Made by a program: the position numbers and the translations under genes. Shown here piece after piece: positions 1 through 64,000 of a stretch of 64,000 nucleotides of DNA. Source of the stretch: Nonomuraea sp. MG754425 (lineage in GTDB: Bacteria; Actinomycetota; Actinomycetes; Streptosporangiales; Streptosporangiaceae); the NCBI RefSeq assembly GCF_021699195.1, contig NZ_SSXE01000022.1, forward strand, positions 1-64,000, written 5' to 3'. The notes beneath the pieces are model-generated. The model was given only the letters and a program-made list of their open reading frames with translations, was not told where the DNA came from and searched no databases. The first letter of the stretch is position 1. Each line of letters opens with the position of its first letter.

Positions 1-117
1 ACCCCCGCCCGAAGTGACCCCGGCCCTCGCGCGCCCCCTCGACCTCCCGACCGCCGCGCGAGCCTGCCGATCAGCGCAAGCCCCGCCGACCGTTGGAGAT
101 GTGGCACGCTGGGCGGC

Positions 118-711
118 ATGTCCGACGTACTCCCCCTCACGGTCGAAGAGCTGGTCGCCGCCGAGCGGCGCGGTGCGCGTCTGAAATATCTGTACTTCTG
201 GGGTCACCGGCCCACCCGCGACGGCGACGTCGGCAAGGGCTGCCTGAGTCAGTGGTGGCCGGTGACGTTCACCGAGGACGGTCACACGTTCGCCTCGGCC
301 GAGCACTACATGATGGCCCACAAGGCGTGGCTGTTCGGCGACGAGGAGAGCGCGGCCCGGATCCTGCGGGCGGGGCACCCGAGGGACGCCAAGCTGCTGG
401 GCCGGGCCGTGCGCGATTTCGACCACGCGGTGTGGGAGCGGCAGCGTTTCGACATCGTCGTACGCGGCAGCGTGGCCAAGTTCGGCGGCCACCCCGGCCT
501 GGCCGCCTTCCTGCTCGGCACCGGTGAGCGGGTCCTCGTCGAGGCGAGCCCCACCGACCGCGTGTGGGGCATCGGCCTGACCGCCGACGACGACCGCGCC
601 GGCGCGCCCGAGCGGTGGCAGGGCCTGAACCTGCTCGGCTTTGCCCTGATGGCCGCCCGAGCGAGCATGGCCGCCCGCGCGAACCTTCAGGCGGACGGGA
701 ACCTGAGGTAA
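118..711 (+). CDS. NADAR family protein (YbiA/DUF1768-like)
   Basis: A 197-residue protein of the NADAR fold, a family of N-glycosidase-like enzymes acting on ADP-ribose-type or riboflavin-pathway N-glycosides. Visible family blocks: YFWGH (26-30), SQWWP (44-48), the FASAEHYMMAHKA block with the conserved Glu (E62), KLLGR (92-96), and the C-terminal VEASPTDRVWGIG block (141-153). It is full length for the family. The ATG at 118 is used because the aligned N-terminus begins right after it. The last 25 bases overlap the 3' end of the opposing kptA gene, which also handles an ADP-ribose-containing intermediate. Family call is secure; the true substrate is not known from sequence. Confidence 0.88.
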   Translation: MSDVLPLTVEELVAAERRGARLKYLYFWGHRPTRDGDVGKGCLSQWWPVTFTEDGHTFASAEHYMMAHKAWLFGDEESAARILRAGHPRDAKLLGRAVRDFDHAVWERQRFDIVVRGSVAKFGGHPGLAAFLLGTGERVLVEASPTDRVWGIGLTADDDRAGAPERWQGLNLLGFALMAARASMAARANLQADGNLR

Positions 712-1232
712 CCCGCGGGCACCCGCTCCACCAGCCAGACCCCGTTGTCGCTGCGCAGGAACGCGTGCCCGTCGGCGTGCATCACCCCCGCCGCCACCAC
801 CAGCACCACGGGAGCGCCTCGCCGCGCTCCCACCCGTCCGGCGGTCTCCCGGTCGGGCGACAGGTGCACGTGGTGGCGGTTCATCGGCCGCAGGCCCTCC
901 CGCCTGATCGCCGCCAGGAACCGGCCGACCGTGCCGTGGTAGAGCACCTCGGGTGGTTCGCGCGCGGGCAGTCCGAGTTCCACCGGCACCGAGTGCCCCT
1001 GGCTGGCCCGGATCCGGCCGGCTTCGATCGCGTACCGGCGCTTGTCGTTGGCCGCGACCACCTCCCGCAGTTCCTCGGGCGTGATCGGGAAGCCGTGTGC
1101 GGCGGCGGCCCGCAGCAGGTCGTCCACCTCGACCCAGCCGGCCGGGTCGAGGGTGAGGCCGATGCGTTGCGGATCGTGCCGCAGATGCCTGGCGAGGTAC
1201 TTGGAAATGCGTACCATGCGACGTTCGTCCAT
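687..1232 (-). CDS. kptA: RNA 2'-phosphotransferase (Tpt1/KptA family)
   Basis: A 181-residue Tpt1/KptA enzyme. The family transfers an internal RNA 2'-phosphate to NAD+, giving ADP-ribose 1''-2'' cyclic phosphate and nicotinamide. Visible blocks: KYLARHLRHDP (11-21, with the catalytic Arg-His at 18-19), NDKRRYAI (62-69), LYHGT (97-101), HHVHLS (120-125) and FLRSDNGVWL (158-167), covering the expected Arg-His-Arg-Arg set. The start is ATG at 1232; a second ATG lies five codons in. It converges on the NADAR gene with a 25-base overlap. Bacteria have no known 2'-phosphorylated tRNA splicing intermediate, so its physiological substrate is unclear. Confidence 0.9.
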   Translation of the reverse strand: MDERRMVRISKYLARHLRHDPQRIGLTLDPAGWVEVDDLLRAAAAHGFPITPEELREVVAANDKRRYAIEAGRIRASQGHSVPVELGLPAREPPEVLYHGTVGRFLAAIRREGLRPMNRHHVHLSPDRETAGRVGARRGAPVVLVVAAGVMHADGHAFLRSDNGVWLVERVPAGYLRFPSA

Positions 1233-1331
1233 TAAGTGCAATGGTGCCGTGTCGTGACTGCCCGACGCCAACCGATTACGAAAGAGTCTCAACGTTCCCG
1301 CCGTGACGTGGCGGCATGAGAGTGTCTCCCG

Positions 1332-1928
1332 GTGACCGCGCAAATACCGGACACCGTCGTCGTCGACGGCCTGCCCCACGCGGTGGCCGCGATCGACGGT
1401 GACCCGCTGTTCGAGCCGGCCGCGTACGACATCGTGCCCGGACCGTTCCACACCGGCTGCTACCACGGCTACGTGTGCGCGTACGCGGTGGAGGACGACC
1501 GGCTGCTGCTGCGGGAGCTGACGCTGGGCCCGCACGCGACGGCGGCGGGCCGCCCCGTCGCCGCCGACACGACGATCTTCGGGGTGCCGCTCGCCGAGGA
1601 CCTGGCCGACGGCTCCTTCACGGCCGCGCCGCTGCGGGTGGAGCTGCCGTTCTGCGGCAGGCTGCTGGCCGGCCGGGGCTTCATCCGCGAGCTGGGCGTG
1701 AACATGGGTTTCGCGCCCGGCTGGAAGTACGAGCAGGTCGTCGAGCTGGTCCTGGACCGGGGCCGGGTGTCGGAGCGGCGGGACCGGTCGGCGGAGGTGG
1801 CCGCGATCCGCCTCGCCATCCTCGGCGGCCGGCTGCCCGACCCCGACGGGGACCGGCGCGGCAAGGGCTGGGGCGCCCGCACGCTCGGCCTCGGCTACGA
1901 GCGCACCTTCCCGCCCGCGGAACATTAG
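1332..1928 (+). CDS. Conserved-looking hypothetical protein
   Basis: A 198-residue protein starting at GTG 1332, divergent from kptA with about 100 bases between them. I do not recognise the family. It has no signal peptide or membrane segment. Visible features are an N-terminal block with the string GPFHTGCYHGYVCAY (about residues 42-56), which holds two His and two Cys, a mixed alpha/beta middle, and a basic, Gly-rich C-terminus. Codon use has the high GC3 of its neighbours, so I regard it as a real gene. Shared promoter space with kptA may mean joint regulation, but that is inference. Confidence 0.7.
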   Translation: MTAQIPDTVVVDGLPHAVAAIDGDPLFEPAAYDIVPGPFHTGCYHGYVCAYAVEDDRLLLRELTLGPHATAAGRPVAADTTIFGVPLAEDLADGSFTAAPLRVELPFCGRLLAGRGFIRELGVNMGFAPGWKYEQVVELVLDRGRVSERRDRSAEVAAIRLAILGGRLPDPDGDRRGKGWGARTLGLGYERTFPPAEH

Positions 1929-1997
1929 CCGGCATTCAGGGCACGCCTTGGCGTGTCCTTGACGCCCGGCTGAGCCGTCCCGGGTACGGGCCGGGCT

Positions 1998-4973
1998 ATG
2001 GACAGCCTGGTCAGAACGCCCGTGACGCACCCGCCGACGCCGCGCGAGATCGACGTCGAGACCCTGCGGCGGCGGCTGGAGGAAGCCGTGGACGGCGAGG
2101 TGCGCTTCGACGCGGGCAGTCGCGCCGCCTACGCCACCGACGCCTCCAACTACCGGCAGGTCCCGATCGGCGTGGTGGTGCCGCGCGACCTCGACGCCGG
2201 GGTGGCCGCCGTGGCCGTCTGCCGGGCCTGCGACGTGCCGGTCCTGTCGCGCGGCGGCGGTACCAGCCTGGCCGGGCAGTGCTGCAACGCGGCCGTGGTG
2301 ATCGACTGGTCCAAGCACTGCGGCCGGGTCGAGTCCGTGGACGTGGCCCACCGGCGGGTCGTCGTGCAGGCCGGGGCCGTGCTCGACGCGGTGAACCACG
2401 TGCTCGCCTGGGACGGGCTCATGGTCGGGCCGAAGCCGTCCAGCCATCCGGCCTGCACCATCGGCGGCATGATCGGCAACGACTCGTGCGGGGCGTCGGC
2501 GCAGGCGTACGGGAAGATGGCCGAGTCCGTGCTGCGGCTGGAGATCCTCACCTACGACGGCGTGCGCGCCTGGGTCGGGCCGACCGACGCCGAGGAGTAC
2601 GCCCGCATCCAGGCCGAGGGCGGCCGGACGGCCGAGATCTACCGGCAGCTCCGCGAGCTGCGCGACGACACCATGGAGCTGGTCCGCACCCGCTTCCCCC
2701 GCCTCGAACGGCGCGTGTCCGGCTACAACCTGGACCAGCTCCTGCCCGAGAACGGCTTCAACGTGGCCCGTGCCCTCGTCGGCAGCGAGGGCACGCTCGT
2801 GACCGTGCTGCGCGCCGAGCTGGCCGTGGTGCCCGTCCCGGCATCCAGGGCGCTGGCCGTGCTCGGGTTCCAGGACATCTTCGCCGCCGCCGACGCCGTC
2901 CCCTCCGTGGCCGCGCACCGGCCGATCGCGCTGGAGGCCATGGACGAGCGGATGTACCGGCTGGCCCGCGCCGAGCACCCGGACGACCCGGCGCTGCGCG
3001 ACCTGCCCCCGGGAGCCGGCTGGCTGCTGGTGCAGTTCGGCGCGGACACCGACGAGGAGGCGCGCCGGCGGGCCGAGGACATGATGCGCGACCTGCGCCG
3101 CAGCGACGGCCGGCCCGCGCCGACGCACGCGTTCCTCGGCGATCCGGAGCGGGAGGACGAGCTGTGGCGGCTGCGCGAGTCGGGGCTGGGCGTGGAGGCG
3201 TACCCGCCGTCGGGGCGGCAGACGTACGAGGGCTGGTCGGACGCGGCCGTCCCGCCCGAGCGGCTGGGCGCCTACCTGCGCGACTACGACCGGCTGCGGC
3301 GCCGGCACGGCTACCGCGACTCCGCCCTGTACGGCCACTTCGGCCAGGGCTGCGTGCACGGCCGGCTCCCGCTCGACCTGCACACCGACGACGGCATCGC
3401 CGCCTACCGGCGCTTCGCCGAGGAGGCCGCCGACCTGGTCGCCTCCTACGGCGGGTCGCTGTCGGGCGAGCACGGCGACGGGCAGGCGCTGGCCGAGCTG
3501 CTGCCGCGCATGTTCGGCGCGGCGGTGGTGGAGGCGTTCGGCCGCCTCAAGGCCGTCTTCGACCCCCGTGACCGGATGAACCCGGGCAAGATCGTGCACC
3601 CGTACCGGCTGGACCAGAACCTGCGCCAGCGGCACTACTACCCCGTCGAGCCCCGGCACACGTTCTTCGGCTACCCGGCCGACCACGGGCGGTTCGGGCA
3701 CGCGGCCGGTCGCTGCGTCGGGACGGGCAAGTGCCGCAAGCACACCTTCGAGGGCGGCGTCATGTGCCCCAGCTACCGGGTCACCCGCGAGGAGGAGCAC
3801 TCGACGCGCGGGCGGGCCAGGCTGCTGGAGGAGATGCTGCGCGGCGAGGTGATCACGGACGGCTGGCGCTCCAAGGCCGTGCGCGACGCGCTGGACCTGT
3901 GCCTGTCGTGCAAGGGCTGCCGGGCCGAGTGCCCGGTGAACGTGGACATGGCGACGTACAAGGCCGAGTTCCTCGCCCACCACTACCGGCGGCGGCTGCG
4001 GCCGCTCGCGCACTACTCCATGGGCTGGCTGCCGCTGTGGGCGGCGCTCGCGGCGGCGGCCCCGGGGGCGGTCAACGCCGTCACCCACGCGCCGATGCTG
4101 TCGCGGCTGGTCAAGGCCCTCGGCGGCGTCTCGGGGCGGCGGGAGCTGCCGTGGCTGGCGGAGGAGCGGTTCGCCGACTGGTTCAAGCGGCGCGGTGCCG
4201 GGGAGCGCGGTGCGGCGGGCACGCGGGGGCGGGTGGTGCTGTGGGCGGACACGTTCTCCAACAACTTCGACCCGCACGTGGGACGGGCCGCGGTGCGGGT
4301 GCTGGAGGCGGCCGGGTTCGAGGTGCACGTGCCGCCGGTGCCGGTGTGCTGCGGGCTGACCTGGATCAGCACGGGCCAGCTCGGGATCGCCCGCCGGGTG
4401 CTGGCCCGCAGCGTGCGGGCGCTGCTGCCGTGGGTCGAGGCGGGGGTGCCGGTGGTCGGGCTGGAGCCGAGCTGCACCGCCGTGTTCCGCTCCGACGGGC
4501 CCGAACTGCTCGACACGCCGCAGACGCGGCTGGTGTCGGAACGCACGCTGACGCTGGCCGAGCTGCTGGAACGGCACGCGCCCGGCTGGCGGCCGTCCGG
4601 CGCTCCGCAGGAGACACCCGGCCAGGACGTGCTCGCCCAGGTGCACTGCCACCAGAGCGCCATCATGGGGTACGACGCCGACCAGGCCGTGCTGGAGCGG
4701 TTCGGGTTCCGTACGCGGGTGCTCGACTCCGGGTGTTGCGGGCAGGCGGGCAACTTCGGGTTCGAGCGGGAGCACTACGACGTGTCGGTGGCGTGCGCGG
4801 AGGAGGGGCTGTGGCCCGCGCTGCGGTCGGCGCGGGACGAGGAGGCGGTGTTGGCCGACGGCTTCTCCTGCCGCACCCAGATCGCCGCGTCGGGCACCGG
4901 CCGCCAGGGCCGCCACCTGGCCGAACTCCTCGCCGCCGCGCTCCGGCCCACCCCTGACGGCCGCGACGGCTAG
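1998..4973 (+). CDS. FAD-binding and Fe-S oxidoreductase, YdiJ/D-lactate dehydrogenase type
   Basis: A 991-residue multidomain oxidoreductase. Order: FAD-binding type 4 domain (about 20-230), FAD-oxidase C-terminal domain (about 260-540), two ferredoxin-like 4Fe-4S motifs (around 573-590, then CLSCKGCRAECP near 635-646), and two cysteine-rich CCG motifs (CCGLTW near 783; CCGQAGNFGFE near 912). This architecture and length match E. coli YdiJ, a D-2-hydroxyglutarate dehydrogenase, and long D-lactate dehydrogenases. It probably oxidises a D-2-hydroxyacid and passes electrons through the Fe-S centres to the respiratory chain. Exact substrate cannot be read from sequence. It converges on the helicase gene with a 4-base overlap at the stop codons. 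Confidence 0.85.
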   Translation: MDSLVRTPVTHPPTPREIDVETLRRRLEEAVDGEVRFDAGSRAAYATDASNYRQVPIGVVVPRDLDAGVAAVAVCRACDVPVLSRGGGTSLAGQCCNAAVVIDWSKHCGRVESVDVAHRRVVVQAGAVLDAVNHVLAWDGLMVGPKPSSHPACTIGGMIGNDSCGASAQAYGKMAESVLRLEILTYDGVRAWVGPTDAEEYARIQAEGGRTAEIYRQLRELRDDTMELVRTRFPRLERRVSGYNLDQLLPENGFNVARALVGSEGTLVTVLRAELAVVPVPASRALAVLGFQDIFAAADAVPSVAAHRPIALEAMDERMYRLARAEHPDDPALRDLPPGAGWLLVQFGADTDEEARRRAEDMMRDLRRSDGRPAPTHAFLGDPEREDELWRLRESGLGVEAYPPSGRQTYEGWSDAAVPPERLGAYLRDYDRLRRRHGYRDSALYGHFGQGCVHGRLPLDLHTDDGIAAYRRFAEEAADLVASYGGSLSGEHGDGQALAELLPRMFGAAVVEAFGRLKAVFDPRDRMNPGKIVHPYRLDQNLRQRHYYPVEPRHTFFGYPADHGRFGHAAGRCVGTGKCRKHTFEGGVMCPSYRVTREEEHSTRGRARLLEEMLRGEVITDGWRSKAVRDALDLCLSCKGCRAECPVNVDMATYKAEFLAHHYRRRLRPLAHYSMGWLPLWAALAAAAPGAVNAVTHAPMLSRLVKALGGVSGRRELPWLAEERFADWFKRRGAGERGAAGTRGRVVLWADTFSNNFDPHVGRAAVRVLEAAGFEVHVPPVPVCCGLTWISTGQLGIARRVLARSVRALLPWVEAGVPVVGLEPSCTAVFRSDGPELLDTPQTRLVSERTLTLAELLERHAPGWRPSGAPQETPGQDVLAQVHCHQSAIMGYDADQAVLERFGFRTRVLDSGCCGQAGNFGFEREHYDVSVACAEEGLWPALRSARDEEAVLADGFSCRTQIAASGTGRQGRHLAELLAAALRPTPDGRDG

Positions 4974-7162
4974 TGGCCGTCGAGGGACAGGGACAGGCGC
5001 CGGGCGAGGCCGGTGTTGCGGCGGTGCCCCAGCCGGTGCACCGCCAGCTCCAGCGCCTCCCGCTGCCCCACCAGCACCACCCACGCCTTGGCCCGGGTCA
5101 CCAGCGTGTACAGCAGCTTGCGGCGTAGCATGATCCCGCCGGACTCGGCCACGATCGGCGCCACCACGAACGGGTACTCGCTGCCCTGCGAGCGGTGCAC
5201 GCTGATCGCGTAGGCGTGGGTGAGGTCGTCGAGCTCGTCGAAGCCGTAGCGCACGCTCTCGCCGTCGTCGGTGCGGATCTCGACGGCGCGCTCCTCGCGC
5301 ACCACGGCCGTCACCGTGCCCGTCTCGCCGTTGAAGACGCCCTTGTCGTAGTTGTTGCGGATGGGCATCACGCGGTCGCCCACCCGGAACACCGTGGCCC
5401 CCGACCAGTGCTCGGCCTTGTCGTCGGCGGCCGGGTTGAGCTGGTCCTGGATGAGCCGCCCGAGGGCGGTGGCGCCCGTCTCGCCCTTGCGCATCGGGCA
5501 CAGCACCTGCACCTGGCCGGGGTCGACGTCCTGCTTGCGGGGGATCGCGACCATCGCCAGGTGGGCCACCCGCCGTGCCACCTGCTCGGGGTCGTCGAGC
5601 TCCTCGAACCAGAACCCGCCCCCGCCCGGCATGGCGGGCAGCCGGCCGCCGCGGATGCGGTGGGCGGCCTCGACGATGCCGCTGCCGCCCGCCTGGCGGA
5701 AGACGTGGGTGAGCTGCACGCGCGGGATCGTGGTGACGCGCAGCAGGTCGGCCAGGACGTCGCCGGGGCCGATGCTGGGCAACTGGTCGCTGTCGCCGAT
5801 GAGGAGCAGGTGGCTGCCGGGCCGCACGGCCGCCGCGAGCCGGGTGGCCAGGTGCAGGTCGAGCATGGACGCCTCGTCGACCACGATCAGGTCGGCCTGC
5901 GAGGGCCGCTCGTCGAAGAGGGTCTCGGGGTCGGGGTCGGGCTGCTGGGCCAGCATGCGGTGCACGGTCATCGCGGGCAGGCCGGTCAGCTCCGACAGCC
6001 GCTTGGCGGCCTTGCCGGTGGGGGCCGTGAGTGTCACCGAGCCTCCGGCGGCCCGCACGGTGGTGGCCACGGCCTTGACCGTGTGGCTCTTGCCGCAGCC
6101 GGGGCCGCCGGTGATGATCGAGACGGTGCTGGTCAGCGCCATGGTGACGGCGGCGCGCTGGTCGTCGTGCAGGCCGGGGTCCTCCTGGTAGGCGCGCAAC
6201 GGGAGGGTCGAGCGGGCCGTCATGAGCGCGGTGAGCCGGGCGGTGAGCGCCACCTCGCGGCTGTGCACGTGTTTCGCGAACGCCACCGGCCGCTCGCCCT
6301 CGCGGTGCGCCCCCGCCGGCTCGGGCGCGGTCTCGACGACCAGACGCCGGTCGGCGGCCAGCGCGTCGACCAGCGGCCGGACCAGTTCCTGGGGCTGCTC
6401 GATCAGCTCGGCCGCCTCCCTGACCAGGGCGGACACCGGCAGGAAGCAGTGGCCGTCGCGGCTGCCGGCCGCTTCCAGCCGGTCGAGCAGCGCCGCCTTG
6501 ACCCGCTGCGGGCTGCGCTCGGGCACCCCGGCCTGCAGCGCGATCCGGTCGGCGATGCGGAACGCGACGCCCCGCACCCGCCCGATCAGCCGGTACGGGT
6601 CGGTGCTCAGCACCTCGTCGGCGTCCGGCCCGAACACCTGGTAGATCTTGGACGCCAGCAGCGGGCTGACCCCGAGCCCCTGCAACGTCACCATGAGCGC
6701 GGCGATCGCCTTCTGCTCCTGCCACGCCAGGACGATCTGCCCCTGCCGCTGCGGCCCGATGTTGACGACCTCGGTGAGCCGTTCGGGCTCGCCGTTGATG
6801 ATCTTGAGCGTGGCCTCGCCGAAGTGGTCGACGATCGCGTACGCCAGCCGCGGCCCGATGCCCCTGATCAGCCCGGACCCGAGATAGACGCGGATGGCCC
6901 GCACCGACGACGGTGGCACCCGCTCGCACCCCGTGACCGCGAAGCGCCGGCCGTGGCGCGGATGCCGGCTCCAGTCGCCGAACAGCCGCACCGTCTCGCC
7001 GGGCTGGACGCCCGCCAGCGCCCGGCCGGTGGCCACGAAGTCGGGCACGCCGTCGGCGCTCATGCGGGCGACGGTGTATTCGTCCTCCCGGACGTAGACG
7101 AGCTGCTCGACGGACGCTTCCACAAGGGAGATCAAACCATCGGCGACCGACAAACGGCTCAT
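4970..7162 (-). CDS. recD2: RecD2-type SF1B DNA helicase
   Basis: A 730-residue ATP-dependent 5'-3' DNA helicase of the RecD2/TraA group, which acts alone without RecBC. Visible: N-terminal OB-like region, helix-hairpin-helix repeats (for example SGLIRGIGPRLA near 93-104), Walker A TGGPGCGKS near 350-358, Walker B VVDEAS near 420, DSDQLPS, and the C-terminal SVHRSQGSEYP motif near 650 typical of UvrD_C_2. The start is the ATG at 7162, which overlaps the stop of the upstream acetate kinase gene (ATGA), so the two are translationally coupled. Role: genome maintenance and repair. The pairing with acetate kinase is unusual. Confidence 0.9.
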   Translation of the reverse strand: MSRLSVADGLISLVEASVEQLVYVREDEYTVARMSADGVPDFVATGRALAGVQPGETVRLFGDWSRHPRHGRRFAVTGCERVPPSSVRAIRVYLGSGLIRGIGPRLAYAIVDHFGEATLKIINGEPERLTEVVNIGPQRQGQIVLAWQEQKAIAALMVTLQGLGVSPLLASKIYQVFGPDADEVLSTDPYRLIGRVRGVAFRIADRIALQAGVPERSPQRVKAALLDRLEAAGSRDGHCFLPVSALVREAAELIEQPQELVRPLVDALAADRRLVVETAPEPAGAHREGERPVAFAKHVHSREVALTARLTALMTARSTLPLRAYQEDPGLHDDQRAAVTMALTSTVSIITGGPGCGKSHTVKAVATTVRAAGGSVTLTAPTGKAAKRLSELTGLPAMTVHRMLAQQPDPDPETLFDERPSQADLIVVDEASMLDLHLATRLAAAVRPGSHLLLIGDSDQLPSIGPGDVLADLLRVTTIPRVQLTHVFRQAGGSGIVEAAHRIRGGRLPAMPGGGGFWFEELDDPEQVARRVAHLAMVAIPRKQDVDPGQVQVLCPMRKGETGATALGRLIQDQLNPAADDKAEHWSGATVFRVGDRVMPIRNNYDKGVFNGETGTVTAVVREERAVEIRTDDGESVRYGFDELDDLTHAYAISVHRSQGSEYPFVVAPIVAESGGIMLRRKLLYTLVTRAKAWVVLVGQREALELAVHRLGHRRNTGLARRLSLSLDGH

Positions 7163-8313
7163 CCGGCCGCGGGGAACGGCTCCGGCTCGTCCTCTTCCAG
7201 GGCCTGCGCGCACTCCCGGGCGAGCTGGAGCTCCTCGCGCACCTGGACCGCCAGCACGGGCACGGCGGCGCCGTCCGCGCTGACCGGCCCGTCGTCGTGG
7301 CGGCCGGTCAGAACCGGCAGTTGGACGCCGAGCAGGCCGAGACGGCGGCAGACGGCCTCGCGCACCTCGGGCTGGTCCCAGCCGATCTCCCCGGTGAACA
7401 CCAGCGCGTCGATCCGCCGCAGCGACGTGGCCGCGGCGGCGATCTCCCCGGCGACGCGGCGGGCGAAGACGCGCAACGCCAGCCCGGCCGCGTTGTCGCC
7501 GTCGCGGTCGGCGGCCACCAGGTCCCGGGTGTCGCCGGAGCGGCCCCTCGACAGCCCCAGCAGCCCCGAGCGCCGCTCCAGCCCCTCGCTCAGCTCCGCG
7601 ACCGACAGCCGCCCGGGGGCGAGCAGCCACACCAGCAGGCCCGGGTCCACGCTGCCCGAGCGCCGGCTCATGGGCAGGCCGTCCAGCGGGGTGAAGCCCA
7701 TCGAGGTGTGCAGGCTGCGCCCGCCCGACACCGCCGTCACCGAGCAGCCGCCGCCCAGGTGTGCCAGCACCAGGTCCAGCTCGCCGAGTGGGCGGCCGAG
7801 CAGTTCCGAGGCCCGGTCCGCGGCCCACGCGCAGGACAGGCCGTGGAAGCCGTAGCGGCGCAGGCCGTAGCGGTCGCGCCACTCGGGCGGCAGGGGGTAG
7901 ACGGCGGCCTCGTCCGGCAGGCTCGCGTGGAAGGCGGTGTCGGGGCAGAGCACGTGCGGCACCGCCGGGAGTTGCCCGCGGGCCGCGTCCAGCAGGGCCA
8001 GCGCGGGCGGCAGGTGCAGCGGCGCCAGCTCGACGAGACCGCGCAGCGCGGCGGCCGTCTCGTCGTCGGCGATCGCGGGCGCGCGCACCACGTCGCCGCC
8101 GTGCACCAGCCGGTGCGCCACCGCCCTGATGTCGCGGTCGAAGTGGCCCCCGAGGAACGCCGACAGCTCCCGCCCGGCCGAGCCCGGGTCGACGGCGCGC
8201 TCGGTGTGCGCGCTGTCCAGCACGCTGCCGCCCTGCACGAGATCGAGGCGCAGGCTCGACGACCCCGCGTTGACGGTCAGGATCGCCGCCGGCTCCGCCA
8301 CCTGCTCGTCCAT
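7159..8313 (-). CDS. ackA: Acetate kinase family protein
   Basis: A 384-residue acetate/propionate kinase (ASKHA fold) that would interconvert acetate and acetyl phosphate with ATP. Visible: VNAGSSS near the start (Asn15), AHRLVHGG (Arg68), CPDTAFH, HLGGGCS, GLPMSRRSGSVDPG with the family Arg, and a C-terminal EELQLARE matching the metal-binding Glu motif. Deviations: the usual HLGNG is HLGGG and the usual FTAGIGEN is FTGEIGWDQ, so nucleotide contacts may differ. No phosphotransacetylase gene is adjacent, as would be usual. First gene of a two-gene unit with recD2; start chosen at ATG 8313 just before the family N-terminus. Confidence 0.85.
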   Translation of the reverse strand: MDEQVAEPAAILTVNAGSSSLRLDLVQGGSVLDSAHTERAVDPGSAGRELSAFLGGHFDRDIRAVAHRLVHGGDVVRAPAIADDETAAALRGLVELAPLHLPPALALLDAARGQLPAVPHVLCPDTAFHASLPDEAAVYPLPPEWRDRYGLRRYGFHGLSCAWAADRASELLGRPLGELDLVLAHLGGGCSVTAVSGGRSLHTSMGFTPLDGLPMSRRSGSVDPGLLVWLLAPGRLSVAELSEGLERRSGLLGLSRGRSGDTRDLVAADRDGDNAAGLALRVFARRVAGEIAAAATSLRRIDALVFTGEIGWDQPEVREAVCRRLGLLGVQLPVLTGRHDDGPVSADGAAVPVLAVQVREELQLARECAQALEEDEPEPFPAAG

Positions 8314-8409
8314 GCCCGCCTGGCTACCCGCCGGGAATCCGGCAAAACGGACGGGCGCCTTTACCGGGCTCAGAGGTTGCCCGGCCAAGAGCTCGGGTAG
8401 TCGTGCGAA

Positions 8410-8898
8410 ATGAACATCACCCTGCAGGTGAACGGCGTGCCGCGCACGGTGGACGTGGACCCGCGGATCTCGCTGCTCGACCTGCTCCGCGAACGCCTCG
8501 GGCTCATCGGCGCCAAGAAGGGCTGCGATCACGGCCAGTGCGGCGCCTGCACGGTGCTGATCGACGGCCGGCGGGCTAACGCCTGCCTGGCGCTGGCCGT
8601 GGCGGTGGACGGCTCGGAGGTCACCACCGTCGAAGGGCTGGCCGCGGACGGCGAACTGCACCCGCTGCAGAGCGCGTTCATGGAGCACGACGCCTTCCAG
8701 TGCGGCTACTGCACCCCGGGCCAGCTCTGCTCGGCGGCCGGGATGCTGGGCGAGCCGGGCCCGAGCGCCGTCACCGGCGACATCCTCGTCGACCCCGACC
8801 TGACGCCCGAGGAGATCAGCGAGCGCATGAGCGGCAACCTGTGCCGGTGCGGCGCGTACGTCAACATCGTCAGCGCGATCGGCGAGGTGGCCCGGTGA
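8410..8898 (+). CDS. Molybdenum hydroxylase 2Fe-2S subunit (PaoA/YagT-like)
   Basis: A 162-residue small subunit of a xanthine dehydrogenase-family enzyme. It carries both 2Fe-2S clusters: plant-type Cys39, Cys44, Cys47, Cys59 and the alpha-helical-domain Cys98, Cys101, Cys145, Cys147 (CGYCTPGQ and GNLCRCG). It relays electrons from the molybdenum site towards FAD. No twin-arginine signal is present, so the enzyme is probably cytoplasmic. First gene of a three-gene operon whose members overlap by 4 bases; the order Fe-S, FAD, Mo is that of paoABC. Confidence 0.93.
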   Translation: MNITLQVNGVPRTVDVDPRISLLDLLRERLGLIGAKKGCDHGQCGACTVLIDGRRANACLALAVAVDGSEVTTVEGLAADGELHPLQSAFMEHDAFQCGYCTPGQLCSAAGMLGEPGPSAVTGDILVDPDLTPEEISERMSGNLCRCGAYVNIVSAIGEVAR

Positions 8899-9866
8899 AG
8901 CCCTTCGAGTACGCCCGCGCCGGCAGCACCGCCGAGGCCGTGCGGGACTTCGGCCCCGGCACCATGTACCTGGGCGGCGGCACCAACCTGGTGGACCTCA
9001 TGCGGCTCGGCGTGGCGGAGCCGGAGCGGCTGGTGGACGTCAGCCGCCTGCCGCTCGACGGCATCGAGCCCGTGGGCGACCGCGTCCGCGTCGGCGCCAC
9101 CGTGCGCAACACCGACCTGGCGGCCGACCCGCTGATCCGCACCCGCTACCCGATGCTGGCCCGCGCGGTGCTGGCCGGCGCGTCCGGCCAGGTGCGCAAC
9201 GTCGCGACCGTGGCCGGCAACCTGCTGCAGCGCACCCGCTGCGCCTACTTCCAGGACGTCACCAGGCCGTGCAACAAGCGCCGGCCCGGCTCCGGCTGCC
9301 CGGCCGTCGCCGGCGACCACGCCAACCTGGCCGTGCTCGGCACGTCCGGCGCGTGCGTGGCCACCCACCCGTCCGACATGGCGGTGGCGCTGGCCGCGCT
9401 GGACGCCCAGGTGCACGTGACCGGGCCCGGCGGCGACCGCATCATCCCCATGCCGGGGCTGCACCGCCTGCCCGGCGAGGAGCCCGAGCGCGACACCGTG
9501 CTGTCGCCCGGCGACCTGATCACCTCCGTCGAGCTGCCGCCCCCGCCGCCTGGGGCCTCCCTCTACCGCAAGGTGCGCGAGCGGGCCTCGTTCGCCTTCG
9601 CCCTGGTCTCCATCGCCGCCGTGCTCGACGTCGGCGCCGACGGCGACGTGGCCGACTGCCGCATCGCGCTCGGCGGCGTGGCCCACGTGCCCTGGCGGGC
9701 CGAACGCGCCGAGCGGGCCCTGATCGGCGGCCCGGCCACCGGCGAGGCGTTCCTCCAGGCCGCCGAGGCCGAGCTCGAACAGGCCCGCCCGCTGCCGCGC
9801 AACGCCTTCAAGGTGCCGCTGGCCCGCAACCTGATCGTCGCCGCCCTCGAGGAGCTCGCACCGTGA
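8895..9866 (+). CDS. Molybdenum hydroxylase FAD subunit (PaoB/YagS-like)
   Basis: A 323-residue FAD subunit starting at GTG 8895, overlapping the preceding stop. The FAD loop is YLGGGTNLVDLM (25-36) and the second flavin motif is ATVAGNLLQRT (104-114). An inserted cysteine set, Cys116, Cys126, Cys135, Cys154, matches the extra 4Fe-4S cluster known in E. coli PaoB and in 4-hydroxybenzoyl-CoA reductase. This marks the enzyme as the aldehyde oxidoreductase (PaoABC) branch rather than classic xanthine dehydrogenase. Substrate is inferred only. Confidence 0.9.
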   Translation: MKPFEYARAGSTAEAVRDFGPGTMYLGGGTNLVDLMRLGVAEPERLVDVSRLPLDGIEPVGDRVRVGATVRNTDLAADPLIRTRYPMLARAVLAGASGQVRNVATVAGNLLQRTRCAYFQDVTRPCNKRRPGSGCPAVAGDHANLAVLGTSGACVATHPSDMAVALAALDAQVHVTGPGGDRIIPMPGLHRLPGEEPERDTVLSPGDLITSVELPPPPPGASLYRKVRERASFAFALVSIAAVLDVGADGDVADCRIALGGVAHVPWRAERAERALIGGPATGEAFLQAAEAELEQARPLPRNAFKVPLARNLIVAALEELAP

Positions 9867-11893
9867 ACCGCACCGAGGGCCGCGTCAAGGTGACCGGGCT
9901 GGCCACGTACGCGGCCGAGTACCCGGTCGAGAACGTCGCCTACGCCTACGCCGTGCAGGCGCAGATCGCCAAGGGCCGCGTCAAGCGCGTGGACGGCACG
10001 GCCGCGCTGGAGCAGCCCGGCGTGCTGGCCGTGCTGTCGTGCGAGGCCGCCCCCCGCCTGTCCGGAGACGCCGACCCCGAGCTGGCCCTGTTCCAGAGCC
10101 GCGAGGTGGCCTACCGCGGCCAGATCGTCGCCGCGGTCGTCGCCGACACCTACGAGATCGCCCGCGCCGCCGCGGCGGCCGTCCGCGTCGACTACGACGC
10201 CGACGACCACGACGTGCGGCTGAGCGCCGACCATCCCGGCCTCTACCAGCCCGAGACGGTCAACCCGGACCTCCCGTCCGAGACCCAGAAGGGCGACGTG
10301 GAGGAGGGGCTGGCGCGGGCGGAGCGCTCCGTGGACGTCACCTACCGGACGCCCGTCCTGCACAACAACCCGATGGAGCCGCACGCGGCGCTGGCCTCCT
10401 GGGACACCGAGGGCCGGCTGCTGGTCTACGACACCTCCCAGGGCGTCACCGCGAGCCGCGCCACCATCGCCCAGACCCTGGGCCTGCCGCCCGAGCAGGT
10501 GCGCGTGGTGGCCAGGCACGTCGGCGGCGGGTTCGGCTCCAAGGGCACGACCCGGCCGCAGGCGATCCTGGCCGCGCTGGCCTCCAGGATGGTCGGCCGC
10601 CCGGTCAAGATCGTGCTGACCCGGCAGCAGATGTTCGACGTCACCGGCTACCGCACCCCGACGATCCAGCGGGTACGCCTCGGCGTGGACGCCGAGGGCC
10701 GGCTCACGGCGCTGGAGCACATGGCGTACGAGCAGAGCTCCACCCTGGTCGAGTTCGCCGAGCAGACCTCGACCCCGAGCCGCGTCATGTACGCCGCCCC
10801 GGCCCTGCGCACCGGGCACCGGCTGGTCCGGCTGGACGTGGCCACCCCGTCGTGGATGCGCGCGCCGGGTGAGTGCCCCGGCATGTACGCGCTGGAGTCC
10901 GCCATGGACGAGCTGGCCTACGCGGCCGGCCTGGACCCGGTCGAGCTGCGCGTGCGCAACGACCCCGAGACCGAGCCGGACAGCGGCCTGCCGTTCAGCT
11001 CCCGCAACCTGGTGGGCTGCCTGCGGGAGGGCGCGCACCGCTTCGGCTGGGAGCACCGCGACCCGACGCCGGGGATCAGGCGCGAGGGGGAGTGGCTGAT
11101 CGGCACCGGCGTGGCCGCCTCCACGTACCCGACCAGGAGATGGCCGAGCCAGGCCGTGGTCACCACGCGGGACGGCGACTTCCTCGTCCAGCTCGCCGCC
11201 GCCGACATCGGCACGGGCGCGCGCACGGTGCTGGCCAGGATCGCGGCCGGCGTCCTCGGCGTCGCCCCGGAGCGGGTGCACGTCGAGCTGGGCGACAGCG
11301 ACCTGCCGCAGGCGCCGCTGGCCGGCGGCTCCATGGGCACCGCCTCGTGGGGCACGGCCGTCGTGCGCGCCTGCGAGGAGCTCATGCGCGACGGCAAGGA
11401 GGGCCGCGCCGACACCACCGAGGAGATCAAGGCCGACGCCAAGCTGGCCAGGCACGCCTTCGGCGCCCAGTTCGCGCAGGTGCGGGTCAGCTCGGTGACC
11501 GGGGAGATCCGCGTGTCGCGGCTGCTGGGCGTCTTCGCCGCCGGGCGCATCGTGGACGCCACGCTGGCCAGGTCGCAGTTCCTCGGCGGCATGACGATGG
11601 GCCTGGGCATGGCGCTGATGGAGGAGACGGTCACCGACGAGGAGTTCGGCGGCTTCCTGCACCGGGACCTGGCGCAGTACCACGTCCCGGCCTGCGCCGA
11701 CGCCCAGCACGTGGAGGCCGTCTGGCTGGACGAGCGCGACGACCGGCTCAACCCGATGGGCAGCAAGGGCATCGGCGAGATCGGCATCGTCGGCACCGCC
11801 GCCGCCATCGGCAACGCCGTCCACCACGCCACCGGCCACCGGATCAGGGAACTGCCGATCACGCCGGCGAAGATCCTCGCGCTCAGGCCGTAG
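9863..11893 (+). CDS. Molybdenum hydroxylase large subunit (PaoC/YagR-like)
   Basis: A 676-residue molybdopterin-binding catalytic subunit from GTG 9863, again with a GTGA overlap. Visible: N-terminal a/b hammerhead starting RTEGRVKVTG, the GGGFGSKG pterin loop, the MRAPGE-type motif (WMRAPGECPGMYALE), and the C-terminal GSKGIGEIG with the catalytic Glu. It is a little shorter than the roughly 730 residues of PaoC. Together the three subunits would hydroxylate an aldehyde or N-heterocycle using water. A PaoD-type maturation factor is not adjacent in this window. Confidence 0.9.
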   Translation: MNRTEGRVKVTGLATYAAEYPVENVAYAYAVQAQIAKGRVKRVDGTAALEQPGVLAVLSCEAAPRLSGDADPELALFQSREVAYRGQIVAAVVADTYEIARAAAAAVRVDYDADDHDVRLSADHPGLYQPETVNPDLPSETQKGDVEEGLARAERSVDVTYRTPVLHNNPMEPHAALASWDTEGRLLVYDTSQGVTASRATIAQTLGLPPEQVRVVARHVGGGFGSKGTTRPQAILAALASRMVGRPVKIVLTRQQMFDVTGYRTPTIQRVRLGVDAEGRLTALEHMAYEQSSTLVEFAEQTSTPSRVMYAAPALRTGHRLVRLDVATPSWMRAPGECPGMYALESAMDELAYAAGLDPVELRVRNDPETEPDSGLPFSSRNLVGCLREGAHRFGWEHRDPTPGIRREGEWLIGTGVAASTYPTRRWPSQAVVTTRDGDFLVQLAAADIGTGARTVLARIAAGVLGVAPERVHVELGDSDLPQAPLAGGSMGTASWGTAVVRACEELMRDGKEGRADTTEEIKADAKLARHAFGAQFAQVRVSSVTGEIRVSRLLGVFAAGRIVDATLARSQFLGGMTMGLGMALMEETVTDEEFGGFLHRDLAQYHVPACADAQHVEAVWLDERDDRLNPMGSKGIGEIGIVGTAAAIGNAVHHATGHRIRELPITPAKILALRP

Positions 11894-11904
11894 CCGCGCC
11901 CGGA

Positions 11905-12228
11905 TCACTCGCCGTCGGGGGCGGGCAGCTCGGTGTCGTCGTCGGAGGAGCGGCGCGAGTAGGCCGCCCGCGCCACCATGTACGCCGCCACCGACACCGT
12001 GATCACCTGGGAGACGCCCACCAGCAGCAGCGGCCCCGCGTACGCCCAGGTGGGCCGGTGCAGCCACATGGCCAGCAGCACCAGCAGCACGCCGAGCACC
12101 TGCGGTTTCGTGCCGGCGTGCATGCGGTCCAGCGTGCTGCGGAAGCGCACCAGCCCGACCCCGGCCGACAGCGCCAGCGCCGAGCCCAGCAGCAGGCAGC
12201 CGCCGGCCGCCACGTCCATGGCGGTCAT
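11905..12228 (-). CDS. mnhG: Mrp Na+/H+ antiporter subunit G
   Basis: A 107-residue membrane protein with three predicted helices and the MnhG/PhaG signature GLVRFRSTLDRMHAGTKPQ (residues 25-43). It is the last gene of the Mrp operon and starts on ATG 12228 overlapping the stop of mnhF. Its short hydrophilic tail is acidic (SSDDDTE). Part of the hetero-oligomeric antiporter that expels Na+ in exchange for protons. Confidence 0.92.
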   Translation of the reverse strand: MTAMDVAAGGCLLLGSALALSAGVGLVRFRSTLDRMHAGTKPQVLGVLLVLLAMWLHRPTWAYAGPLLLVGVSQVITVSVAAYMVARAAYSRRSSDDDTELPAPDGE

Positions 12229-12485
12229 CGCGACCTCCCCGAGAAGAACCGGGCCAGCGACACCGACCCGACGAACCCCAGCAGCGACAGCACCAGCAGG
12301 ATCGGCAGGTCCGAGTAGTCGTCCCTGGCCACGGCGAACGCGCCGACGCCGCACATCGACAACGACGTGAACACGTCCAGGGCGACCGCCCGGTCCAGCA
12401 TCGACGGCCCGCGTCCCACCCGGTAGAGCGCGGACGCGGCCCCGCACCACAGCAGCGCGACCGTCACCAGGTACACCGTCGTCAT
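12225..12485 (-). CDS. mnhF: Mrp Na+/H+ antiporter subunit F
   Basis: An 86-residue, three-helix protein with the MnhF pattern YRVGRGPSMLDRAVALDV (residues 21-38) and a second block LPILLVLSLLGFVGSVS. Starts on ATG 12485, overlapping the mnhE stop; its own stop overlaps mnhG. Normal length for the subunit. Confidence 0.92.
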   Translation of the reverse strand: MTTVYLVTVALLWCGAASALYRVGRGPSMLDRAVALDVFTSLSMCGVGAFAVARDDYSDLPILLVLSLLGFVGSVSLARFFSGRSR

Positions 12486-13033
12486 CCCAGCTCCTCCCGG
12501 TCCCGGCGGGTGCCGAACGCCCGCACGATCCGCCGCTCCAGCCCGGCCACGTCCGCCCGCACGGTCGCGGCCACGTCCCCGGTCAGCCCCAGCACGTGCA
12601 CCACCAGCTCCTTGCGGTACGCCTCCACGACCAGCGACCCCGGCACCGTGGCCAGCGCGATCATCAGCAGCACGGTCATGGACTCCGACGACGTGCGCAG
12701 CGGCACCCGGACGATCTCCGTCGGCGGCTTCCCGGGACGCAGCACCCAGAACACCACCCGGGCCGTCGAGGTCACCATGTCCCACACGAAGCACAGCAGG
12801 AACCACACCAGCGCCACCGGACGGACCCGGACCCCCGGATCCAGGACGGGCAGCGGCAGCAGCCACGTCACCACCAGCCCCGTCGCCAGCCCGCCGAGCA
12901 CGTTGGCCACCGTCAGGTCGCCCCACAACGTCACCCACACCAGCGTCAGCCAGGCCACCAGCGTCAGCGGCACCCGCCGGCCCAGCAGCCGCGGCGCCAG
13001 CAGCCGCCGCACGTCCGCGCGCTCGTCCGTCAC
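12482..13033 (-). CDS. mnhE: Mrp Na+/H+ antiporter subunit E
   Basis: A 183-residue MnhE/PhaE protein. Membrane segments lie at about 20-45 and 70-90, followed by the cytoplasmic domain with the family block TSSESMTVLLMIALATVPGS (about 116-135). Starts on GTG 13033, overlapping the stop of mnhD, and ends in an ATGA overlap with mnhF. Confidence 0.92.
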   Translation of the reverse strand: MTDERADVRRLLAPRLLGRRVPLTLVAWLTLVWVTLWGDLTVANVLGGLATGLVVTWLLPLPVLDPGVRVRPVALVWFLLCFVWDMVTSTARVVFWVLRPGKPPTEIVRVPLRTSSESMTVLLMIALATVPGSLVVEAYRKELVVHVLGLTGDVAATVRADVAGLERRIVRAFGTRRDREELG

Positions 13034-14670
13034 GGCTGCCTCCCCAGAACGGCCGAGACGTACGGCTCGCGGGCCAGCAGCTCGGTGGCCGCCCGCTGCG
13101 CCAGCCCCACCAGCGGCCCCGCCAGCACCGTGAACGACAGCCCCAGCGCCACCAGCGCCGCCACCGAGACCGGCAGCATCACCGGCAGGGCGGTGGTGGT
13201 GACGGTCGCGTCGTCGCCGGTGTGCTCGTCGCTCTCCACGACCCGGCCCAGCCGGTCGGGCCGCGGCCCCCGCCAGAACGCCTTGCCCCATGTCTTGGCC
13301 ACCGCGTACAACGTCAGCAGGCTGGTCACCAGCCCCACGGCCACCAGCGTCACCGGCAGCCACCCCCCGTGCGCCAGCCCCGCCTGCACCAGCATCAGCT
13401 TGCCGAGGAAGCCCGACATCGGCGGGATGCCCGACAGGTTCATGGCCGGGACGAAGAACAGCACCGCCAGCAGCGGCGACGCCTCCATCAGCCCGCCCAG
13501 CCGGGTCACCGACGTGGTGCCGGTGCGCCGCTCCACCAGCCCCGTCACCAGGAACAGGCTGGTCTGCACGGTGATGTGGTGCACCACGTAGAAGATCGCC
13601 CCCGCCAGCCCCGCCACCGTGGACAGCGCCACACCGAACACCATGTACCCGATGTGGCTGACCAGCGTGAAGGAGAGCATCCGTTTCATGTCCGTCTGGG
13701 CGACCGCGCCCAGCACCCCGGTCAGCATCGTGGCCAGCGCCACCCACATCAGCAGCGTCGAGACCGGCCCGCCGGGGAACAGCAGCGCCTCCAGCCGGAT
13801 GATCGAGTACACGCCCACCTTGGTGAGCAGGCCGGCGAACACGGCGGTGGCCGGGGCGGGCGCGGTGGGGTAGGAGTCGGGCAGCCACGCCGACATGGGG
13901 AAGATCGCCGCCTTGATCGCGAAGGCCAGCAGCAGCGTCAGCTCCACCAGGATCTTGACCTGCTCGGGCAGCGTGGCGAAGCGCTCGGCGAGCTGCGCCA
14001 GCGACAGCGTCCCGGTGGCGCCGTAGGTGATGGCCAGCGCGATCAGGAACAACATCGACGAGGCCAGCGCCATCAGCGTGTACGTGGCCCCCGCCCGGAT
14101 CCTGGACTCCGTGCCGCCGAACGTCAGCAGCACGTACGAGCCGCTGAGCAGCAGCTCGAACGCCACGAACAGGTTGAACAGGTCTCCCGACAGGAACGCG
14201 TCCGCCACCCCGGCCACCATCACCAGGAACGCCGGATGGAAGACCGCCATCGGCGCGTCGTGCTCCTGCTCGTCGTACGCGCTGACGACCGAGTACACCA
14301 TGACGCAGAACGTCACCGCCGACGACACCACCAGCACCAGCGTCGAGAGCCGGTCGGCCACCAGGCAGATGCCGATCGGCGACGGCCAGCCGCCCAGCTC
14401 GGTCACCAGCGGGCCGCGCGTGTCGGCCGCCACCATCAGCACCACCGACACGGCCAGCGAGATGCCGAGCGTGACCAGGCTGATCAGCGACTGCAGCCGG
14501 CGCAGCCGCCCGCCGATGGCCAGCTTCACCCCGGCGGCCAGCAGCGGCAGCAGCACGGGCACGCAGATGAGGCTCTCCAGCGTGATCGGGCCGTCCGCGG
14601 GGACCTCCACCGGGGCCTCCAGCAGCACCGCGCCGGTCACGAGGCGCTCCAGCAGCACCGGGCCGTTCAC
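13030..14670 (-). CDS. mnhD: Mrp Na+/H+ antiporter subunit D
   Basis: A 546-residue polytopic protein of the NuoM/NuoN-related proton-antiporter family. Visible: LFNLFVAFELLLSGSYVLL, AIFPMSAWLPDSYPTAPAP with the conserved proton-path residues, and LVSHIGYMVFG. The start, GTG 14670, overlaps the mnhC stop, but the family homology begins about 30 residues later (ITLESLICVPVLLPLL), so a later start is possible. One of two ion-translocating subunits of the complex, the other being MnhA. Confidence 0.93.
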   Translation of the reverse strand: MNGPVLLERLVTGAVLLEAPVEVPADGPITLESLICVPVLLPLLAAGVKLAIGGRLRRLQSLISLVTLGISLAVSVVLMVAADTRGPLVTELGGWPSPIGICLVADRLSTLVLVVSSAVTFCVMVYSVVSAYDEQEHDAPMAVFHPAFLVMVAGVADAFLSGDLFNLFVAFELLLSGSYVLLTFGGTESRIRAGATYTLMALASSMLFLIALAITYGATGTLSLAQLAERFATLPEQVKILVELTLLLAFAIKAAIFPMSAWLPDSYPTAPAPATAVFAGLLTKVGVYSIIRLEALLFPGGPVSTLLMWVALATMLTGVLGAVAQTDMKRMLSFTLVSHIGYMVFGVALSTVAGLAGAIFYVVHHITVQTSLFLVTGLVERRTGTTSVTRLGGLMEASPLLAVLFFVPAMNLSGIPPMSGFLGKLMLVQAGLAHGGWLPVTLVAVGLVTSLLTLYAVAKTWGKAFWRGPRPDRLGRVVESDEHTGDDATVTTTALPVMLPVSVAALVALGLSFTVLAGPLVGLAQRAATELLAREPYVSAVLGRQP

Positions 14671-15482
14671 GAGTCGTCGCCCTCCAGCTCCGGGTCCTGC
14701 GCGAGGGCCTGCCGCTCGCGCTCGTCCCTGATGGCCGCGCGAAGCTGCCGGCGCGCGTCCCGCTGGCGGGCCTTCAGCTTCTTGCGCAGCTCCCGCTCCC
14801 TGCCCGCCTGCTCGGCCCGGCCCCGCTCGTGCTCCTCGCGGAGCTGCTCGATGCGTTCCAGGTTCGACATCGCGCCGGGGTCGTCGCGCAGCCCCGCCTC
14901 CTCCAGCCGCTGCTGCAGCTCGTCCTCCGTCATGCCCTCGTAGCGCAGCTCGCGCATCCACTGGCCGAGCTCGTCGTGCACGCGGGCGATGCGCCGCTCC
15001 AGGTCGGCCTCCTCCAGCCGTTCCCGCTCGGCCTGCTCGGCCTCCAGCTTGGCCAGCTCGGCCCGCTGCTCGATGACCAGCCGCCGGTAGGCGTGCTGCC
15101 GGGCCCGTACGGCGTCGCTCAGCTCGCCGCGCCGCGAGCGCAGCCGGATCCGGCGGTCCTCGGTGTCGTCCTGGACCTCGTCGCTGCCGGTGAGCTGCCA
15201 CGACCGGTGCACCATGGCCAGCAGGAACGCCGTCACCCCCAGGGTGATCACGATGGCGGTCAGCACCATGGCCTGCGGCAGCGGGTCGGCGATCCCGGTG
15301 CCGTCCACGAACGGCGGGCCGCCCGCGTCGCCGCCGGAGGTGACGATCAGCAGGTTCACCCCGTTGCCGAGCACGATGACGCCGGCCAGCACGCGGACCA
15401 GGCTGCGTTCGAGCAGCAGCGTCACCCCGCAGGTGATCAGCACGCAGCAGGCGGCGAACGGCATCAGGGCGACGCTGTTCAC
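14667..15482 (-). CDS. mnhC: Mrp Na+/H+ antiporter subunit C with a long charged C-terminal tail
   Basis: A 271-residue protein. Residues 1-95 are an ordinary MnhC/NuoK-like unit with three helices (VLGNGVNLLIV near 37-47 and PLPQAMVLTAIVITLG near 67-82). The remaining 170 or so residues are hydrophilic and rich in Arg, Glu, Lys, Gln and Leu (for example LAKLEAEQAERERLEEADLE), predicted as a long helix or coiled coil. Normal MnhC is about 110-130 residues, so the tail is an addition. It stays in frame and in the same codon style up to the GTGA overlap with mnhD, so it is not a frameshift artefact. Its role is unknown. Confidence 0.88.
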   Translation of the reverse strand: MNSVALMPFAACCVLITCGVTLLLERSLVRVLAGVIVLGNGVNLLIVTSGGDAGGPPFVDGTGIADPLPQAMVLTAIVITLGVTAFLLAMVHRSWQLTGSDEVQDDTEDRRIRLRSRRGELSDAVRARQHAYRRLVIEQRAELAKLEAEQAERERLEEADLERRIARVHDELGQWMRELRYEGMTEDELQQRLEEAGLRDDPGAMSNLERIEQLREEHERGRAEQAGRERELRKKLKARQRDARRQLRAAIRDERERQALAQDPELEGDDS

Positions 15483-18283
15483 TCGACCCCCTCTCCCGCG
15501 TCGATCTGCCGGTCCAGCTCGGCCCCGAGGGCGCGCAGCACGTCCTGGACCATGCCGATCACGGACACGTACACGCCCAGGTCGAACAGCAGCCCCGTGG
15601 ACAGGTGCACGTGGCCGAGCAGCGGCACGCTGACGTCGGTGGCCAGCATCTCCAGCGCCGCCCGGCCGAACAGCAGCCCGATCAGCGCCGTGCCCGCCGA
15701 CAGCGTCAGCCCCATCCCCATCAGCACGCCCGCGTGCACCGGCACGGCCGCGGCCAGCTCGTTCCGGCCGCCCGCCAGGTAGCGCACCGTGATCGCCAGC
15801 CCGGCCACGATGCCGCCCGCGAACCCGCCGCCGACCCCGCTGTGCCCGATGAACAGCAGGAACACCGACAACGTCAGCACCGTGTGGAACGTCAGCCGCG
15901 CCGCCACCTCGAACGCCAGCGCCCGCTGCCCGCGCGGCAGCGTGGCCGCCAGCCAGTGCGTGCGCTCCTCCGGCCGGTGCCCGCTCTCGGCCCGCTCGAT
16001 CGCGAACGACCTGCGGCGCAGGAACACCAGGCTGGTCACGCCCAGCGTCAGCACGATGATCACCGCGCTCTCGCCCAGCGTGTCCCAGGCCCGGATGTCG
16101 AGGATGATGGCGCTGACGATGTTGCGGGCGCCGGCCTCCCGCGCCGCCTCGGCCATGAACGCGCCCACCGGCTCGGTGCCGCGCGCCGCCATCGCCAGCA
16201 TGCCGCCGCCCGTGGCCACCACCCCCACCGCCAGCCCGAGCGCCAGCCGGACCGGGAAGGCCAGCCGCCCCCGTACCGGCCGGATCGGCAGCCGCCGCAG
16301 CACGAGCGCGAAGATCACCAGGCTCAGCGTCTCGGCCAGGAACTGGGTCAGCGCCAGGTCCGGCGAGCCGTGCACGAGGAACAGCAGCGCCGTGCAGTAC
16401 CCGATCAGCCCGACGACCACGGCGAGCAGCACGTACGCGGGGGAGAACAGCGCGAGCACGGCCGCGGCCGTCAGCAGCGAGACGATGACGGGCTGCTCGG
16501 GCCGCTGCCAGGCGATCACCGGCACGTCCAGGTGGGGCGCGCCCCCGTAGGCGACGGAGAACATCCCCACCCCCACCGCGGCCAGGAGCGTCAGCGTCAG
16601 GTAGTCGGGCACCGAGCCGCGCTGGATGAGACCGGTGAGCTGGATGGCGAAGCGGTCCAGCCGCCGCACGGCCGCCCAGAACACCAGGCTCGAGTCGACC
16701 AGGTGCAGCGCCGCCCCGAGCTGCGCCACGGGCTCCCTGGCCAGGAACAGCAGCAACCCGGCCGTCAGCGCCGCCGCCGACAGCAGCAGCGGGGGCGACC
16801 AGCCGCTCCAGGCCGCCAGGTGGGAGTGGTGGCCCGGATCGCGGAACGTGCCGGTGTAGCCGGACATGGCGCCCTCGTACCAGGAGGCGAAGGGCGCCAG
16901 CACCAGCCCCAGCGCCGACAGCAGCGCCGCGGGCGCGAACATGGCCGCGGGCACCTGGCGCACCGGCCGCGCCTCGATCTGCGCCTCGGGGGCGGGCACC
17001 GGCGCGTGGCTGCTGGACACGCGCGCCTTGGAGGCGAAACCGCCCCAGAGGAAGCGCAGCGTGTAGGCGGCCGTCAGGGCCGAGCCCGCCACCACCGCGG
17101 CCAGCACGAGCGGCGTGTCCAGCAGCGCCTCCAGCGCCGCCTCCTTGCCGGCGAAGCCCGCCAGCGGCGGCAGCCCCGCCATCGACGCCCCCGCCACCAC
17201 CGCCACCGCGCACACCCACGGCATCACGCGCCACAGGCCGCTCAGCCCGCGCAGGTCCCGGGTGCCCACCGCGTGATCGATGATGCCCACCACCAGGAAC
17301 AGCGCCGCCTTGAACAGCGCGTGCGCCAGCAGCATGCCCACCCCCGCCAGCGCCGCCCCCTCGGTGCCCATGCCGAACAGCACCACGAGCAGGCCGAGCT
17401 GGCTGACCGTGCCGTAGGCCAGCAGCCGCTTCAGATCCGTCTCCCGCAGCGCCCGCCACCCGCCCAGCAACATCGTCGCCGCGCCCAGCGGCACCGCCAG
17501 CGCCCGCCACGTCATCAGGTCGCCGAACGCCGGGCCCAGCCGGGCCAGCAGGTAGACGCCGGCCTTCACCATGGCCGCCGCGTGCAGGTAGGCCGAGACG
17601 GGCGTGGGCGCGGCCATCGCGGCGGGCAGCCACGTGCTGAACGGGAAGACGGCCGACTTCGACAGCGCCCCCGCCATCACCAGCGCCACCGCCACCGGAG
17701 CGGCGGCGGGCGGGTGGGCCAGGATCCCCGAGATCTGGTACGTGCCGGCGGCCTGTCCCAGCACCACGAACCCGGCCAGCATGGCCAGCCCGCCGAGCGT
17801 GGTGACCACCAGCGCCTTCATCGCGGCCTGCCGGCTCATCCGGTTGCGCGGGTCGTAGCCGATGAGCAGGTAGGAGAAGACCGTGGTCAGCTCCCAGAAG
17901 ACGTACAGCAGCAGCAGGTCGTCGGTGGCGACCAGGCCCAGCATCGAGCCGGCGAAGGCCACCATGGCGCCGCCGTAGCGGCCGAGCCCGCCGTCGCCGG
18001 CGGGGAAGTACCGGGCGCTGTAACACAGGACGAGCGCGCCGACGCCGGTGACCAGCGCCATCATCAGCACCGCGAGGGGATCGGCGCGGAACGACAGCTC
18101 CATGCCCAGCGTGTACGGGGTGCTCTCGCGCACGGGCAGCCCCCGCACCGCCAGCCACACGGTGTAGCAGAACCCCGCCGCGGGAGGGACGGCCATCAGG
18201 AAGAAGGAGGCCCGGCCCATGCGGGCCGCCAGCCAGGGAGCGCAGACCGCCGCGACCGCGTGCAGGACCAGCAGCGACTCCAT
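15479..18283 (-). CDS. mnhA: Mrp Na+/H+ antiporter fused subunit A/B
   Basis: A 934-residue polytopic protein and first gene of the mnh operon. The N-terminal part is NuoL-like (LYVFWELTTVFSYLLIG; SKSAVFPFSTWLPAAMAAPT), the middle has the MnhA extension (VHGSPDLALTQFLAETLSLV), and the C-terminal 150 residues form an MnhB domain (LFIGHSGVGGGFAGGIVAG; STGLLFDLGVYVSVIG). This A/B fusion explains why no separate mnhB exists. ATG 18283 is preceded by GAGGAG. The complex handles Na+/H+ exchange for pH and salt homeostasis. Confidence 0.94.
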   Translation of the reverse strand: MESLLVLHAVAAVCAPWLAARMGRASFFLMAVPPAAGFCYTVWLAVRGLPVRESTPYTLGMELSFRADPLAVLMMALVTGVGALVLCYSARYFPAGDGGLGRYGGAMVAFAGSMLGLVATDDLLLLYVFWELTTVFSYLLIGYDPRNRMSRQAAMKALVVTTLGGLAMLAGFVVLGQAAGTYQISGILAHPPAAAPVAVALVMAGALSKSAVFPFSTWLPAAMAAPTPVSAYLHAAAMVKAGVYLLARLGPAFGDLMTWRALAVPLGAATMLLGGWRALRETDLKRLLAYGTVSQLGLLVVLFGMGTEGAALAGVGMLLAHALFKAALFLVVGIIDHAVGTRDLRGLSGLWRVMPWVCAVAVVAGASMAGLPPLAGFAGKEAALEALLDTPLVLAAVVAGSALTAAYTLRFLWGGFASKARVSSSHAPVPAPEAQIEARPVRQVPAAMFAPAALLSALGLVLAPFASWYEGAMSGYTGTFRDPGHHSHLAAWSGWSPPLLLSAAALTAGLLLFLAREPVAQLGAALHLVDSSLVFWAAVRRLDRFAIQLTGLIQRGSVPDYLTLTLLAAVGVGMFSVAYGGAPHLDVPVIAWQRPEQPVIVSLLTAAAVLALFSPAYVLLAVVVGLIGYCTALLFLVHGSPDLALTQFLAETLSLVIFALVLRRLPIRPVRGRLAFPVRLALGLAVGVVATGGGMLAMAARGTEPVGAFMAEAAREAGARNIVSAIILDIRAWDTLGESAVIIVLTLGVTSLVFLRRRSFAIERAESGHRPEERTHWLAATLPRGQRALAFEVAARLTFHTVLTLSVFLLFIGHSGVGGGFAGGIVAGLAITVRYLAGGRNELAAAVPVHAGVLMGMGLTLSAGTALIGLLFGRAALEMLATDVSVPLLGHVHLSTGLLFDLGVYVSVIGMVQDVLRALGAELDRQIDAGEGVE

Positions 18284-18302
18284 GGGCTCCTCAGGCGGTC
18301 TT

Positions 18303-18333
18303 CCACCGGCGTCATCCCGGTGTCGGCCGGTGG
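18303..18333. promoter_or_regulatory. Inverted repeat in the mnhA leader
   Basis: Perfect 8-bp inverted repeat CCACCGGC / GCCGGTGG separated by 15 bases, 20 bases upstream of the mnhA start codon. It would form a hairpin in the 5' leader or act as a protein site. Function is not known. Confidence 0.4.
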
Positions 18334-18414
18334 GAATTTCCGGCTACGTCCGCCCAATCTCTCCCGTCGCCGCCGCGGTCATCACGCAGGCGCGGCCAGG
18401 GTTGACCCGAACGT

Positions 18415-18446
18415 CACCAGTCCCACACCTCGGTGTGGGACTGGTG
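18415..18446. terminator. Strong hairpin after the TAP-like hydrolase gene
   Basis: A perfect 15-bp inverted repeat with a 2-base centre (left arm 18415-18429, right arm 18432-18446), starting 14 bases past the stop of the minus-strand hydrolase gene. No T-run follows, as is common for actinomycete terminators. It probably separates the hydrolase transcript from the mnh operon downstream. Confidence 0.6.
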
Positions 18447-18459
18447 CAGGGTCGTCGTG

Positions 18460-19878
18460 TCAGGACCGCGGGTGCGGCGCGTCGCGGCACTGACCGGCCT
18501 GCGGGGCCCGCGCCGTGATCAGGTACTGGTCCACCTTGCGGTCCAGGCAGTCCGAGCCGCGGCGGTAGCCCGTGTGGCCGTCGGCGTCGTTCGTCAGCAG
18601 CACGCCGTGCGCGAGCTGCCCGGCCAGCGACTCGGCCTGCTTGTACGGCGTCGCCGGGTCCCGCGTCGTGCCCACCACCACGATCGGCGGCGAGCCCTCG
18701 GCGCGCACCTTCCTCGGGTACCGGCTGCCCTTGACCGGCCAGTACGGGCACCCGTTCTCCGGATGGTCCACGCAACTGATGGCCATGAGGGCCTCGAAGC
18801 CGTTGTCGTAGCGACCGTCGGTGCGCCGCCCGTTGCTCTCGTCGGCCAACTGCAGCAGCTTCGTGCCGTCGCCGCGGAAGGCGTCCGTCAGCGCCTGGCG
18901 CAGCCGCGGCCAGGTGGCGGTCGAGTACATGGAGTAGTCGACGGCGGCCCGTACGACGGCCTCGCTGACCGGCCTGTCGTCGTGCCCGTTGCGCAGCGGC
19001 GACCGGTCGGCCCCCTCGTAGAGCCGCTCGAGCCGCTTGGCGGCGGCCTTGACCGTGTGCGTGCCGAACGGGCAGTCGCCGGCCGTGAAGCAGTCCTTCA
19101 GGAACGACTCCGTCGCCACCCGGAAGCCCGCGTCCTGGTCGGCGGCGAAGTCGGAGGCGTCCTGGGCGGGGTCCTCGGCGCCGTCCAGCACCATCGCGCG
19201 CACCCGCTTCGGGAACTGGTCGGCGTAGATGGAGCCCAGGTAGGTGCCGTAGGAGAAACCCAGGTACGTCAGCCGCTGGTCGCCGAGCGCGGCCCGCATG
19301 ACGTCCATGTCGCGGGCCGCGTCCACGGTGCCGACATGAGCCAGCAGCCGCTTGCCCGAGTTCTTCGCGCAGGATTTCGCGAACCGCTTGTCCCAGTCCT
19401 CGGCCTTCCGTACTTCGGCCTTCGTGTCGGGGGTCGGGTCGAGCGCGAAGTAGGCGTCGAGATCGGCGGTGTCGAGACAACGCACCGGCGACGACTCGCC
19501 GACCCCGCGCGGGTCGAAGCTGACGACGTCGAAACGCGCCCTGACGGCGGGGGAGACGATGTCCTTGCTCGCCTTCATGGCGGCCACGCCGGACCCGCCG
19601 GGGCCGCCGAAATTCAGCACGATCGAGCCGATCTTCGGCCCCGTGGCGGGCAGCCGGACCATGCTGATCCCGATCTGCTCGTCGGCGGGCTTCCCGTAGT
19701 CGAGCGGCACCGTCAGTTTCGCGCAGTCGTACCCGTCGCCACATTCCGACCAGGCCGGACGCTGGTCGTAGAAGGAGTCGAGACGGCCCGGCGCGGCGGC
19801 GGACGCCGTCCCGGCCAGGGCGGGGACGGCCATCAGGGCGGCGAGGACGGGAGAAAGGACTTTGCTCAGTCGGCGCAT
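18460..19878 (-). CDS. Secreted TAP-like alpha/beta hydrolase (peptidase family S33)
   Basis: A 472-residue exported serine hydrolase related to Streptomyces tripeptidyl aminopeptidase. A Sec signal peptide covers about residues 1-28 (MRRLSKVLSP, hydrophobic core, TASAAAP). Catalytic parts: nucleophile Ser209 in GFSYGTYLG, acid in TTRDPATPYKQA, and His in DADGHTGY near the C-terminus; the oxyanion region is NFGGPGGSG (89-97). It would release N-terminal peptides outside the cell. A single gene with its own promoter candidate and a hairpin terminator. ATG 19878 puts the signal peptide at the N-terminus. Confidence 0.88.
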   Translation of the reverse strand: MRRLSKVLSPVLAALMAVPALAGTASAAAPGRLDSFYDQRPAWSECGDGYDCAKLTVPLDYGKPADEQIGISMVRLPATGPKIGSIVLNFGGPGGSGVAAMKASKDIVSPAVRARFDVVSFDPRGVGESSPVRCLDTADLDAYFALDPTPDTKAEVRKAEDWDKRFAKSCAKNSGKRLLAHVGTVDAARDMDVMRAALGDQRLTYLGFSYGTYLGSIYADQFPKRVRAMVLDGAEDPAQDASDFAADQDAGFRVATESFLKDCFTAGDCPFGTHTVKAAAKRLERLYEGADRSPLRNGHDDRPVSEAVVRAAVDYSMYSTATWPRLRQALTDAFRGDGTKLLQLADESNGRRTDGRYDNGFEALMAISCVDHPENGCPYWPVKGSRYPRKVRAEGSPPIVVVGTTRDPATPYKQAESLAGQLAHGVLLTNDADGHTGYRRGSDCLDRKVDQYLITARAPQAGQCRDAPHPRS

Positions 19879-19912
19879 GGGAGAACAATGGTTGGCGACA
19901 GTTTCGGCATTC

Positions 19913-19942
19913 TTTATAGGCGCTGTGCCGCAACCATGGCAA
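19913..19942 (-). promoter_or_regulatory. Sigma-70-type promoter for the TAP-like hydrolase
   Basis: On the minus strand, -35 TTGCCA (19942-19937) and -10 TATAAA (19918-19913) are separated by 18 bases, placing a start site about 27 bases before the ATG at 19878. The surrounding stretch 19879-20060 is AT-richer than the window and holds no gene. Confidence 0.55.
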
Positions 19943-20060
19943 ACCGCAAAAGATCCATCGCACGAAATGTCTCCGCGACAGACGGGCGCAGCCCCGGGTA
20001 CGCCGTCCCGGAGCCGCCTGGGTAAATCTATTCGGCGGAAATGCGCGCGGGTAAAGAATG

Positions 20061-20474
20061 TCAGCCCGAGACGCGCCTGCGCACCTCGTCGGCCAGCCGG
20101 TCGAGCGAGCGCTCCAGCAGCGCGCGCACCTCGCCGGCCCGGCTGCCCGGCTCGGTCTCGTCGAGCAGGCTCAGGTGCACCGTCACCTCGCTGAGGCCGC
20201 CGGCTGAGTCGGACACCTGCAGCCACCCCGCGTAACCGGGATGGTCGCGCCCGCCCCACTCCACCCGGAGCTGCTCCTCCGAGGCGCGGAACAGCCCCTC
20301 GTGCCGGCCCGCGCCGGGCACCAGCGAGCCGTCGGCCTCGATCGTGCCGGGCCCGCTGCCGTGCACCGACAACCCGCGCGGCAGCCACCGGTCCATGATC
20401 TCGACGTCGGACGCGACCCCGAAGACCACCATGCTCTCCGCCGGCATCCCGCGGGTCGCCTCGAACTCCGCCAT
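20061..20474 (-). CDS. SRPBCC-type (START/Bet v 1-like) protein
   Basis: A 137-residue protein whose layout fits the SRPBCC cavity fold: N-terminal Met-rich helix (residues 1-20), a string of beta strands including LRVEWGGRDHPGYAGWLQV and SEVTVHLSLLDE, and a long C-terminal helix (ALLERSLDRLADEVRRRV). Such proteins bind or act on small hydrophobic ligands. It is divergent from jetA, with 136 bases between, and is not a known Wadjet component. GGGGGA lies just before ATG 20474. Confidence 0.65.
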   Translation of the reverse strand: MAEFEATRGMPAESMVVFGVASDVEIMDRWLPRGLSVHGSGPGTIEADGSLVPGAGRHEGLFRASEEQLRVEWGGRDHPGYAGWLQVSDSAGGLSEVTVHLSLLDETEPGSRAGEVRALLERSLDRLADEVRRRVSG

Positions 20475-20610
20475 ACCGTCCCCCAGTGCCCCCCGAGTTC
20501 CAATTCCAGCGCCGTACCCCTGTGATCTGGTCGCAAACAGCGGTCGTCACGGAGGTGTCTCCCGCTACCGTTGCGTGCGCGGGTAGTCGAGCGGTGAGGG
20601 GAGAGGGGCG

Positions 20611-22161
20611 ATGGCGGAGCCGCCACGGGTGCCGCCGGAGATGTTCCGGTTCACCACCACCGAGCGGGCAGACCTGCACACCGCGGTCCTGTACGCCTTC
20701 GGCGAGGCCAACGAGCGGCTCGAGACCGCCCTGACCGTCGAAGAGGTGCGCGAGCGGCTGCGCACGGTGGGCTGGTACGCGCCGGTCGGCGAGCAGGACC
20801 TGGCCGCGACGCTCAAACAGCTCGCGGGCTGGGGCCTGCTCGACGTGATCTTCAACCACGCCGGCAGCTTCGCCACCGCCGAGGAGTACGAGCGCAAGAA
20901 CCTCCAGTACTCCCTGACCAGGCGCGGCGAGGCCGCCTTCGCCGGCGTGCAGCACGCCATGGGGATGCTGGCCTCGGCCGGCGCGCTGCAGACGGCCGTG
21001 CTCGACGCCATCGCCGACCGGCTGGGCGAGCTGGAGGAGCTGCTGCGCGACCCCGACCCCGGGCGCAACCGGCGGATCTTCACCAGCCTCCAGGAGCTGG
21101 AGGGGCACCTCGACGGCCTGCGCGGCAACACCAAGCAGTTCAACGGCGAGCTGCAGCGGCTGCTCCGGGTCGAAGGCGCCGACCTGGCCACGTTCCACGA
21201 GGTCAAGGCCGCCACGGTGGCCTACCTCCAGGAGTTCGTGACCAACCTGGAGCAGCGCGGCGACACCATCGCCACCGCGCTGCGGGCGCTCGCGCGGCAC
21301 GGCGTCAGCGTGCTGCACGCCCGCGCGCTCGACGGGGCCGACCTGCCGAAGGTGCCCGGAACCGACCACGCCACCGCGTGGCTGGCGGTGCGGGCGGCGC
21401 GCTGGGAGGGGCTGCGCGCCTGGTTCGCCCCGGGAGACGAGCCCGGCGTGCCTCGGGTGCGGCAGCTCCACGACGTGGCGCGGCGGGCCATCGTGTCACT
21501 GCTGCAGGTGCTCGACCGGATCACCGACTCGCGCCGCCGCTCCTCCAGCGCCGCCGCCGACTTCCGCACGCTGGCCCGCTGGTTCGCCACCGCGCCCGGC
21601 GAGGACGACGCGCACCGGCTGTGGGAGGCGGCGTTCGGGCTCGGCCCGGCCAGGCACGCCCACCTCGGGCACGCCGACGCCGAGCTGATCCCGGCCGGGG
21701 TGCCGTGGGCGCAGGCCCAACCGGTCGAGGTGTCGGCCCTGCTGCGCTCACGGGGACGCACGGAACGCATGGGACGCACGGGGAAGGTGCGCGACGTGGC
21801 CGCCGTCCGCGCCGAGCGCCGGGCGCGGGCCGAGAAGGAGCGGGCCGAACTGGAGGCCGCGTGGACGGCCCTGGCCACGACGGGCGCGCTGCGGCTGTCG
21901 CAACTCGGCAAGCTCGACCACGACACGTTCGGCCGGCTGCTCGACCTGCTCGGACGGGCCCTGGCCGAACGGCCCGACTCCACCGGCTTCCGGCGGGCGG
22001 TCACCTCCGACGGCAGGGTGGAGATCGTGCTGCGCGCGCCCGACGACGGTGCCGTGGCGGTGCTGCGCACGTCCGAGGGCTGGTTCCGGGGGCCCGACTA
22101 CCTCATCGACGTGCGCGCCCTGGGCGAGGCGCGGGACCACGGGCGGGCGGCGGGCGCATGA
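20611..22161 (+). CDS. jetA: Wadjet type II component JetA (TIGR02677 family)
   Basis: A 516-residue kleisin-like (MukF-related) subunit of the Wadjet anti-plasmid SMC complex. The N-terminus (residues 1-90) looks like a winged helix; a helical middle follows, including the stretch EGHLDGLRGNTKQFNGELQR, and a charged helix (RAERRARAEKERAELEAAW) precedes the C-terminal wing. The assignment rests on size and on the diagnostic four-gene order TIGR02677-02678-02680-02679. A purine-rich ribosome site (GGGGAGAGGGG) precedes ATG 20611. Its stop overlaps jetB by 4 bases. Confidence 0.88.
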   Translation: MAEPPRVPPEMFRFTTTERADLHTAVLYAFGEANERLETALTVEEVRERLRTVGWYAPVGEQDLAATLKQLAGWGLLDVIFNHAGSFATAEEYERKNLQYSLTRRGEAAFAGVQHAMGMLASAGALQTAVLDAIADRLGELEELLRDPDPGRNRRIFTSLQELEGHLDGLRGNTKQFNGELQRLLRVEGADLATFHEVKAATVAYLQEFVTNLEQRGDTIATALRALARHGVSVLHARALDGADLPKVPGTDHATAWLAVRAARWEGLRAWFAPGDEPGVPRVRQLHDVARRAIVSLLQVLDRITDSRRRSSSAAADFRTLARWFATAPGEDDAHRLWEAAFGLGPARHAHLGHADAELIPAGVPWAQAQPVEVSALLRSRGRTERMGRTGKVRDVAAVRAERRARAEKERAELEAAWTALATTGALRLSQLGKLDHDTFGRLLDLLGRALAERPDSTGFRRAVTSDGRVEIVLRAPDDGAVAVLRTSEGWFRGPDYLIDVRALGEARDHGRAAGA

Positions 22162-23396
22162 GCAGCCTGGCCAACCAGCTCGTCAGGGCCGAGAAGGAGG
22201 AGATCGCGCGGGCCGTCCGGACCTTGCTCGGCCGGCCCCTAGTGTCCCTGCACGACGACCCCGCCGCCTTCGACCTGATCAGGAAGCGGCGGCAACCGCT
22301 GATCCAGTGGTTCGACTACTTCTGCGGCTGGCGGCTGGTCGTGGAGCCACGCCAGGGCTACGCCCGGCTGGTCAAGATCGGCTCGACGCCGGGCGCGACC
22401 CGGCCCGCCCGGCGTCGCCGCACCACCCGCGCGCCGTTCGACCGCCGCCGCTACACGCTGCTGTGCCTGTGCGCGGCCGAACTGCTCACCTCCCCGGTCA
22501 CCACGATCGGGATGCTGGCCCAGCGGGTGGTGCAGGCCGCCGCCGTCGAGCCGGACGTGCCCGCGTTCGACCCGGTCAGGAACGACGAGCGGGCCGCCTT
22601 CGTGGACGCGCTCAGGCTGCTCGAACACTACGGCGCGCTCGTCGCCATGGACGGCGCCACCGACGCCTACCTGGCCGACGAGGACGCCAAGGTGCTCTAC
22701 CGGGTGGACACCACCAGGGTGATCCGGCTGCTGGCCGCCCCCGTGCCACCGTCCAGGGTGGCCGCCGCGCTGCCCGGCCACGACGCCTGGCAGGACACGG
22801 CGGCCGATCCCGACGGCGCGCGGGGCGTGCCGGCGGCGCTGACCACCGAGGCCAGGTACGGCGGCGACGAGCCCACCGAGACCCAGCGCAACCTGTGGGC
22901 CCGCCACTCCCTCATCCGCCGCCTGCTCGACGAGCCCGTCGTCTACCGCGACGAGCTCACCCCCGCCCAGTCCGCCTACGCCGCCTCGCTCACCGGCCGC
23001 CAGATCCTGCGCAGGGCCGCCGAGGAGGCCGGGTTCGTGCTGGAGGAGCGGGCCGAGGGCTTCCTGCTCGTCGATCCCGACGCCATCGCCACCGACGTCA
23101 GGTTCCCCGACGACGGCGGCCACGCCAAGGTGGCCGCCCTGCTCCTGCTCGACCTGCTGGTCACCGCGGGCCCGGTCACCGCCGGCCGGCTCGACGCCGA
23201 GGCCGCCGGGCTGCTGCGGCGCTTCCCGCAGTGGGCCAAGGCGTACCAGTCCGACGGCGGCGGGCCGCGGCTGGCCGCCGACGCGCTGGAGGTGCTCACG
23301 CTGTTCGGGCTGGCCCGCCGCAGCGGTGACCGGATCGCCGCCCTGCCCGCCGCGGCCCGCTACCGCGTCGATCGCGCCGTACAGGAGGATTCGTGA
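22158..23396 (+). CDS. jetB: Wadjet type II component JetB (TIGR02678 family)
   Basis: A 412-residue MukE-like subunit that binds the kleisin JetA. It begins SSLANQLVRAEKEEIARAVR and shows tandem winged-helix character (for example LLTSPVTTIGMLAQRVVQAA; LLLLDLLVTAGPVTAGRLDA). ATG 22158 overlaps the jetA stop; the 3' end overlaps the jetC GTG, with an AGGAGG ribosome site inside jetB. The gene is intact and of normal family length. Confidence 0.88.
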   Translation: MSSLANQLVRAEKEEIARAVRTLLGRPLVSLHDDPAAFDLIRKRRQPLIQWFDYFCGWRLVVEPRQGYARLVKIGSTPGATRPARRRRTTRAPFDRRRYTLLCLCAAELLTSPVTTIGMLAQRVVQAAAVEPDVPAFDPVRNDERAAFVDALRLLEHYGALVAMDGATDAYLADEDAKVLYRVDTTRVIRLLAAPVPPSRVAAALPGHDAWQDTAADPDGARGVPAALTTEARYGGDEPTETQRNLWARHSLIRRLLDEPVVYRDELTPAQSAYAASLTGRQILRRAAEEAGFVLEERAEGFLLVDPDAIATDVRFPDDGGHAKVAALLLLDLLVTAGPVTAGRLDAEAAGLLRRFPQWAKAYQSDGGGPRLAADALEVLTLFGLARRSGDRIAALPAAARYRVDRAVQEDS

Positions 23397-26300
23397 CAGT
23401 CACCGAGCTCGCAGCCCCGCGCGGCGCGCAGGGGGTGGAGGCCCGCTGGATCCCCGTCCGCGCGGGGATCCTGAACGTCTGGCGCTACTACGACGAGGTG
23501 TTCGAGTTCCACCGGGGCCGGCTGCTGCTGCGCGGGCCCAACGGCAGCGGCAAGTCCAAGGTGCTGGAGCTGCTGCTCCCGTACGTGCTCGACGCCAGCC
23601 TCAAGCCGAGCAGGCTGTCCACGTTCGGCGGCACCGAGCGCACCATGCACTGGAACCTCATGGGCGACGGCGCCTCCGGCGCCACCCGGGTCGGCTACGT
23701 GTGGCTGGAGTTCCGGCACGCCGACGGCCGCTGGTTCACCTGCGGCGCCCGGCTGCAGGCCACCGTGCACACCAAGAACGTCACCGCCGCCTACTTCACC
23801 ACCGACGCCCGCGTCGACACCCCCGACGGCGTCCGGCTCACCGGTGACGGCGGGCAGCCGCTGACCAAGGCGCAGCTCGTGGAGGAACTCGGCCCGTCCG
23901 GGACGGTTCACGAGTCGGCCGACTCCTACCGGGCCGTCGTGCGCCAGACGCTCTACCGGGCGTTGAACGAGCAGCGCTACGACTCGCTGCTGACCGCGCT
24001 GCGCCAGCTTCGCACGCCCAAGCTGTCCGAACGGCTCGACCCCGGCCTGCTGTCGGAGCTGCTGTCGAGCGCGCTGCCGCCGCTGGGGGAGGGGGAGATC
24101 CACGAGATCGCGGAGGGGTTCGAGCGGCTCGACCGGCAGCGCGAGGAGCTGCGGCTGCTCGACCGCGACGTGGAGGAGGCCGAGCGGCTCGCCGGCTGCC
24201 AGCGCGGCTACGCCCGGCGCGTGCTGCGGGCCGCCGCCGCGGCGGTGACCTCGGCCGGGTACACGCTGGAGTCGCTGGCCGCCGAGGTCAAGGCCAAGCG
24301 GGAGGCACTGAAGGAGGCCGAGCACGAGCTCGACGCGACCACCGCGCGGCTGGGGGAGGAGGAGGCGCAGGAGCTGGCCCTCGCCGCGCAGATCGACGGG
24401 CTCAAGGAGAGCGGGGCCTACCAGGCGGGCGGCGACCTGCACCGGCTGCGCACCGAGGCGCAGGCCGCGCACGAGGCCGCGGCCCGGCTGCGCGACCAGG
24501 CGGCGGAGTCGGCGCGGGCGGTGACGGCCAAGCAGGAGGTGTCGGCCCACGCCGCCGCCTCAGCCCGTACGGCGGCGGCGCTCGCCGACCGCGCCCGCGC
24601 GGAGGCCCGCCACGCCGCCGAACGCGCCGGCCTGCTCACCGTCCACGAGGAGACGGAACGCGCCGGCCGGCCCGTCCCGCACGACGGGACGGAGGGGCCG
24701 GACAGCGAGGCGGCCGTGCACCGGGCGCGGGAGCTGCTGCGCGCCGCCGTCACCAGCCGCTCCGCCCAGATCAGGGAGGTACGGGCGGGCGCGATCCAGC
24801 ACGAGGAGGCGATCAACCGCCGTACCGCCGCCGAGCACGATCGCGACCGGGCCCGCGACGACCTCGCCACCGCCCAGGAGGCCCACGAGCGGGCCGGCCG
24901 CCTGCGCGACGACCGGGCCCGCGACCTGGCGGCCGGGCTGGCCGACTGGGCGGGCGGCTGCACCCAGCTCCAGCTCGACCCCGGCACCCTCGCCGGGCTG
25001 GCCGACGACTTCGAACAGGCCGACGAACTGGTCGCCACGGCCCGCACGATGGCCGCCGTCGAACTGGCCGCCCGCGAGCAGCACCTCAGCGCCCGGCGCG
25101 AGGGGCTCACCGCCGAGCGGGCCGAGCTGGCGCGCGAGCGCGAGAGCCTCAACGACCGGACCGTGCTGGAGCCGCCCGTCCCGCACACCCGCGGCGCCGC
25201 CGCCAGGGCCGGACGGCCGGGCGTCCCGCTGTGGCGGGCCGTCGCCTTCCGGTCCGGGCTCGACCCCGTCGCCCAGGCCGGGGTGGAGGCGGCGCTCGAG
25301 GCGTCGGGGCTGCTCGACCTGTGGCTGCGGCCCGACGGAGGGTTCGACCCCGGGGAGCACGACGCGTTCGCCGTGGCCGCGCTGTCCAAGCCCGCCCCCG
25401 GCTACAGCCTGGCGCACGTGCTGGTCACCGAGGCCGAGTCCCCGGTGCCCGCCGATCCGGTGCTGGCCGGCATCGCGTTCGCGCCGACCGCGATCGGGGT
25501 CGACCACCCGGCGGTCGTCGGCGCCGACGGCACCTGGCGGCTGGGTCCCGCGGCCGGGCGGTGGGTCAAGCCGGAGCCCTCGTACGTCGGCGCCACCGCC
25601 CGCGAGCGCGCCCGCCGCCGCCGCGTCGCCGAGCTGGACGACCGGCTCGGCGAGCTGGCCGGGCGGATCGCCGAGTGCGACCACCTGCTGGCCGTGGTGG
25701 ACCGCGAGCGCGACACGCTGACCGCCGAGCTGCGGCGCAGGCCCGACCGCAGGCCGTACGCCGAGGCGGTCCAGGCCCACGACGAGGCCGTGCAGCGGGT
25801 GGCGCTGATGGAGGACCAGCTCAGGGCGTACGAGGGGCGGCTGCACGAGCGCGAGCGGGACGTCACCAGGTCGCTGCGTCACCTCACCGAACTGGCCGCC
25901 CGGCACGCCCTGCCCACCGCGCAGCCCGCGCTCGACAACCTGGAGCGGGCGCTGCGCACCGCCGAGACGACCGGCACCGTCTGGCACGACCGCCGCGCCG
26001 ACGCGCGTGCCGCCGCCGAACGCGCCGGCCTGTCGGCCGAGACCGCCGCCGAGTACGAGCAGCTCGCCGTCGAGGCCGTCGAGCGCGCCGAGGAGGCGGC
26101 CGGCGCGGCCGTGGCGCTGGCGGAGCGGCTGGCGGCGATCGAGTCGACGGTCGGCGCCGAGCACCTGCGCGTCCTCGACCGGCTGCAGCACGCCCAGCAC
26201 GCCTACCAGGCGTGCCGCCGCCTGATCAAGTCCGTCAACGACGGCCTGGCGCGGCTCAACGCCCGGCTCGGCCGGCTCAGGGGCGAGCTCGGCACCGCCG

Positions 26301-27442
26301 AGGACAAGCACGCGCAGGCCGGACGGGCGCGCGACGAGGTGTCCGACCGCTTCCGCCGCCTGGCCGCCGGGCACCTGCCGGTGGACGCGAAGGTGCCGCT
26401 CACGCTGGCCCCCGAGTCCGGGGTGCGGGCCGTGCTGGAGGCGGCCAGGGCAGCGGCCGAGCAGCTCGCGTCGGTGCCGTACGAGCACAAGAACGTCAGG
26501 GAGGCCGAGGCGCGGCTGCAGGACGCCTTCCACCACGCCAGGGAGGTGCTGGCCGACCGGGCCGACCTGGAGCTGGCGCCGGACGACGACGTGCAGGTGC
26601 TCACCGCCACCGTCAACGGCGTGCGGGCGGGCGCGGCGGCGCTCAGCGAGGCGCTGCGCAAGGAGCGCGACGAGCGGCGCTCCGACATCACCGAGGCCGA
26701 ACGCGACCTGTTCGACCGCACCCTGGCCGGCGACACGCGGCGGCACCTGGCCGACCGCATCAGGCAGGCGACGGCCCTGGTGGAGGGCATGAACCAGCGC
26801 CTCGAACGGGTCCGCACGGCCTCCCGGGTGGCGGTGCGGCTGGTGTGGCAGGTCGATCCCACCCAGTCGGCCGGCACCCGCGCCGCCCGCGACCTGCTGC
26901 TGCGCGACCCCGCCGGGCTGTCGGAGGCCGACAAGGAGGCGCTGTACGTCTTCTTCCGGGACCGTGTGGAGGAGGCCAGGGCCGACAACTCCTCGGCGAG
27001 CTGGGAGGACCAGCTCATGAAGGTGCTCGACTACACGGCCTGGCACCGGTTCGTGGTCAAGCTCGACCGGGGCGACGGGCACGGCTGGCAGGACCTGACC
27101 AGGAAGCTGCACGGGGCGCTGTCGGGCGGGGAGAAGGCGATCGCGCTGCACCTGCCGCTGTTCGCCGCCGTGGCGGCGCACTACCGGACCGATCCGGGGT
27201 GCCCGCGCTTCATCCTGCTCGACGAGGTGTTCGTGGGGGTGGACCGGACGAACCGAGGGCAGGTGTTCGACCTGCTGGTCGATCTGGGGCTGGACCTGGT
27301 GCTGACGTCCGACCACGAGTGGTGCGAGTACCGCGAGCTGGACGGGATCGCGATCCACCAGCTCATCACCGGGGACGGCGACGACGCGGTGACCACGGCC
27401 CGCTTCGTGTGGAACGGCTACCGGACGGTGCCCACCGAATGA
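23393..27442 (+). CDS. jetC: Wadjet type II component JetC, SMC/MukB-like ATPase (TIGR02680 family)
   Basis: A 1349-residue SMC-like motor. The N-terminal head has Walker A GPNGSGKS (48-55); long charged coiled-coil arms surround a hinge-like region around residues 590-720; the C-terminal head has the signature LSGGEK (about 1243-1248) and Walker B FILLDEVF (about 1273-1280). Length and motifs match the TIGR02680 family. In studied Wadjet systems JetABC extrudes DNA loops to sense small circular DNA. GTG 23393 follows AGGAGG by 5 bases and is in a GTGA overlap with jetB. All ATPase motifs look active. Confidence 0.93.
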   Translation: MTVTELAAPRGAQGVEARWIPVRAGILNVWRYYDEVFEFHRGRLLLRGPNGSGKSKVLELLLPYVLDASLKPSRLSTFGGTERTMHWNLMGDGASGATRVGYVWLEFRHADGRWFTCGARLQATVHTKNVTAAYFTTDARVDTPDGVRLTGDGGQPLTKAQLVEELGPSGTVHESADSYRAVVRQTLYRALNEQRYDSLLTALRQLRTPKLSERLDPGLLSELLSSALPPLGEGEIHEIAEGFERLDRQREELRLLDRDVEEAERLAGCQRGYARRVLRAAAAAVTSAGYTLESLAAEVKAKREALKEAEHELDATTARLGEEEAQELALAAQIDGLKESGAYQAGGDLHRLRTEAQAAHEAAARLRDQAAESARAVTAKQEVSAHAAASARTAAALADRARAEARHAAERAGLLTVHEETERAGRPVPHDGTEGPDSEAAVHRARELLRAAVTSRSAQIREVRAGAIQHEEAINRRTAAEHDRDRARDDLATAQEAHERAGRLRDDRARDLAAGLADWAGGCTQLQLDPGTLAGLADDFEQADELVATARTMAAVELAAREQHLSARREGLTAERAELARERESLNDRTVLEPPVPHTRGAAARAGRPGVPLWRAVAFRSGLDPVAQAGVEAALEASGLLDLWLRPDGGFDPGEHDAFAVAALSKPAPGYSLAHVLVTEAESPVPADPVLAGIAFAPTAIGVDHPAVVGADGTWRLGPAAGRWVKPEPSYVGATARERARRRRVAELDDRLGELAGRIAECDHLLAVVDRERDTLTAELRRRPDRRPYAEAVQAHDEAVQRVALMEDQLRAYEGRLHERERDVTRSLRHLTELAARHALPTAQPALDNLERALRTAETTGTVWHDRRADARAAAERAGLSAETAAEYEQLAVEAVERAEEAAGAAVALAERLAAIESTVGAEHLRVLDRLQHAQHAYQACRRLIKSVNDGLARLNARLGRLRGELGTAEDKHAQAGRARDEVSDRFRRLAAGHLPVDAKVPLTLAPESGVRAVLEAARAAAEQLASVPYEHKNVREAEARLQDAFHHAREVLADRADLELAPDDDVQVLTATVNGVRAGAAALSEALRKERDERRSDITEAERDLFDRTLAGDTRRHLADRIRQATALVEGMNQRLERVRTASRVAVRLVWQVDPTQSAGTRAARDLLLRDPAGLSEADKEALYVFFRDRVEEARADNSSASWEDQLMKVLDYTAWHRFVVKLDRGDGHGWQDLTRKLHGALSGGEKAIALHLPLFAAVAAHYRTDPGCPRFILLDEVFVGVDRTNRGQVFDLLVDLGLDLVLTSDHEWCEYRELDGIAIHQLITGDGDDAVTTARFVWNGYRTVPTE

Positions 27443-28674
27443 CCGGCGGCGACCACGACCACGCCCCGGCCGCGCCGACGCCGGGGCCGCCGCGGACCGG
27501 GGCTCCGGCGCGGGTGCCGGAGCGGTTGTGGGCGGCGGAGCTGCGGCCGGTGTGGGCGGCGGTGCACGCGCGGTGCTGCTCAGGCCGGCCGGTCAGCCGG
27601 GTCAGGGTGCGCGGGCTGGCGCAGGCGCAGCAGGCCGCCGTGGCCGACCTGCTCGGCCTCGACCGCTACCCGGGCCCGGCCGTCACGATCGAGGTGGCCC
27701 GGCTCGACGCCGCGCTGGGCGGCGGCCTGGACGCGCGCACCGTCGCCGAGGCGGTGATCGGCCCGATCGACGACCGGGGGCGCAGGCGGGCCGAGCGCAG
27801 CCGGGACCGGGACGCGCTGCTCGGCTGGTTCGCCGCCCACCCGGTGGTCACGGCCCAGCCGGCGCTGCTGACGCTGTCCGCCGCGCGTGCCGGTCGCGAC
27901 CTCATGGAGCGGGCGCTCGGCGTGCTGGCCGCGCTGCCCGCCTCGGGTCGGCCGCTGCCGGAGGTGGCCGCCCGCCTGACCGGCGACCCGCACGCCCTCG
28001 ACGACGGCACGCGGCTGTCGTCCCTGGTGCTCAAGGCCCTGTCCCTGCTGTACGACGTGCCGCCGCCCGAGGACGCCGAGGCGCGGCGCGCGTTGTGGGC
28101 GCGGGCGGGCGTGGCCTGTGACGCGCTGTCCACCACGGTGCTGGTCGCCGGGTTACGTCCCGCCGGGGACGGCATCCTGGCCAGGGTGTTGCGGGCCTGG
28201 GACGGCGAGCCGAGCGTGATCACCCTGGCCCAGCTCCGGGACGTGCGCGCGCTGGAGCCGGCGGAGCGGACCGTGTGGGTGGTGGAGAACCCGACGGTGC
28301 TGGCGCTGGCCAGGCGGCGGTTCGGCACGACGCAGGGCCCGCCGATGGTGTGCACCTCGGGCTGGCCCAACAGCGCCGCCGTCCGCCTGCTGCGCGCGCT
28401 CGCCGCGGCCGGGGCGGAGCTGCGCTGCCACGGCGACTTCGACGGGGCGGGGCTGCGGATCGCCGCGTACACGATGGCCAAGACCGGCGCGTTGCCGTGG
28501 CGCATGTCGAGCGCCGACTACCTGGGGGCGCTGGCGGACCGCCCGCCGCCCGGCCCGGCCCTCGGGCCGGTGAGCGACGCGCCCTGGGACGCGGGGCTGG
28601 CTCCCGCGATGCGCGCCCACGGGGTGGCGGTGCCGGAGGAGCTCGTGGCGGAACGGCTGTTCGACGACCTGTGA
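27439..28674 (+). CDS. jetD: Wadjet type II component JetD, TOPRIM nuclease (TIGR02679 family)
   Basis: A 411-residue nuclease subunit. The N-terminal half carries the family-specific helical domain; the C-terminal third is a TOPRIM domain with the metal-binding Glu283 (VVENPTVL) and the Asp pair 333/335 (CHGDFDGAGLRIA). In Wadjet, JetD cuts plasmid DNA held by JetABC. ATG 27439 overlaps the jetC stop. It ends the operon; the following 160 bases are an AT-richer promoter region for the rha operon, with no clear terminator hairpin. Confidence 0.9.
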   Translation: MTGGDHDHAPAAPTPGPPRTGAPARVPERLWAAELRPVWAAVHARCCSGRPVSRVRVRGLAQAQQAAVADLLGLDRYPGPAVTIEVARLDAALGGGLDARTVAEAVIGPIDDRGRRRAERSRDRDALLGWFAAHPVVTAQPALLTLSAARAGRDLMERALGVLAALPASGRPLPEVAARLTGDPHALDDGTRLSSLVLKALSLLYDVPPPEDAEARRALWARAGVACDALSTTVLVAGLRPAGDGILARVLRAWDGEPSVITLAQLRDVRALEPAERTVWVVENPTVLALARRRFGTTQGPPMVCTSGWPNSAAVRLLRALAAAGAELRCHGDFDGAGLRIAAYTMAKTGALPWRMSSADYLGALADRPPPGPALGPVSDAPWDAGLAPAMRAHGVAVPEELVAERLFDDL

Positions 28675-28763
28675 GCGCCGTTCGTCCGGCATTGCTGAAT
28701 CGTTTTTACAAATACCACGGTAAACGGGAAAATCTACCCGGACGCCCGTGGATTGACGAGGTA

Positions 28764-28793
28764 TTGACACCCAACATGCGCCCGTTTTACGTT
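28764..28793 (+). promoter_or_regulatory. Promoter candidate for the rhaTPQS operon
   Basis: TTGACA (28764-28769), an 18-base spacer, then TACGTT (28788-28793), about 45 bases before the rhaT ATG. The -35 is a perfect consensus hexamer. The region 28675-28837 is notably AT-rich compared with the rest of the window. Confidence 0.5.
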
Positions 28794-28806
28794 CTGGGCA
28801 CCTTAA

Positions 28807-28825
28807 AACGTTTTGCCAAAACGTT
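28807..28825. promoter_or_regulatory. LacI-type operator palindrome before rhaT
   Basis: AACGTTTT-GCC-AAAACGTT, a perfect 8-bp inverted repeat, placed between the promoter candidate and the GGAGGG ribosome site (28829-28834). A bound regulator would block transcription just downstream of the start site. Sites with central AACGTTTT/AAAACGTT arms are typical of LacI-family regulators; which regulator acts here is unknown. Confidence 0.6.
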
Positions 28826-28837
28826 GCCGGAGGGCGC

Positions 28838-30343
28838 ATGCGTGAATCACCTCCCATCCTTTCACTACGCAACGTCAGCAAGTCTTTCGGCGCCGTCCAC
28901 GCACTCACGGACGTGCGGCTGGACCTGCGGGCCGGTGAGGTCCACGGGCTGGTCGGCGAGAACGGCGCCGGCAAGTCGACCTTGGTGAAGATCCTCGCCG
29001 GCGCCCACCCGGCGGACGCGGGCACGTTGACCGTCGACGGGAAGGAGCTGAGGCCGTCCGGCCCCGCGGACGCCCGCGCCGCCGGCATCGCGGTCATCTA
29101 CCAGGAGCCGACGCTTTTCCCCGACCTGTCCGTGGCCGAGAACATCTTCATGAGCCGCCAGCCCCTGCGCTCGCTGCGCCGCATCGACGCCGGGGCCATG
29201 CGCGCGGCCACGGCCGGCCTGTTCGCCCGGCTCGGCATCCACCTCGACCCCGGACGTCCCGCGCGCGGGCTGTCCATCGCCGACCAGCAACTCGTGGAGA
29301 TCGCGAAGGCGCTGGCGTTCGACGCGCGGGTACTGATCATGGACGAGCCGACCGCGGCGCTGTCGGGGGTCGAGGTCGAGCGACTGTTCTCGGTGGTGGC
29401 CTCGCTGCGCGAGTCGGGCGCGGCCGTGCTGTTCATCTCCCACCGGTTCGACGAGATCTTCGCGCTGTGCCGGCGGGTCACCGTCATGCGGGACGGCCGC
29501 TGGGTCTCCACCGACCCCGCCGCCGGGCTCACGGTGGACGACCTCGTCCGCCGCATGGTCGGCCGCGAGGTGTCCTCCCTGTATCCCAAGACCGAGACGG
29601 CTCCCGGCGAACCCCTGCTGGAGGTCCGCGGGCTGACCCGGCACGGCGTGTTCGACGACGTCTCCTTCACGGTGCGCGGCGGCGAGATCGTCGCCCTGGC
29701 GGGGCTGGTCGGGGCCGGGCGGAGCGAGGTGGCCCGCGCGGTGTTCGGCGTCGACCGCTACGACGCGGGCGAGGTCCTGGCCGGCGGCGGCCGGCTGCCC
29801 AAGGGGGACACGGCCGCGGCCATCGCCGCCGGGCTGGCCCTCGTCCCGGAGGACCGCCGCCAGCAGGGCCTGGTGATGGAGCTGTCGGTGGAGCGCAACG
29901 CCACCCTCACCCGGCGCTGGTCGCTGAGCAGGCTCGGACTGCTGCTCGGCGGCGGCGAACGGGCGGCGGCCCGCGAGTGGAGCGAGCGGCTGCGGGTCAA
30001 GGCCGCCCGGCTGAGCGACCCCGTCGCCACGTTGTCCGGCGGCAACCAGCAGAAGGTCGTCCTGGCCAAGTGGCTCTCGACCGGGCCGAAGGTGCTCATC
30101 GTGGACGAGCCCACGCGCGGCATCGACGTGGGCACCAAGGCCGAGGTGCACCGGCTGCTGTCGGAGCTGGCCGGGCAGGGCGTCGCGGTGCTGATGATCT
30201 CCAGCGAGCTGCCCGAGGTGCTCGGCATGGCCGATCGGGTGCTGGTGATGCACGAGGGCCGGCTGGTCGCCGACCTCCCGCGCACGCGCGCCGACGAGCA
30301 GTCGGTGCTGCTCGCCGCCACCGGCCAGGGCGGTGCCGGATGA
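28838..30343 (+). CDS. rhaT: Rhamnose-type sugar ABC transporter, ATP-binding protein
   Basis: A 501-residue duplicated ABC ATPase of the RbsA/RhaT carbohydrate-uptake (CUT2) type. The first cassette has Walker [11 protein letters not shown]-loop YQEPTLFP, signature LSIADQQ and Walker B LIMDEPT; the second has the degenerate P-loop GLVGAGRSE, signature LSGGNQQK and Walker [12 protein letters not shown], as is normal for CUT2. It powers uptake with the two permeases and binding protein that follow. Strong ribosome site GGAGGG before ATG 28838. The rhamnose assignment comes from the binding protein (rhaS) of the same operon. Confidence 0.85.
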
Positions 30344-31365
30344 CGGCGGCCGGCGTGCTCGGCGGGGAGCGGGAGGGCGCCCGCCTGGTCCAGCGCGTCC
30401 TGGTGGTCAGGGAGCTGGGCATCGTCCTGGCGCTGGTGCTGCTCGTCGGGGTGACGGTGCTGGTCAACCCGCGCTTCCTGACCGCCCAGGGCGTCAAGGA
30501 CCTGCTGCTCGGCTCGACCATCCTGGCCGTGCTCGCGGTCGGCCAGAGCGTCGTGGTCATCACCCGCAACGTGGACCTGTCGGTGGGCTCGGTGCTCGGC
30601 CTGTCGGCGTTCGCGACGGGCAGCCTGCTCGTGGCCAACCCCGGCCTGCCCGTCCCGGTCGCGCTCGCGGCCGGCGTGCTGCTCGGCGCCGTCTGCGGGG
30701 CGGTGAACGGCGCGCTGATCGCCGCCGCCCGCGTCCCCGCCCTCGTCGTCACCCTCGGCACCCTGTACGTCTTCCGCGGCCTCGACTACACCTGGGCCAC
30801 GGGCCGGCAGATCAACGCCGCCGACATGCCGCCCGGGTTCCTGCGGATGGGCGGCGCGACCGTGGCGGGCGTGCCCGTGCTCGCGCTGTTCGCCGTGGTG
30901 GTGCTGGTCGCCGCCGGCTACTACCTGCGCTCCTACCGCAGCGGGCGTGAACTGTACGCGATCGGCTCCAGTCCCGCCGCCGCCCGCCTGGCCGGCATCC
31001 CCGTCGGCCGGCGGGTGTTCGCCGCGTTCGTCGCCAGCGGCGCGCTGGCGGGCCTGGCCGGCGTCCTGTACGCGGCCCGCTTCGGCACCCTCGACGCCAA
31101 CGCCGGCAACGGCTTCGAGCTGAACGTGGTGGCGGCCGTCGTGGTCGGCGGCGTGGCGATCTTCGGCGGCAGCGGCTCGGTGTACGGTGCCGCGCTCGGC
31201 GCGGTGCTGCTCACCACGATCAGCAGCGCGCTGCCGGTGCTCGGGGTCAGCCCGTTCTGGCAGCGGGCCGCCGTCGGCGCGCTCATCCTGGCCGCGATCG
31301 GCCTCGACCGGGCGCTGTCGGCGCGGCTGGCCCGCTCACTGAGAGGAAGGAAGGGCCATGGCTGA
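30340..31365 (+). CDS. rhaP: Rhamnose-type sugar ABC transporter permease 1
   Basis: A 341-residue CUT2 permease with about ten hydrophobic segments. It carries the family blocks [17 protein letters not shown] (about 80-96) and [20 protein letters not shown] 30340 overlaps the rhaT stop. It pairs with the next gene as a heterodimeric membrane channel. Confidence 0.85.
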
Positions 31366-32371
31366 GCGGATCTCGCGCCTGCGCTCGCTCGTCGGCTCCT
31401 GGGACGCCGCCCTGCTCGTGGCCCTGGTCCTGGTCGTCGCGGTCGGCGCGGTCACCGTCGAGGGCGTGGCCAGCCCGCGCTTCTGGCGGTTCGTCACGCT
31501 GGAGGTCATCCCGATCGCGCTCATCGCGCTGCCCATGACGCTGGTCATCGTCACCGGCGAGATCGACCTGTCGGTGGCCAGCGTCCTCGGCCTGACCTGC
31601 ACGGTCATGGGGCAGCTCTGGCTGTGGGGCGTCACGTCGCTGCCCGTGCTCGTCGTCGCCGGGCTGCTGCTGGGCGCCCTGCTCGGCGCGGTCAACGGAC
31701 TGTTCGTGACCGTGTTCGGGCTGCCGTCGCTGGCCGTCACGATCGGCACGCTCGCCCTCTACCGCGGGCTGGCGTACGTCGTGCTGGGCGACCGCGCGGT
31801 GGCCGACTACCCGCCGCAGTGGACGGCGGGCGCGATCGGCGCGATCCCCGGCCTGACCATCCCCTGGGCGATCATCGTGGTCGTGGTGCTCGCCGTGGCG
31901 TTCGGGATCGTCCTGCACGCCACCCCGATCGGCCGCGGCCTGTACGCCATGGGCAACAACGCCGAGGCCGCCCGCTTCGCCGGGATCTCCGTCGTCCGGA
32001 CGAAGTTCTGGCTGTTCGTCGCCACCGGGGCCATGTCGGCGCTGGCCGGCGTCTTCTGGACGCTGCGCTACGCCAGCGCCCGCGCCGACAACGGCAGCGG
32101 ACTCGAACTCGCGGTGGTGGCCGCCGTGCTGCTGGGCGGCGTGTCCATCTTCGGCGGCCGGGGCGGCCTGATCGGCGTCATCGCCGCGGTCGTGCTGCTC
32201 GGCACGCTGCGCAACGCCCTGCAACTGGCCTACGTCCCGGCCAACACCCTCACCATCATCACCGGATCCCTGCTCATCGTCTCCGTCGTGGGACCCAACG
32301 TCGCCGGCCTGCTCCGCGAGCGGCTACGTCGCCGGCGACCCGCCGCCACCCCCGTCACCCAGGCCGAGTGA
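31358..32371 (+). CDS. rhaQ: Rhamnose-type sugar ABC transporter permease 2
   Basis: A 337-residue CUT2 permease with VTGEIDLSVASVLGLTC and YAMGNNAEAARFAGISV blocks and multiple hydrophobic segments. ATG 31358 lies within the last codons of rhaP (8-base overlap), with an AGGAAGG ribosome site upstream. Having two different permeases and one binding protein is the RhaSTPQ arrangement. Confidence 0.85.
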   Translation: MAERISRLRSLVGSWDAALLVALVLVVAVGAVTVEGVASPRFWRFVTLEVIPIALIALPMTLVIVTGEIDLSVASVLGLTCTVMGQLWLWGVTSLPVLVVAGLLLGALLGAVNGLFVTVFGLPSLAVTIGTLALYRGLAYVVLGDRAVADYPPQWTAGAIGAIPGLTIPWAIIVVVVLAVAFGIVLHATPIGRGLYAMGNNAEAARFAGISVVRTKFWLFVATGAMSALAGVFWTLRYASARADNGSGLELAVVAAVLLGGVSIFGGRGGLIGVIAAVVLLGTLRNALQLAYVPANTLTIITGSLLIVSVVGPNVAGLLRERLRRRRPAATPVTQAE

Positions 32372-32399
32372 TCAGCCGCAGGGCACGAAAGGACACATC

Positions 32400-33461
32400 A
32401 TGGGAGCCAGAAACCGGGTCATCGTTCTCGCGGCGCTCGCCGCGCTCAGCCTCGCCGTCACCGGTTGCGCGAGCCAGGAGCCGGCCGCCACCGAGCCCGC
32501 CCCCGCAGGCTCAGGAGGCGCGGCGGCGACGATCAAGGAAGGGCTGAAGGTCGCCTTCCTCCCCAAGCAGGTCAACAACCCGTACTTCGACGCTTCCGAC
32601 AACAAGGGCGGCAAGGTCGCGGTCGAGGAGTTCAAGGGCGTCTACAGCCAGACCGGCCCGTCGGAGGCCAGCCCGTCGGCGCAGGTCAGCTACATCAACA
32701 CGCTGTCGCAGCAGGGCACCGACGTGATCGTGGTCTCGGCCAACGACAAGGACGCCATCTGCGGGGCGCTCCAGGAGGCCCGCACCGCCGGAGCCAAGAT
32801 CGTCACCTACGACTCCGACACGAACCCGGCCTGCCGCGACGCCTTCATCAACCAGGCCAGCCCCGAGGGCATCGCGGCCTCCCAGATCAAGCTCATCTCC
32901 GAGGCCGTCGGCCCGGACGGCGGCGAGATCGCGATCCTGTCGGCGACGGCGAACGCGACGAACCAGAACGCCTGGATCGAGATGATGAAGACCGAGCTGG
33001 CCAAGCCGGAGAACGCCAAGCTGAAGCTGGTCACCACCGTCTACGGCGACGACGACGACCAGAAGTCCTTCCAGGAGACCCAGGGCCTGATGGCGAAGTA
33101 CCCGAACCTGAAGGGCGTCATCTCGCCCACCACGGTCGGCGTCGCCGCCGCGGCCCGCTACCTGTCCACCTCGGAGTACAAGGGCAAGGTGCAGCTCACC
33201 GGCCTCGGCACGCCGAACCAGATGCGCGAGTACGTCAAGGACGGCACGGTCAGGTCGTTCGCCCTGTGGAACCCGTCCGACCTCGGCTACCTGGCCGCCT
33301 ACACCGGTGGCGCGCTGGCCTCCGGGATGATCAGCGGCAAGGAGGGCGACACGTTCACCGCCGGCAAGCTCGGCGAGTACACCGTCGGCAAGGACGGCGC
33401 GGTGCTGCTCGGCGACCCGTTCGTGTTCACCAAGGACAACGTGGACGACTTCGACTTCTGA
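32400..33461 (+). CDS. rhaS: Rhamnose-type sugar-binding lipoprotein
   Basis: A 353-residue solute-binding protein. A lipoprotein signal ends in the lipobox LAVTGC (Cys about 22). The mature part follows the RhaS/LsrB pattern: FLPKQVNNPYFDAS, VVSANDKDAI, TYDSDTN, ATANATNQNAWIEMM, VYGDDDDQKSF, SPTTVGVAAAA, GLGTPNQMREYV and FALWNPSDLGY. These match the rhamnose-binding RhaS group better than the AI-2 receptor LsrB as I recall them. AAAGGA precedes ATG 32400. No rhamnose catabolic genes are near, so the ligand remains an inference. Confidence 0.83.
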   Translation: MGARNRVIVLAALAALSLAVTGCASQEPAATEPAPAGSGGAAATIKEGLKVAFLPKQVNNPYFDASDNKGGKVAVEEFKGVYSQTGPSEASPSAQVSYINTLSQQGTDVIVVSANDKDAICGALQEARTAGAKIVTYDSDTNPACRDAFINQASPEGIAASQIKLISEAVGPDGGEIAILSATANATNQNAWIEMMKTELAKPENAKLKLVTTVYGDDDDQKSFQETQGLMAKYPNLKGVISPTTVGVAAAARYLSTSEYKGKVQLTGLGTPNQMREYVKDGTVRSFALWNPSDLGYLAAYTGGALASGMISGKEGDTFTAGKLGEYTVGKDGAVLLGDPFVFTKDNVDDFDF

Positions 33462-33490
33462 CGCCAGGCAGGCGCGGCCCCGCTCCGGGC

Positions 33491-34429
33491 TCAGACCTGG
33501 TGCGCCCAGGGCGGGTCCGCGCCCCTGACCGAGCAGGTACGCGCCGCCACCCTGGCCGCGTACCCGGCCGCCGTCACCACCGTGTCCAGGTCGAGCCCGT
33601 CGAGCCGGCCGCCGAGCAGGCCCGCGGCCTCCAGGCCGTGCAGCAGCCCGGCGGTGAACGCGTCGCCCGCGCCCACCGTGTCCACGACCGGCACGCGGGG
33701 CGCGGCGATCGTGGCCCGCTCGCCGTCCAGCGACACCAGCGCGCCCGCCGCGCCCAGCGTGACGACGACGAGCCGGGCGCCCGCGGCGTGCCAGACGTCG
33801 CAGGCCCGCTCCGGCGGCACGCCGGGCAGCAGGAAGGCGAGGTCGTCGTCGCTGAGCCTGAGGATGTCGGCGAACTCGCACCACCGCTCCACCTGGTAGT
33901 CGTGCCGCGCGGCCAGGCTGGGGCGCACGTTGGGGTCGATCGAGACCGTGGCCCGCGCCGCCGCCGCCCTGGCGAACTCCTCCACCGCCGACCGTCCCGG
34001 CTGCCTGACCAGCGCGAGCGAGCCGGTGTGCAGGCAGGAGGCGGGGCCCAGCCGGTCGGGGGTCAGCTCGCCGGGGGTCCAGCGCCAGTCGGCCGTGCCC
34101 GTGGCGTAGAAGGTGTACTCGGCCCGGCCGCGCTCGTCGAGGGCGGCGACCGCGAGCGTGCTCGGCTCGCCGGCCCGCACGCAGGCGCTCAGGTCCACCC
34201 CCGACGAGGACAGGTGGTGGCGGAACATCGTGCCGAAGACGTCGTGCGACAGGCGGCCGAGGAAGCGGGCCGGCGTGCCCAGCCGGGCCAGCGCCACCGC
34301 CGTGTTGGCGGGGCCGCCGCCGGGATGCGCCCGCAGCTCCATGGCGGTGCCGGCGGCCGTGCGCCCCGTCGCGGGGGGCTCCCAGCGGGTGAAGGCGTCG
34401 GCGACGCACTCGCCCAGGACAGCGATCAT
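33491..34429 (-). CDS. PfkB-family sugar kinase (fructokinase-like)
   Basis: A 312-residue ribokinase-fold kinase. N-terminal motif AHPGGGPANTAVALARLG (about 35-52) and the C-terminal catalytic motif DTVGAGDAFTAGLLHG with the base Asp are intact. Divergent from frcB across a 163-base spacer holding two abutting operators, which suggests the two units respond to the same regulator. With a fructose-type importer next door it is most likely a fructokinase, as frcK is in rhizobial frcBCAK clusters. GAGAGG lies upstream of ATG 34429. Confidence 0.85.
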   Translation of the reverse strand: MIAVLGECVADAFTRWEPPATGRTAAGTAMELRAHPGGGPANTAVALARLGTPARFLGRLSHDVFGTMFRHHLSSSGVDLSACVRAGEPSTLAVAALDERGRAEYTFYATGTADWRWTPGELTPDRLGPASCLHTGSLALVRQPGRSAVEEFARAAAARATVSIDPNVRPSLAARHDYQVERWCEFADILRLSDDDLAFLLPGVPPERACDVWHAAGARLVVVTLGAAGALVSLDGERATIAAPRVPVVDTVGAGDAFTAGLLHGLEAAGLLGGRLDGLDLDTVVTAAGYAARVAARTCSVRGADPPWAHQV

Positions 34430-34535
34430 CGGGCCAGCCTCTCGGACGGCGGGATGCCGACGGGTGACGGCAGGGGTGACGGCAGGGGGGGCATTGACGT
34501 TTCCCGGATCGGAGCCCATCATCGCAGCACGGCCG

Positions 34536-34567
34536 ATGTCAACGTTGGCATATGTCAACGATGACAT
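34536..34567. promoter_or_regulatory. Two abutting 16-bp operators between pfkB-type kinase and frcB
   Basis: ATGTCAACGTTGGCAT (34536-34551) is followed without a gap by ATGTCAACGATGACAT (34552-34567). Each is a palindrome with one mismatched pair and each has the central CG expected of LacI-family operators. They lie 26 bases before the frcB ATG and 107 bases from the kinase ATG. The LacI gene at 37413 is the obvious candidate regulator. Confidence 0.65.
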
Positions 34568-34592
34568 CGAATCCCCCCTGATAGGAACCGCC

Positions 34593-35576
34593 ATGAACGC
34601 GAAGCTTCCGGCCGGACTCCTCGTCACCGCACTCCTGATCACCGGCTGCGCCGGCACCGGGCAGGACGCCGCGCCCGCCGCCCCCAAGGTCGGGCTGATC
34701 ACCAAGACCGAGACGAACCCGTTCTTCGTCAAGATGAGAGAGGGCGCGCAGCGGGCGGCCCAGGCCGGCGGCCTGGAGCTGATGAGCGCCGCGGGCAAGT
34801 TCGACGGCGACAACGCCGCCCAGATCACCGCCATCGAGAACATGGTCGCCGCCGGGGTGAAGGGCATCCTCATCACCCCGAGCGACACCAGGGCCATCGT
34901 CCCCGCGATCAAGAAGGCGCGTGACGCGGGCGTGCTCGTCATCGCCCTCGACACCCCCACGGAGCCGCAGGAGGCCACCGACGCGCTGTTGGCCACCGAC
35001 AACTTCAAGGCCGGCGAGCTGATCGGCCGCTACGCCAAAGCCGCCCTGGCCGGCCGGCCCGCCAGAATCGCCACGCTGGACCTGGCCCCCGGCATCACGG
35101 TCGGGCAGCTCAGGCACGACGGCTTCCTGAAGGGGTTCGGCGTCCAGGAGGGCGACCCGTCCGTCGTGTGCTCCCAGGACACCCGCGGCGACCAGGCCAA
35201 GGGCCAGACCGCGATGGAGAACTGCCTGCAGAAGGACCCCGGCGTCAACCTCGTCTACACCATCAACGAGCCCGCCGCGCTCGGGGCGTACACGGCGCTC
35301 AAGGCCAAGGGCAGGGAGAAGGACGTGCTGATCGTCTCCGTGGACGGCGGCTGCGCCGGCGTCAGGGCCGTGCAGGCCGGGCAGATCGCGGCCACCAGCC
35401 AGCAGTACCCGCTCAAGATGGCCGAGGACGGCGTCAAGGCCGTGGCCGCCTTCGCGAAGAACGGGCAGAAGGCCGCCGGATACACCGACACCGGCGTCAC
35501 GCTCGTCACCGACCGGCCCGTCTCCGGCGTCGAGGCCGAGGACGCCGCCTTCGGCCTGGCCAACTGCTGGGGCTGA
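34593..35576 (+). CDS. frcB: Fructose-type sugar-binding lipoprotein
   Basis: A 327-residue solute-binding protein with a lipobox LLITGC (Cys about 19). The mature protein follows the FrcB pattern closely: VGLITKTETNPFFVKMREGA, SAAGKFDGDNAAQITAIENM, ILITPSDTRAIVPAIKKA, VIALDTPTEP and LLATDNFKAGELIGRYA. FrcB is the fructose-binding protein of the CUT2 importer FrcBCA. ATG 34593 is preceded by GATAGGAA. First gene of the three-gene operon, downstream of the paired operators. Confidence 0.88.
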   Translation: MNAKLPAGLLVTALLITGCAGTGQDAAPAAPKVGLITKTETNPFFVKMREGAQRAAQAGGLELMSAAGKFDGDNAAQITAIENMVAAGVKGILITPSDTRAIVPAIKKARDAGVLVIALDTPTEPQEATDALLATDNFKAGELIGRYAKAALAGRPARIATLDLAPGITVGQLRHDGFLKGFGVQEGDPSVVCSQDTRGDQAKGQTAMENCLQKDPGVNLVYTINEPAALGAYTALKAKGREKDVLIVSVDGGCAGVRAVQAGQIAATSQQYPLKMAEDGVKAVAAFAKNGQKAAGYTDTGVTLVTDRPVSGVEAEDAAFGLANCWG

Positions 35577-35578
35577 GG

Positions 35579-36550
35579 ATGGCCGCGCTCGAAGCCTCGC
35601 TGCCGCGCCGCCTGGCCGGCGCCCCAATCGCCGGACCGCTGGCCGCGCTCCTGCTGGCCTGCCTGTTCTTCGGCCTCAACAGCGGCCAGTTCTTCACCGG
35701 GCCCAACTTCTCCCTGATCATCCAGCAGGTCATGGTGGTCGGCACGCTGGCCATCGGGCAGACCCTGATCATCCTGACCGCGGGCATCGACCTCGCCTGC
35801 GGGGCCATCATGGCGTTCGGCGGGATCGTGATGACCAGGCTGGCCGTGGACTCCGGCCTGCCGCCGCTGCTCGCCCTGGCCGCCGGGCTCGCCGTGTGCG
35901 CCGCGTTCGGGCTGGTCAACGGGCTGCTGGTGACGCGGATCGCGTTGCCGCCGTTCATCGTGACGCTCGGCATGCTGAACGTGGTCTTCGCCCTGACGCA
36001 CATCTACTCGCAGGAGCGCACGGTCACCGGCCTGCCCGCGACGCTCACCTTCCTCGGGCAGACCTTCCGCCTCGGGCAGACGAACGTCACCTACGGCTCG
36101 CTGCTGACGATCCTGCTGTTCCTGCTGTTCGCGTACCTGCTCGGCTCGACCGCGTGGGGCCGCCACGTGTACGCCCTCGGCAACAACCCCGAGGTGGCCC
36201 GCCTGAGCGGCATCAGGACCGGCCGGCTGACCGTCGGCGTCTACACCCTGGCAGGTCTCGTCTACGGCGTCGCCGCCCTGCTCCTGGTCTCCCGCACCGG
36301 CGTCGGCGACCCGCAGGCCGGCCAGACCGACAACCTCGACAGCATCACCGCCGTCGTGCTCGGCGGCACCAGCCTGTTCGGCGGCCGGGGCCTGGTGCTG
36401 GGCACGCTCATCGGCGCGCTCATCGTGGGCGTGTTCCGCAACGGCCTGCAGCTCATGGGCGTGCCGTCGATCTACCAGACCCTCATCACCGGCGTCCTGG
36501 TGATCCTCGCCGTCGCCGTCGACCAGCTCTCCCGCAGGAGGACCCGATGA
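35579..36550 (+). CDS. frcC: Fructose-type sugar ABC transporter permease
   Basis: A 323-residue CUT2 permease with TAGIDLACGAIMAFGG (about 61-76), LPPFIVTLGMLN and YALGNNPEVARLSGIRT blocks. It begins 2 bases after the frcB stop, at ATG 35579, with the GAGG of the ribosome site inside the stop region. One permease gene only, as in frcBCA, so it likely forms a homodimer. Confidence 0.87.
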   Translation: MAALEASLPRRLAGAPIAGPLAALLLACLFFGLNSGQFFTGPNFSLIIQQVMVVGTLAIGQTLIILTAGIDLACGAIMAFGGIVMTRLAVDSGLPPLLALAAGLAVCAAFGLVNGLLVTRIALPPFIVTLGMLNVVFALTHIYSQERTVTGLPATLTFLGQTFRLGQTNVTYGSLLTILLFLLFAYLLGSTAWGRHVYALGNNPEVARLSGIRTGRLTVGVYTLAGLVYGVAALLLVSRTGVGDPQAGQTDNLDSITAVVLGGTSLFGGRGLVLGTLIGALIVGVFRNGLQLMGVPSIYQTLITGVLVILAVAVDQLSRRRTR

Positions 36551-37359
36551 GCGAGCCCGTGCTCCAGGCGCGCGGCCTGGTCAAGCGGTACGGCCACGTG
36601 ACCGCCCTCGACGGAGCCGACTTCGACCTCATGCCCGGCGAGGTGCTCGCGGTCATCGGCGACAACGGCGCCGGCAAGACCAGCCTCATCAAGGCGCTGA
36701 CCGGCGCGCTCCAGCCCGACGCGGGCGAGATCCGGCTCGACGGGCGGCCCGTGCGCTTCCGCGACCCCCTCGACGCCCGCCGGCACGGCATCGAGACCGT
36801 CTACCAGGACCTGGCGATCGCGGCCTCGCTCGACATCGCCGCGAACATGTTCCTCGGCCGCGAGCTGCGCCGGCCCGGCGTGCTCGGCAAGGTGTTCCGG
36901 ATGCTGGACAAGAAGCGCATGCGCGCGGAGTCGGCCCGGCACATGGCCGAGCTCGGGATCGTGCTGCGCTCGCTCACCCAGCCGGTCGAGTCGCTGTCGG
37001 GCGGGCAGCGGCAGGGCGTGGCCGTGGCCAGGGCGGTGGCGTGGGCCAGGCACGTCGTGGTCATGGACGAGCCGACGGCGGCGCTCGGCGTCAAGGAGTC
37101 CGCCCAGGTACTGGACCTGATCAGGCAGGTCCGCGACCGAGGCACGCCGGTGGTGCTGATCAGCCACAACATGCCGCACGTCGTCGAGATCGCCGACCGC
37201 GTGCACGTCCAGCGGCTCGGCCGCAGGGTCGCCGAGCTGAACCCGCGCGAGCACAGCATGGCCGAGGTGGTGGCCATCATGACCGGCGCGCTCCGGATGA
37301 CGGGTGGCCGGACGGTGGTGGCGGACGAGGAGGCGGCCAAGGCCATCGGCCTGTCCTGA
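36547..37359 (+). CDS. frcA: Fructose-type sugar ABC transporter ATP-binding protein
   Basis: A 270-residue single-cassette ATPase: Walker A GDNGAGKTS, Q-loop YQDLAIA, signature LSGGQRQG, Walker B VVMDEPT and switch His in ISHNMPH. Being a single cassette, unlike rhaT, is the FrcA form. ATG 36547 overlaps the frcC stop and sits behind AGGAGGA. Its stop codon lies inside a 14-bp direct repeat (37350-37363 and 37370-37383). Confidence 0.87.
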   Translation: MSEPVLQARGLVKRYGHVTALDGADFDLMPGEVLAVIGDNGAGKTSLIKALTGALQPDAGEIRLDGRPVRFRDPLDARRHGIETVYQDLAIAASLDIAANMFLGRELRRPGVLGKVFRMLDKKRMRAESARHMAELGIVLRSLTQPVESLSGGQRQGVAVARAVAWARHVVVMDEPTAALGVKESAQVLDLIRQVRDRGTPVVLISHNMPHVVEIADRVHVQRLGRRVAELNPREHSMAEVVAIMTGALRMTGGRTVVADEEAAKAIGLS

Positions 37360-37375
37360 CGTGTCGTGACCTGTC

Positions 37376-37405
37376 CTGACGTGGTGTGGCTGGGGTCACT
37401 AGCAT
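37376..37405 (+). promoter_or_regulatory. Promoter of the lacI-type gene, probably leaderless
   Basis: CTGACG (37376-37381), 18-base spacer, TAGCAT (37400-37405). The GTG at 37413 lies 7 bases after the -10 box, just where transcription should begin, which fits a leaderless mRNA. This supports GTG 37413 as the start of the regulator. Confidence 0.45.
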
Positions 37406-37412
37406 GGGCCGA

Positions 37413-38423
37413 GTGCGGCGTCCGACGATGACAGACGTGGCCCGCGAGGTCGGCGTCACCGCGAAGACCGTCTCCCGGGTGCTCAACGACGAGGGCCCGG
37501 TCGCCGTGGAGACGCGCGAGCGGGTGCTGGCGGCGGTCACGAAGCTGGGCTACCGGCCCAACCTCATGGCCCGCAACATGCGGGTGGGCGCGCGGGACGC
37601 CACGGTCGGCCTGGTCGTCCCCGAGCTGGGCAACCCGTTCTACGGCACGGTCGCCGGCGGCGTCGAGGGGGCCGTGCGGCCCCGCGGGCTCACGCTCATC
37701 GTCGGCTCCTCCGGCGAGACGGCCGGCCACGAGCAGTCGCTCATCGCCACGTTCCTGGCCCGCCGGGTCAGCGCCCTCATCGTCGTGCCCGCCGCCGCCG
37801 GCGACCACCGCCACCTGCGCTCCGAGCGGGTGGCCGGGCTGCCGATCGTCTTCCTCGACCGCCCGGCCGTCGGCCTGACCGCCGACTGCGTGGTCAGCGC
37901 CAACCGGGACGGCGCGCGGGCCGGGGTCAGCCACCTGATCGCGCACGGGCACCGCAGGATCGGCTTCGTGGGCGACCTGCCCGCCGCCCTCTACACGCGC
38001 CGCGAGCGGCTCCAGGGCTACCGCGACGCGCTCGACCTGGCGGGGCTGCCGTTCGAGCGCGCGCTGGTGGAGACCGGGCACGACCCCGAGGCCGCGGGCC
38101 GGGCCACGATGCGGCTGCTGGCCCTGGCCGACCCGCCCACGGCGCTGTTCGCGGGCAACAACCTCGCCTCCATGGGGGTGGTGGTGGCGCTGTCGCGGGC
38201 CGGGCGCAAGGACGTGGCGCTGGTCGGGTTCGACGACCTGCCGCTGGCCGAGGCGCTCGACCCGCCGCTCACCGTGGTCGCCCAGGACCCGGCCGCCGTC
38301 GGGGCCGCGGCGGCCGAGCTGGCCCTGTCGCGGCTGGACGGCGACCGGTCCAGGGCCCGCCGCACCCTGGTGCCGACCCGGCTGATCACCCGCGGCTCCG
38401 GCGAACTGCCCCCGCGGACGTGA
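37413..38423 (+). CDS. LacI-family transcriptional regulator
   Basis: A 336-residue regulator. The N-terminal DNA-binding HTH and hinge run RRPTMTDVAREVGVTAKTVS then YRPNLMARNMR (residues 2-60); the rest is a periplasmic-binding-like ligand domain ending with the usual VVAQDPAAVGAAAAELAL block. The start is set at GTG 37413 because the family N-terminus begins there and a -10 box lies 7 bases upstream; ATG 37404 or GTG 37386 are alternatives. It follows frcBCA by 53 bases and probably controls frcBCA and the kinase through the operators at 34536-34567. Confidence 0.88.
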   Translation: MRRPTMTDVAREVGVTAKTVSRVLNDEGPVAVETRERVLAAVTKLGYRPNLMARNMRVGARDATVGLVVPELGNPFYGTVAGGVEGAVRPRGLTLIVGSSGETAGHEQSLIATFLARRVSALIVVPAAAGDHRHLRSERVAGLPIVFLDRPAVGLTADCVVSANRDGARAGVSHLIAHGHRRIGFVGDLPAALYTRRERLQGYRDALDLAGLPFERALVETGHDPEAAGRATMRLLALADPPTALFAGNNLASMGVVVALSRAGRKDVALVGFDDLPLAEALDPPLTVVAQDPAAVGAAAAELALSRLDGDRSRARRTLVPTRLITRGSGELPPRT

Positions 38424-38442
38424 CGCGGCCGGGCCGCGGGGC

Positions 38443-39594
38443 TCAGGTCGGCGAGGCCGAGGTGGGCGTGGTGCCCGCGGCGGACGGGCCGGGTGCGGAC
38501 GGCCTCGCGGTGTCCGTGCCGCCGGTCGCCGGTGGGACGCGGATGATCCGGTCGTCCTGGGCCACCGGGACGCCGCGGCCGTCACGGTTGCTGGTCGCCA
38601 CCCAGAGCCAGCCGTCCGGCCCGGCCGCCACCGCGCGCAGCCGCCCGTACGCCGACTGGAACTCGGCCACCGGCGTGCCGGCCCCGCCGCCCGAGGTCAG
38701 GGGGACCGCCCACAGCCGCTGGCCGCGCAGCGCCGCCGCGAACAGCGTGCCGTTCGCGTACGCCAGGCCGCTGGGCGACGCCTGGGCCGTCGTCCACGTG
38801 ACGATCGGGTTGCGGAAGGAGCCGCCCGAGCAGGTGCCCTCGCAGGTGGGCCAGCCGTAGTTGCCACCCGCGACGATCTGGTTGACCTCGTCCCAGGTGT
38901 TCTGGCCGAACTCGGTGGCGTACATCCGGCCCTGCTCGTCCCAGGCCAGGCCCTGGACGTTGCGGTGGCCGTAGCTCCAGACGCGGGAGCTGGCGAACGG
39001 GTTGCCCGCCGGGATCCCGCCGGTCGGCGTCACGCGCAGGATCTTGCCGCCGAGGCTGCCGAGGTTCTGCGCGTTGGCGGTGTTGCCGGCGTCGCCGGTG
39101 GCGACGTACAGCATGCCGTCGGGGCCGAAGGCGATCCGGCCGCCGTCGTGGATGGTCGCGCTCGGCACGCCCGACAGGAGCACCGTCTGTGTCTGCGGGG
39201 CGGTGAGCTGGAACCTGACCAGGCGGTTGTCGCCGCCGGTGCTGGTGAAGTACGCGTACACCCAGCCGTCCTGCGCGTACGACGGCGAGAGCGCCAGGCC
39301 CAGCAGGCCGCTCTCGCCCGACGCGCTCACCCCGTTGACCGTGGCGACCTGCACGGCCGCCTGGCCGGGGCGGACCCGCATGACCCGGCCCGTGTTCCGC
39401 TCGGAGACCAGCGCGGCGCCGTCCGGCAGGAACGCCATGGCCCACGGTGTCTGCAGGCCCGTGACGGACACCTCCGCCCTGGCGAAGTCGAATCCGCCGA
39501 CCACCTGCGCGTACGCCCGCGGGACGGCGGCGCCGAGGACGAGCAGGTTGGCCAGCAGGGTCAGGACCAGGGCCGGGACGACACGGGCGCGCAT
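38443..39594 (-). CDS. Secreted PQQ-type sugar dehydrogenase (GSDH family)
   Basis: A 383-residue exported beta-propeller. Signal peptide at about 1-29 (MRARVVPALVLTLLANLLVL, then PRAYAQ). The propeller shows the glucose/sorbosone dehydrogenase pattern: LQTPWAMAFLPDG, ASGESGLLGLALSP, HDGGRIAFGPDGMLYVATGD, WSYGHRNVQGLAWD, GGNYGWPTCEG. Such enzymes oxidise aldoses outside the cell, usually with PQQ bound. A short Pro/Ser/Thr tail follows the propeller. No PQQ biosynthesis genes are visible in this window. It converges on the LacI gene across 19 bases; 39595-39802 upstream has no gene that I can support. Confidence 0.85.
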   Translation of the reverse strand: MRARVVPALVLTLLANLLVLGAAVPRAYAQVVGGFDFARAEVSVTGLQTPWAMAFLPDGAALVSERNTGRVMRVRPGQAAVQVATVNGVSASGESGLLGLALSPSYAQDGWVYAYFTSTGGDNRLVRFQLTAPQTQTVLLSGVPSATIHDGGRIAFGPDGMLYVATGDAGNTANAQNLGSLGGKILRVTPTGGIPAGNPFASSRVWSYGHRNVQGLAWDEQGRMYATEFGQNTWDEVNQIVAGGNYGWPTCEGTCSGGSFRNPIVTWTTAQASPSGLAYANGTLFAAALRGQRLWAVPLTSGGGAGTPVAEFQSAYGRLRAVAAGPDGWLWVATSNRDGRGVPVAQDDRIIRVPPATGGTDTARPSAPGPSAAGTTPTSASPT

Positions 39595-39802
39595 GACAAG
39601 CTCCTTGACCGGATCGGTGCCGCCACCGTAAACGGGCGGCGGCCCGACCACAACCGCGACACCGCCCGTGATCCACGGATCTGCGGCGACACCGTGAAAC
39701 TTTCACCCACCCACACCCGTGCACCGGGGCCGCCCCGCCCTGGGGGCAGGTGGTCGCGCGGGCCCGGCTCGCACGGCAGGTGGTGCCCGGTTCGGCGCTG
39801 GG

Positions 39803-40636
39803 TCAGGCGGTGGTGTCGCGTAGGCCCGCGAACAGGTCATCCTCCCGCTTGGGAGACTTCACCTTGCTCAGCACCCGTTCGAACGCCTCGTGCGAGAACG
39901 CCTCCTGCTGCGCCTCCTCCGGCATGCGCAGCAGGAAGATGTTCTCCCCCTGGCTCTCGTGCGCCCGCAGCGACTTGAGCTTGCGCTCGGCGTAGGGGGT
40001 GACGTCGACGATGCTGGTGACCTGCTCGTCGGGGGTGCCGAAGTCGTCGGAGGGCGTGAAGTCGCCGAGGTCGACGCCGTGCTCGCCCATCATCTCGAAC
40101 ATGCGCTTGATCGCCGACCGGGGGATGGCCGTGTAGTAGAGCTTGTCGGGGATGCCGGTGCGCTCGGTGGCGGCCACCGTGATGCGGTGGGCCTGCACGT
40201 GGTCGGGGTGGCCGTAACCGCCGCCGCCCGTCGCGTCGTAGGTGACCACGACCTGCGGCCGGTAGTGCTCCATCAGGGCGGCGAGCTTCCCGGCGGCCGT
40301 CTCGACCGGGACGTTGGCGAAGGCGTCGGGGTGGGCGTTGGCCTCCCAGCCCTCCATGCCGGAGTCGCGGTAGCCGAGCAGCTCCAGATGGTTGAGGCCC
40401 AGGTGACCGACCGACTCGCGCAGCTCGCCCAGCCGCCGCCGGGCCACCGCCGCGTCGTCGTGGCCGGGCTCGCCCGGCTTGCGGCCGCCGTCGTCGTCGC
40501 CCTGCTCGCCGTTGGTGCAGGTGACCAGGACCGTGCGGATGCCCTCCTCGGTGTAGCGGGCCAGGATGCCGCCGGTGCTCAGGCACTCGTCGTCGGGGTG
40601 GGCGTGCACGACCATCAGGGTGAGTTGCCGATCCAT
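39803..40636 (-). CDS. PIG-L/LmbE-family zinc deacetylase (MshB-like)
   Basis: A 277-residue metal-dependent N-deacetylase. Zinc and catalytic motifs are HAHPDDE (11-17) and YGHPDHVQAHR. In actinobacteria the family includes MshB (mycothiol synthesis) and Mca (mycothiol-conjugate amidase); the YGHPDH form resembles MshB more, but some family residues differ and I cannot decide. The C-terminal block LKSLRAHESQGEN matches the family. A TAGGGT box (40649-40644) ends 7 bases before ATG 40636 and there is no ribosome site, so the message may be leaderless. Confidence 0.8.
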   Translation of the reverse strand: MDRQLTLMVVHAHPDDECLSTGGILARYTEEGIRTVLVTCTNGEQGDDDGGRKPGEPGHDDAAVARRRLGELRESVGHLGLNHLELLGYRDSGMEGWEANAHPDAFANVPVETAAGKLAALMEHYRPQVVVTYDATGGGGYGHPDHVQAHRITVAATERTGIPDKLYYTAIPRSAIKRMFEMMGEHGVDLGDFTPSDDFGTPDEQVTSIVDVTPYAERKLKSLRAHESQGENIFLLRMPEEAQQEAFSHEAFERVLSKVKSPKREDDLFAGLRDTTA

Positions 40637-40716
40637 GCGTGGAACCCTACTCGGCGGGTCCGACAAACGGCCGCGCAGGTCGTCCGGGCACGTTCGCCGA
40701 CCGCGAAGCCCCCCTG

Positions 40717-42120
40717 TCAGCAGTCGCGCAGGGCGGCGCGGGCCAGGTCGCCGGCCCGGTCGCGGGCGACGGCCGCGACCGCCGCGTCGCCGAGCGTGTC
40801 GGCCAGCGCCGCCTGCTTGAGCCAGTTGTACGGGCTGCACGGCCGCACGCCGATCCGCTCGCTCACCAGCACCCTGGCCACCTCCCGCCGCCCCGCCCGC
40901 AGCGCCGCCTCCAGCAGCGTGCGCTGGACGGCGTCCCGCTGCGCGTGGCTGCCGCCGAACTCGTTGACCCGGTGCCTGATCGGCAGCAGCAACTCCACCG
41001 CGGCCTCGTACTCGCCCCGCCCGAACGCCACGATCGCCCGGCACACCGGCAGTCCCACCCTGAGCGTCATCTCGCGGTTGGTGACCCCGGGACGCGGCTC
41101 GGCGACGTACGCCTCCCGCGCCGCGATCAGTTTCTCCGCCTCGCCGACCCGCCCGGCCCCGACGTACGACATCACCGCGTGCATGTCGTTGAAGGCGTAG
41201 AACGGCTCGGCCACCCGCGCCGGCCAGGCGTCGGCCAGCGCCCGCCAGCGCGCGTGCTGGTCGGATCCCTCCAGGTGGAGCCGCCACAGCAGCGCGGCGG
41301 CGTCGAGCAGCTCCATGCAGGACTGCCCGTCCGCGAGGACCGCGTCGTAGATCGCCAGCACGCGGGCGACGTCGCCGGTCTCCAGCGCGTACAGGCAGTA
41401 GTGCCACCAACTGTGGACGTTGAAGAACGTCCCGGTGGACCAGTCGGGCACCCGCGCGTCGAGGTAGCGCAGCCCGTCGCCGAAGCGGCCCTGCATCTCG
41501 TACGTGTGCGCCACCGCGTGGATGCCCCACACGTCACGCGGGTTCAGCTCCACCGCCCGCAGCCCGACCTCCTCGGACCGGTCGTAGTGCCCGGCCTCCT
41601 CCAGGCCGAAGGCGTACATGCCGAGCAGGTGCCCGTAGTGGCGGTCGTCGGCGCGCCAGGAGGTCAGCGCCCCGCCGACCCGGTCGCGCAGCATGCGGGC
41701 GTCGCCGGTGAAGAAGTCGATCTGGTGCCCGGCGATCAGCGCCAGCGCGTCGCGCGGGTGCGCCGTCGTGATCTCGGCGAGCAGCGCCCCGCAGGTCAGG
41801 AAGTCGCCGCCGAGCAGCGCCCGCACGGCGGCCAGGTGGGCGCGCTCGCGGGGCAGCAGCGCGGTGGCGTCGATCCGGCGCAGGAACGCCTCGAAGCGCA
41901 CCCGGGCGGTGCGCGCGTCCTCGACCTCGGTGGTCAGCAGCCCGAGGTAGGCGGCCAGGACGTTGCCCATCGGGAAGTCGGGCGACTCGGCCAGCGCGGC
42001 GTTCGCCTCGGCGTCCACCTCGGCCCTGAAGTGCAGCAACTCGTCGATCGCCCGGTCGTAGTGCCGGACCGCCGCGGCACTCGCACCCGTCATGGCCGAA
42101 CCGTGCTGGTCGTGGGTCAC
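40717..42120 (-). CDS. TPR protein of the TTC38 type
   Basis: A 467-residue all-helical protein with tetratricopeptide-like repeats along its length and no signal peptide or membrane segment. The block WGIHAVAHTYEMQGRFGDGL and HSWWHYCLYALETGD are typical of TTC38-like proteins, whose function is unknown. Starts on GTG 42120, which lies 6 bases after a TACAGT -10 box. It is transcribed alone, 80 bases upstream of the deacetylase gene on the same strand. Confidence 0.78.
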   Translation of the reverse strand: MTHDQHGSAMTGASAAAVRHYDRAIDELLHFRAEVDAEANAALAESPDFPMGNVLAAYLGLLTTEVEDARTARVRFEAFLRRIDATALLPRERAHLAAVRALLGGDFLTCGALLAEITTAHPRDALALIAGHQIDFFTGDARMLRDRVGGALTSWRADDRHYGHLLGMYAFGLEEAGHYDRSEEVGLRAVELNPRDVWGIHAVAHTYEMQGRFGDGLRYLDARVPDWSTGTFFNVHSWWHYCLYALETGDVARVLAIYDAVLADGQSCMELLDAAALLWRLHLEGSDQHARWRALADAWPARVAEPFYAFNDMHAVMSYVGAGRVGEAEKLIAAREAYVAEPRPGVTNREMTLRVGLPVCRAIVAFGRGEYEAAVELLLPIRHRVNEFGGSHAQRDAVQRTLLEAALRAGRREVARVLVSERIGVRPCSPYNWLKQAALADTLGDAAVAAVARDRAGDLARAALRDC

Positions 42121-42126
42121 CGCACC

Positions 42127-42155
42127 ACTGTAACCAGCCGGATCGTTCCTGACAG
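42127..42155 (-). promoter_or_regulatory. Leaderless promoter for the TPR gene
   Basis: On the minus strand: CTGTCA (42155-42150), 17-base spacer, TACAGT (42132-42127), then 6 bases to the GTG start at 42120. No ribosome site is present between them. Confidence 0.5.
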
Positions 42156-42181
42156 GGCTCTACGGGCAAGCGGATCCCGGG

Positions 42182-43288
42182 CTACCCGGCGCGCCGCGAC
42201 ACGACGGCGCGGCCCATGGCCGGGTCGTCGCAGAACGCTCCGTCCACGCCCAGTTCGACCAGCCGCGACAGCCAGCCCATCACGTTCCCCGTCGCCCGCG
42301 GGTACACGGCGCTGGCGGGGTCGCCGAGCCGGTAGTCGGCGGGGAGCTGCGCGTTCTCGTTGCGCACCGTCCAGACGTGCACGTCCAGCCGCCTGCGGTG
42401 GGCGTCGGCGACCAGCGTGGTGGGCTCCAGGGTGGCCCCCGAGGCGTCCACCGGCACGACCCGCCGGGTGTCCACGCCGATCCCGTCCGCGTAGGAGGCG
42501 ACCTCGCGCAGCCCGTCCGGGGTGACCATGTCGTCGTAGGTCATGGTGCTGCCGGCCGCCACCCAGTCGTAGGGCGCGCCGCCGGAGGTGATGAGCTGGA
42601 TCAGCGGCAGCCGTGTCCTGCCCCTCAGCTCGCGCAGGTTCGCGGTCTCGAAGGACTGGATGTACGCCTTGCGCACCCGGTGCCGGTTCAGCACGTCGAG
42701 CAGCGGCTCCTCCAGCGACAGGCCGATGGAGTCGAAGTAGGTGGGGTGCTTGGTCTCGGGGTAGACGCCGACGCCGTGCTCCAGCGCGAGCCGCACGACC
42801 TCCTCGAACGTCGGGATCCGCGCCAGCCCGTCGAAGGCGGTGTTGCCGGGGCGCAGGTCGGGCACGCGTTCCTTGGCGCGCAGCGTCCGCAGTTCGGCCA
42901 GCGTGAAGTCCTCGGTGAACCAGCCGGTGACCGGCCGGCCGTCCACGGTCCTGGTGGTGCGCCGGCCGGCGAACTCGGGACGCGCGGCCACGTCGGTGGT
43001 GCCGGAGATCTCGTTCTCGTGCCTGGCCACCAGTACGTGGTCCTTGGTGGAGACGAGGTCGGGCTCGATGTAGTCGGCCCCCATCGCGATGGCCGCCTCG
43101 TACGACAGGAGCGTGTGCTCCGGACGGTGGGCGGAGGCGCCCCGGTGGCCGATCACGATGGGGGACCGGCCACGGCGCTCGGCCGTGCCGGAAGAGGTCG
43201 CGGAAGAGGTCTGGGTCAGCACGACGGCGACCGTACCGCCGGCGAGGACGGTGGCGAGCACGCTCGCGAGCAACCTGCGCATCGTCAT
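42182..43288 (-). CDS. Secreted glycerophosphodiester phosphodiesterase
   Basis: A 368-residue GDPD-family enzyme with an N-terminal signal sequence or anchor (MTMRRLLASVLATVLAGGTV). The TIM-barrel active-site blocks are visible: IGHRGASAHRPEHTLLSYEAA (catalytic His), GADYIEPDLVSTKDHVLVARHE, and VYPETKHP. It would release glycerol 3-phosphate or related alcohols from phosphodiesters outside the cell. A TACGGT box (43300-43295) ends 6 bases before ATG 43288, again suggesting a leaderless start. Confidence 0.88.
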   Translation of the reverse strand: MTMRRLLASVLATVLAGGTVAVVLTQTSSATSSGTAERRGRSPIVIGHRGASAHRPEHTLLSYEAAIAMGADYIEPDLVSTKDHVLVARHENEISGTTDVAARPEFAGRRTTRTVDGRPVTGWFTEDFTLAELRTLRAKERVPDLRPGNTAFDGLARIPTFEEVVRLALEHGVGVYPETKHPTYFDSIGLSLEEPLLDVLNRHRVRKAYIQSFETANLRELRGRTRLPLIQLITSGGAPYDWVAAGSTMTYDDMVTPDGLREVASYADGIGVDTRRVVPVDASGATLEPTTLVADAHRRRLDVHVWTVRNENAQLPADYRLGDPASAVYPRATGNVMGWLSRLVELGVDGAFCDDPAMGRAVVSRRAG

Positions 43289-43315
43289 GCGCGCACCGTA
43301 GACCGCTCAGGTGGA

Positions 43316-43361
43316 CCACGCGTGACGCGCGGGCGGACGACGTCCGGCGTGTCGCGCGTGG
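43316..43361. terminator. Hairpin after the cholesterol oxidase operon
   Basis: CCACGCG (43316-43322) pairs with CGCGTGG (43355-43361), enclosing a second inverted repeat CGGAC/GTCCG. It starts 11 bases past the cholesterol oxidase stop on the minus strand. GC-rich with no T-run, as is usual here. Confidence 0.4.
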
Positions 43362-43371
43362 CCCGGAGGCG

Positions 43372-45504
<2,133 letters not shown>

Positions 45505-45508
<4 letters not shown>

Positions 45509-46584
45509 GCGCCTCTCCTTCCGAGTTTGCCGGTTGCGGGGCGGATCGGTACGTCGAGCGCGTCGTAGAGCCCAGGCCCGGCCTGCACGAGCCAGTCGAT
45601 GGCGCCCACCAGGCGGCCCGCGGCCGTGGCGTTGCCGCCCGCCGAGCTGTTGCCGTCCTCGTCGGCGGCCTCCACCGTGACCTCGATGCGCGGCCGGCCC
45701 TCGATGATCACCCGGTGCGCGCCCGTGCCGCCGGGCGGGACCGGCCAGTCGGGGGCGCAGGACGGGTGGATGCGGGTGACGTGCTCGATCACGATCCTGG
45801 GCGTCCCGCCGACGACGCCGCGCACCTCGAAGCGCGCCGCGCCCTGCGTGCCCGCCTCGAACGCGCCCATCGAGGCGGTCGTGACCGTGGCGGCCAGCGG
45901 GCGGCGCTCCACGTGCTCGCGGATCTCGTCCAGTTCGGCGCCGAGGGCTCTGGCGATCAGCCGCACCTGGCCGCCCCACACCATGGACGGGACGCCGGGG
46001 GCGAGCATCGGCGGCTGGTAGTCCATGGGCAGGCCCATGCCGACCAGGTGGCGGACGGCGTCCGGCTGGTCGTAGGTGGAGTAGTCGAACAGCTCCTGGC
46101 AGCGTACGGAGTCGACGGTCGCGGCCAGCCCGCTGACCAGCAGCGGCAGCACGTCGTTGGCCCAGCCGGGATCGACGCCGGAGACGAACAGCGAGCCGCC
46201 GCCGCGTGCGACGGCGGCCAGCACCGGTTCGCGGGTCTCGGGCGGGGCGCTGCGGTGGTCGTACAGGGCGTACAGGGAGGGGGTGACGACCACCGCGCCC
46301 GCCTCCAGGGCGCGGACGACGTCGGCCAGGGCCTCGGCCGGGCGGATGTCACCGGAGGCCGCGTACACGACGGCGCGCGGGCCGGCCGACAGCGCCGCGG
46401 CGGCGTCGGCGGTCGCCGCGACGCCCAGGCGACGGCCGAGCCCGGCCAGTTCGCCCGCGTCGCGGCCGGCCTTGGCCGGGTCGTGGACGACGACGCCGGT
46501 CAGTTCGAGCCCCGGATGGGCTTCGACGGCGCGGATGGCGGCGCGGCCGACGTTGCCGGTACCCCAGACGATCGTGGACACCAT
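45505..46584 (-). CDS. NAD(P)-binding dehydrogenase of the DapB-like/amine dehydrogenase type
   Basis: A 359-residue protein with an N-terminal Rossmann motif STIVWGTGNVGRAAIRAV and a dihydrodipicolinate-reductase-like layout, related to 2,4-diaminopentanoate dehydrogenase and to many uncharacterised actinobacterial paralogues. A dimerisation/substrate block GVDPGWANDVLPLL follows. Substrate unknown. First gene of the operon with the CMD protein and cholesterol oxidase; a KstR2-like palindrome lies 12-25 bases upstream of ATG 46584. Confidence 0.8.
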
Positions 46585-46595
46585 GGGCGGAGCGT

Positions 46596-46609
46596 AGCAA
46601 GCGCTTGGT
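46596..46609. promoter_or_regulatory. TetR-type operator resembling the KstR2 motif
   Basis: AGCAAGCGCTTGGT fits the 14-bp KstR2 consensus AnCAAGnnCTTGnT as I recall it from mycobacteria. KstR2 is a TetR repressor of sterol-ring degradation genes. The site is just upstream of the operon that ends in cholesterol oxidase. Other TetR regulators of acyl-CoA metabolism use similar CAAG/CTTG palindromes. Confidence 0.55.
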
Positions 46610-46813
46610 TAAGTGGGAAGGGCCCGCCGGAACCGCCGTTCCCGACCGTCGAACCCGAGGTCACGCGCACGCCGCGAGCACGAGGGGAGTTCGGAGATGT
46701 CCGTAACCCGGCATGGTGGGTAGTCACTTTCTCACTTTTCGTGGCGGATCCGGCCCGCGTCCGGCAAGCTGCTGTCACCGAACGCGGCGGACCGACCCGG
46801 ACAGGTGAGGATC

Positions 46814-48922
46814 ATGAGCATGGGTGGGCGGCACGCCGGGAATCTGCCGGCGGAGACGACCAGCCTGGTGGGCCGCCGCGGAGAACTCGCCCGGATCCGC
46901 CGGTTGTGCAGGGAGTACCGGATGGTGACGCTGACCGGCGTGGGCGGGGTCGGCAAGACCCGGCTCGCGTTGCGCGCCGCCGCCCTCATGCGCTCCGGCT
47001 TCGGCGACGGCGCCTGGTTCGTCGCGCTCTCGGCGCTCGACGAGGGCGCGCTGGTGCCCTACGCCGTCGCCGAGACGCTGCCGCTGGCCGACCGCTCCAC
47101 CCGTCCCATGCTGGAGGTGCTGACCGAATACCTCGAGGACCGGCACCTCCTGCTGGTGCTCGACACCTGCGAGCACCTCATCGACGACTGCGCGGGCGCC
47201 GCCCGCGAACTGCTGGTCGCCGCCCCCCGGCTGTCGATCCTGGCCACCAGCCGCCGCCCGCTGGGCGTGCCCGACGAGCAGGTGCTGATCATCGACCCGC
47301 TGCCGGTCCCCGACCCCGGCGGCGGCGGCCGGCAGGAGGCGGTGGTGCTGCTCGCCGAGCGCACCGCCCGCACCGTGCCCGGCTTCGCCGTCACCGACGG
47401 CAACCGGGCCGAGCTGGCCCGCCTGTGCCGCCGCCTGGAAGGGCTGCCGCTGGCCATCGAGCTGGCCGCGGCCCGGCTGCGCGAGCTGCCCGCCGCCGAG
47501 CTGTGCGAACGGCTCGACGACCGCTTCGCCCTGCTGGGCGACACCGACACCGTGGCGGGCGACGCCGACCCGCCCTGGCACCAGGCGCTGCGTACCGCGA
47601 TCGGGTGGAGCCACCAGCTCTGCACGCCGCAGGAGCGGCTGCTGTGGGCGCGCGCCTCGGTCTTCGCGGGCAGCTTCGACGGCACGGCCGCGGCCGAGGT
47701 CTGCGCCGACGACCTGCTGCCCGCCGACGCCGTCCCCGGCCTGCTGGCCGGGCTGGTGGACAAGTCGATCCTGATCTGGTCGCCCACCGGCGGCGGCGAG
47801 CGGTACCGGATGCTGGACACCATCCGCGAGTACGGCGCCGGCTGGCTGCGCGCCCTGGGCGAGCAGGAGGGGCTGCGCCGCCGCCACCGCGACTTCTACC
47901 TGCGCCTGGCCCGCCGCGGCGACGCCGCCTGGCTGGGGCCCGACCAGGTCTCCTGGAACGACCGCACCACCGCCGAGCACGACAACCTGCGCACGGCGCT
48001 CGACCACAGCCTGTCGGCCCCCGGCGACCACGTCGCGCTGGAGCTGGCCGCCGCGCTGTGGTTCTTCTGGTACCCCTGCGGCTTCCTGCGCGAGGGCCAG
48101 CACTACCTGGAGCGCGCCCTGGCGCTGGACACCGAGCCGGGCACGGTGCGCAACCGGGCGCTGTGGGTGTGCAGCCTGACCCTCATGGTCCAGGGCGACC
48201 CCAGCGCCGGCATGGCGTGGGCCGCCGAGTGCGCGGGAGCCGCCGAGCAGCTCGGCGACACCGCCGCCGCGCACGCCGCCCAGGCCATGGTGATGGCCGC
48301 CGCCACCATCAGGGGAGATCTCACGCTGGCGCTGGCCCTGGCCGACAGCCTGCTCGCCGTGCACCGGCCCGAGCACGGCCTCACGCTGCCGACGCTGCTC
48401 GCCCGGCTCGGGCAGAGCCACGTGCACACCGCCGCGGGCCGCGTCGAGGAGGCGGTCAAGGCGCTGGAGGAGATGTGCGCCGAGTGCGACGAGCACGGCG
48501 AACGCTGGATGCGCTCCTACGCCGACCTCTTCCGCGCCCTGGCGGAGCTGTCACTCGGCCGTAACGAGGCCGCGCAGGTGTCCGCCGGCTCGGCGCTGGA
48601 GGTCAAGTACCGGCTGCACGACAGCATCGGCATCGCCCTCGCCCTCGACATCCTGGCCTGCGCCGCGTCCGCCTCGGGGCAGGGCGAGGTCGCCGCCCGC
48701 CGGCTCGGCCTGGCCCAGCAGGTGTGGGACACGCTCGGGCGGGCGCAGGTCGGGATCCGCGAGTGGGTCTCGGCCCGCGAGAACTGCGAGCGGCAGGCGC
48801 GCGCCGCGATCGGCGACGACGCCTACCGGGCGGCCTTCACCGAGGGCTACGACATCGGGCTGGACGCCGGGATCGTGCGCGCCCTGGCCCCCATCACCCC
48901 CCGCCCGGCCACGGAACGCTGA
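46814..48922 (+). CDS. STAND-type ATPase with TPR-like C-terminus, lacking a LuxR HTH
   Basis: A 702-residue signal-transduction ATPase. Walker A is TGVGGVGKT (41-49), Walker B is LLLVLDTCEH, and RRLEGLPLAIELAAARL is the GLPL motif. The NB-ARC-like core runs to about 350 and is followed by helical repeats to the end. Relatives of this type usually carry a C-terminal LuxR helix-turn-helix (or an N-terminal SARP domain); here the protein simply stops after the repeats. The start is set at ATG 46814, with GTG 46805 an alternative. The 229 bases upstream hold only the KstR2-like site near their far end. Confidence 0.82.
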   Translation: MSMGGRHAGNLPAETTSLVGRRGELARIRRLCREYRMVTLTGVGGVGKTRLALRAAALMRSGFGDGAWFVALSALDEGALVPYAVAETLPLADRSTRPMLEVLTEYLEDRHLLLVLDTCEHLIDDCAGAARELLVAAPRLSILATSRRPLGVPDEQVLIIDPLPVPDPGGGGRQEAVVLLAERTARTVPGFAVTDGNRAELARLCRRLEGLPLAIELAAARLRELPAAELCERLDDRFALLGDTDTVAGDADPPWHQALRTAIGWSHQLCTPQERLLWARASVFAGSFDGTAAAEVCADDLLPADAVPGLLAGLVDKSILIWSPTGGGERYRMLDTIREYGAGWLRALGEQEGLRRRHRDFYLRLARRGDAAWLGPDQVSWNDRTTAEHDNLRTALDHSLSAPGDHVALELAAALWFFWYPCGFLREGQHYLERALALDTEPGTVRNRALWVCSLTLMVQGDPSAGMAWAAECAGAAEQLGDTAAAHAAQAMVMAAATIRGDLTLALALADSLLAVHRPEHGLTLPTLLARLGQSHVHTAAGRVEEAVKALEEMCAECDEHGERWMRSYADLFRALAELSLGRNEAAQVSAGSALEVKYRLHDSIGIALALDILACAASASGQGEVAARRLGLAQQVWDTLGRAQVGIREWVSARENCERQARAAIGDDAYRAAFTEGYDIGLDAGIVRALAPITPRPATER

Positions 48923-48936
48923 CCTCCCGGACGTCC

Positions 48937-50271
48937 TCAGGCCCCGGTTGTGACCCCGGCGGCCACCGCGAACAGCCGGGCCTCCGCACCCGGGCGGGCC
49001 ACGAGCTGCAGCCCGACCGGCAGCCCGGCCACCGTGCCCGCCGGGACGGTCAGGGCGGGCAGGCCGAACACGTTCCACGGGCTGGTCAGCGACAGCAGCG
49101 CGGGACGCACCGCGACGGGCCGCCCGTCCAGCTCCAGCTCGCGCTGGCCGAGCAGCGGCGCGACGATCGGCGCCGCCGGCAGCGCGAGCACGTCGTGCCG
49201 CCCGAACAGCGCCTCGGCGGCCTCGGCCAGCTGGTCCCGCGCCTCCAGGGCGCGCACGTACCGCCAGCCCGGCAGCTCGGCGGCGACCCGCAGCCGCTCC
49301 AGCACCTCGGCCTCGAACAGCTCGGGGGCCCGCGCCAGCCGCTCGGCGTGCACGGCGGCGGTCTCGGCGCTCTGGATCGCCGTGTACGTCTCCCGCACCT
49401 CCTGCGCGAACCCCTCGGGCAGCTTCACCTCCTCCATCCCGCCGATGCCCGCGTCCGCCGCCGCCCGTACGGCGTCCGCCACCCGGACGTCACCGTCGGA
49501 CAGCCCGGCGGGATCGAGCCAGCCCACCCGCACGGCGCCGGGTTCGGCCCGCGCCACGTCCCCGCCCAGGCAGCGGTAGGCGAGCAGGCAGCCGGCCGCG
49601 TCGCCCGCCATGACGCCCACGTGGTCCAGGCTGCGCGACAGGGGGAACACCCCGCCGGCCGGGATCGCCCCGTACGCGGGCTTGAACCCGGCGATCCCGC
49701 ACAGCGCGGCCGGGATGCGCACGGACCCGCCGGTGTCGGTGCCGATCGCGAGCGGCACGATGCCCGCCGCCACGGCCGCCGCGCTGCCGCCGCTGGAGCC
49801 GCCCGACATGCGCGCCGGGTCCCGGGGGTTGCGCGAGGGGCCGTTCGCCGAGCGGTCGCCGGTCGGCCCGTACGCGAACTCGTGCGTCGTCGTCTTGCCC
49901 ACGATGACCGCCCCGGCCTCGCGCAGCCGCGTCACGCACACGGCATCGGAGCCGGGCACGTGGTTCGCGAAGTGCCGCGAGCCCATGGTCGCGGGCAGCC
50001 CGGCCACCATGATCAGGTCCTTGACCGCGACCGGCAGCCCGTGCAGCGGCCCCCGGTCGGCGCCGGCGGCCAGTTCCTCGTCCGCCCGGCGTGCCGCCGC
50101 CAGCGCCCCGGCGGCGTCCACGGTGACGAACGCGTTCAGCGCCGGGTCGAGCGCCGCGACGGCGCCGAGCGCCCGCTCCACCAGAGCGACGGAGGTGACG
50201 CGCCCGTCGCGCAGGTCCCGGGCGAGGTCGGACAGGGTGCGGCCGGTGAAGGGGCCAGGAGGAAGCGGCAT
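48937..50271 (-). CDS. Amidase signature family protein
   Basis: A 444-residue amidase. The Ser-Ser-Lys triad is intact: Lys84 in VAVKDL, Ser160 in SGGSSGGSAA, and nucleophile Ser183 in GTDTGGSVRIPA. The family includes indoleacetamide hydrolases and general amidases; substrate cannot be told. A CATGAT box ends 6 bases before ATG 50271, so it may be leaderless. It converges on the STAND ATPase gene with a 14-base gap. Confidence 0.88.
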   Translation of the reverse strand: MPLPPGPFTGRTLSDLARDLRDGRVTSVALVERALGAVAALDPALNAFVTVDAAGALAAARRADEELAAGADRGPLHGLPVAVKDLIMVAGLPATMGSRHFANHVPGSDAVCVTRLREAGAVIVGKTTTHEFAYGPTGDRSANGPSRNPRDPARMSGGSSGGSAAAVAAGIVPLAIGTDTGGSVRIPAALCGIAGFKPAYGAIPAGGVFPLSRSLDHVGVMAGDAAGCLLAYRCLGGDVARAEPGAVRVGWLDPAGLSDGDVRVADAVRAAADAGIGGMEEVKLPEGFAQEVRETYTAIQSAETAAVHAERLARAPELFEAEVLERLRVAAELPGWRYVRALEARDQLAEAAEALFGRHDVLALPAAPIVAPLLGQRELELDGRPVAVRPALLSLTSPWNVFGLPALTVPAGTVAGLPVGLQLVARPGAEARLFAVAAGVTTGA

Positions 50272-50311
50272 GAACCCATCATGACGGGCGGATCGGCCCG
50301 CTCGCCGCCAC

Positions 50312-50317
50312 TACGAT
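50312..50317 (+). promoter_or_regulatory. -10 box TACGAT, probably leaderless
   Basis: TACGAT ends 7 bases before the ATG at 50325 and no ribosome site lies between. No clear -35 hexamer was found. It is back to back with the CATGAT box of the amidase gene. Confidence 0.4.
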
Positions 50318-50324
50318 CGACGGG

Positions 50325-51617
50325 ATGTCCGCCGCCCGCCGCCTCCTGCGCTGGTCCCGCCGGTTCGCCGCCGTCCTGGTCAGCCTGTTCGCGCTCGCCG
50401 GGGCCGTGCGCCTGACCGTGCCCGCCGTCCCCGACGGTCCCGGCGGGGAGCCGCCCGGGGTGCGCCGCCAGCTCGCCTTCCTGCGCGCGGCCCTGGACTC
50501 CGGCGCGGGCGAGCGGGCGCAGGAGCTGTTCCCCGAGGGCTACTTCTTCCTGCACGCCCTGTACGGCCTGACCTGGGTCGAGCTCGCCCTGCGCGAACCG
50601 GGCGAGGCGGCGGTGCGGGCGAGCGCGCTGCGCGAGGCTAGGTGGGCGCTGGACCGCCTCGACGGTCCGGCCGGCCGCGCCCCGTTCAGCCCTGACCTCA
50701 CGCCGTCGTACGGGGTCTTCTACCGGGGCTGGTGCAACTGGCTGCGCGGCGGCGTGCTGAGCCTGCAGCCGCCCGACCGGCGCGACCCGGGTGAGCTGCG
50801 CCGCTTCACCGACGACTCGGCCGCGCTGGGCCGGGCGTTCGCCGCGTCGCGCTCGCCGTTCCTGACGGCCTACCCGGGCCGGTCGTGGCCGGTCGACTCG
50901 GTCGTGGCGGTGGCCTCGCTGCGGCTGCACGACGTGCTGCGCCCGCCCCGTTACGCCGGAGCCGTCGCACGCTGGCTGCGCCTGACCCGCGAGCGCCTCG
51001 ACCCGGGCACCGGGCTGATCCCGCACGAGGCCGAGCCCGGCACCGGCGTCCCGGCCGAGGTGGCGAGGGGCTCCTCGCAGAGCATGATCCAGCGCTTCCT
51101 GGCCGACGTCGATCCGGCCTTCGCGGCGCAGCAGTACGCGCGCTTCCGCGAGCGCTACGTCGTCACCCCGCTCGGGCTCGGCCCGGCCGTCCGCGAGTAC
51201 CCCGTGGGCATGGACGGGCCGGGCGACGTCGACTCGGGGCCGCTGCCGCTGGGCGTGAGCCTGTCGGCCACGGCGGTCACCGTGGGCGCGGCCCAGGCGC
51301 GGGGTGACACCGCGCTCGCCGGGGCCCTGGCCGGCTACGGCGAGCTGGCCGGGCTGCCGGTCGGCACCCCGTGGACCAAGCGGTACGCCTTCGGCCTGCT
51401 GCCGATCGGGGACGCCTTCCTCGCCTGGTCGAAGACCGCCCGCCCCTGGGTGTCGAGGGCGGGCGAGCCGCCGCCGGCGAGCGTCCCGTGGTGGTGGCGG
51501 GCCCCGCTGCTGGCCCTGCTGACCGTCGTCGGGGCCGCGCCCTGGCTGCCCGCGCTCAGGCGGCGCCTGACGAGGCCGCGCCCAGGCGGTGCGCCAGCCG
51601 GTCCAGCGCCATGTTGA
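50325..51617 (+). CDS. Membrane-anchored protein of unknown function
   Basis: A 430-residue protein I do not recognise. It has an N-terminal hydrophobic segment (about 13-32) after a basic start, a large probably external domain rich in paired helices, and a C-terminal membrane segment (WWWRAPLLALLTVVGAAPWL) followed by a basic tail. The block PGRSWPVDSVVAVASL and the repeating helix pattern suggest an alpha/alpha-barrel, as in linalool dehydratase-isomerase-like or glycan-processing proteins, but this is a weak guess. Its last 62 bases run antisense over the 3' end of gluD. Confidence 0.65.
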   Translation: MSAARRLLRWSRRFAAVLVSLFALAGAVRLTVPAVPDGPGGEPPGVRRQLAFLRAALDSGAGERAQELFPEGYFFLHALYGLTWVELALREPGEAAVRASALREARWALDRLDGPAGRAPFSPDLTPSYGVFYRGWCNWLRGGVLSLQPPDRRDPGELRRFTDDSAALGRAFAASRSPFLTAYPGRSWPVDSVVAVASLRLHDVLRPPRYAGAVARWLRLTRERLDPGTGLIPHEAEPGTGVPAEVARGSSQSMIQRFLADVDPAFAAQQYARFRERYVVTPLGLGPAVREYPVGMDGPGDVDSGPLPLGVSLSATAVTVGAAQARGDTALAGALAGYGELAGLPVGTPWTKRYAFGLLPIGDAFLAWSKTARPWVSRAGEPPPASVPWWWRAPLLALLTVVGAAPWLPALRRRLTRPRPGGAPAGPAPC

Positions 51618-52365
51618 TCACGATGAAGACGCCCGCGATCAGCACCGCCGCCGGGATGACGTTGGAGAAGTTGGCCGCGATCCCGTTCAGCCCCCGGTCC
51701 ACCAGTTCGTCGTAGCCCACGATGAAGCCCAGCGCCGAGTCCTTCAGCAGCACCACGAACTGGCTGACCAGCGCGGGCAGCATGGCCTTGACGCCCTGCG
51801 GCAGCAGGACCAGCCGCATCGCCTGCCCCTTGCGCATGCCGACCGCGTACGCGGCCTCCCGCTGCCCCTTCGGCAGGCTCAGCACCCCGGCCCGGATGAT
51901 CTCCGCGATCACCGACCCGTTGTAGAGCGTCAGCCCGAACACCACGGCGGCGAAGGCCGAGACGTTCACGCCGATGAGCACGAACGACCCGAAGAAGGCG
52001 AAGAAGATCAGCAGCAGCAGCGGCACCGAACGGAAGAACTCCACCACCGTGGCCGCCGGCACCCGGATCCAGGCGTGGTCCGACAGCCGGGCGGTGGCGA
52101 ACACGATACCGAACAGCGCGGCCAGCACCACCCCGGCGACGGCCGCCGCCAGCGTGCCCGCCAGCCCCGGCAGGATGAAGGTGAGCCACACGTCGCCCCG
52201 CAGCAGCGGCGTCCACTTCTCGGCCGTCCACTGGTCCTTGGCGTCGAAGCGCGTGTAGACGAAGTACCCCACCGCCAGCAGCGCCAGCGCGACGAACGCC
52301 GTCAGCACGCGGTTGCGGGCCACGCCGCGCGGCCCCGGCGGCTCGTACAGGTTCGCGTAGCTCAC
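51556..52365 (-). CDS. gluD: Glutamate-type ABC transporter permease (GluD)
   Basis: A 269-residue HisM-type permease with five or six hydrophobic segments and the EAA-loop region GQREAAYAVGMRKGQAMRLV. The extra N-terminal segment (about 16-37) and the start SYANLYEPPGPRG match corynebacterial GluD. GTG 52365 overlaps the gluC stop. Last gene of gluABCD; its 3' end is overlapped by the convergent unknown gene. Confidence 0.87.
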   Translation of the reverse strand: MSYANLYEPPGPRGVARNRVLTAFVALALLAVGYFVYTRFDAKDQWTAEKWTPLLRGDVWLTFILPGLAGTLAAAVAGVVLAALFGIVFATARLSDHAWIRVPAATVVEFFRSVPLLLLIFFAFFGSFVLIGVNVSAFAAVVFGLTLYNGSVIAEIIRAGVLSLPKGQREAAYAVGMRKGQAMRLVLLPQGVKAMLPALVSQFVVLLKDSALGFIVGYDELVDRGLNGIAANFSNVIPAAVLIAGVFIVINMALDRLAHRLGAASSGAA

Positions 52366-53030
52366 CGGGCCACCGCCATCCGCTTGGACAACCAGCCGAA
52401 CAACAACCCCATGGGCAGGCACAGCAGCACGAACCCGGCCGCGAACCCGAGGAAGATCTCGATGACCTGGTCACCGTAGGTCTCGATCATCTCGCGCATC
52501 CGCACCGACGCCTCCGCGACGCCCACCACCAGCGCGATCGTGGTGTTCTTGGTCAGCGCGATGAGCAGGCTGCCCAGCGGCGCCACCACCGCGCGGAACG
52601 CCTGCGGCAGCGTGATCAGCGCCAGCGTCTTGACGAAGCCCAGCCCCAGCGAGCGGGCCGCCTCCGCCTGCCCCACGGGCACCGTGTTGAGCCCCGAGCG
52701 CAGCGCCTCGCAGACGAACGCCGAGGTGTAGGCGGTCAGCCCGATGACGGCGAGCCAGAAGTTGTTGGTCGCGATGTCGTCGGACAGCTCAAGGCCCAGG
52801 TTCGCGCCGATGCCCAGGCCGGTGAACAGCAGCACCAGGGTCAGCGGGGTGTTGCGGGCCACGGTCACGTACGCGGTCGCCGTGGCGCGCAGGGAGGCCA
52901 GCGGGGCCACCCGCATGGCGGTCAGCAGCGTGCCCAGCACCAGCGAGCCGAGCGCGCTGACCGCCGTCAGCCGCACCGTCATCCAGAAGGCGGCCAGGAT
53001 GGTGCCGCCTTCGGTCAGCAACGCTTCCAT
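52362..53030 (-). CDS. gluC: Glutamate-type ABC transporter permease (GluC)
   Basis: A 222-residue HisQ/HisM-type permease with the motif GQAEAARSLGLGFVKTLALI and the substrate-channel stretch TVARNTPLTLVLLF. It begins 6 bases after the gluB stop. Forms a heterodimer with GluD. Confidence 0.88.
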   Translation of the reverse strand: MEALLTEGGTILAAFWMTVRLTAVSALGSLVLGTLLTAMRVAPLASLRATATAYVTVARNTPLTLVLLFTGLGIGANLGLELSDDIATNNFWLAVIGLTAYTSAFVCEALRSGLNTVPVGQAEAARSLGLGFVKTLALITLPQAFRAVVAPLGSLLIALTKNTTIALVVGVAEASVRMREMIETYGDQVIEIFLGFAAGFVLLCLPMGLLFGWLSKRMAVAR

Positions 53031-53036
53031 CGCGCC

Positions 53037-53873
53037 TCAGTACCGCTCGAGCTGCGGGGCCTGCGGCAGGGCGAAGCCGGAGGCGCCCACGCTGGCCTGC
53101 AGCGCCTGGGTCCAGCTCCCGTCGGCGAACATCTTCTCCAGGGCGTCGTTGACCGCCTTGCGCCCGGTAGTGTCGTCCTTCTTCAGCCCGATGCCGTACT
53201 TCTCGGTGCTGAACGGCTTGCCGACCACCTTGAGCTTGCCGCCGTGCTGCGCGGCGTACCCGGCCAGGATGACGTTGTCGGTGGTGATGGCGTCGAGCTG
53301 GCCGCCGAGCACGCGGTCCACGCACGCCGAGTACGTGCGCTCCTCCTGGAGCTGCACCTCCTTGGAGTACTCCGACTTGACCTTCTGCGCCGGGGTCGAG
53401 CCGGCGACCGAGCACAGCTTCTTGCCGTCGAGCGCCTCGGGCCCGGTCAGCCCCGACTCGTCGGCGCGCACCAGCAGGTCCTGCCCGGCCACGAAGTACG
53501 GCCCGGCGAAGGACACCTTCTCCTTGCGCGCGTCGGTGATCGAGTAGGTGGCCACCACCATGTCCACCTGGCCCTGCTCGATGAACGCCTCGCGGTTGGC
53601 CGAGACGGTCTCCTTGAAGGTGATGGCGTTCGCCTCGACCCCGAGCTGCTTGGCCACGTACTTGGCGACCTCGATGTCGAAGCCGGCGAAGGCGCCGTCC
53701 GGCGTGCGCAGGCCGAGGCCCGGCTGGTCGGCCTTGACGCCGATCACCAGCTTCTTGTCGTTCTTGGCCTTGTCCACGAGGGAGGCGCCGGCGTCCGAGC
53801 CGCCGCCGCACCCGGTGGCGGCGGCGGTGACGGCGAGCACGGCGAAGGCGGCGTAGAGGGATCTGCCGAACAT
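53037..53873 (-). CDS. gluB: Glutamate-binding lipoprotein (GluB)
   Basis: A 278-residue solute-binding protein of amino-acid family 3. Lipobox TAAATGC (Cys22), then KLVIGVKADQPGLG, FAGFDIEVAKYVAK, VDMVVATYSITDAR and QLDAITTDN typical of glutamate/aspartate receptors. It begins 8 bases after the gluA stop. A paralogue with no transporter of its own lies at 54725-55555. Confidence 0.9.
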   Translation of the reverse strand: MFGRSLYAAFAVLAVTAAATGCGGGSDAGASLVDKAKNDKKLVIGVKADQPGLGLRTPDGAFAGFDIEVAKYVAKQLGVEANAITFKETVSANREAFIEQGQVDMVVATYSITDARKEKVSFAGPYFVAGQDLLVRADESGLTGPEALDGKKLCSVAGSTPAQKVKSEYSKEVQLQEERTYSACVDRVLGGQLDAITTDNVILAGYAAQHGGKLKVVGKPFSTEKYGIGLKKDDTTGRKAVNDALEKMFADGSWTQALQASVGASGFALPQAPQLERY

Positions 53874-53881
53874 GGCACTCC

Positions 53882-54625
53882 TTAGTGCGTGAGGATCTTG
53901 GCGAGGAAGGACTGGGCGCGGTCGCTGCTGGGCGCGCCGAAGAAGGCGTCGGGGACGTTCTGCTCGACGATCTCGCCGTCGGCCATGAAGACCACCCGGT
54001 CGGCCGCGCGGCGGGCGAAGCCCATCTCGTGGGTGACGACGACCATCGTCATGCCCTCGCGGGCGAGCGCCGTCATCACCTCCAGCACCTCGTTGACCAT
54101 CTCCGGGTCCAGCGCCGAGGTGGGTTCGTCGAACAGGATGGCCTTCGGGTCCATGGCCAGCGCCCTGGCGATGGCCACCCGCTGCTGCTGCCCGCCGGAG
54201 AGCTGGGCGGGGAACTTGCCGGCCTGGCCGCCGATGCCGACCCGGTCGAGCAGCTCACGGGCCTTGCGCACGGCCGCGTCCTTCGACCGCTTCAGCACGT
54301 GCACCTGCCCCAGGACGACGTTGTCCAGGACGGTCTTGTGCGCGAAGAGGTTGAACGACTGGAACACCATGCCGACCTCGGCGCGCAGCCGGGCCAGCTC
54401 CTTGCCCTCGGCCGGCAGCGGGGTCCCGTCGAGGCTGATCGTGCCGGAGTCGATGGTCTCCAGCCGGTTGATCGCCCGGCACAGGGTGGACTTGCCCGCC
54501 CCGGACGGGCCGATGACCACGACGACCTCGCCCTGCCGCACGCTCAGGTTGACGTCCCTGAGCACGTGGTGGTCGCCGAACCGCTTGTTGACCTGGTCCA
54601 GGACGATCAGGTCCGCCTGTGTCAT
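53882..54625 (-). CDS. gluA: Glutamate-type ABC transporter ATP-binding protein (GluA)
   Basis: A 247-residue polar amino-acid ATPase: Walker A GPSGAGKST (39-47), Q-loop FQSFNLF, signature LSGGQQQR, Walker B ILFDEPTSALD and switch His in VVTHEMGF. First gene of gluABCD. An imperfect inverted repeat (54697-54720) lies 72-95 bases upstream, past the end of the binding-protein gene. Confidence 0.92.
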   Translation of the reverse strand: MTQADLIVLDQVNKRFGDHHVLRDVNLSVRQGEVVVVIGPSGAGKSTLCRAINRLETIDSGTISLDGTPLPAEGKELARLRAEVGMVFQSFNLFAHKTVLDNVVLGQVHVLKRSKDAAVRKARELLDRVGIGGQAGKFPAQLSGGQQQRVAIARALAMDPKAILFDEPTSALDPEMVNEVLEVMTALAREGMTMVVVTHEMGFARRAADRVVFMADGEIVEQNVPDAFFGAPSSDRAQSFLAKILTH

Positions 54626-54696
54626 GCGGCACGCTCCTTGTCTCGGTCAGCGTTGGCGTAACCGTAGGAGCCGGGTGTGCCGCAGGGGCGGCTTGT

Positions 54697-54720
54697 GATC
54701 GTTCTGCTCAGCGAATGATC
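54697..54720. promoter_or_regulatory. Imperfect inverted repeat upstream of gluA
   Basis: GATCGTTC (54697-54704) and GAATGATC (54713-54720), with 7 of 8 positions pairing. Position and AT content fit a control site for gluABCD; the nearby CitB-type response regulator is a candidate. The 99 bases between gluA and the upstream gene are the only sizeable gap in this block. Confidence 0.4.
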
Positions 54721-54724
54721 GAAT

Positions 54725-55555
54725 TCACCGGTTGGAGGGCCGGGCGGAGCTGGAGGTGACGCCGCTGACGCCGATGGTGGCCATGTAGGCGCGGTCCCAC
54801 TCGCCGTCGCGCAGCCAGCGCGCGATCAGGCCGTTGAGGTAGCCGCGGAAGGCGGCGTCCTGCTTGCGCAGCCCCATCCCGTACGGCTCGCGCCCGAACG
54901 GCTTGCCGACCAGCCGCAGCGTGTCGGGATGCTGGGCGAACAGCCCGAGCAGGATGGTGTCGTCGGTGCTGAGCGCGTCCACCCGCCCGGCCACCAGCGC
55001 CGGCACGCAGATGCTGTAGGCGTCCACGATCTCCAGCTCGGCGGTGGGCACCGTGGAGCGCAGGCGGTCGACGGAGGTGGAGCCCGTCGCCGTGCAGACG
55101 GTCTTGCCGTCCAGGTCGGTGACCTGGTTGATGGTGGTGTCGCCGACGCGTACCAGCATGTCCTGCCCGGCGATGTAGTACGGGTCGGTGAAGGAGACCC
55201 GCTCCGAGCGCACCGGCGTGATCGAGTACGTGGCGATGACGAGGTCCACCACGCCCTGCTCGATGAAGTTCTCGCGCTCGCGCGAGACGGTCTCGACGAA
55301 GCGGATGTTGCGCTCGCTGCCGGTGAGGTCCCGCGCCACCAGCCGGGCCATCTCCGCGTCGAACCCGGTGATCCGGCCGCTCGACGGGTCCTTGTAGCCG
55401 AACATCGGCTGGTCGAACTTGATGCCCACGGTCAGGACGCCGCGCTCCTTGATGCGGGCCATCGTAGAGCCCTCGGGGAAGGCGCCGGCCTGGCCGCAGC
55501 CCGTGGGCAGCAGGCCGGCCAGCAGCGCCACGAGCAGCACCCGGAGCGCTCTCAT
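54725..55555 (-). CDS. Orphan glutamate-type binding lipoprotein coupled to a response regulator
   Basis: A 276-residue amino-acid family 3 binding protein, lipobox LLPTGC (Cys about 20), then LTVGIKFDQPMFGYKD, ITGFDAEMARLVARDL, VDLVIATYSITPVR and RVDALSTDD. It is a close parallel of GluB. ATG 55555 overlaps the stop of the response regulator gene, so both are made from one message. It could be a second receptor for GluCD or a sensor presenting ligand to the divergent histidine kinase; the coupling favours a sensing role, but this is inference. Confidence 0.85.
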   Translation of the reverse strand: MRALRVLLVALLAGLLPTGCGQAGAFPEGSTMARIKERGVLTVGIKFDQPMFGYKDPSSGRITGFDAEMARLVARDLTGSERNIRFVETVSRERENFIEQGVVDLVIATYSITPVRSERVSFTDPYYIAGQDMLVRVGDTTINQVTDLDGKTVCTATGSTSVDRLRSTVPTAELEIVDAYSICVPALVAGRVDALSTDDTILLGLFAQHPDTLRLVGKPFGREPYGMGLRKQDAAFRGYLNGLIARWLRDGEWDRAYMATIGVSGVTSSSARPSNR

Positions 55556-56235
55556 CGGATGCGGTACCGGTTCTGGGGGCGTCCGGTGGTGCCGTACTTC
55601 GGGCGGCCCTCCAGGAGTCCGCGCTCGGCCAGGTGCTCCAGGTAGCGGCGGGCGGTGGCCCGGCTGACGCCGATCATGGCGGCCAGCTCGTCGGCGGAGG
55701 CGTCCTCGACGTCGGCCAGCGCGTCGAGCACCCGCTGCTCGGTGGCCGCGGAGATGCTCTTGGGACGGGTGCCCGCGTCGAGGTGCAGCGAGCGGAAGAT
55801 GTTGTCGATCTCCTGCTGGTCGGTGAAGCGGGGCTCGGACTCGAGCTGCCGGACGCTGAGGGCGTAGCGCAGCAGGGCCTGCTCCAGGGTGCCCGCCCTG
55901 GTCGGCTTGACCAGGTAGTTGAGCGCGCCGCGCTGGATGGCCGCGCGGACGGTGGCCGTCTCCTTGCGTCCGGAGATGACGATGATGTCGGCGGGCGGCT
56001 GCTCGGGGCGGCGCAGCCGGTGCGCCACCTCCAGGCCGGGCATATCGGGGAGGTGCAGATCGAGCAGGACCAGGCGGGGCGCGAAGCGTCCGGCGGCGGC
56101 CAGCGCCGCGTGCCCGGTGTGCGCGATTCCCACGACTCTGAACCCGAGCACCCGGTTCACCTGCGCCTGCAGGGCGGCCGTGACGACCGGGTCGTCGTCC
56201 ACGATGAGAACGGTGATGTCCCTGAGCTCAGGCAC
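55552..56235 (-). CDS. CitB/DcuR-type response regulator
   Basis: A 227-residue regulator with an N-terminal receiver (VDDDP acidic pocket; phospho-acceptor Asp59 in LVLLDLHLPDMPG; Lys in YLVKPT) and a C-terminal winged HTH (DELAAMIGVSRATARRYLEHL). This is the layout of DpiA/CitB and DcuR, which control uptake of organic acids. Start set at GTG 56235 because GAGGAG lies 7 bases upstream; TTG 56253 and GTG 56241 are alternatives. It heads an operon with the orphan binding protein and stands divergent from the hybrid kinase. Confidence 0.87.
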   Translation of the reverse strand: MPELRDITVLIVDDDPVVTAALQAQVNRVLGFRVVGIAHTGHAALAAAGRFAPRLVLLDLHLPDMPGLEVAHRLRRPEQPPADIIVISGRKETATVRAAIQRGALNYLVKPTRAGTLEQALLRYALSVRQLESEPRFTDQQEIDNIFRSLHLDAGTRPKSISAATEQRVLDALADVEDASADELAAMIGVSRATARRYLEHLAERGLLEGRPKYGTTGRPQNRYRIR

Positions 56236-56260
56236 CGCCACGCTCCTCGTCAATCTGGTA

Positions 56261-56298
56261 GATCTTTGCAGCTTAAGCGGCTTTTGCTAAAAAAGATC
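56261..56298. promoter_or_regulatory. Inverted repeat in the spacer between response regulator and hybrid kinase
   Basis: GATCTTT (56261-56267) and AAAGATC (56292-56298) flank an AT-rich core that contains the palindrome GCTTAAGC (56271-56278). The 155-base divergent spacer is the natural control region for both genes; autoregulation by the response regulator is plausible. Confidence 0.4.
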
Positions 56299-56390
56299 GA
56301 CTTTTGTGCGTTCTGCTTACGGGGAACCGGCGCGTGCGCCGGTTACCTCCTACCCTGGACACGAGCGAGTGGGGGGAGGGACGGACGCCC

Positions 56391-59276
56391 GTGCGATGGC
56401 TGCTCGCGGTGACGGCCCTGTGGACCCTGCTCGGCCTGCTGCCCCTGGCACTGCTCACCTCCTCCAGCATCTCGCTGGCGGAGGACGCGGTGAACGAGCA
56501 GGTCAGCGACCGCGTCAAGACCACCGCGTCCGTCGGCCGGGTCGTGGTCGAGCAGCAGATGGACTCCCTCAAGCAGCTCGTCACCGCCTTCGCCCACCGG
56601 CCCCAGGTGCGCGAGGCCGTGCACGACGTCACCGCCGACGCGATGCGCGACTGGCTCGGCGAGCTGCAGCGCATGCGCGACGGCGTCAGCGGGCTGATCG
56701 TGAACTCGCCGGACGGCCACATCAGGGGCGCCGAACCGCCCACCGTGCTGCCGCAGGACATCACCAGCACCGACTGGTACCGCGCGGTGCGCGACCAGCG
56801 CCAGGCCCACGTCTCGCAGGCGTACACACCCACCATGGTAGGCGTGTCGCGGGCGGTCGCGGTGACCGCGCCGATCCCGAGCGCCGACGGCAGCCGCATG
56901 CTGGGCATGTTCACCGTCGTCTACAGCCTGGACGCCATCCAGGAGTTCGCCGTGGAGGCCGCCGACGCGCAGAGCATCCAGCTCCTCATCACCGACAAGG
57001 CCGGCGTGCTGGTCGCCGACCCCGGCAGGAAGCTGTACGCGCTGACGTCCCTGCGCGAGGACCCCCGGGTGGACGCCGCGCTGGCCGGGCGGCAGTGGAG
57101 CGGCGAGTTCCGCGGCGTCGAGGGCACCGTGCTGTCGGCCTCCGAGCCCATCCCCGGCATCGGCTGGACCGTCACCGCCCAGGTCTCCGCCGCCGAGGCG
57201 ATGGCCTCCTCCGAGCAACTGCGCACGAACGTGCTCACCGTCGCGCTCCTGCTCGCCCTGCTCATCCTCATCGGGCTCGGTCTGCAGATCCACAGCACCC
57301 ACGGCCGGCGCCGGGCGCAGGCCACCCTGTCCCGCTACGCCGCCGAACTGGCCGCGGCCAGGGACGAGGCGGTCAGCGCCTCCAGCGCCAAGTCCGAGTT
57401 CGTGGCCAAGATCAGCCACGAGATCCGCACCCCCATCAACGGCGTGCTCGGCATGAACTCCCTGCTCATGGGCACCCGCCTGGACGAGGAGCAGCGCTAC
57501 TACGCCAGCACCGCCCAGGAGTCGGCCCACAACGTGCTGCGCCTGCTCGACGACTTCCTCGACCTGTCCCGGATCGAGGCCGGGCACCTCCAGGTCGAGG
57601 CCGTGCCGTTCGACCTGCCGCGCCTGTGCGACGAGGCCGTGGCCCCGTTCGCGCCGCACGCCTACGAGCAGGGCCTCTGGCTCACCCTCCGGCTCGACGA
57701 GAACGTGCCGCGCCAGGTCTCCGGCGATCCGGCGCGGCTGCGCCAGGTGCTGACGAACCTGGTCGGCAACGCGCTGAAGTTCACCGTGCAGGGCGGCGTG
57801 GACCTGCACGTCGCCCTGGACGAGGGCGAGCTGGGCGAGGAGCGGGTGGTGCTCAGGTTCGCGGTGGCCGACACGGGCGTCGGGGTCGGGCCGCAGGACC
57901 GCGAGCGGGTCTTCGGCGTCTTCCGCCAGGTGGACTCGCCGATCACCCGCCGCACCGGCGGCAGCGGCCTCGGCCTGGCCATCAGCAGGCAGCTCGTCGA
58001 GCTGATGGGCGGACGCATCGGCCTGGACAGCGTGGAGGGCGTGGGCAGCCGGTTCTGGGCCACGCTGCCGGTGGACGTGCTGACCTGGGCCGAGCCGGCG
58101 GCCGGAGTGCTGGAGGGGCGGCGCGCGCTGGTCGCCGACACCCGGCCCGAGGACCGCACGCTGGCCGCGCGCTGCCTGGAGCAGGCCGGGGCCGAGGTGG
58201 AGCAGGTCAGGGACGAGGGGGCCGCGCTGGCCCGCCTGCGGGCCGCCGCCGTGGACGGGCGGCCGTACGAGCTGGCGGTCGTCGCCCTCGACCTCGGAGC
58301 GGGACCCGTGATGGGCCCGATCGGAGGCGCGGGTGATCCGGCCGACCCCGGCGCGGCGCGCTCGCTCGCCGACGCCATCCTCGGCGACCCGTCGCTCCAG
58401 GCCACCAGCGTCATCGTGGTCGTCACCCCCGGCCGCTCCGCGTTCGCCTGGCCGGGCGCGGCGGGGGAGCGGGCCGTGCAGTCGATCACCCGGCCGCTCA
58501 GCCGCCGCCGCCTGCTCGCCGCCGTGGAGAACGCCCTGGGCACCGCCGAGTGCCCCGGCGAGCCGCGCGAGCGCGCGTACGCCGCCGGCCGGACGGACGG
58601 CGCGCGCATCCTGGTGGCCGAGGACGACGAGGTGAGCCGCCAGGTCGCGATGCTCGTGCTGGGCCAGGCCGGGCACGAGGTCGAGGTGGTCGACGACGGC
58701 GCGCAGGCCGTGCGCGCCGTCCTGGCCGGCCGCTACGACCTGGTGTTCATGGACTGCCAGCTCCCCGTGCTCGACGGCCTGGCCGCCACCGAGGAGATCA
58801 GGGAACGCGAGGAGGTCCACACCCCGATCATCGCGATGACCGCCGCCGCCATGCCGGACGACCGGATCCGGTGCCTGGAGGCGGGCATGGACGACCACCT
58901 GGCCAAGCCGGTGGACTGGCCGCGCGTGCTGGCCAGGATCCCGGAGTGGACCGCCTCCGCCGGACTGCCGCCCGAGCTGGCGGGGCTGTCGCAGGAGGCG
59001 CTCGCGGACGTGGCGCGGGCCTACCTGGCGACCGCCACGCGCACGTTCGAGGAACTGCGGCAGGCGGTACGCGACGGCGACCAGCCGGCGGTGACCGCGC
59101 TCGCGCACCGGCTCAAGGGCGCCTGCGCGACGGTGGGCGCGGCCCGCGAGGCCGAGCTGTGCGAGCGCGTCGAGACCGTGTCCAGGGCGGGGGACGCCGT
59201 GGACGCCCGCCTCCTCGACGAGCTGGACACCCTGCTCAGCGAGGTGCCGGACTGGATGAACGTCACGTATTCCTGA
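56391..59276 (+). CDS. Hybrid sensor histidine kinase with receiver and HPt domains
   Basis: A 961-residue BarA/TorS-like kinase. Order: membrane segment (about 4-24), external double-Cache-type sensor (about 30-275), second membrane segment (about 280-300), HisKA with SHEIRTP (His about 343), ATPase with N box NLVGNALKF and [10 protein letters not shown], a degenerate receiver lacking the acidic pocket (about 580-715), an intact receiver (acidic AEDDE near 740; Asp788 in [10 protein letters not shown]), and an HPt domain with His906 in AHRLKGA. It has no DNA-binding output, so it should pass phosphate through the HPt to a separate regulator, most likely the divergent CitB-type protein. Start at GTG 56391 behind GGGGGGAGGG. 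Confidence 0.88.
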
Positions 59277-59358
59277 CCCGCTCCCCGGCCGGCGGTTTAC
59301 GGTTTTCCGCCATCGAGGTCGGCGGCTCTCCCCCATGGTGGCCGGGCGCGCCGGAGCC

Positions 59359-59364
59359 TAACGT
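59359..59364 (+). promoter_or_regulatory. -10 box TAACGT before the ABC exporter operon
   Basis: TAACGT ends 8 bases before the GTG at 59373 with no ribosome site between, so the operon message may be leaderless. No convincing -35 was seen. Confidence 0.35.
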
Positions 59365-59372
59365 GCGGGGAC

Positions 59373-60281
59373 GTGATCAGTCTCAACGCCCTGAGCAAGA
59401 GGTACGGCGACCGGCTCGCGGTCGACGACCTGACCCTCGACCTGAAACCGGGACGCGTGACCGGTTTCCTCGGGCCGAACGGCGCCGGCAAATCGACCAC
59501 GATGCGCATGGTCCTCGGCCTCGACCACCCCACCTCCGGAACCGCGCTCGTCGGCGGCCGGCCGTACCGCCGCCTGCGGGACCCGCTGCGCGCGGTCGGC
59601 GCGCTGCTCGACGCGCGCGCCGCGCACCCCGGCCGCAGCGGTCACGCCCACCTGACGGCGCTGGCAAGGAGCAACGGCATCCCGCGCCGCCGCGTGGACG
59701 AGGTGCTGGAGACGGTGGGCCTGGCCGGCGCGCCGGCCCGCAAACGGGCCGGGACTCTGTCGCTCGGGATGAGCCAGCGGCTCGGGATCGCGGCGGCGCT
59801 GCTGGGCGATCCCGGGGTGCTCATGTTCGACGAGCCCGTCAACGGGCTGGACCCGGACGGCGTGCGATGGGTGCGCGGGCTCATGCGCGCGCTGGCCGGC
59901 GAGGGCCGGACGGTGTTCGTCTCCAGCCACCTGATGAGCGAGATGCAGCTCACCGCCGACCACCTCGTGGTGATCGGCAGGGGCCGGCTCATCGCGGACG
60001 CGCCGCTCGCCGACGTCCTGGCGGGCAGCTCGCTGACGGGCGTGCTGGTCCGCACCCCGCACGCCGGCGACCTCGCCGAACGGCTGCGCGCCGACGGGAT
60101 GAGCGTGTCCCGGCCCGGCGAGAACGAGCTGGAGGTCACCGGCGCGCCCGTCGAACGGGTCGGCGACCTGGCCCACGAGGCCGGGATCCGGCTGCACGAG
60201 CTGCGCGCCAAGGAGGCGTCCCTGGAGCAGGCGTACCAGGAGCTGACCGCGGGCAGCGTGGAGTACGGGGCGGGCCGATGA
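59373..60281 (+). CDS. ABC exporter ATP-binding protein (drug/peptide type)
   Basis: A 302-residue DrrA/CcmA-type ATPase: Walker A GPNGAGKST (about 35-43), signature LSLGMSQR, Walker B GVLMFDEPVNGLDP and SSHLMSEM switch His, with a C-terminal extension of about 90 residues usual in this group. It drives the permease encoded next (4-base overlap) and is followed by a two-component pair. Its substrate may be an antibiotic or peptide, as is common for such modules in actinomycetes. Confidence 0.88.
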   Translation: MISLNALSKRYGDRLAVDDLTLDLKPGRVTGFLGPNGAGKSTTMRMVLGLDHPTSGTALVGGRPYRRLRDPLRAVGALLDARAAHPGRSGHAHLTALARSNGIPRRRVDEVLETVGLAGAPARKRAGTLSLGMSQRLGIAAALLGDPGVLMFDEPVNGLDPDGVRWVRGLMRALAGEGRTVFVSSHLMSEMQLTADHLVVIGRGRLIADAPLADVLAGSSLTGVLVRTPHAGDLAERLRADGMSVSRPGENELEVTGAPVERVGDLAHEAGIRLHELRAKEASLEQAYQELTAGSVEYGAGR

Positions 60282-61075
60282 GCGCGCGAGGGTTGTGGCA
60301 GGCGGCCGGGGCCGAGTGGGTCAAGTTGTGGTCGGTCAGGTCCACGTGGTGGTGCCTGGCCGGCGCGCTCGCGCTCACCGTGCTGACCTCCGTCACGCTG
60401 GCCGTGGACGCCGCCACCGGCGCGCTGCGCGACGGCACGCCCGGCGTGCGGATCAGCGCCGCCGAACCCGTGGTCTCGGCCACGTCGTTCGTGCAGTTCG
60501 CGCTGGTGGCCCTGGCCATGCTGGCGATCACCTCCGAGTACGCCTCCGGCGGCATCCGGACCACGCTGGCGGCCACCCCCGCGCGCGGCGTGGTGCTGGC
60601 GGCCAAGGCGCTGGTGGTGGGGCCGGTCATGCTGGCGACGGGCGTGCTCACCGGCGCACTGACGGTGGCGGCCGTGTACGCGGTGCTGTCGCTCGACGTG
60701 TTCGGCGGGTTCGTGGTGCTGCCGGCCGGGCAGGTCGCGCTCGACCTGCTGCGCACCGGGGTGTTCTACGCGCTGGTGGCGGTCATGACGCTGGGCGTCG
60801 GCGCGGCGACGCGCAGCGCGGCGGGCACCCTGACCGTGGTGTTCCTGCTGCTCATGGGGCTGCCGCTGATGATCCTCATGACCGGGAGCCAGGTGCTGGC
60901 GGACCTCTCGCTGCGGATGCCGACGTTCGCCGGGCTGGCGTTCATGGGCAGCGCGCGCAACATCACGGGCGGGCCGATGCCGTACTCGCCGGGGGAGGGG
61001 CTGGTGTGGCTGCTGGTCTGGGCGGCGGTGGCCGTGGCGGTGGGCCACGCCGTCCTGCGCCGCCGCGACGCCTAG
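60278..61075 (+). CDS. ABC exporter permease (ABC-2 type)
   Basis: A 265-residue membrane protein with six hydrophobic segments and the ABC-2 features ITSEYASGGIRTTLAATPAR and an N-terminal cytoplasmic start AEWVKLWSVRSTWW. Partner of the preceding ATPase; ATG 60278 overlaps its stop. The stop codon TAG is part of a TAGACT box lying 8 bases before the next gene's start. Confidence 0.87.
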   Translation: MSARGLWQAAGAEWVKLWSVRSTWWCLAGALALTVLTSVTLAVDAATGALRDGTPGVRISAAEPVVSATSFVQFALVALAMLAITSEYASGGIRTTLAATPARGVVLAAKALVVGPVMLATGVLTGALTVAAVYAVLSLDVFGGFVVLPAGQVALDLLRTGVFYALVAVMTLGVGAATRSAAGTLTVVFLLLMGLPLMILMTGSQVLADLSLRMPTFAGLAFMGSARNITGGPMPYSPGEGLVWLLVWAAVAVAVGHAVLRRRDA

Positions 61076-61086
61076 ACTTCACGCCC

Positions 61087-62352
61087 GTGTCCGGCATCCA
61101 TGTCGCCCGTGTCCTGGCCGGCGTCGTCCTGGGGATGGCCCTCGGCCTGGCCGAGCTGCTCTTCCTCGTCGTCGCCGCGCCCGCCGCGCTGATCCCCGCG
61201 CTGCGGCCCGCCGCCGCGCGCGGGCGGGACCGGCTGGCGGCGCTGGAGCACGCCCGGCTCACCGGGCTGCTCGGCCACGCCCCGGCGCGGCGCGACGGCG
61301 GCTACGCCTTCCTCGCCGTCCGGGCCGCGCTGGGCGTGCTCGGCGGGTACACCTGCGCCGCCGCGCTGTTCCTCACCGTGCTGCTGCTCTTCGGCGGCGC
61401 GTGGGACCTGCTCTGGGGCGAGTCCGAGCCGGTCCCGGTGGAGCTGCCGGGCGTGCGGCTGGTCACCACCGGCGGCGCGGTCGGCATCACCGCCGGGACG
61501 GCCCTGCTGGCCGTGCTCGTCCTCCTGGTCGCGGCCATGGCCACACTCGAACGCCGCGTCGCCGCCCGCTTCCTCGGCCCCAGCGGGGAGGAGCTGATGC
61601 GCCGCCGCATCGCCGAGCTGACCGAGACCCGGTCCGGCGTCGTCAGGGCGGTGGACGACGAGCGGCGCAGGATCGAGCGCGACCTGCACGACGGCGTGCA
61701 GCAGCGCGGCGTCGCCCTGGCCATGCTGCTCGGCCGCGCCCGCCACACCCTCGACCAGGACAACCGCGCCCGGGACACCGGCCCGGACAGCCCGGACGGC
61801 GCGGACAGCCCGGACGGCCGGAAGGGTCCGGGCGGCCAGGACCGCGCGGACGGCCGGGACCGCCCGGACGGGCGCGACACGGTCGCCGGGCTGGTCGGGC
61901 AGGCGTACGCCGAGTCCCGCCGGCTCCTCGACGAGCTGCGCAGCGTGGCCTGGCGGATCTACCCCACCGCCCTCGACGAGCTGGGCCTGCGCGCCGCCCT
62001 GGCAGGCGTCGCCGAACGCGCCGGCGCGCCCGTCACCGTGCACTACGGGCTCGCCGCCCGCCCCGCCTCCGAAATCGAGACCGCCCTGTACTTCGTGGCC
62101 CGCGAAGCCATCACCAACGCGGTCAAGCACGCGGGAGCCCATGACATCCTGGTGGTCCTGACGGAGGACGACAGCAGGGTGAGCGTGGAGATCTCCGACG
62201 ACGGCGAGGGCGGCGCCGACCCGTCCGGCGGCGGCCTGTCCGGGCTGGCCCGGCGCGTTCTCGCGCTCGACGGCACGTTCACCGTCGACAGCGCCCCCGG
62301 CGGCCCCACCCGGATCGCCGCCACGCTGCCCAAGGCGCCGCCGTGCGGGTGA
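61087..62352 (+). CDS. NarL-type sensor histidine kinase with a low-complexity insert
   Basis: A 421-residue HisKA_3/LiaS-like kinase. Three or four hydrophobic segments fill the first 160 residues; the dimerisation helix carries the phospho-acceptor in ERDLHDGVQQR (His201); the ATPase has AREAITNAVKHA and GGGLSGLARR. Between the two dimerisation helices, at about 228-264, there is a Asp/Gly/Pro/Arg-rich insert with repeated DSPDG and DGRD units, not typical of the family. GTG 61087 begins 11 bases after the permease stop. It senses an envelope or drug signal for the operon. Confidence 0.87.
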   Translation: MSGIHVARVLAGVVLGMALGLAELLFLVVAAPAALIPALRPAAARGRDRLAALEHARLTGLLGHAPARRDGGYAFLAVRAALGVLGGYTCAAALFLTVLLLFGGAWDLLWGESEPVPVELPGVRLVTTGGAVGITAGTALLAVLVLLVAAMATLERRVAARFLGPSGEELMRRRIAELTETRSGVVRAVDDERRRIERDLHDGVQQRGVALAMLLGRARHTLDQDNRARDTGPDSPDGADSPDGRKGPGGQDRADGRDRPDGRDTVAGLVGQAYAESRRLLDELRSVAWRIYPTALDELGLRAALAGVAERAGAPVTVHYGLAARPASEIETALYFVAREAITNAVKHAGAHDILVVLTEDDSRVSVEISDDGEGGADPSGGGLSGLARRVLALDGTFTVDSAPGGPTRIAATLPKAPPCG

Positions 62353-62987
62353 TCCTGGCCGACGACTCCGTGCTGCTGCGCGAGGGCCTGAGCAGGCTGC
62401 TCGAAGACGCCGGGCACGAGGTCGTCGCCGCCGTCGGCGACGCGCCCGCGCTGCTCGCCGCCGCCGGGCGGCACCGTCCCGACGTGGCCGTCATCGACGT
62501 GCGCATGCCGCCCGGCCACAAGGACGACGGGCTGCGGGCCGCGCTGGAGATCCGCGAGCGGCTGCCCGGCGTCGGGGTGCTCGTCCTGTCGCAGTACGTC
62601 GAGCAGCACTACGCCGCCAGGCTGCTGGCCGGGTCCCCCGAAGGGCTCGGCTACCTGCTGAAGGACCGGGTCTCGGAGGTCGCCGAGTTCCTCGACTCAC
62701 TGGAGCGGGTCCGCGCGGGCGGCACGGCCTTCGACCCCGAGGTGGTGCGCCAGCTCCTGGCCCGCAGCACGCGCGCCGACCCGCTGGGCGGGCTCAGCCC
62801 CCGGGAGGCGGCCGTGCTGCGGCACCTCGCGGAAGGGCTGGTGAACGCGGCCATCGCCGAGCGGCTGCACGTCTCGCTCAGCACGGTCGAGAAGCACGTG
62901 AACGCCATCATGGACAAGCTCGACCTGCCCCGCGAGCCCGGCTACAGCCGTCGTGTGCTGGCCGTCCTGCGCTACCTGGAAAGCTGA
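62343..62987 (+). CDS. NarL/LuxR-type response regulator
   Basis: A 214-residue regulator: receiver with DD at 7-8, phospho-acceptor Asp52 in VAVIDVRMPP, Lys in YLLKDRV, and a C-terminal LuxR HTH (LSPREAAVLRHLAEGLVNAA, then VSLSTVEKHVNAIMDKL). GTG 62343 overlaps the kinase gene by 10 bases. It should control the exporter operon it belongs to. Confidence 0.92.
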   Translation: MRVILADDSVLLREGLSRLLEDAGHEVVAAVGDAPALLAAAGRHRPDVAVIDVRMPPGHKDDGLRAALEIRERLPGVGVLVLSQYVEQHYAARLLAGSPEGLGYLLKDRVSEVAEFLDSLERVRAGGTAFDPEVVRQLLARSTRADPLGGLSPREAAVLRHLAEGLVNAAIAERLHVSLSTVEKHVNAIMDKLDLPREPGYSRRVLAVLRYLES

Positions 62988-63233
62988 CCGCGGAAAGCTG
63001 ACCGCCGCACCGCGAATCGTGCATTATCGGACAAAAGATCGTGGGCTCTGTGCCATCGACGCGGACACCCGGGTTCGGGCGGGGGCCCCGGGCCCCCGAG
63101 TCGGCCCCCGCCGAGACCCGGACGAGCGCGCCGGCCCCACAGGAGACCGAAACCACGCAAAGGAGAACCCACGGGGACATCGGATGCCGAGCCGACCGCG
63201 GCGCGTACCCGGCTCAAGGTCGGGCGGCGCGCG

Positions 63234-63428
63234 GTGGTCCCGTACCGGAAGGGGGTCATCGGCACGATGCCGGACTGCGCGCGCCAGAGCGCGCCGAAGG
63301 GCTTCTCCTCGCCCGGGGCGAGCTTCGAGTCCTGCTGGCTGAGCGGCGCGCGGACCGGGGTCGCGATCATCGGGGCCAAGTTCGCCGACGAGGACTACCG
63401 CGACAAGCCCGTCGTCTGGCGCCGGTGA
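63234..63428 (+). CDS. Small protein of unknown function, start uncertain
   Basis: From GTG 63234 this gives 64 residues (VVPYRKGVIGTMPDCARQ to DKPVVWRR). Every codon but none-exceptional ends in G or C, which supports coding. The same frame stays open and GC3-rich upstream to 63171, where an ACG follows a good AAAGGAG ribosome site (63159-63165) by 5 bases; a start there would give 85 residues. Whether the ACG is a real near-cognate start, a mutated ATG or a sequence error cannot be told. Two Cys and a Gly-rich core are the only notable features. The stretch 62988-63170 has no gene I can support. Confidence 0.5.
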   Translation: MVPYRKGVIGTMPDCARQSAPKGFSSPGASFESCWLSGARTGVAIIGAKFADEDYRDKPVVWRR

Positions 63429-63458
63429 GCCCGCGCCGGTGACCCCGGCCGGCGCACG

Positions 63459-64000
63459 TCAGGCGCCGCCGGGGAACGACGGGTGCGAGACCTCCCCGTT
63501 CATCAGCCGGCCGAGGAACTCCCGCATGGACCTGCCGTCGTTCAGGTGCGGGAACGGCTCGCCGGGCACGTCCGCCCCCAGGAACCGGCACAGCGGCTCC
63601 CAGCCCTCCCGCACGTCGAAGACCAGCAGCCGCTCCGGCGGCAGCGCCGCCTGCACCGCGGCCGTGTGCCGCTCGAACGCCGCCACCGCGGCCTCCTCGT
63701 TCACCGGCCCGTCGGTCATGGTCCGGCCGGGGCCGAACGTGCCGGCCGCCATGCGGTCGATCACCGGCCGCAGCCCGCTCATCCCCTCGAACACGGCCCG
63801 CGCCGCCGGGGGCAGGTCCGCGCCCCCGCCCGCGGGCAGCATGGCCCGGGGCCCGTTGTTGATCAGCGTCAGCATGCTCGCGTACCAGGCGCGCGGGTCG
63901 CGGACGGTGAGCACGACCTTCGCCTCCGGGTACGCCCCCGCCAGCTCGCGCCAGAAGTAGGAGGCCGGCCAGTCCTGGGTGGAACGGAATCCGTCGAAGA
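63459..64000 (-). CDS. Sulfotransferase family protein, 5' end outside the window
   Basis: The C-terminal 180 residues of a P-loop sulfotransferase of the type annotated as Sulfotransfer_4 (NAD-dependent epimerase-like names also occur). Visible: the string DWPASYFWRELAGAYPEAKV, the PAPS 3'-phosphate motif VLTVRDPRAWYASM, and the C-terminal block ERLLVFDVREGWEPLCRFLG followed by PFPHLND. The N-terminal P-loop lies beyond position 64000. It would transfer sulfate from PAPS to a small acceptor. Confidence 0.8.
   Translation of the reverse strand, partial: FDGFRSTQDWPASYFWRELAGAYPEAKVVLTVRDPRAWYASMLTLINNGPRAMLPAGGGADLPPAARAVFEGMSGLRPVIDRMAAGTFGPGRTMTDGPVNEEAAVAAFERHTAAVQAALPPERLLVFDVREGWEPLCRFLGADVPGEPFPHLNDGRSMREFLGRLMNGEVSHPSFPGGA

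What the first reader, a model, noticed from the sequence alone, without database searches (positions are those of the whole stretch)
20611..28674. Complete type II Wadjet (jetABCD) anti-plasmid system
Four genes in the diagnostic order TIGR02677, TIGR02678, TIGR02680, TIGR02679, each overlapping the next by 4 bases. The SMC ATPase motifs (GPNGSGKS, LSGGEK, FILLDE) and the TOPRIM residues (Glu283, Asp333, Asp335) are intact, so it looks functional. It is not in an obvious defence island: neighbours are an SRPBCC protein and sugar transport genes, and no mobile element is nearby.
Basis: partly seen in the sequence, partly recalled or inferred. Interest (0 to 1): 0.7.

Follow-up and report, generated by a model that had tools for sequence, protein, structure and literature searches.

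The report
Intact Wadjet operon; sisters lost nuclease
This is a complete, ordinary bacterial anti-plasmid system (type II Wadjet) in the soil bacterium Nonomuraea, but in many sister species with the same operon the DNA-cutting subunit has been cleanly deleted while the motor subunits were kept, which offers a natural experiment on what the motor does without its blade.

Summary
jetA, jetB, jetC and jetD (20611-28674, +) match TIGR02677, 02678, 02680 and 02679 well above cut-off and PADLOC's JetA2/B2/C2/D2 models. Each gene overlaps the next by 4 bp. The ATPase motifs are intact, and Glu283, Asp333 and Asp335 of JetD are invariant in 39 aligned JetDs. It is an intact type II Wadjet, a member of a known kind.

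An orthologous operon is found in 30 of 54 Nonomuraea genomes; all 30 share at least one flank. jetD is present in 11 and absent in 19. The best JetABC tree needs 5 changes within the genus (4 forced by well-supported branches), and a single jetD-less clade is rejected. In the clade nearest the window, sequence that follows jetD elsewhere follows jetC directly. jetABC stays under purifying selection with its core ATPase motifs unchanged. Only the kleisin JetA is clearly relaxed, which fits its published role as docking subunit of the nuclease in a type I system. Ten of the 19 genomes have no detectable JetD anywhere.

Nuclease-less Wadjet-group complexes (MukBEF) are known. The use here is seeing the change several times at one locus. 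A nuclease-independent role is inferred, not shown.

The parts
20611..22161 (+). jetA (DUF2397, kleisin), 516 aa
   Evidence: TIGR02677 482 bits; PADLOC JetA2 814.6 bits; PF09660
22158..23396 (+). jetB (DUF2398, KITE subunit), 412 aa
   Evidence: TIGR02678 327.1 bits; PADLOC JetB2 412.2 bits
23393..27442 (+). jetC (SMC ATPase), 1349 aa, GTG start
   Evidence: TIGR02680 1077.8 bits; PADLOC JetC2 1290.8 bits; matches JetC of PDB 9qe0, E 1e-78 over residues 15-288 in the best stretch
23534..23557 (+). Walker A GPNGSGKS of JetC
   Evidence: sequence; identical in 30 of 30 Nonomuraea orthologues
27119..27136 (+). ABC signature LSGGEK of JetC
   Evidence: sequence; identical in 30 of 30
27209..27226 (+). 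Walker B FILLDE of JetC
   Evidence: sequence; identical in 30 of 30
27439..28674 (+). jetD (TOPRIM nuclease: DUF3323 + DUF2399), 411 aa
   Evidence: TIGR02679 289.3 bits; PADLOC JetD2 392 bits; PF09664 and PF11796
28285..28287 (+). JetD Glu283 codon (TOPRIM glutamate, in the invariant motif ENP)
   Evidence: invariant in 39 of 39 rows
28435..28443 (+). JetD Asp333-x-Asp335 codons (TOPRIM DxD)
   Evidence: both Asp invariant in 39 of 39 rows
20061..20474 (-). SRPBCC gene, upstream flank of the site (context, not part of the system)
   Evidence: PF10604; orthologue in the fetched flank of 26 of 30 operons
28838..33461 (+). sugar ABC cassette downstream (context); also present downstream in 6 other orthologous loci: G007, G010, G018, G028, G037, G049
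   Evidence: ABC_tran, BPD_transp_2, RhaS over cut-off, synteny

Best explanation
The window holds an intact type II Wadjet operon in a Nonomuraea. JetA (kleisin), JetB (KITE) and JetC (SMC ATPase) should form the loop-extruding motor that senses small circular DNA, and JetD (CAP + TOPRIM) the nuclease that linearises it; this mechanism comes from published type I systems and is not shown here. The operon sits at a fixed chromosomal site next to an SRPBCC gene and has largely been inherited vertically within the genus. From the ancestral jetABCD, jetD alone has been lost several times, leaving jetABC intact, co-translationally coupled and under purifying selection. I infer that JetABC does something useful without JetD (for example DNA or chromosome organisation, as in MukBEF and MksBEF). 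I also infer that the relaxed constraint on the kleisin after the loss marks JetA, mostly its first ~325 residues, as serving JetD docking and/or the motor geometry that JetD needs. The window is the nuclease-bearing form. Shown: gene identities, residues, site, distribution of jetD, tree, dN/dS. Inferred: activity, direction (loss rather than gain), nuclease-independent role.
For: Identity. Distribution: 30 orthologous loci, jetD in 11, absent in 19. By contrast another Wadjet lineage in the same genus has jetD adjacent in 13 of 13 (by coordinates), and in the wider family 47 of 47 JetC places at or above 990 bits have it, with this locus's own rows left out. Tree: 5 changes on the best tree, 4 forced by starred branches, 4-6 in bootstraps; one jetD-less clade rejected by AU, p 5.9e-64, and p 3e-4 with G050 and G014 left out of the group. 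With 9 more outgroup loci chosen without regard to jetD, including two that lack it, the count is 7, of which 5 lie in Nonomuraea. Precise junction: sequence after the jetD stop in the window and G007 is recognisably what follows the jetC stop in G037, G049, G018, G028, G010. Ten of the 19 jetD-less genomes have no TIGR02679 and no DUF2399 match (0 of 10; positive controls 2 of 2). Selection: branch-disjoint pairs, 7 jetD-less and 8 jetD-bearing: median dN/dS JetC 0.29 v 0.31 (p 0.87), JetB 0.30 v 0.25 (p 0.09), JetA 0.28 v 0.16 (p 0.002). JetA/JetC distance ratio to outgroups 0.66-1.30 in 18 jetD-less v 0.62-0.67 in 10 jetD-bearing. Core ATPase motifs unchanged in 19 of 19. Published: the kleisin MksF is the subunit that binds the nuclease MksG in C. 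glutamicum (PMC10123090 section 29).
Against: No activity or expression was tested. Two non-Nonomuraea relatives with full downstream sequence, L071 and L073, and a broken MAG operon, L078, also lack JetD, and one jetD-less clade is basal in Nonomuraea in the wider tree, so polarity rests on the majority of outgroups and on the shared overlap. Nine of the 19 jetD-less genomes carry a JetD-like protein elsewhere, mostly with another Wadjet. Five of the 19 operons are cut by contig ends and G010 has a broken JetA frame near its C-terminus. The pairs for dN/dS were chosen after a first look, and the JetA 1-325 and JetC 1026-1200 segments were chosen. Recombination between species could spread one deletion and lower the number of events.
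Confidence: 0.82

Rival explanations
1. jetD-less operons are relics: once the nuclease is gone the motor has no job and is merely decaying slowly.
For: JetA dN/dS roughly doubles; one of 19 (G010) has a disrupted JetA frame; the divergent clade G012/G026/G052/G047/G013 evolves faster.
Against: JetC and JetB dN/dS are not significantly raised; core ATPase motifs are identical in 19 of 19; 13 of 19 operons are complete with open frames, 5 are open as far as their contigs reach and 1 is disrupted; G047/G026 pair still 0.40 for JetC at dS about 0.5.
Confidence: 0.15
2. JetD is supplied in trans by another Wadjet in the same genome, so the jetD-less operon is still a working defence system.
For: 9 of the 19 jetD-less genomes have a TIGR02679 match elsewhere, most beside another JetC.
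Against: 10 of 19 have none by TIGR02679 and none by DUF2399, among them assemblies of 1 to 4 contigs (G002, G018, G049). JetDs of the other main lineage are about 33-39% identical to the window's.
Confidence: 0.06
3. jetD was gained several times by a three-gene jetABC ancestor rather than lost.
For: Counts of changes do not give direction; a jetD-less clade is basal within Nonomuraea in one tree.
Against: 17 of 23 non-Nonomuraea loci have JetD, and 3 of the 6 without are cut by the contig end. In 5 of 7 outgroup operons examined jetC and jetD share the same 4-bp overlap as in the 11 Nonomuraea. Repeated gain in exact register is unlikely.
Confidence: 0.06
4. One deletion allele spread by recombination through conserved flanks, so there was only one or two loss events.
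For: Flanks are conserved and collinear in most species, which would allow it.
Against: JetABC sequences themselves place jetD-less rows in separate, well supported places. Downstream neighbours and jetC-to-neighbour spacers differ: sugar ABC cassette, a minus-strand kinase from 0 to about 100 bp away, or other genes.
Confidence: 0.12

Closest known systems
Wadjet type II (JetABCD; TIGR02677-TIGR02680 / PADLOC JetA2-D2)
   Same: All four subunits, order, overlaps, ATPase motifs and TOPRIM acidic residues.
   Different: Nothing in the window departs from it. In 19 of 30 sister species the orthologous operon lacks jetD.
EptABCD of Mycobacterium smegmatis (the original plasmid-restriction locus; seen in PMC10586767 passages; its assignment to type II is recalled)
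   Same: JetABCD gene set in an actinobacterium.
   Different: Not compared by sequence here; different genus and locus.
MksBEFG of Corynebacterium glutamicum (type I; PMC10123090 passages and section 29)
   Same: Kleisin, KITE, SMC, TOPRIM nuclease; kleisin is the nuclease-binding subunit, in line with kleisin-specific relaxation here.
   Different: Type I; the TIGR02680 control search matched C. glutamicum only below the cut-off.
MukBEF and other nuclease-less Wadjet-group complexes (PMC7617805 passages and section 52; PMC10586767 section 7)
   Same: JetABC-like motor without JetD, as in the 19 jetD-less sister operons.
   Different: The window itself has JetD. The sister operons are recent losses at one orthologous locus rather than an old family.
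JetABC in PDB entries 9qe0/9qe1
   Same: phmmer matches to JetC (E 1e-78), JetA (1e-17) and weakly JetB (0.028).
   Different: No solved JetD is reached by sequence or profile; the entry's paper was not seen.

Membership tests
Wadjet type II | JetA = TIGR02677/DUF2397 kleisin | tested here: met
   482 bits v cut-off 165.85; JetA2
Wadjet type II | JetB = TIGR02678/DUF2398 | tested here: met
   327.1 v 124.65; JetB2
Wadjet type II | JetC = TIGR02680 SMC ATPase with Walker A, signature, Walker B | tested here: met
   1077.8 v 462.85; motifs
Wadjet type II | JetD = TIGR02679 with TOPRIM Glu and DxD | tested here: met
   289.3 v 196; E283, D333, D335 invariant in 39 rows
Wadjet type II | Four genes in one operon in the order A-B-C-D | tested here: met
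   4-bp overlaps, one strand
Wadjet type II | Restriction of small circular plasmids | not testable with these tools
   needs transformation assay
Wadjet type II | JetD fold (CAP + TOPRIM dimer) | not tested
   structure prediction failed and was then switched off; no PDB relative by profile
MksBEF / nuclease-less Wadjet group | No JetD/MksG in the operon | tested here: not met
   window has jetD; met in 19 of 30 orthologous operons of sister species

The most novel reading that the evidence does not exclude
Nonomuraea catches a plasmid-defence machine in the act of turning, several times over, into a nuclease-free housekeeping SMC complex: JetD is dropped precisely, the motor and ATPase are kept, and the N-terminal half of the kleisin, which serves JetD, is freed to drift. 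A separate lineage in the same family has gone all the way: no JetD, a kleisin reduced to its C-terminal half, and a JetC with SQGEQ and Walker B DD instead of SGGEK and DE, conserved across many genera. If so, the JetD-coupling part of a type II Wadjet is the N-terminal half of JetA, and this predicts a working SMC complex with a half kleisin.
Probability: 0.35. Interest if true: 0.75.

Novelty: new member of a known kind. Interest (0 to 1): 0.48.

Why it matters
The operon itself adds one more intact type II Wadjet, a type that a 2023 review says has had less study than type I (PMC10586767 section 7). The genus-wide pattern matters more. How nuclease-free MukBEF-like complexes relate to Wadjet is discussed as unresolved in that same section. 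Here closely related species differ by presence or absence of jetD at one locus, so the effect of losing the nuclease on plasmid carriage, chromosome folding and subunit evolution can be compared directly. The kleisin-specific relaxation gives a testable map of where JetD couples to the motor in type II systems.

Tried and rejected
PDB search with JetD alone and with a 39-row profile found nothing credible. jetD remnants downstream of jetC in jetD-less operons: only weak scattered tblastn matches on both strands (listed E down to about 4e-4, composition correction off, output cut at 3000 characters), judged noise in GC-rich DNA. JetC on phage records: no match. JetC on plasmid records: 11 records with a match; the only one covering at least 80% of JetC is an 11.85-Mb Nonomuraea gerenzanensis record filed as a plasmid. 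Promoter/terminator consensus scan: nothing at the operon start, one weak site downstream of jetD. Literature: no paper on Wadjet in Nonomuraea was found in searches; one paper holds both words (PMC11719660, listing only, not opened). Considered and rejected: that the jetD-less state is an assembly artefact (three of the genomes have 1 to 4 contigs).

Rows dropped before counts: G046 (near copy of G045) and five divergent jetD-less genomes (G012, G013, G026, G047, G052); G050 has no JetA on its contig and is missing from JetA counts (18 of 19); family-level bands use pasted JetC places at or above 700 bits without the rows of this locus (G000, G025 C439, G031, G021, G027), and a JetD list trimmed to relevant contigs. 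The first outgroup (7 loci) was picked from loci that have jetD; this was repaired, in which two jetD-less relatives are included.
Full report
What is there. The window comes from a Nonomuraea-like genome (named relatives at 79-90% JetC identity are nearly all Nonomuraea; window = G000:C125, 11.3 Mb in 641 contigs). Four ORFs on the + strand, 20611-22161, 22158-23396, 23393-27442 and 27439-28674, each overlap the next by 4 bp. They score 482, 327.1, 1077.8 and 289.3 bits against TIGR02677, TIGR02678, TIGR02680 and TIGR02679, all above the curated cut-offs. PADLOC's best models are JetA2, JetB2, JetC2 and JetD2. Pfam gives DUF2397, DUF2398, SbcC_Walker_B and DUF2399 + DUF3323. Walker A, ABC signature and Walker B of JetC are intact by sequence. 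In an alignment of 39 JetDs (window, Nonomuraea, other actinobacteria and the second Nonomuraea lineage) E283, N284, P285, D333 and D335 are invariant.

Where it sits. The operon lies between an SRPBCC gene (20061-20474, minus) and a sugar ABC cassette (28838-33461) whose binding protein is over the RhaS cut-off. Beyond the cassette is a minus-strand PfkB-like kinase gene (name by recalled resemblance) that ends at 33491; a small plus-strand ORF that I had called there is its shadow. Among 54 Nonomuraea genomes 40 have some TIGR02680 match. In 30 I found an operon orthologous to the window's, with at least one of the same flanks: the SRPBCC gene lies in the fetched flank of 26 of the 30. Of ten genomes without this operon whose SRPBCC orthologue was fetched, four (G022, G029, G034, G036) have it 229-302 bp from the kinase region, with no jet gene between; their other side differs from the window's, and the remaining six are rearranged or run off the contig. 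No phage record carries the JetC; 11 plasmid records do, and only one covers at least 80% of it, an 11.85-Mb record that looks like a chromosome.

jetD comes and goes. In the 30 orthologous operons jetD is present in 11 (G000, G006, G007, G024, G025, G031, G040, G043, G045, G046, G053), always overlapping jetC by 4 bp, and absent in 19. In the 19, jetC ends normally and is followed by unrelated flank. Thirteen of the 19 operons are complete with open frames, five are cut by contig ends but open as far as they go, and in G010 the JetA frame is broken near its end. For five of them (G010, G018, G028, G037, G049) the sequence after the jetC stop is recognisably the sequence that follows the jetD stop in the window and in G007, closely so in G037 and G049: the nuclease gene is missing from stop to stop. 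Ten of the 19 genomes have no TIGR02679 match at all and none of those ten has a DUF2399 match, while both positive controls do. The other nine have a JetD-like protein elsewhere, mostly with another Wadjet. By comparison, a second Wadjet lineage in the genus has jetD next to jetC in 13 of 13 places, and in 200 genomes of the family 47 of 47 JetC places at or above 990 bits, rows of this locus left out, have a jetD within 2.5 kb.

How often. On a JetABC tree of 37 rows the absence of jetD needs 5 changes; well supported branches force 4, and bootstraps give 4-6. Holding the 19 jetD-less rows together is rejected (p-AU 5.9e-64), also with G050 and G014 taken out (p 3e-4, a group named after seeing the tree). 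G050 is nested among jetD-bearing species and G014 is sister to jetD-bearing G025. My first outgroup had been chosen from loci with jetD. An unselected check of 23 non-Nonomuraea loci found JetD in 17; of the six without, three are cut by the contig end and three (L071, L073, and the broken L078) truly lack it in the fetched stretch. With nine more outgroup loci, including L071 and L073, the tree needs 7 changes, 5 of them in Nonomuraea, and one jetD-less clade becomes basal in the genus. Loss rather than gain is thus an inference from most outgroups and from the shared overlap. Recombination could reduce the number of events.

What happens to the rest. Walker A, signature, Walker B and neighbouring head motifs are identical or nearly so in 19 of 19 jetD-less JetCs. 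In branch-disjoint pairs (7 jetD-less, 8 jetD-bearing, of which 3 Actinomadura) the median dN/dS is 0.29 v 0.31 for JetC (p 0.87), 0.30 v 0.25 for JetB (p 0.09) and 0.28 v 0.16 for JetA (p 0.002); against the five Nonomuraea pairs alone JetA gives p 0.0025. The ratio of JetA to JetC dN/dS separates the groups (p 6e-4). The JetA/JetC distance ratio to outgroups is 0.66-1.30 in 18 jetD-less and 0.62-0.67 in 10 jetD-bearing rows. In a subset matched for divergence (10 v 14 genomes) diversity is raised about twofold in JetA 1-325 and JetC 1026-1200 but not in the JetC N-terminal head or residues 601-760; these segments were picked after the fact. In C. glutamicum the kleisin MksF, not the SMC or KITE subunit, binds the nuclease MksG (PMC10123090 section 29), and Wadjet motors are joined through the kleisin (PMC10586767 section 7; PMC10512200 passages). 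A kleisin that relaxes when the nuclease goes fits both.

Most likely mechanism. For the window: JetABC loads on DNA and extrudes loops; on a small circle the two motors meet themselves and JetD cuts (PMC10586767 passages; inferred for this operon). For the jetD-less sisters: a motor without a blade, kept by selection for a role I cannot show. That nuclease-less members of the Wadjet group exist is known: MukBEF and several others lack MksG/JetD (PMC7617805 passages). So the category is not new. What is useful is repeated, recent change at one orthologous locus.

A lead beyond the locus. In the family-wide search 18 of 19 JetC places at 795-870 bits had no jetD within 2.5 kb. I fetched those 18 and one at 982 bits. 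Local profiles found no JetD in any of the 19 stretches of about 11 kb. JetA was seen only as its C-terminal part in 14, not at all in 3, and full length in 2 (G111, G112). Pfam DUF2397 confirms a match confined to about positions 288-482 in open frames of 234-264 aa (346 in G092) in 10 of 10 genomes searched. The JetCs of the 17 have Walker A GRNG[AT]GKS but SQGEQ for SGGEK and LLDD for LLDE; G112 shares the last two. A published survey kept only MksF proteins of 400-1200 aa (PMC7617805 section 52) and would have left such operons out. A separately encoded N-terminal half too diverged to see is not excluded: conserved upstream ORFs exist in several of these loci, and those scanned had no Pfam kleisin match.

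Verdict. The finding is real and correctly named. As a system it is a new member of a known kind. Its interest lies in the genus comparison: intact, nuclease-bearing Wadjet here, nuclease-free orthologue in 19 sister species.

Noticed in passing
L126-L144 (19 loci of the same family; 17 of them): A JetD-less JetABC lineage whose kleisin is only the C-terminal half of JetA (about 220-264 aa, 346 in G092, undetected by the local profile in 3) and whose JetC carries SQGEQ and Walker B LLDD instead of SGGEK and LLDE, conserved across genera.
   Followed up: partly
L002 / L124 (G000:C126, about 17.9-19.9 kb): A second, decayed Wadjet in the window's own genome: a jetC fragment from the 3' end with a broken frame, beside a jetD paralogue about 36% identical that is still open and keeps ENP and DFD.
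   Followed up: partly
L125 (G000:C240:5510-5893): A further JetD C-terminal fragment on a small contig that also holds an ORF resembling an IS transposase by eye.
   Followed up: no
window 27439-28674: JetD of the window and its relative G007 evolves fast: pair dN/dS 0.59 against 0.19-0.44 in the other four Nonomuraea pairs, tips about 2.2-2.5 times those of JetC. It may be relaxing ahead of loss.
   Followed up: partly
window 28838-33461: The sugar ABC cassette lies between the jet operon and the kinase gene in 7 of the 30 loci (G000, G007 and five jetD-less species), which marks a clade and suggests that jetD went after the cassette arrived there.
   Followed up: partly
window 30897-30985: ARAGORN calls a tRNA-Arg(CCT) inside the ABC permease ORF 30340-31365; probably a false call.
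   Followed up: no
window 118-711: NADAR-type protein: riboflavin biosynthesis intermediates N-glycosidase over cut-off; also matches a PADLOC candidate model.
   Followed up: no
L057, L075: In Lentzea and a Nocardia-labelled record jetD lies upstream of jetA (order D-A-B-C), not downstream of jetC.
   Followed up: no
record NZ_LT559118.1: An 11.85-Mb Nonomuraea gerenzanensis record is filed among plasmids in the collection; by size it is a chromosome.
   Followed up: no
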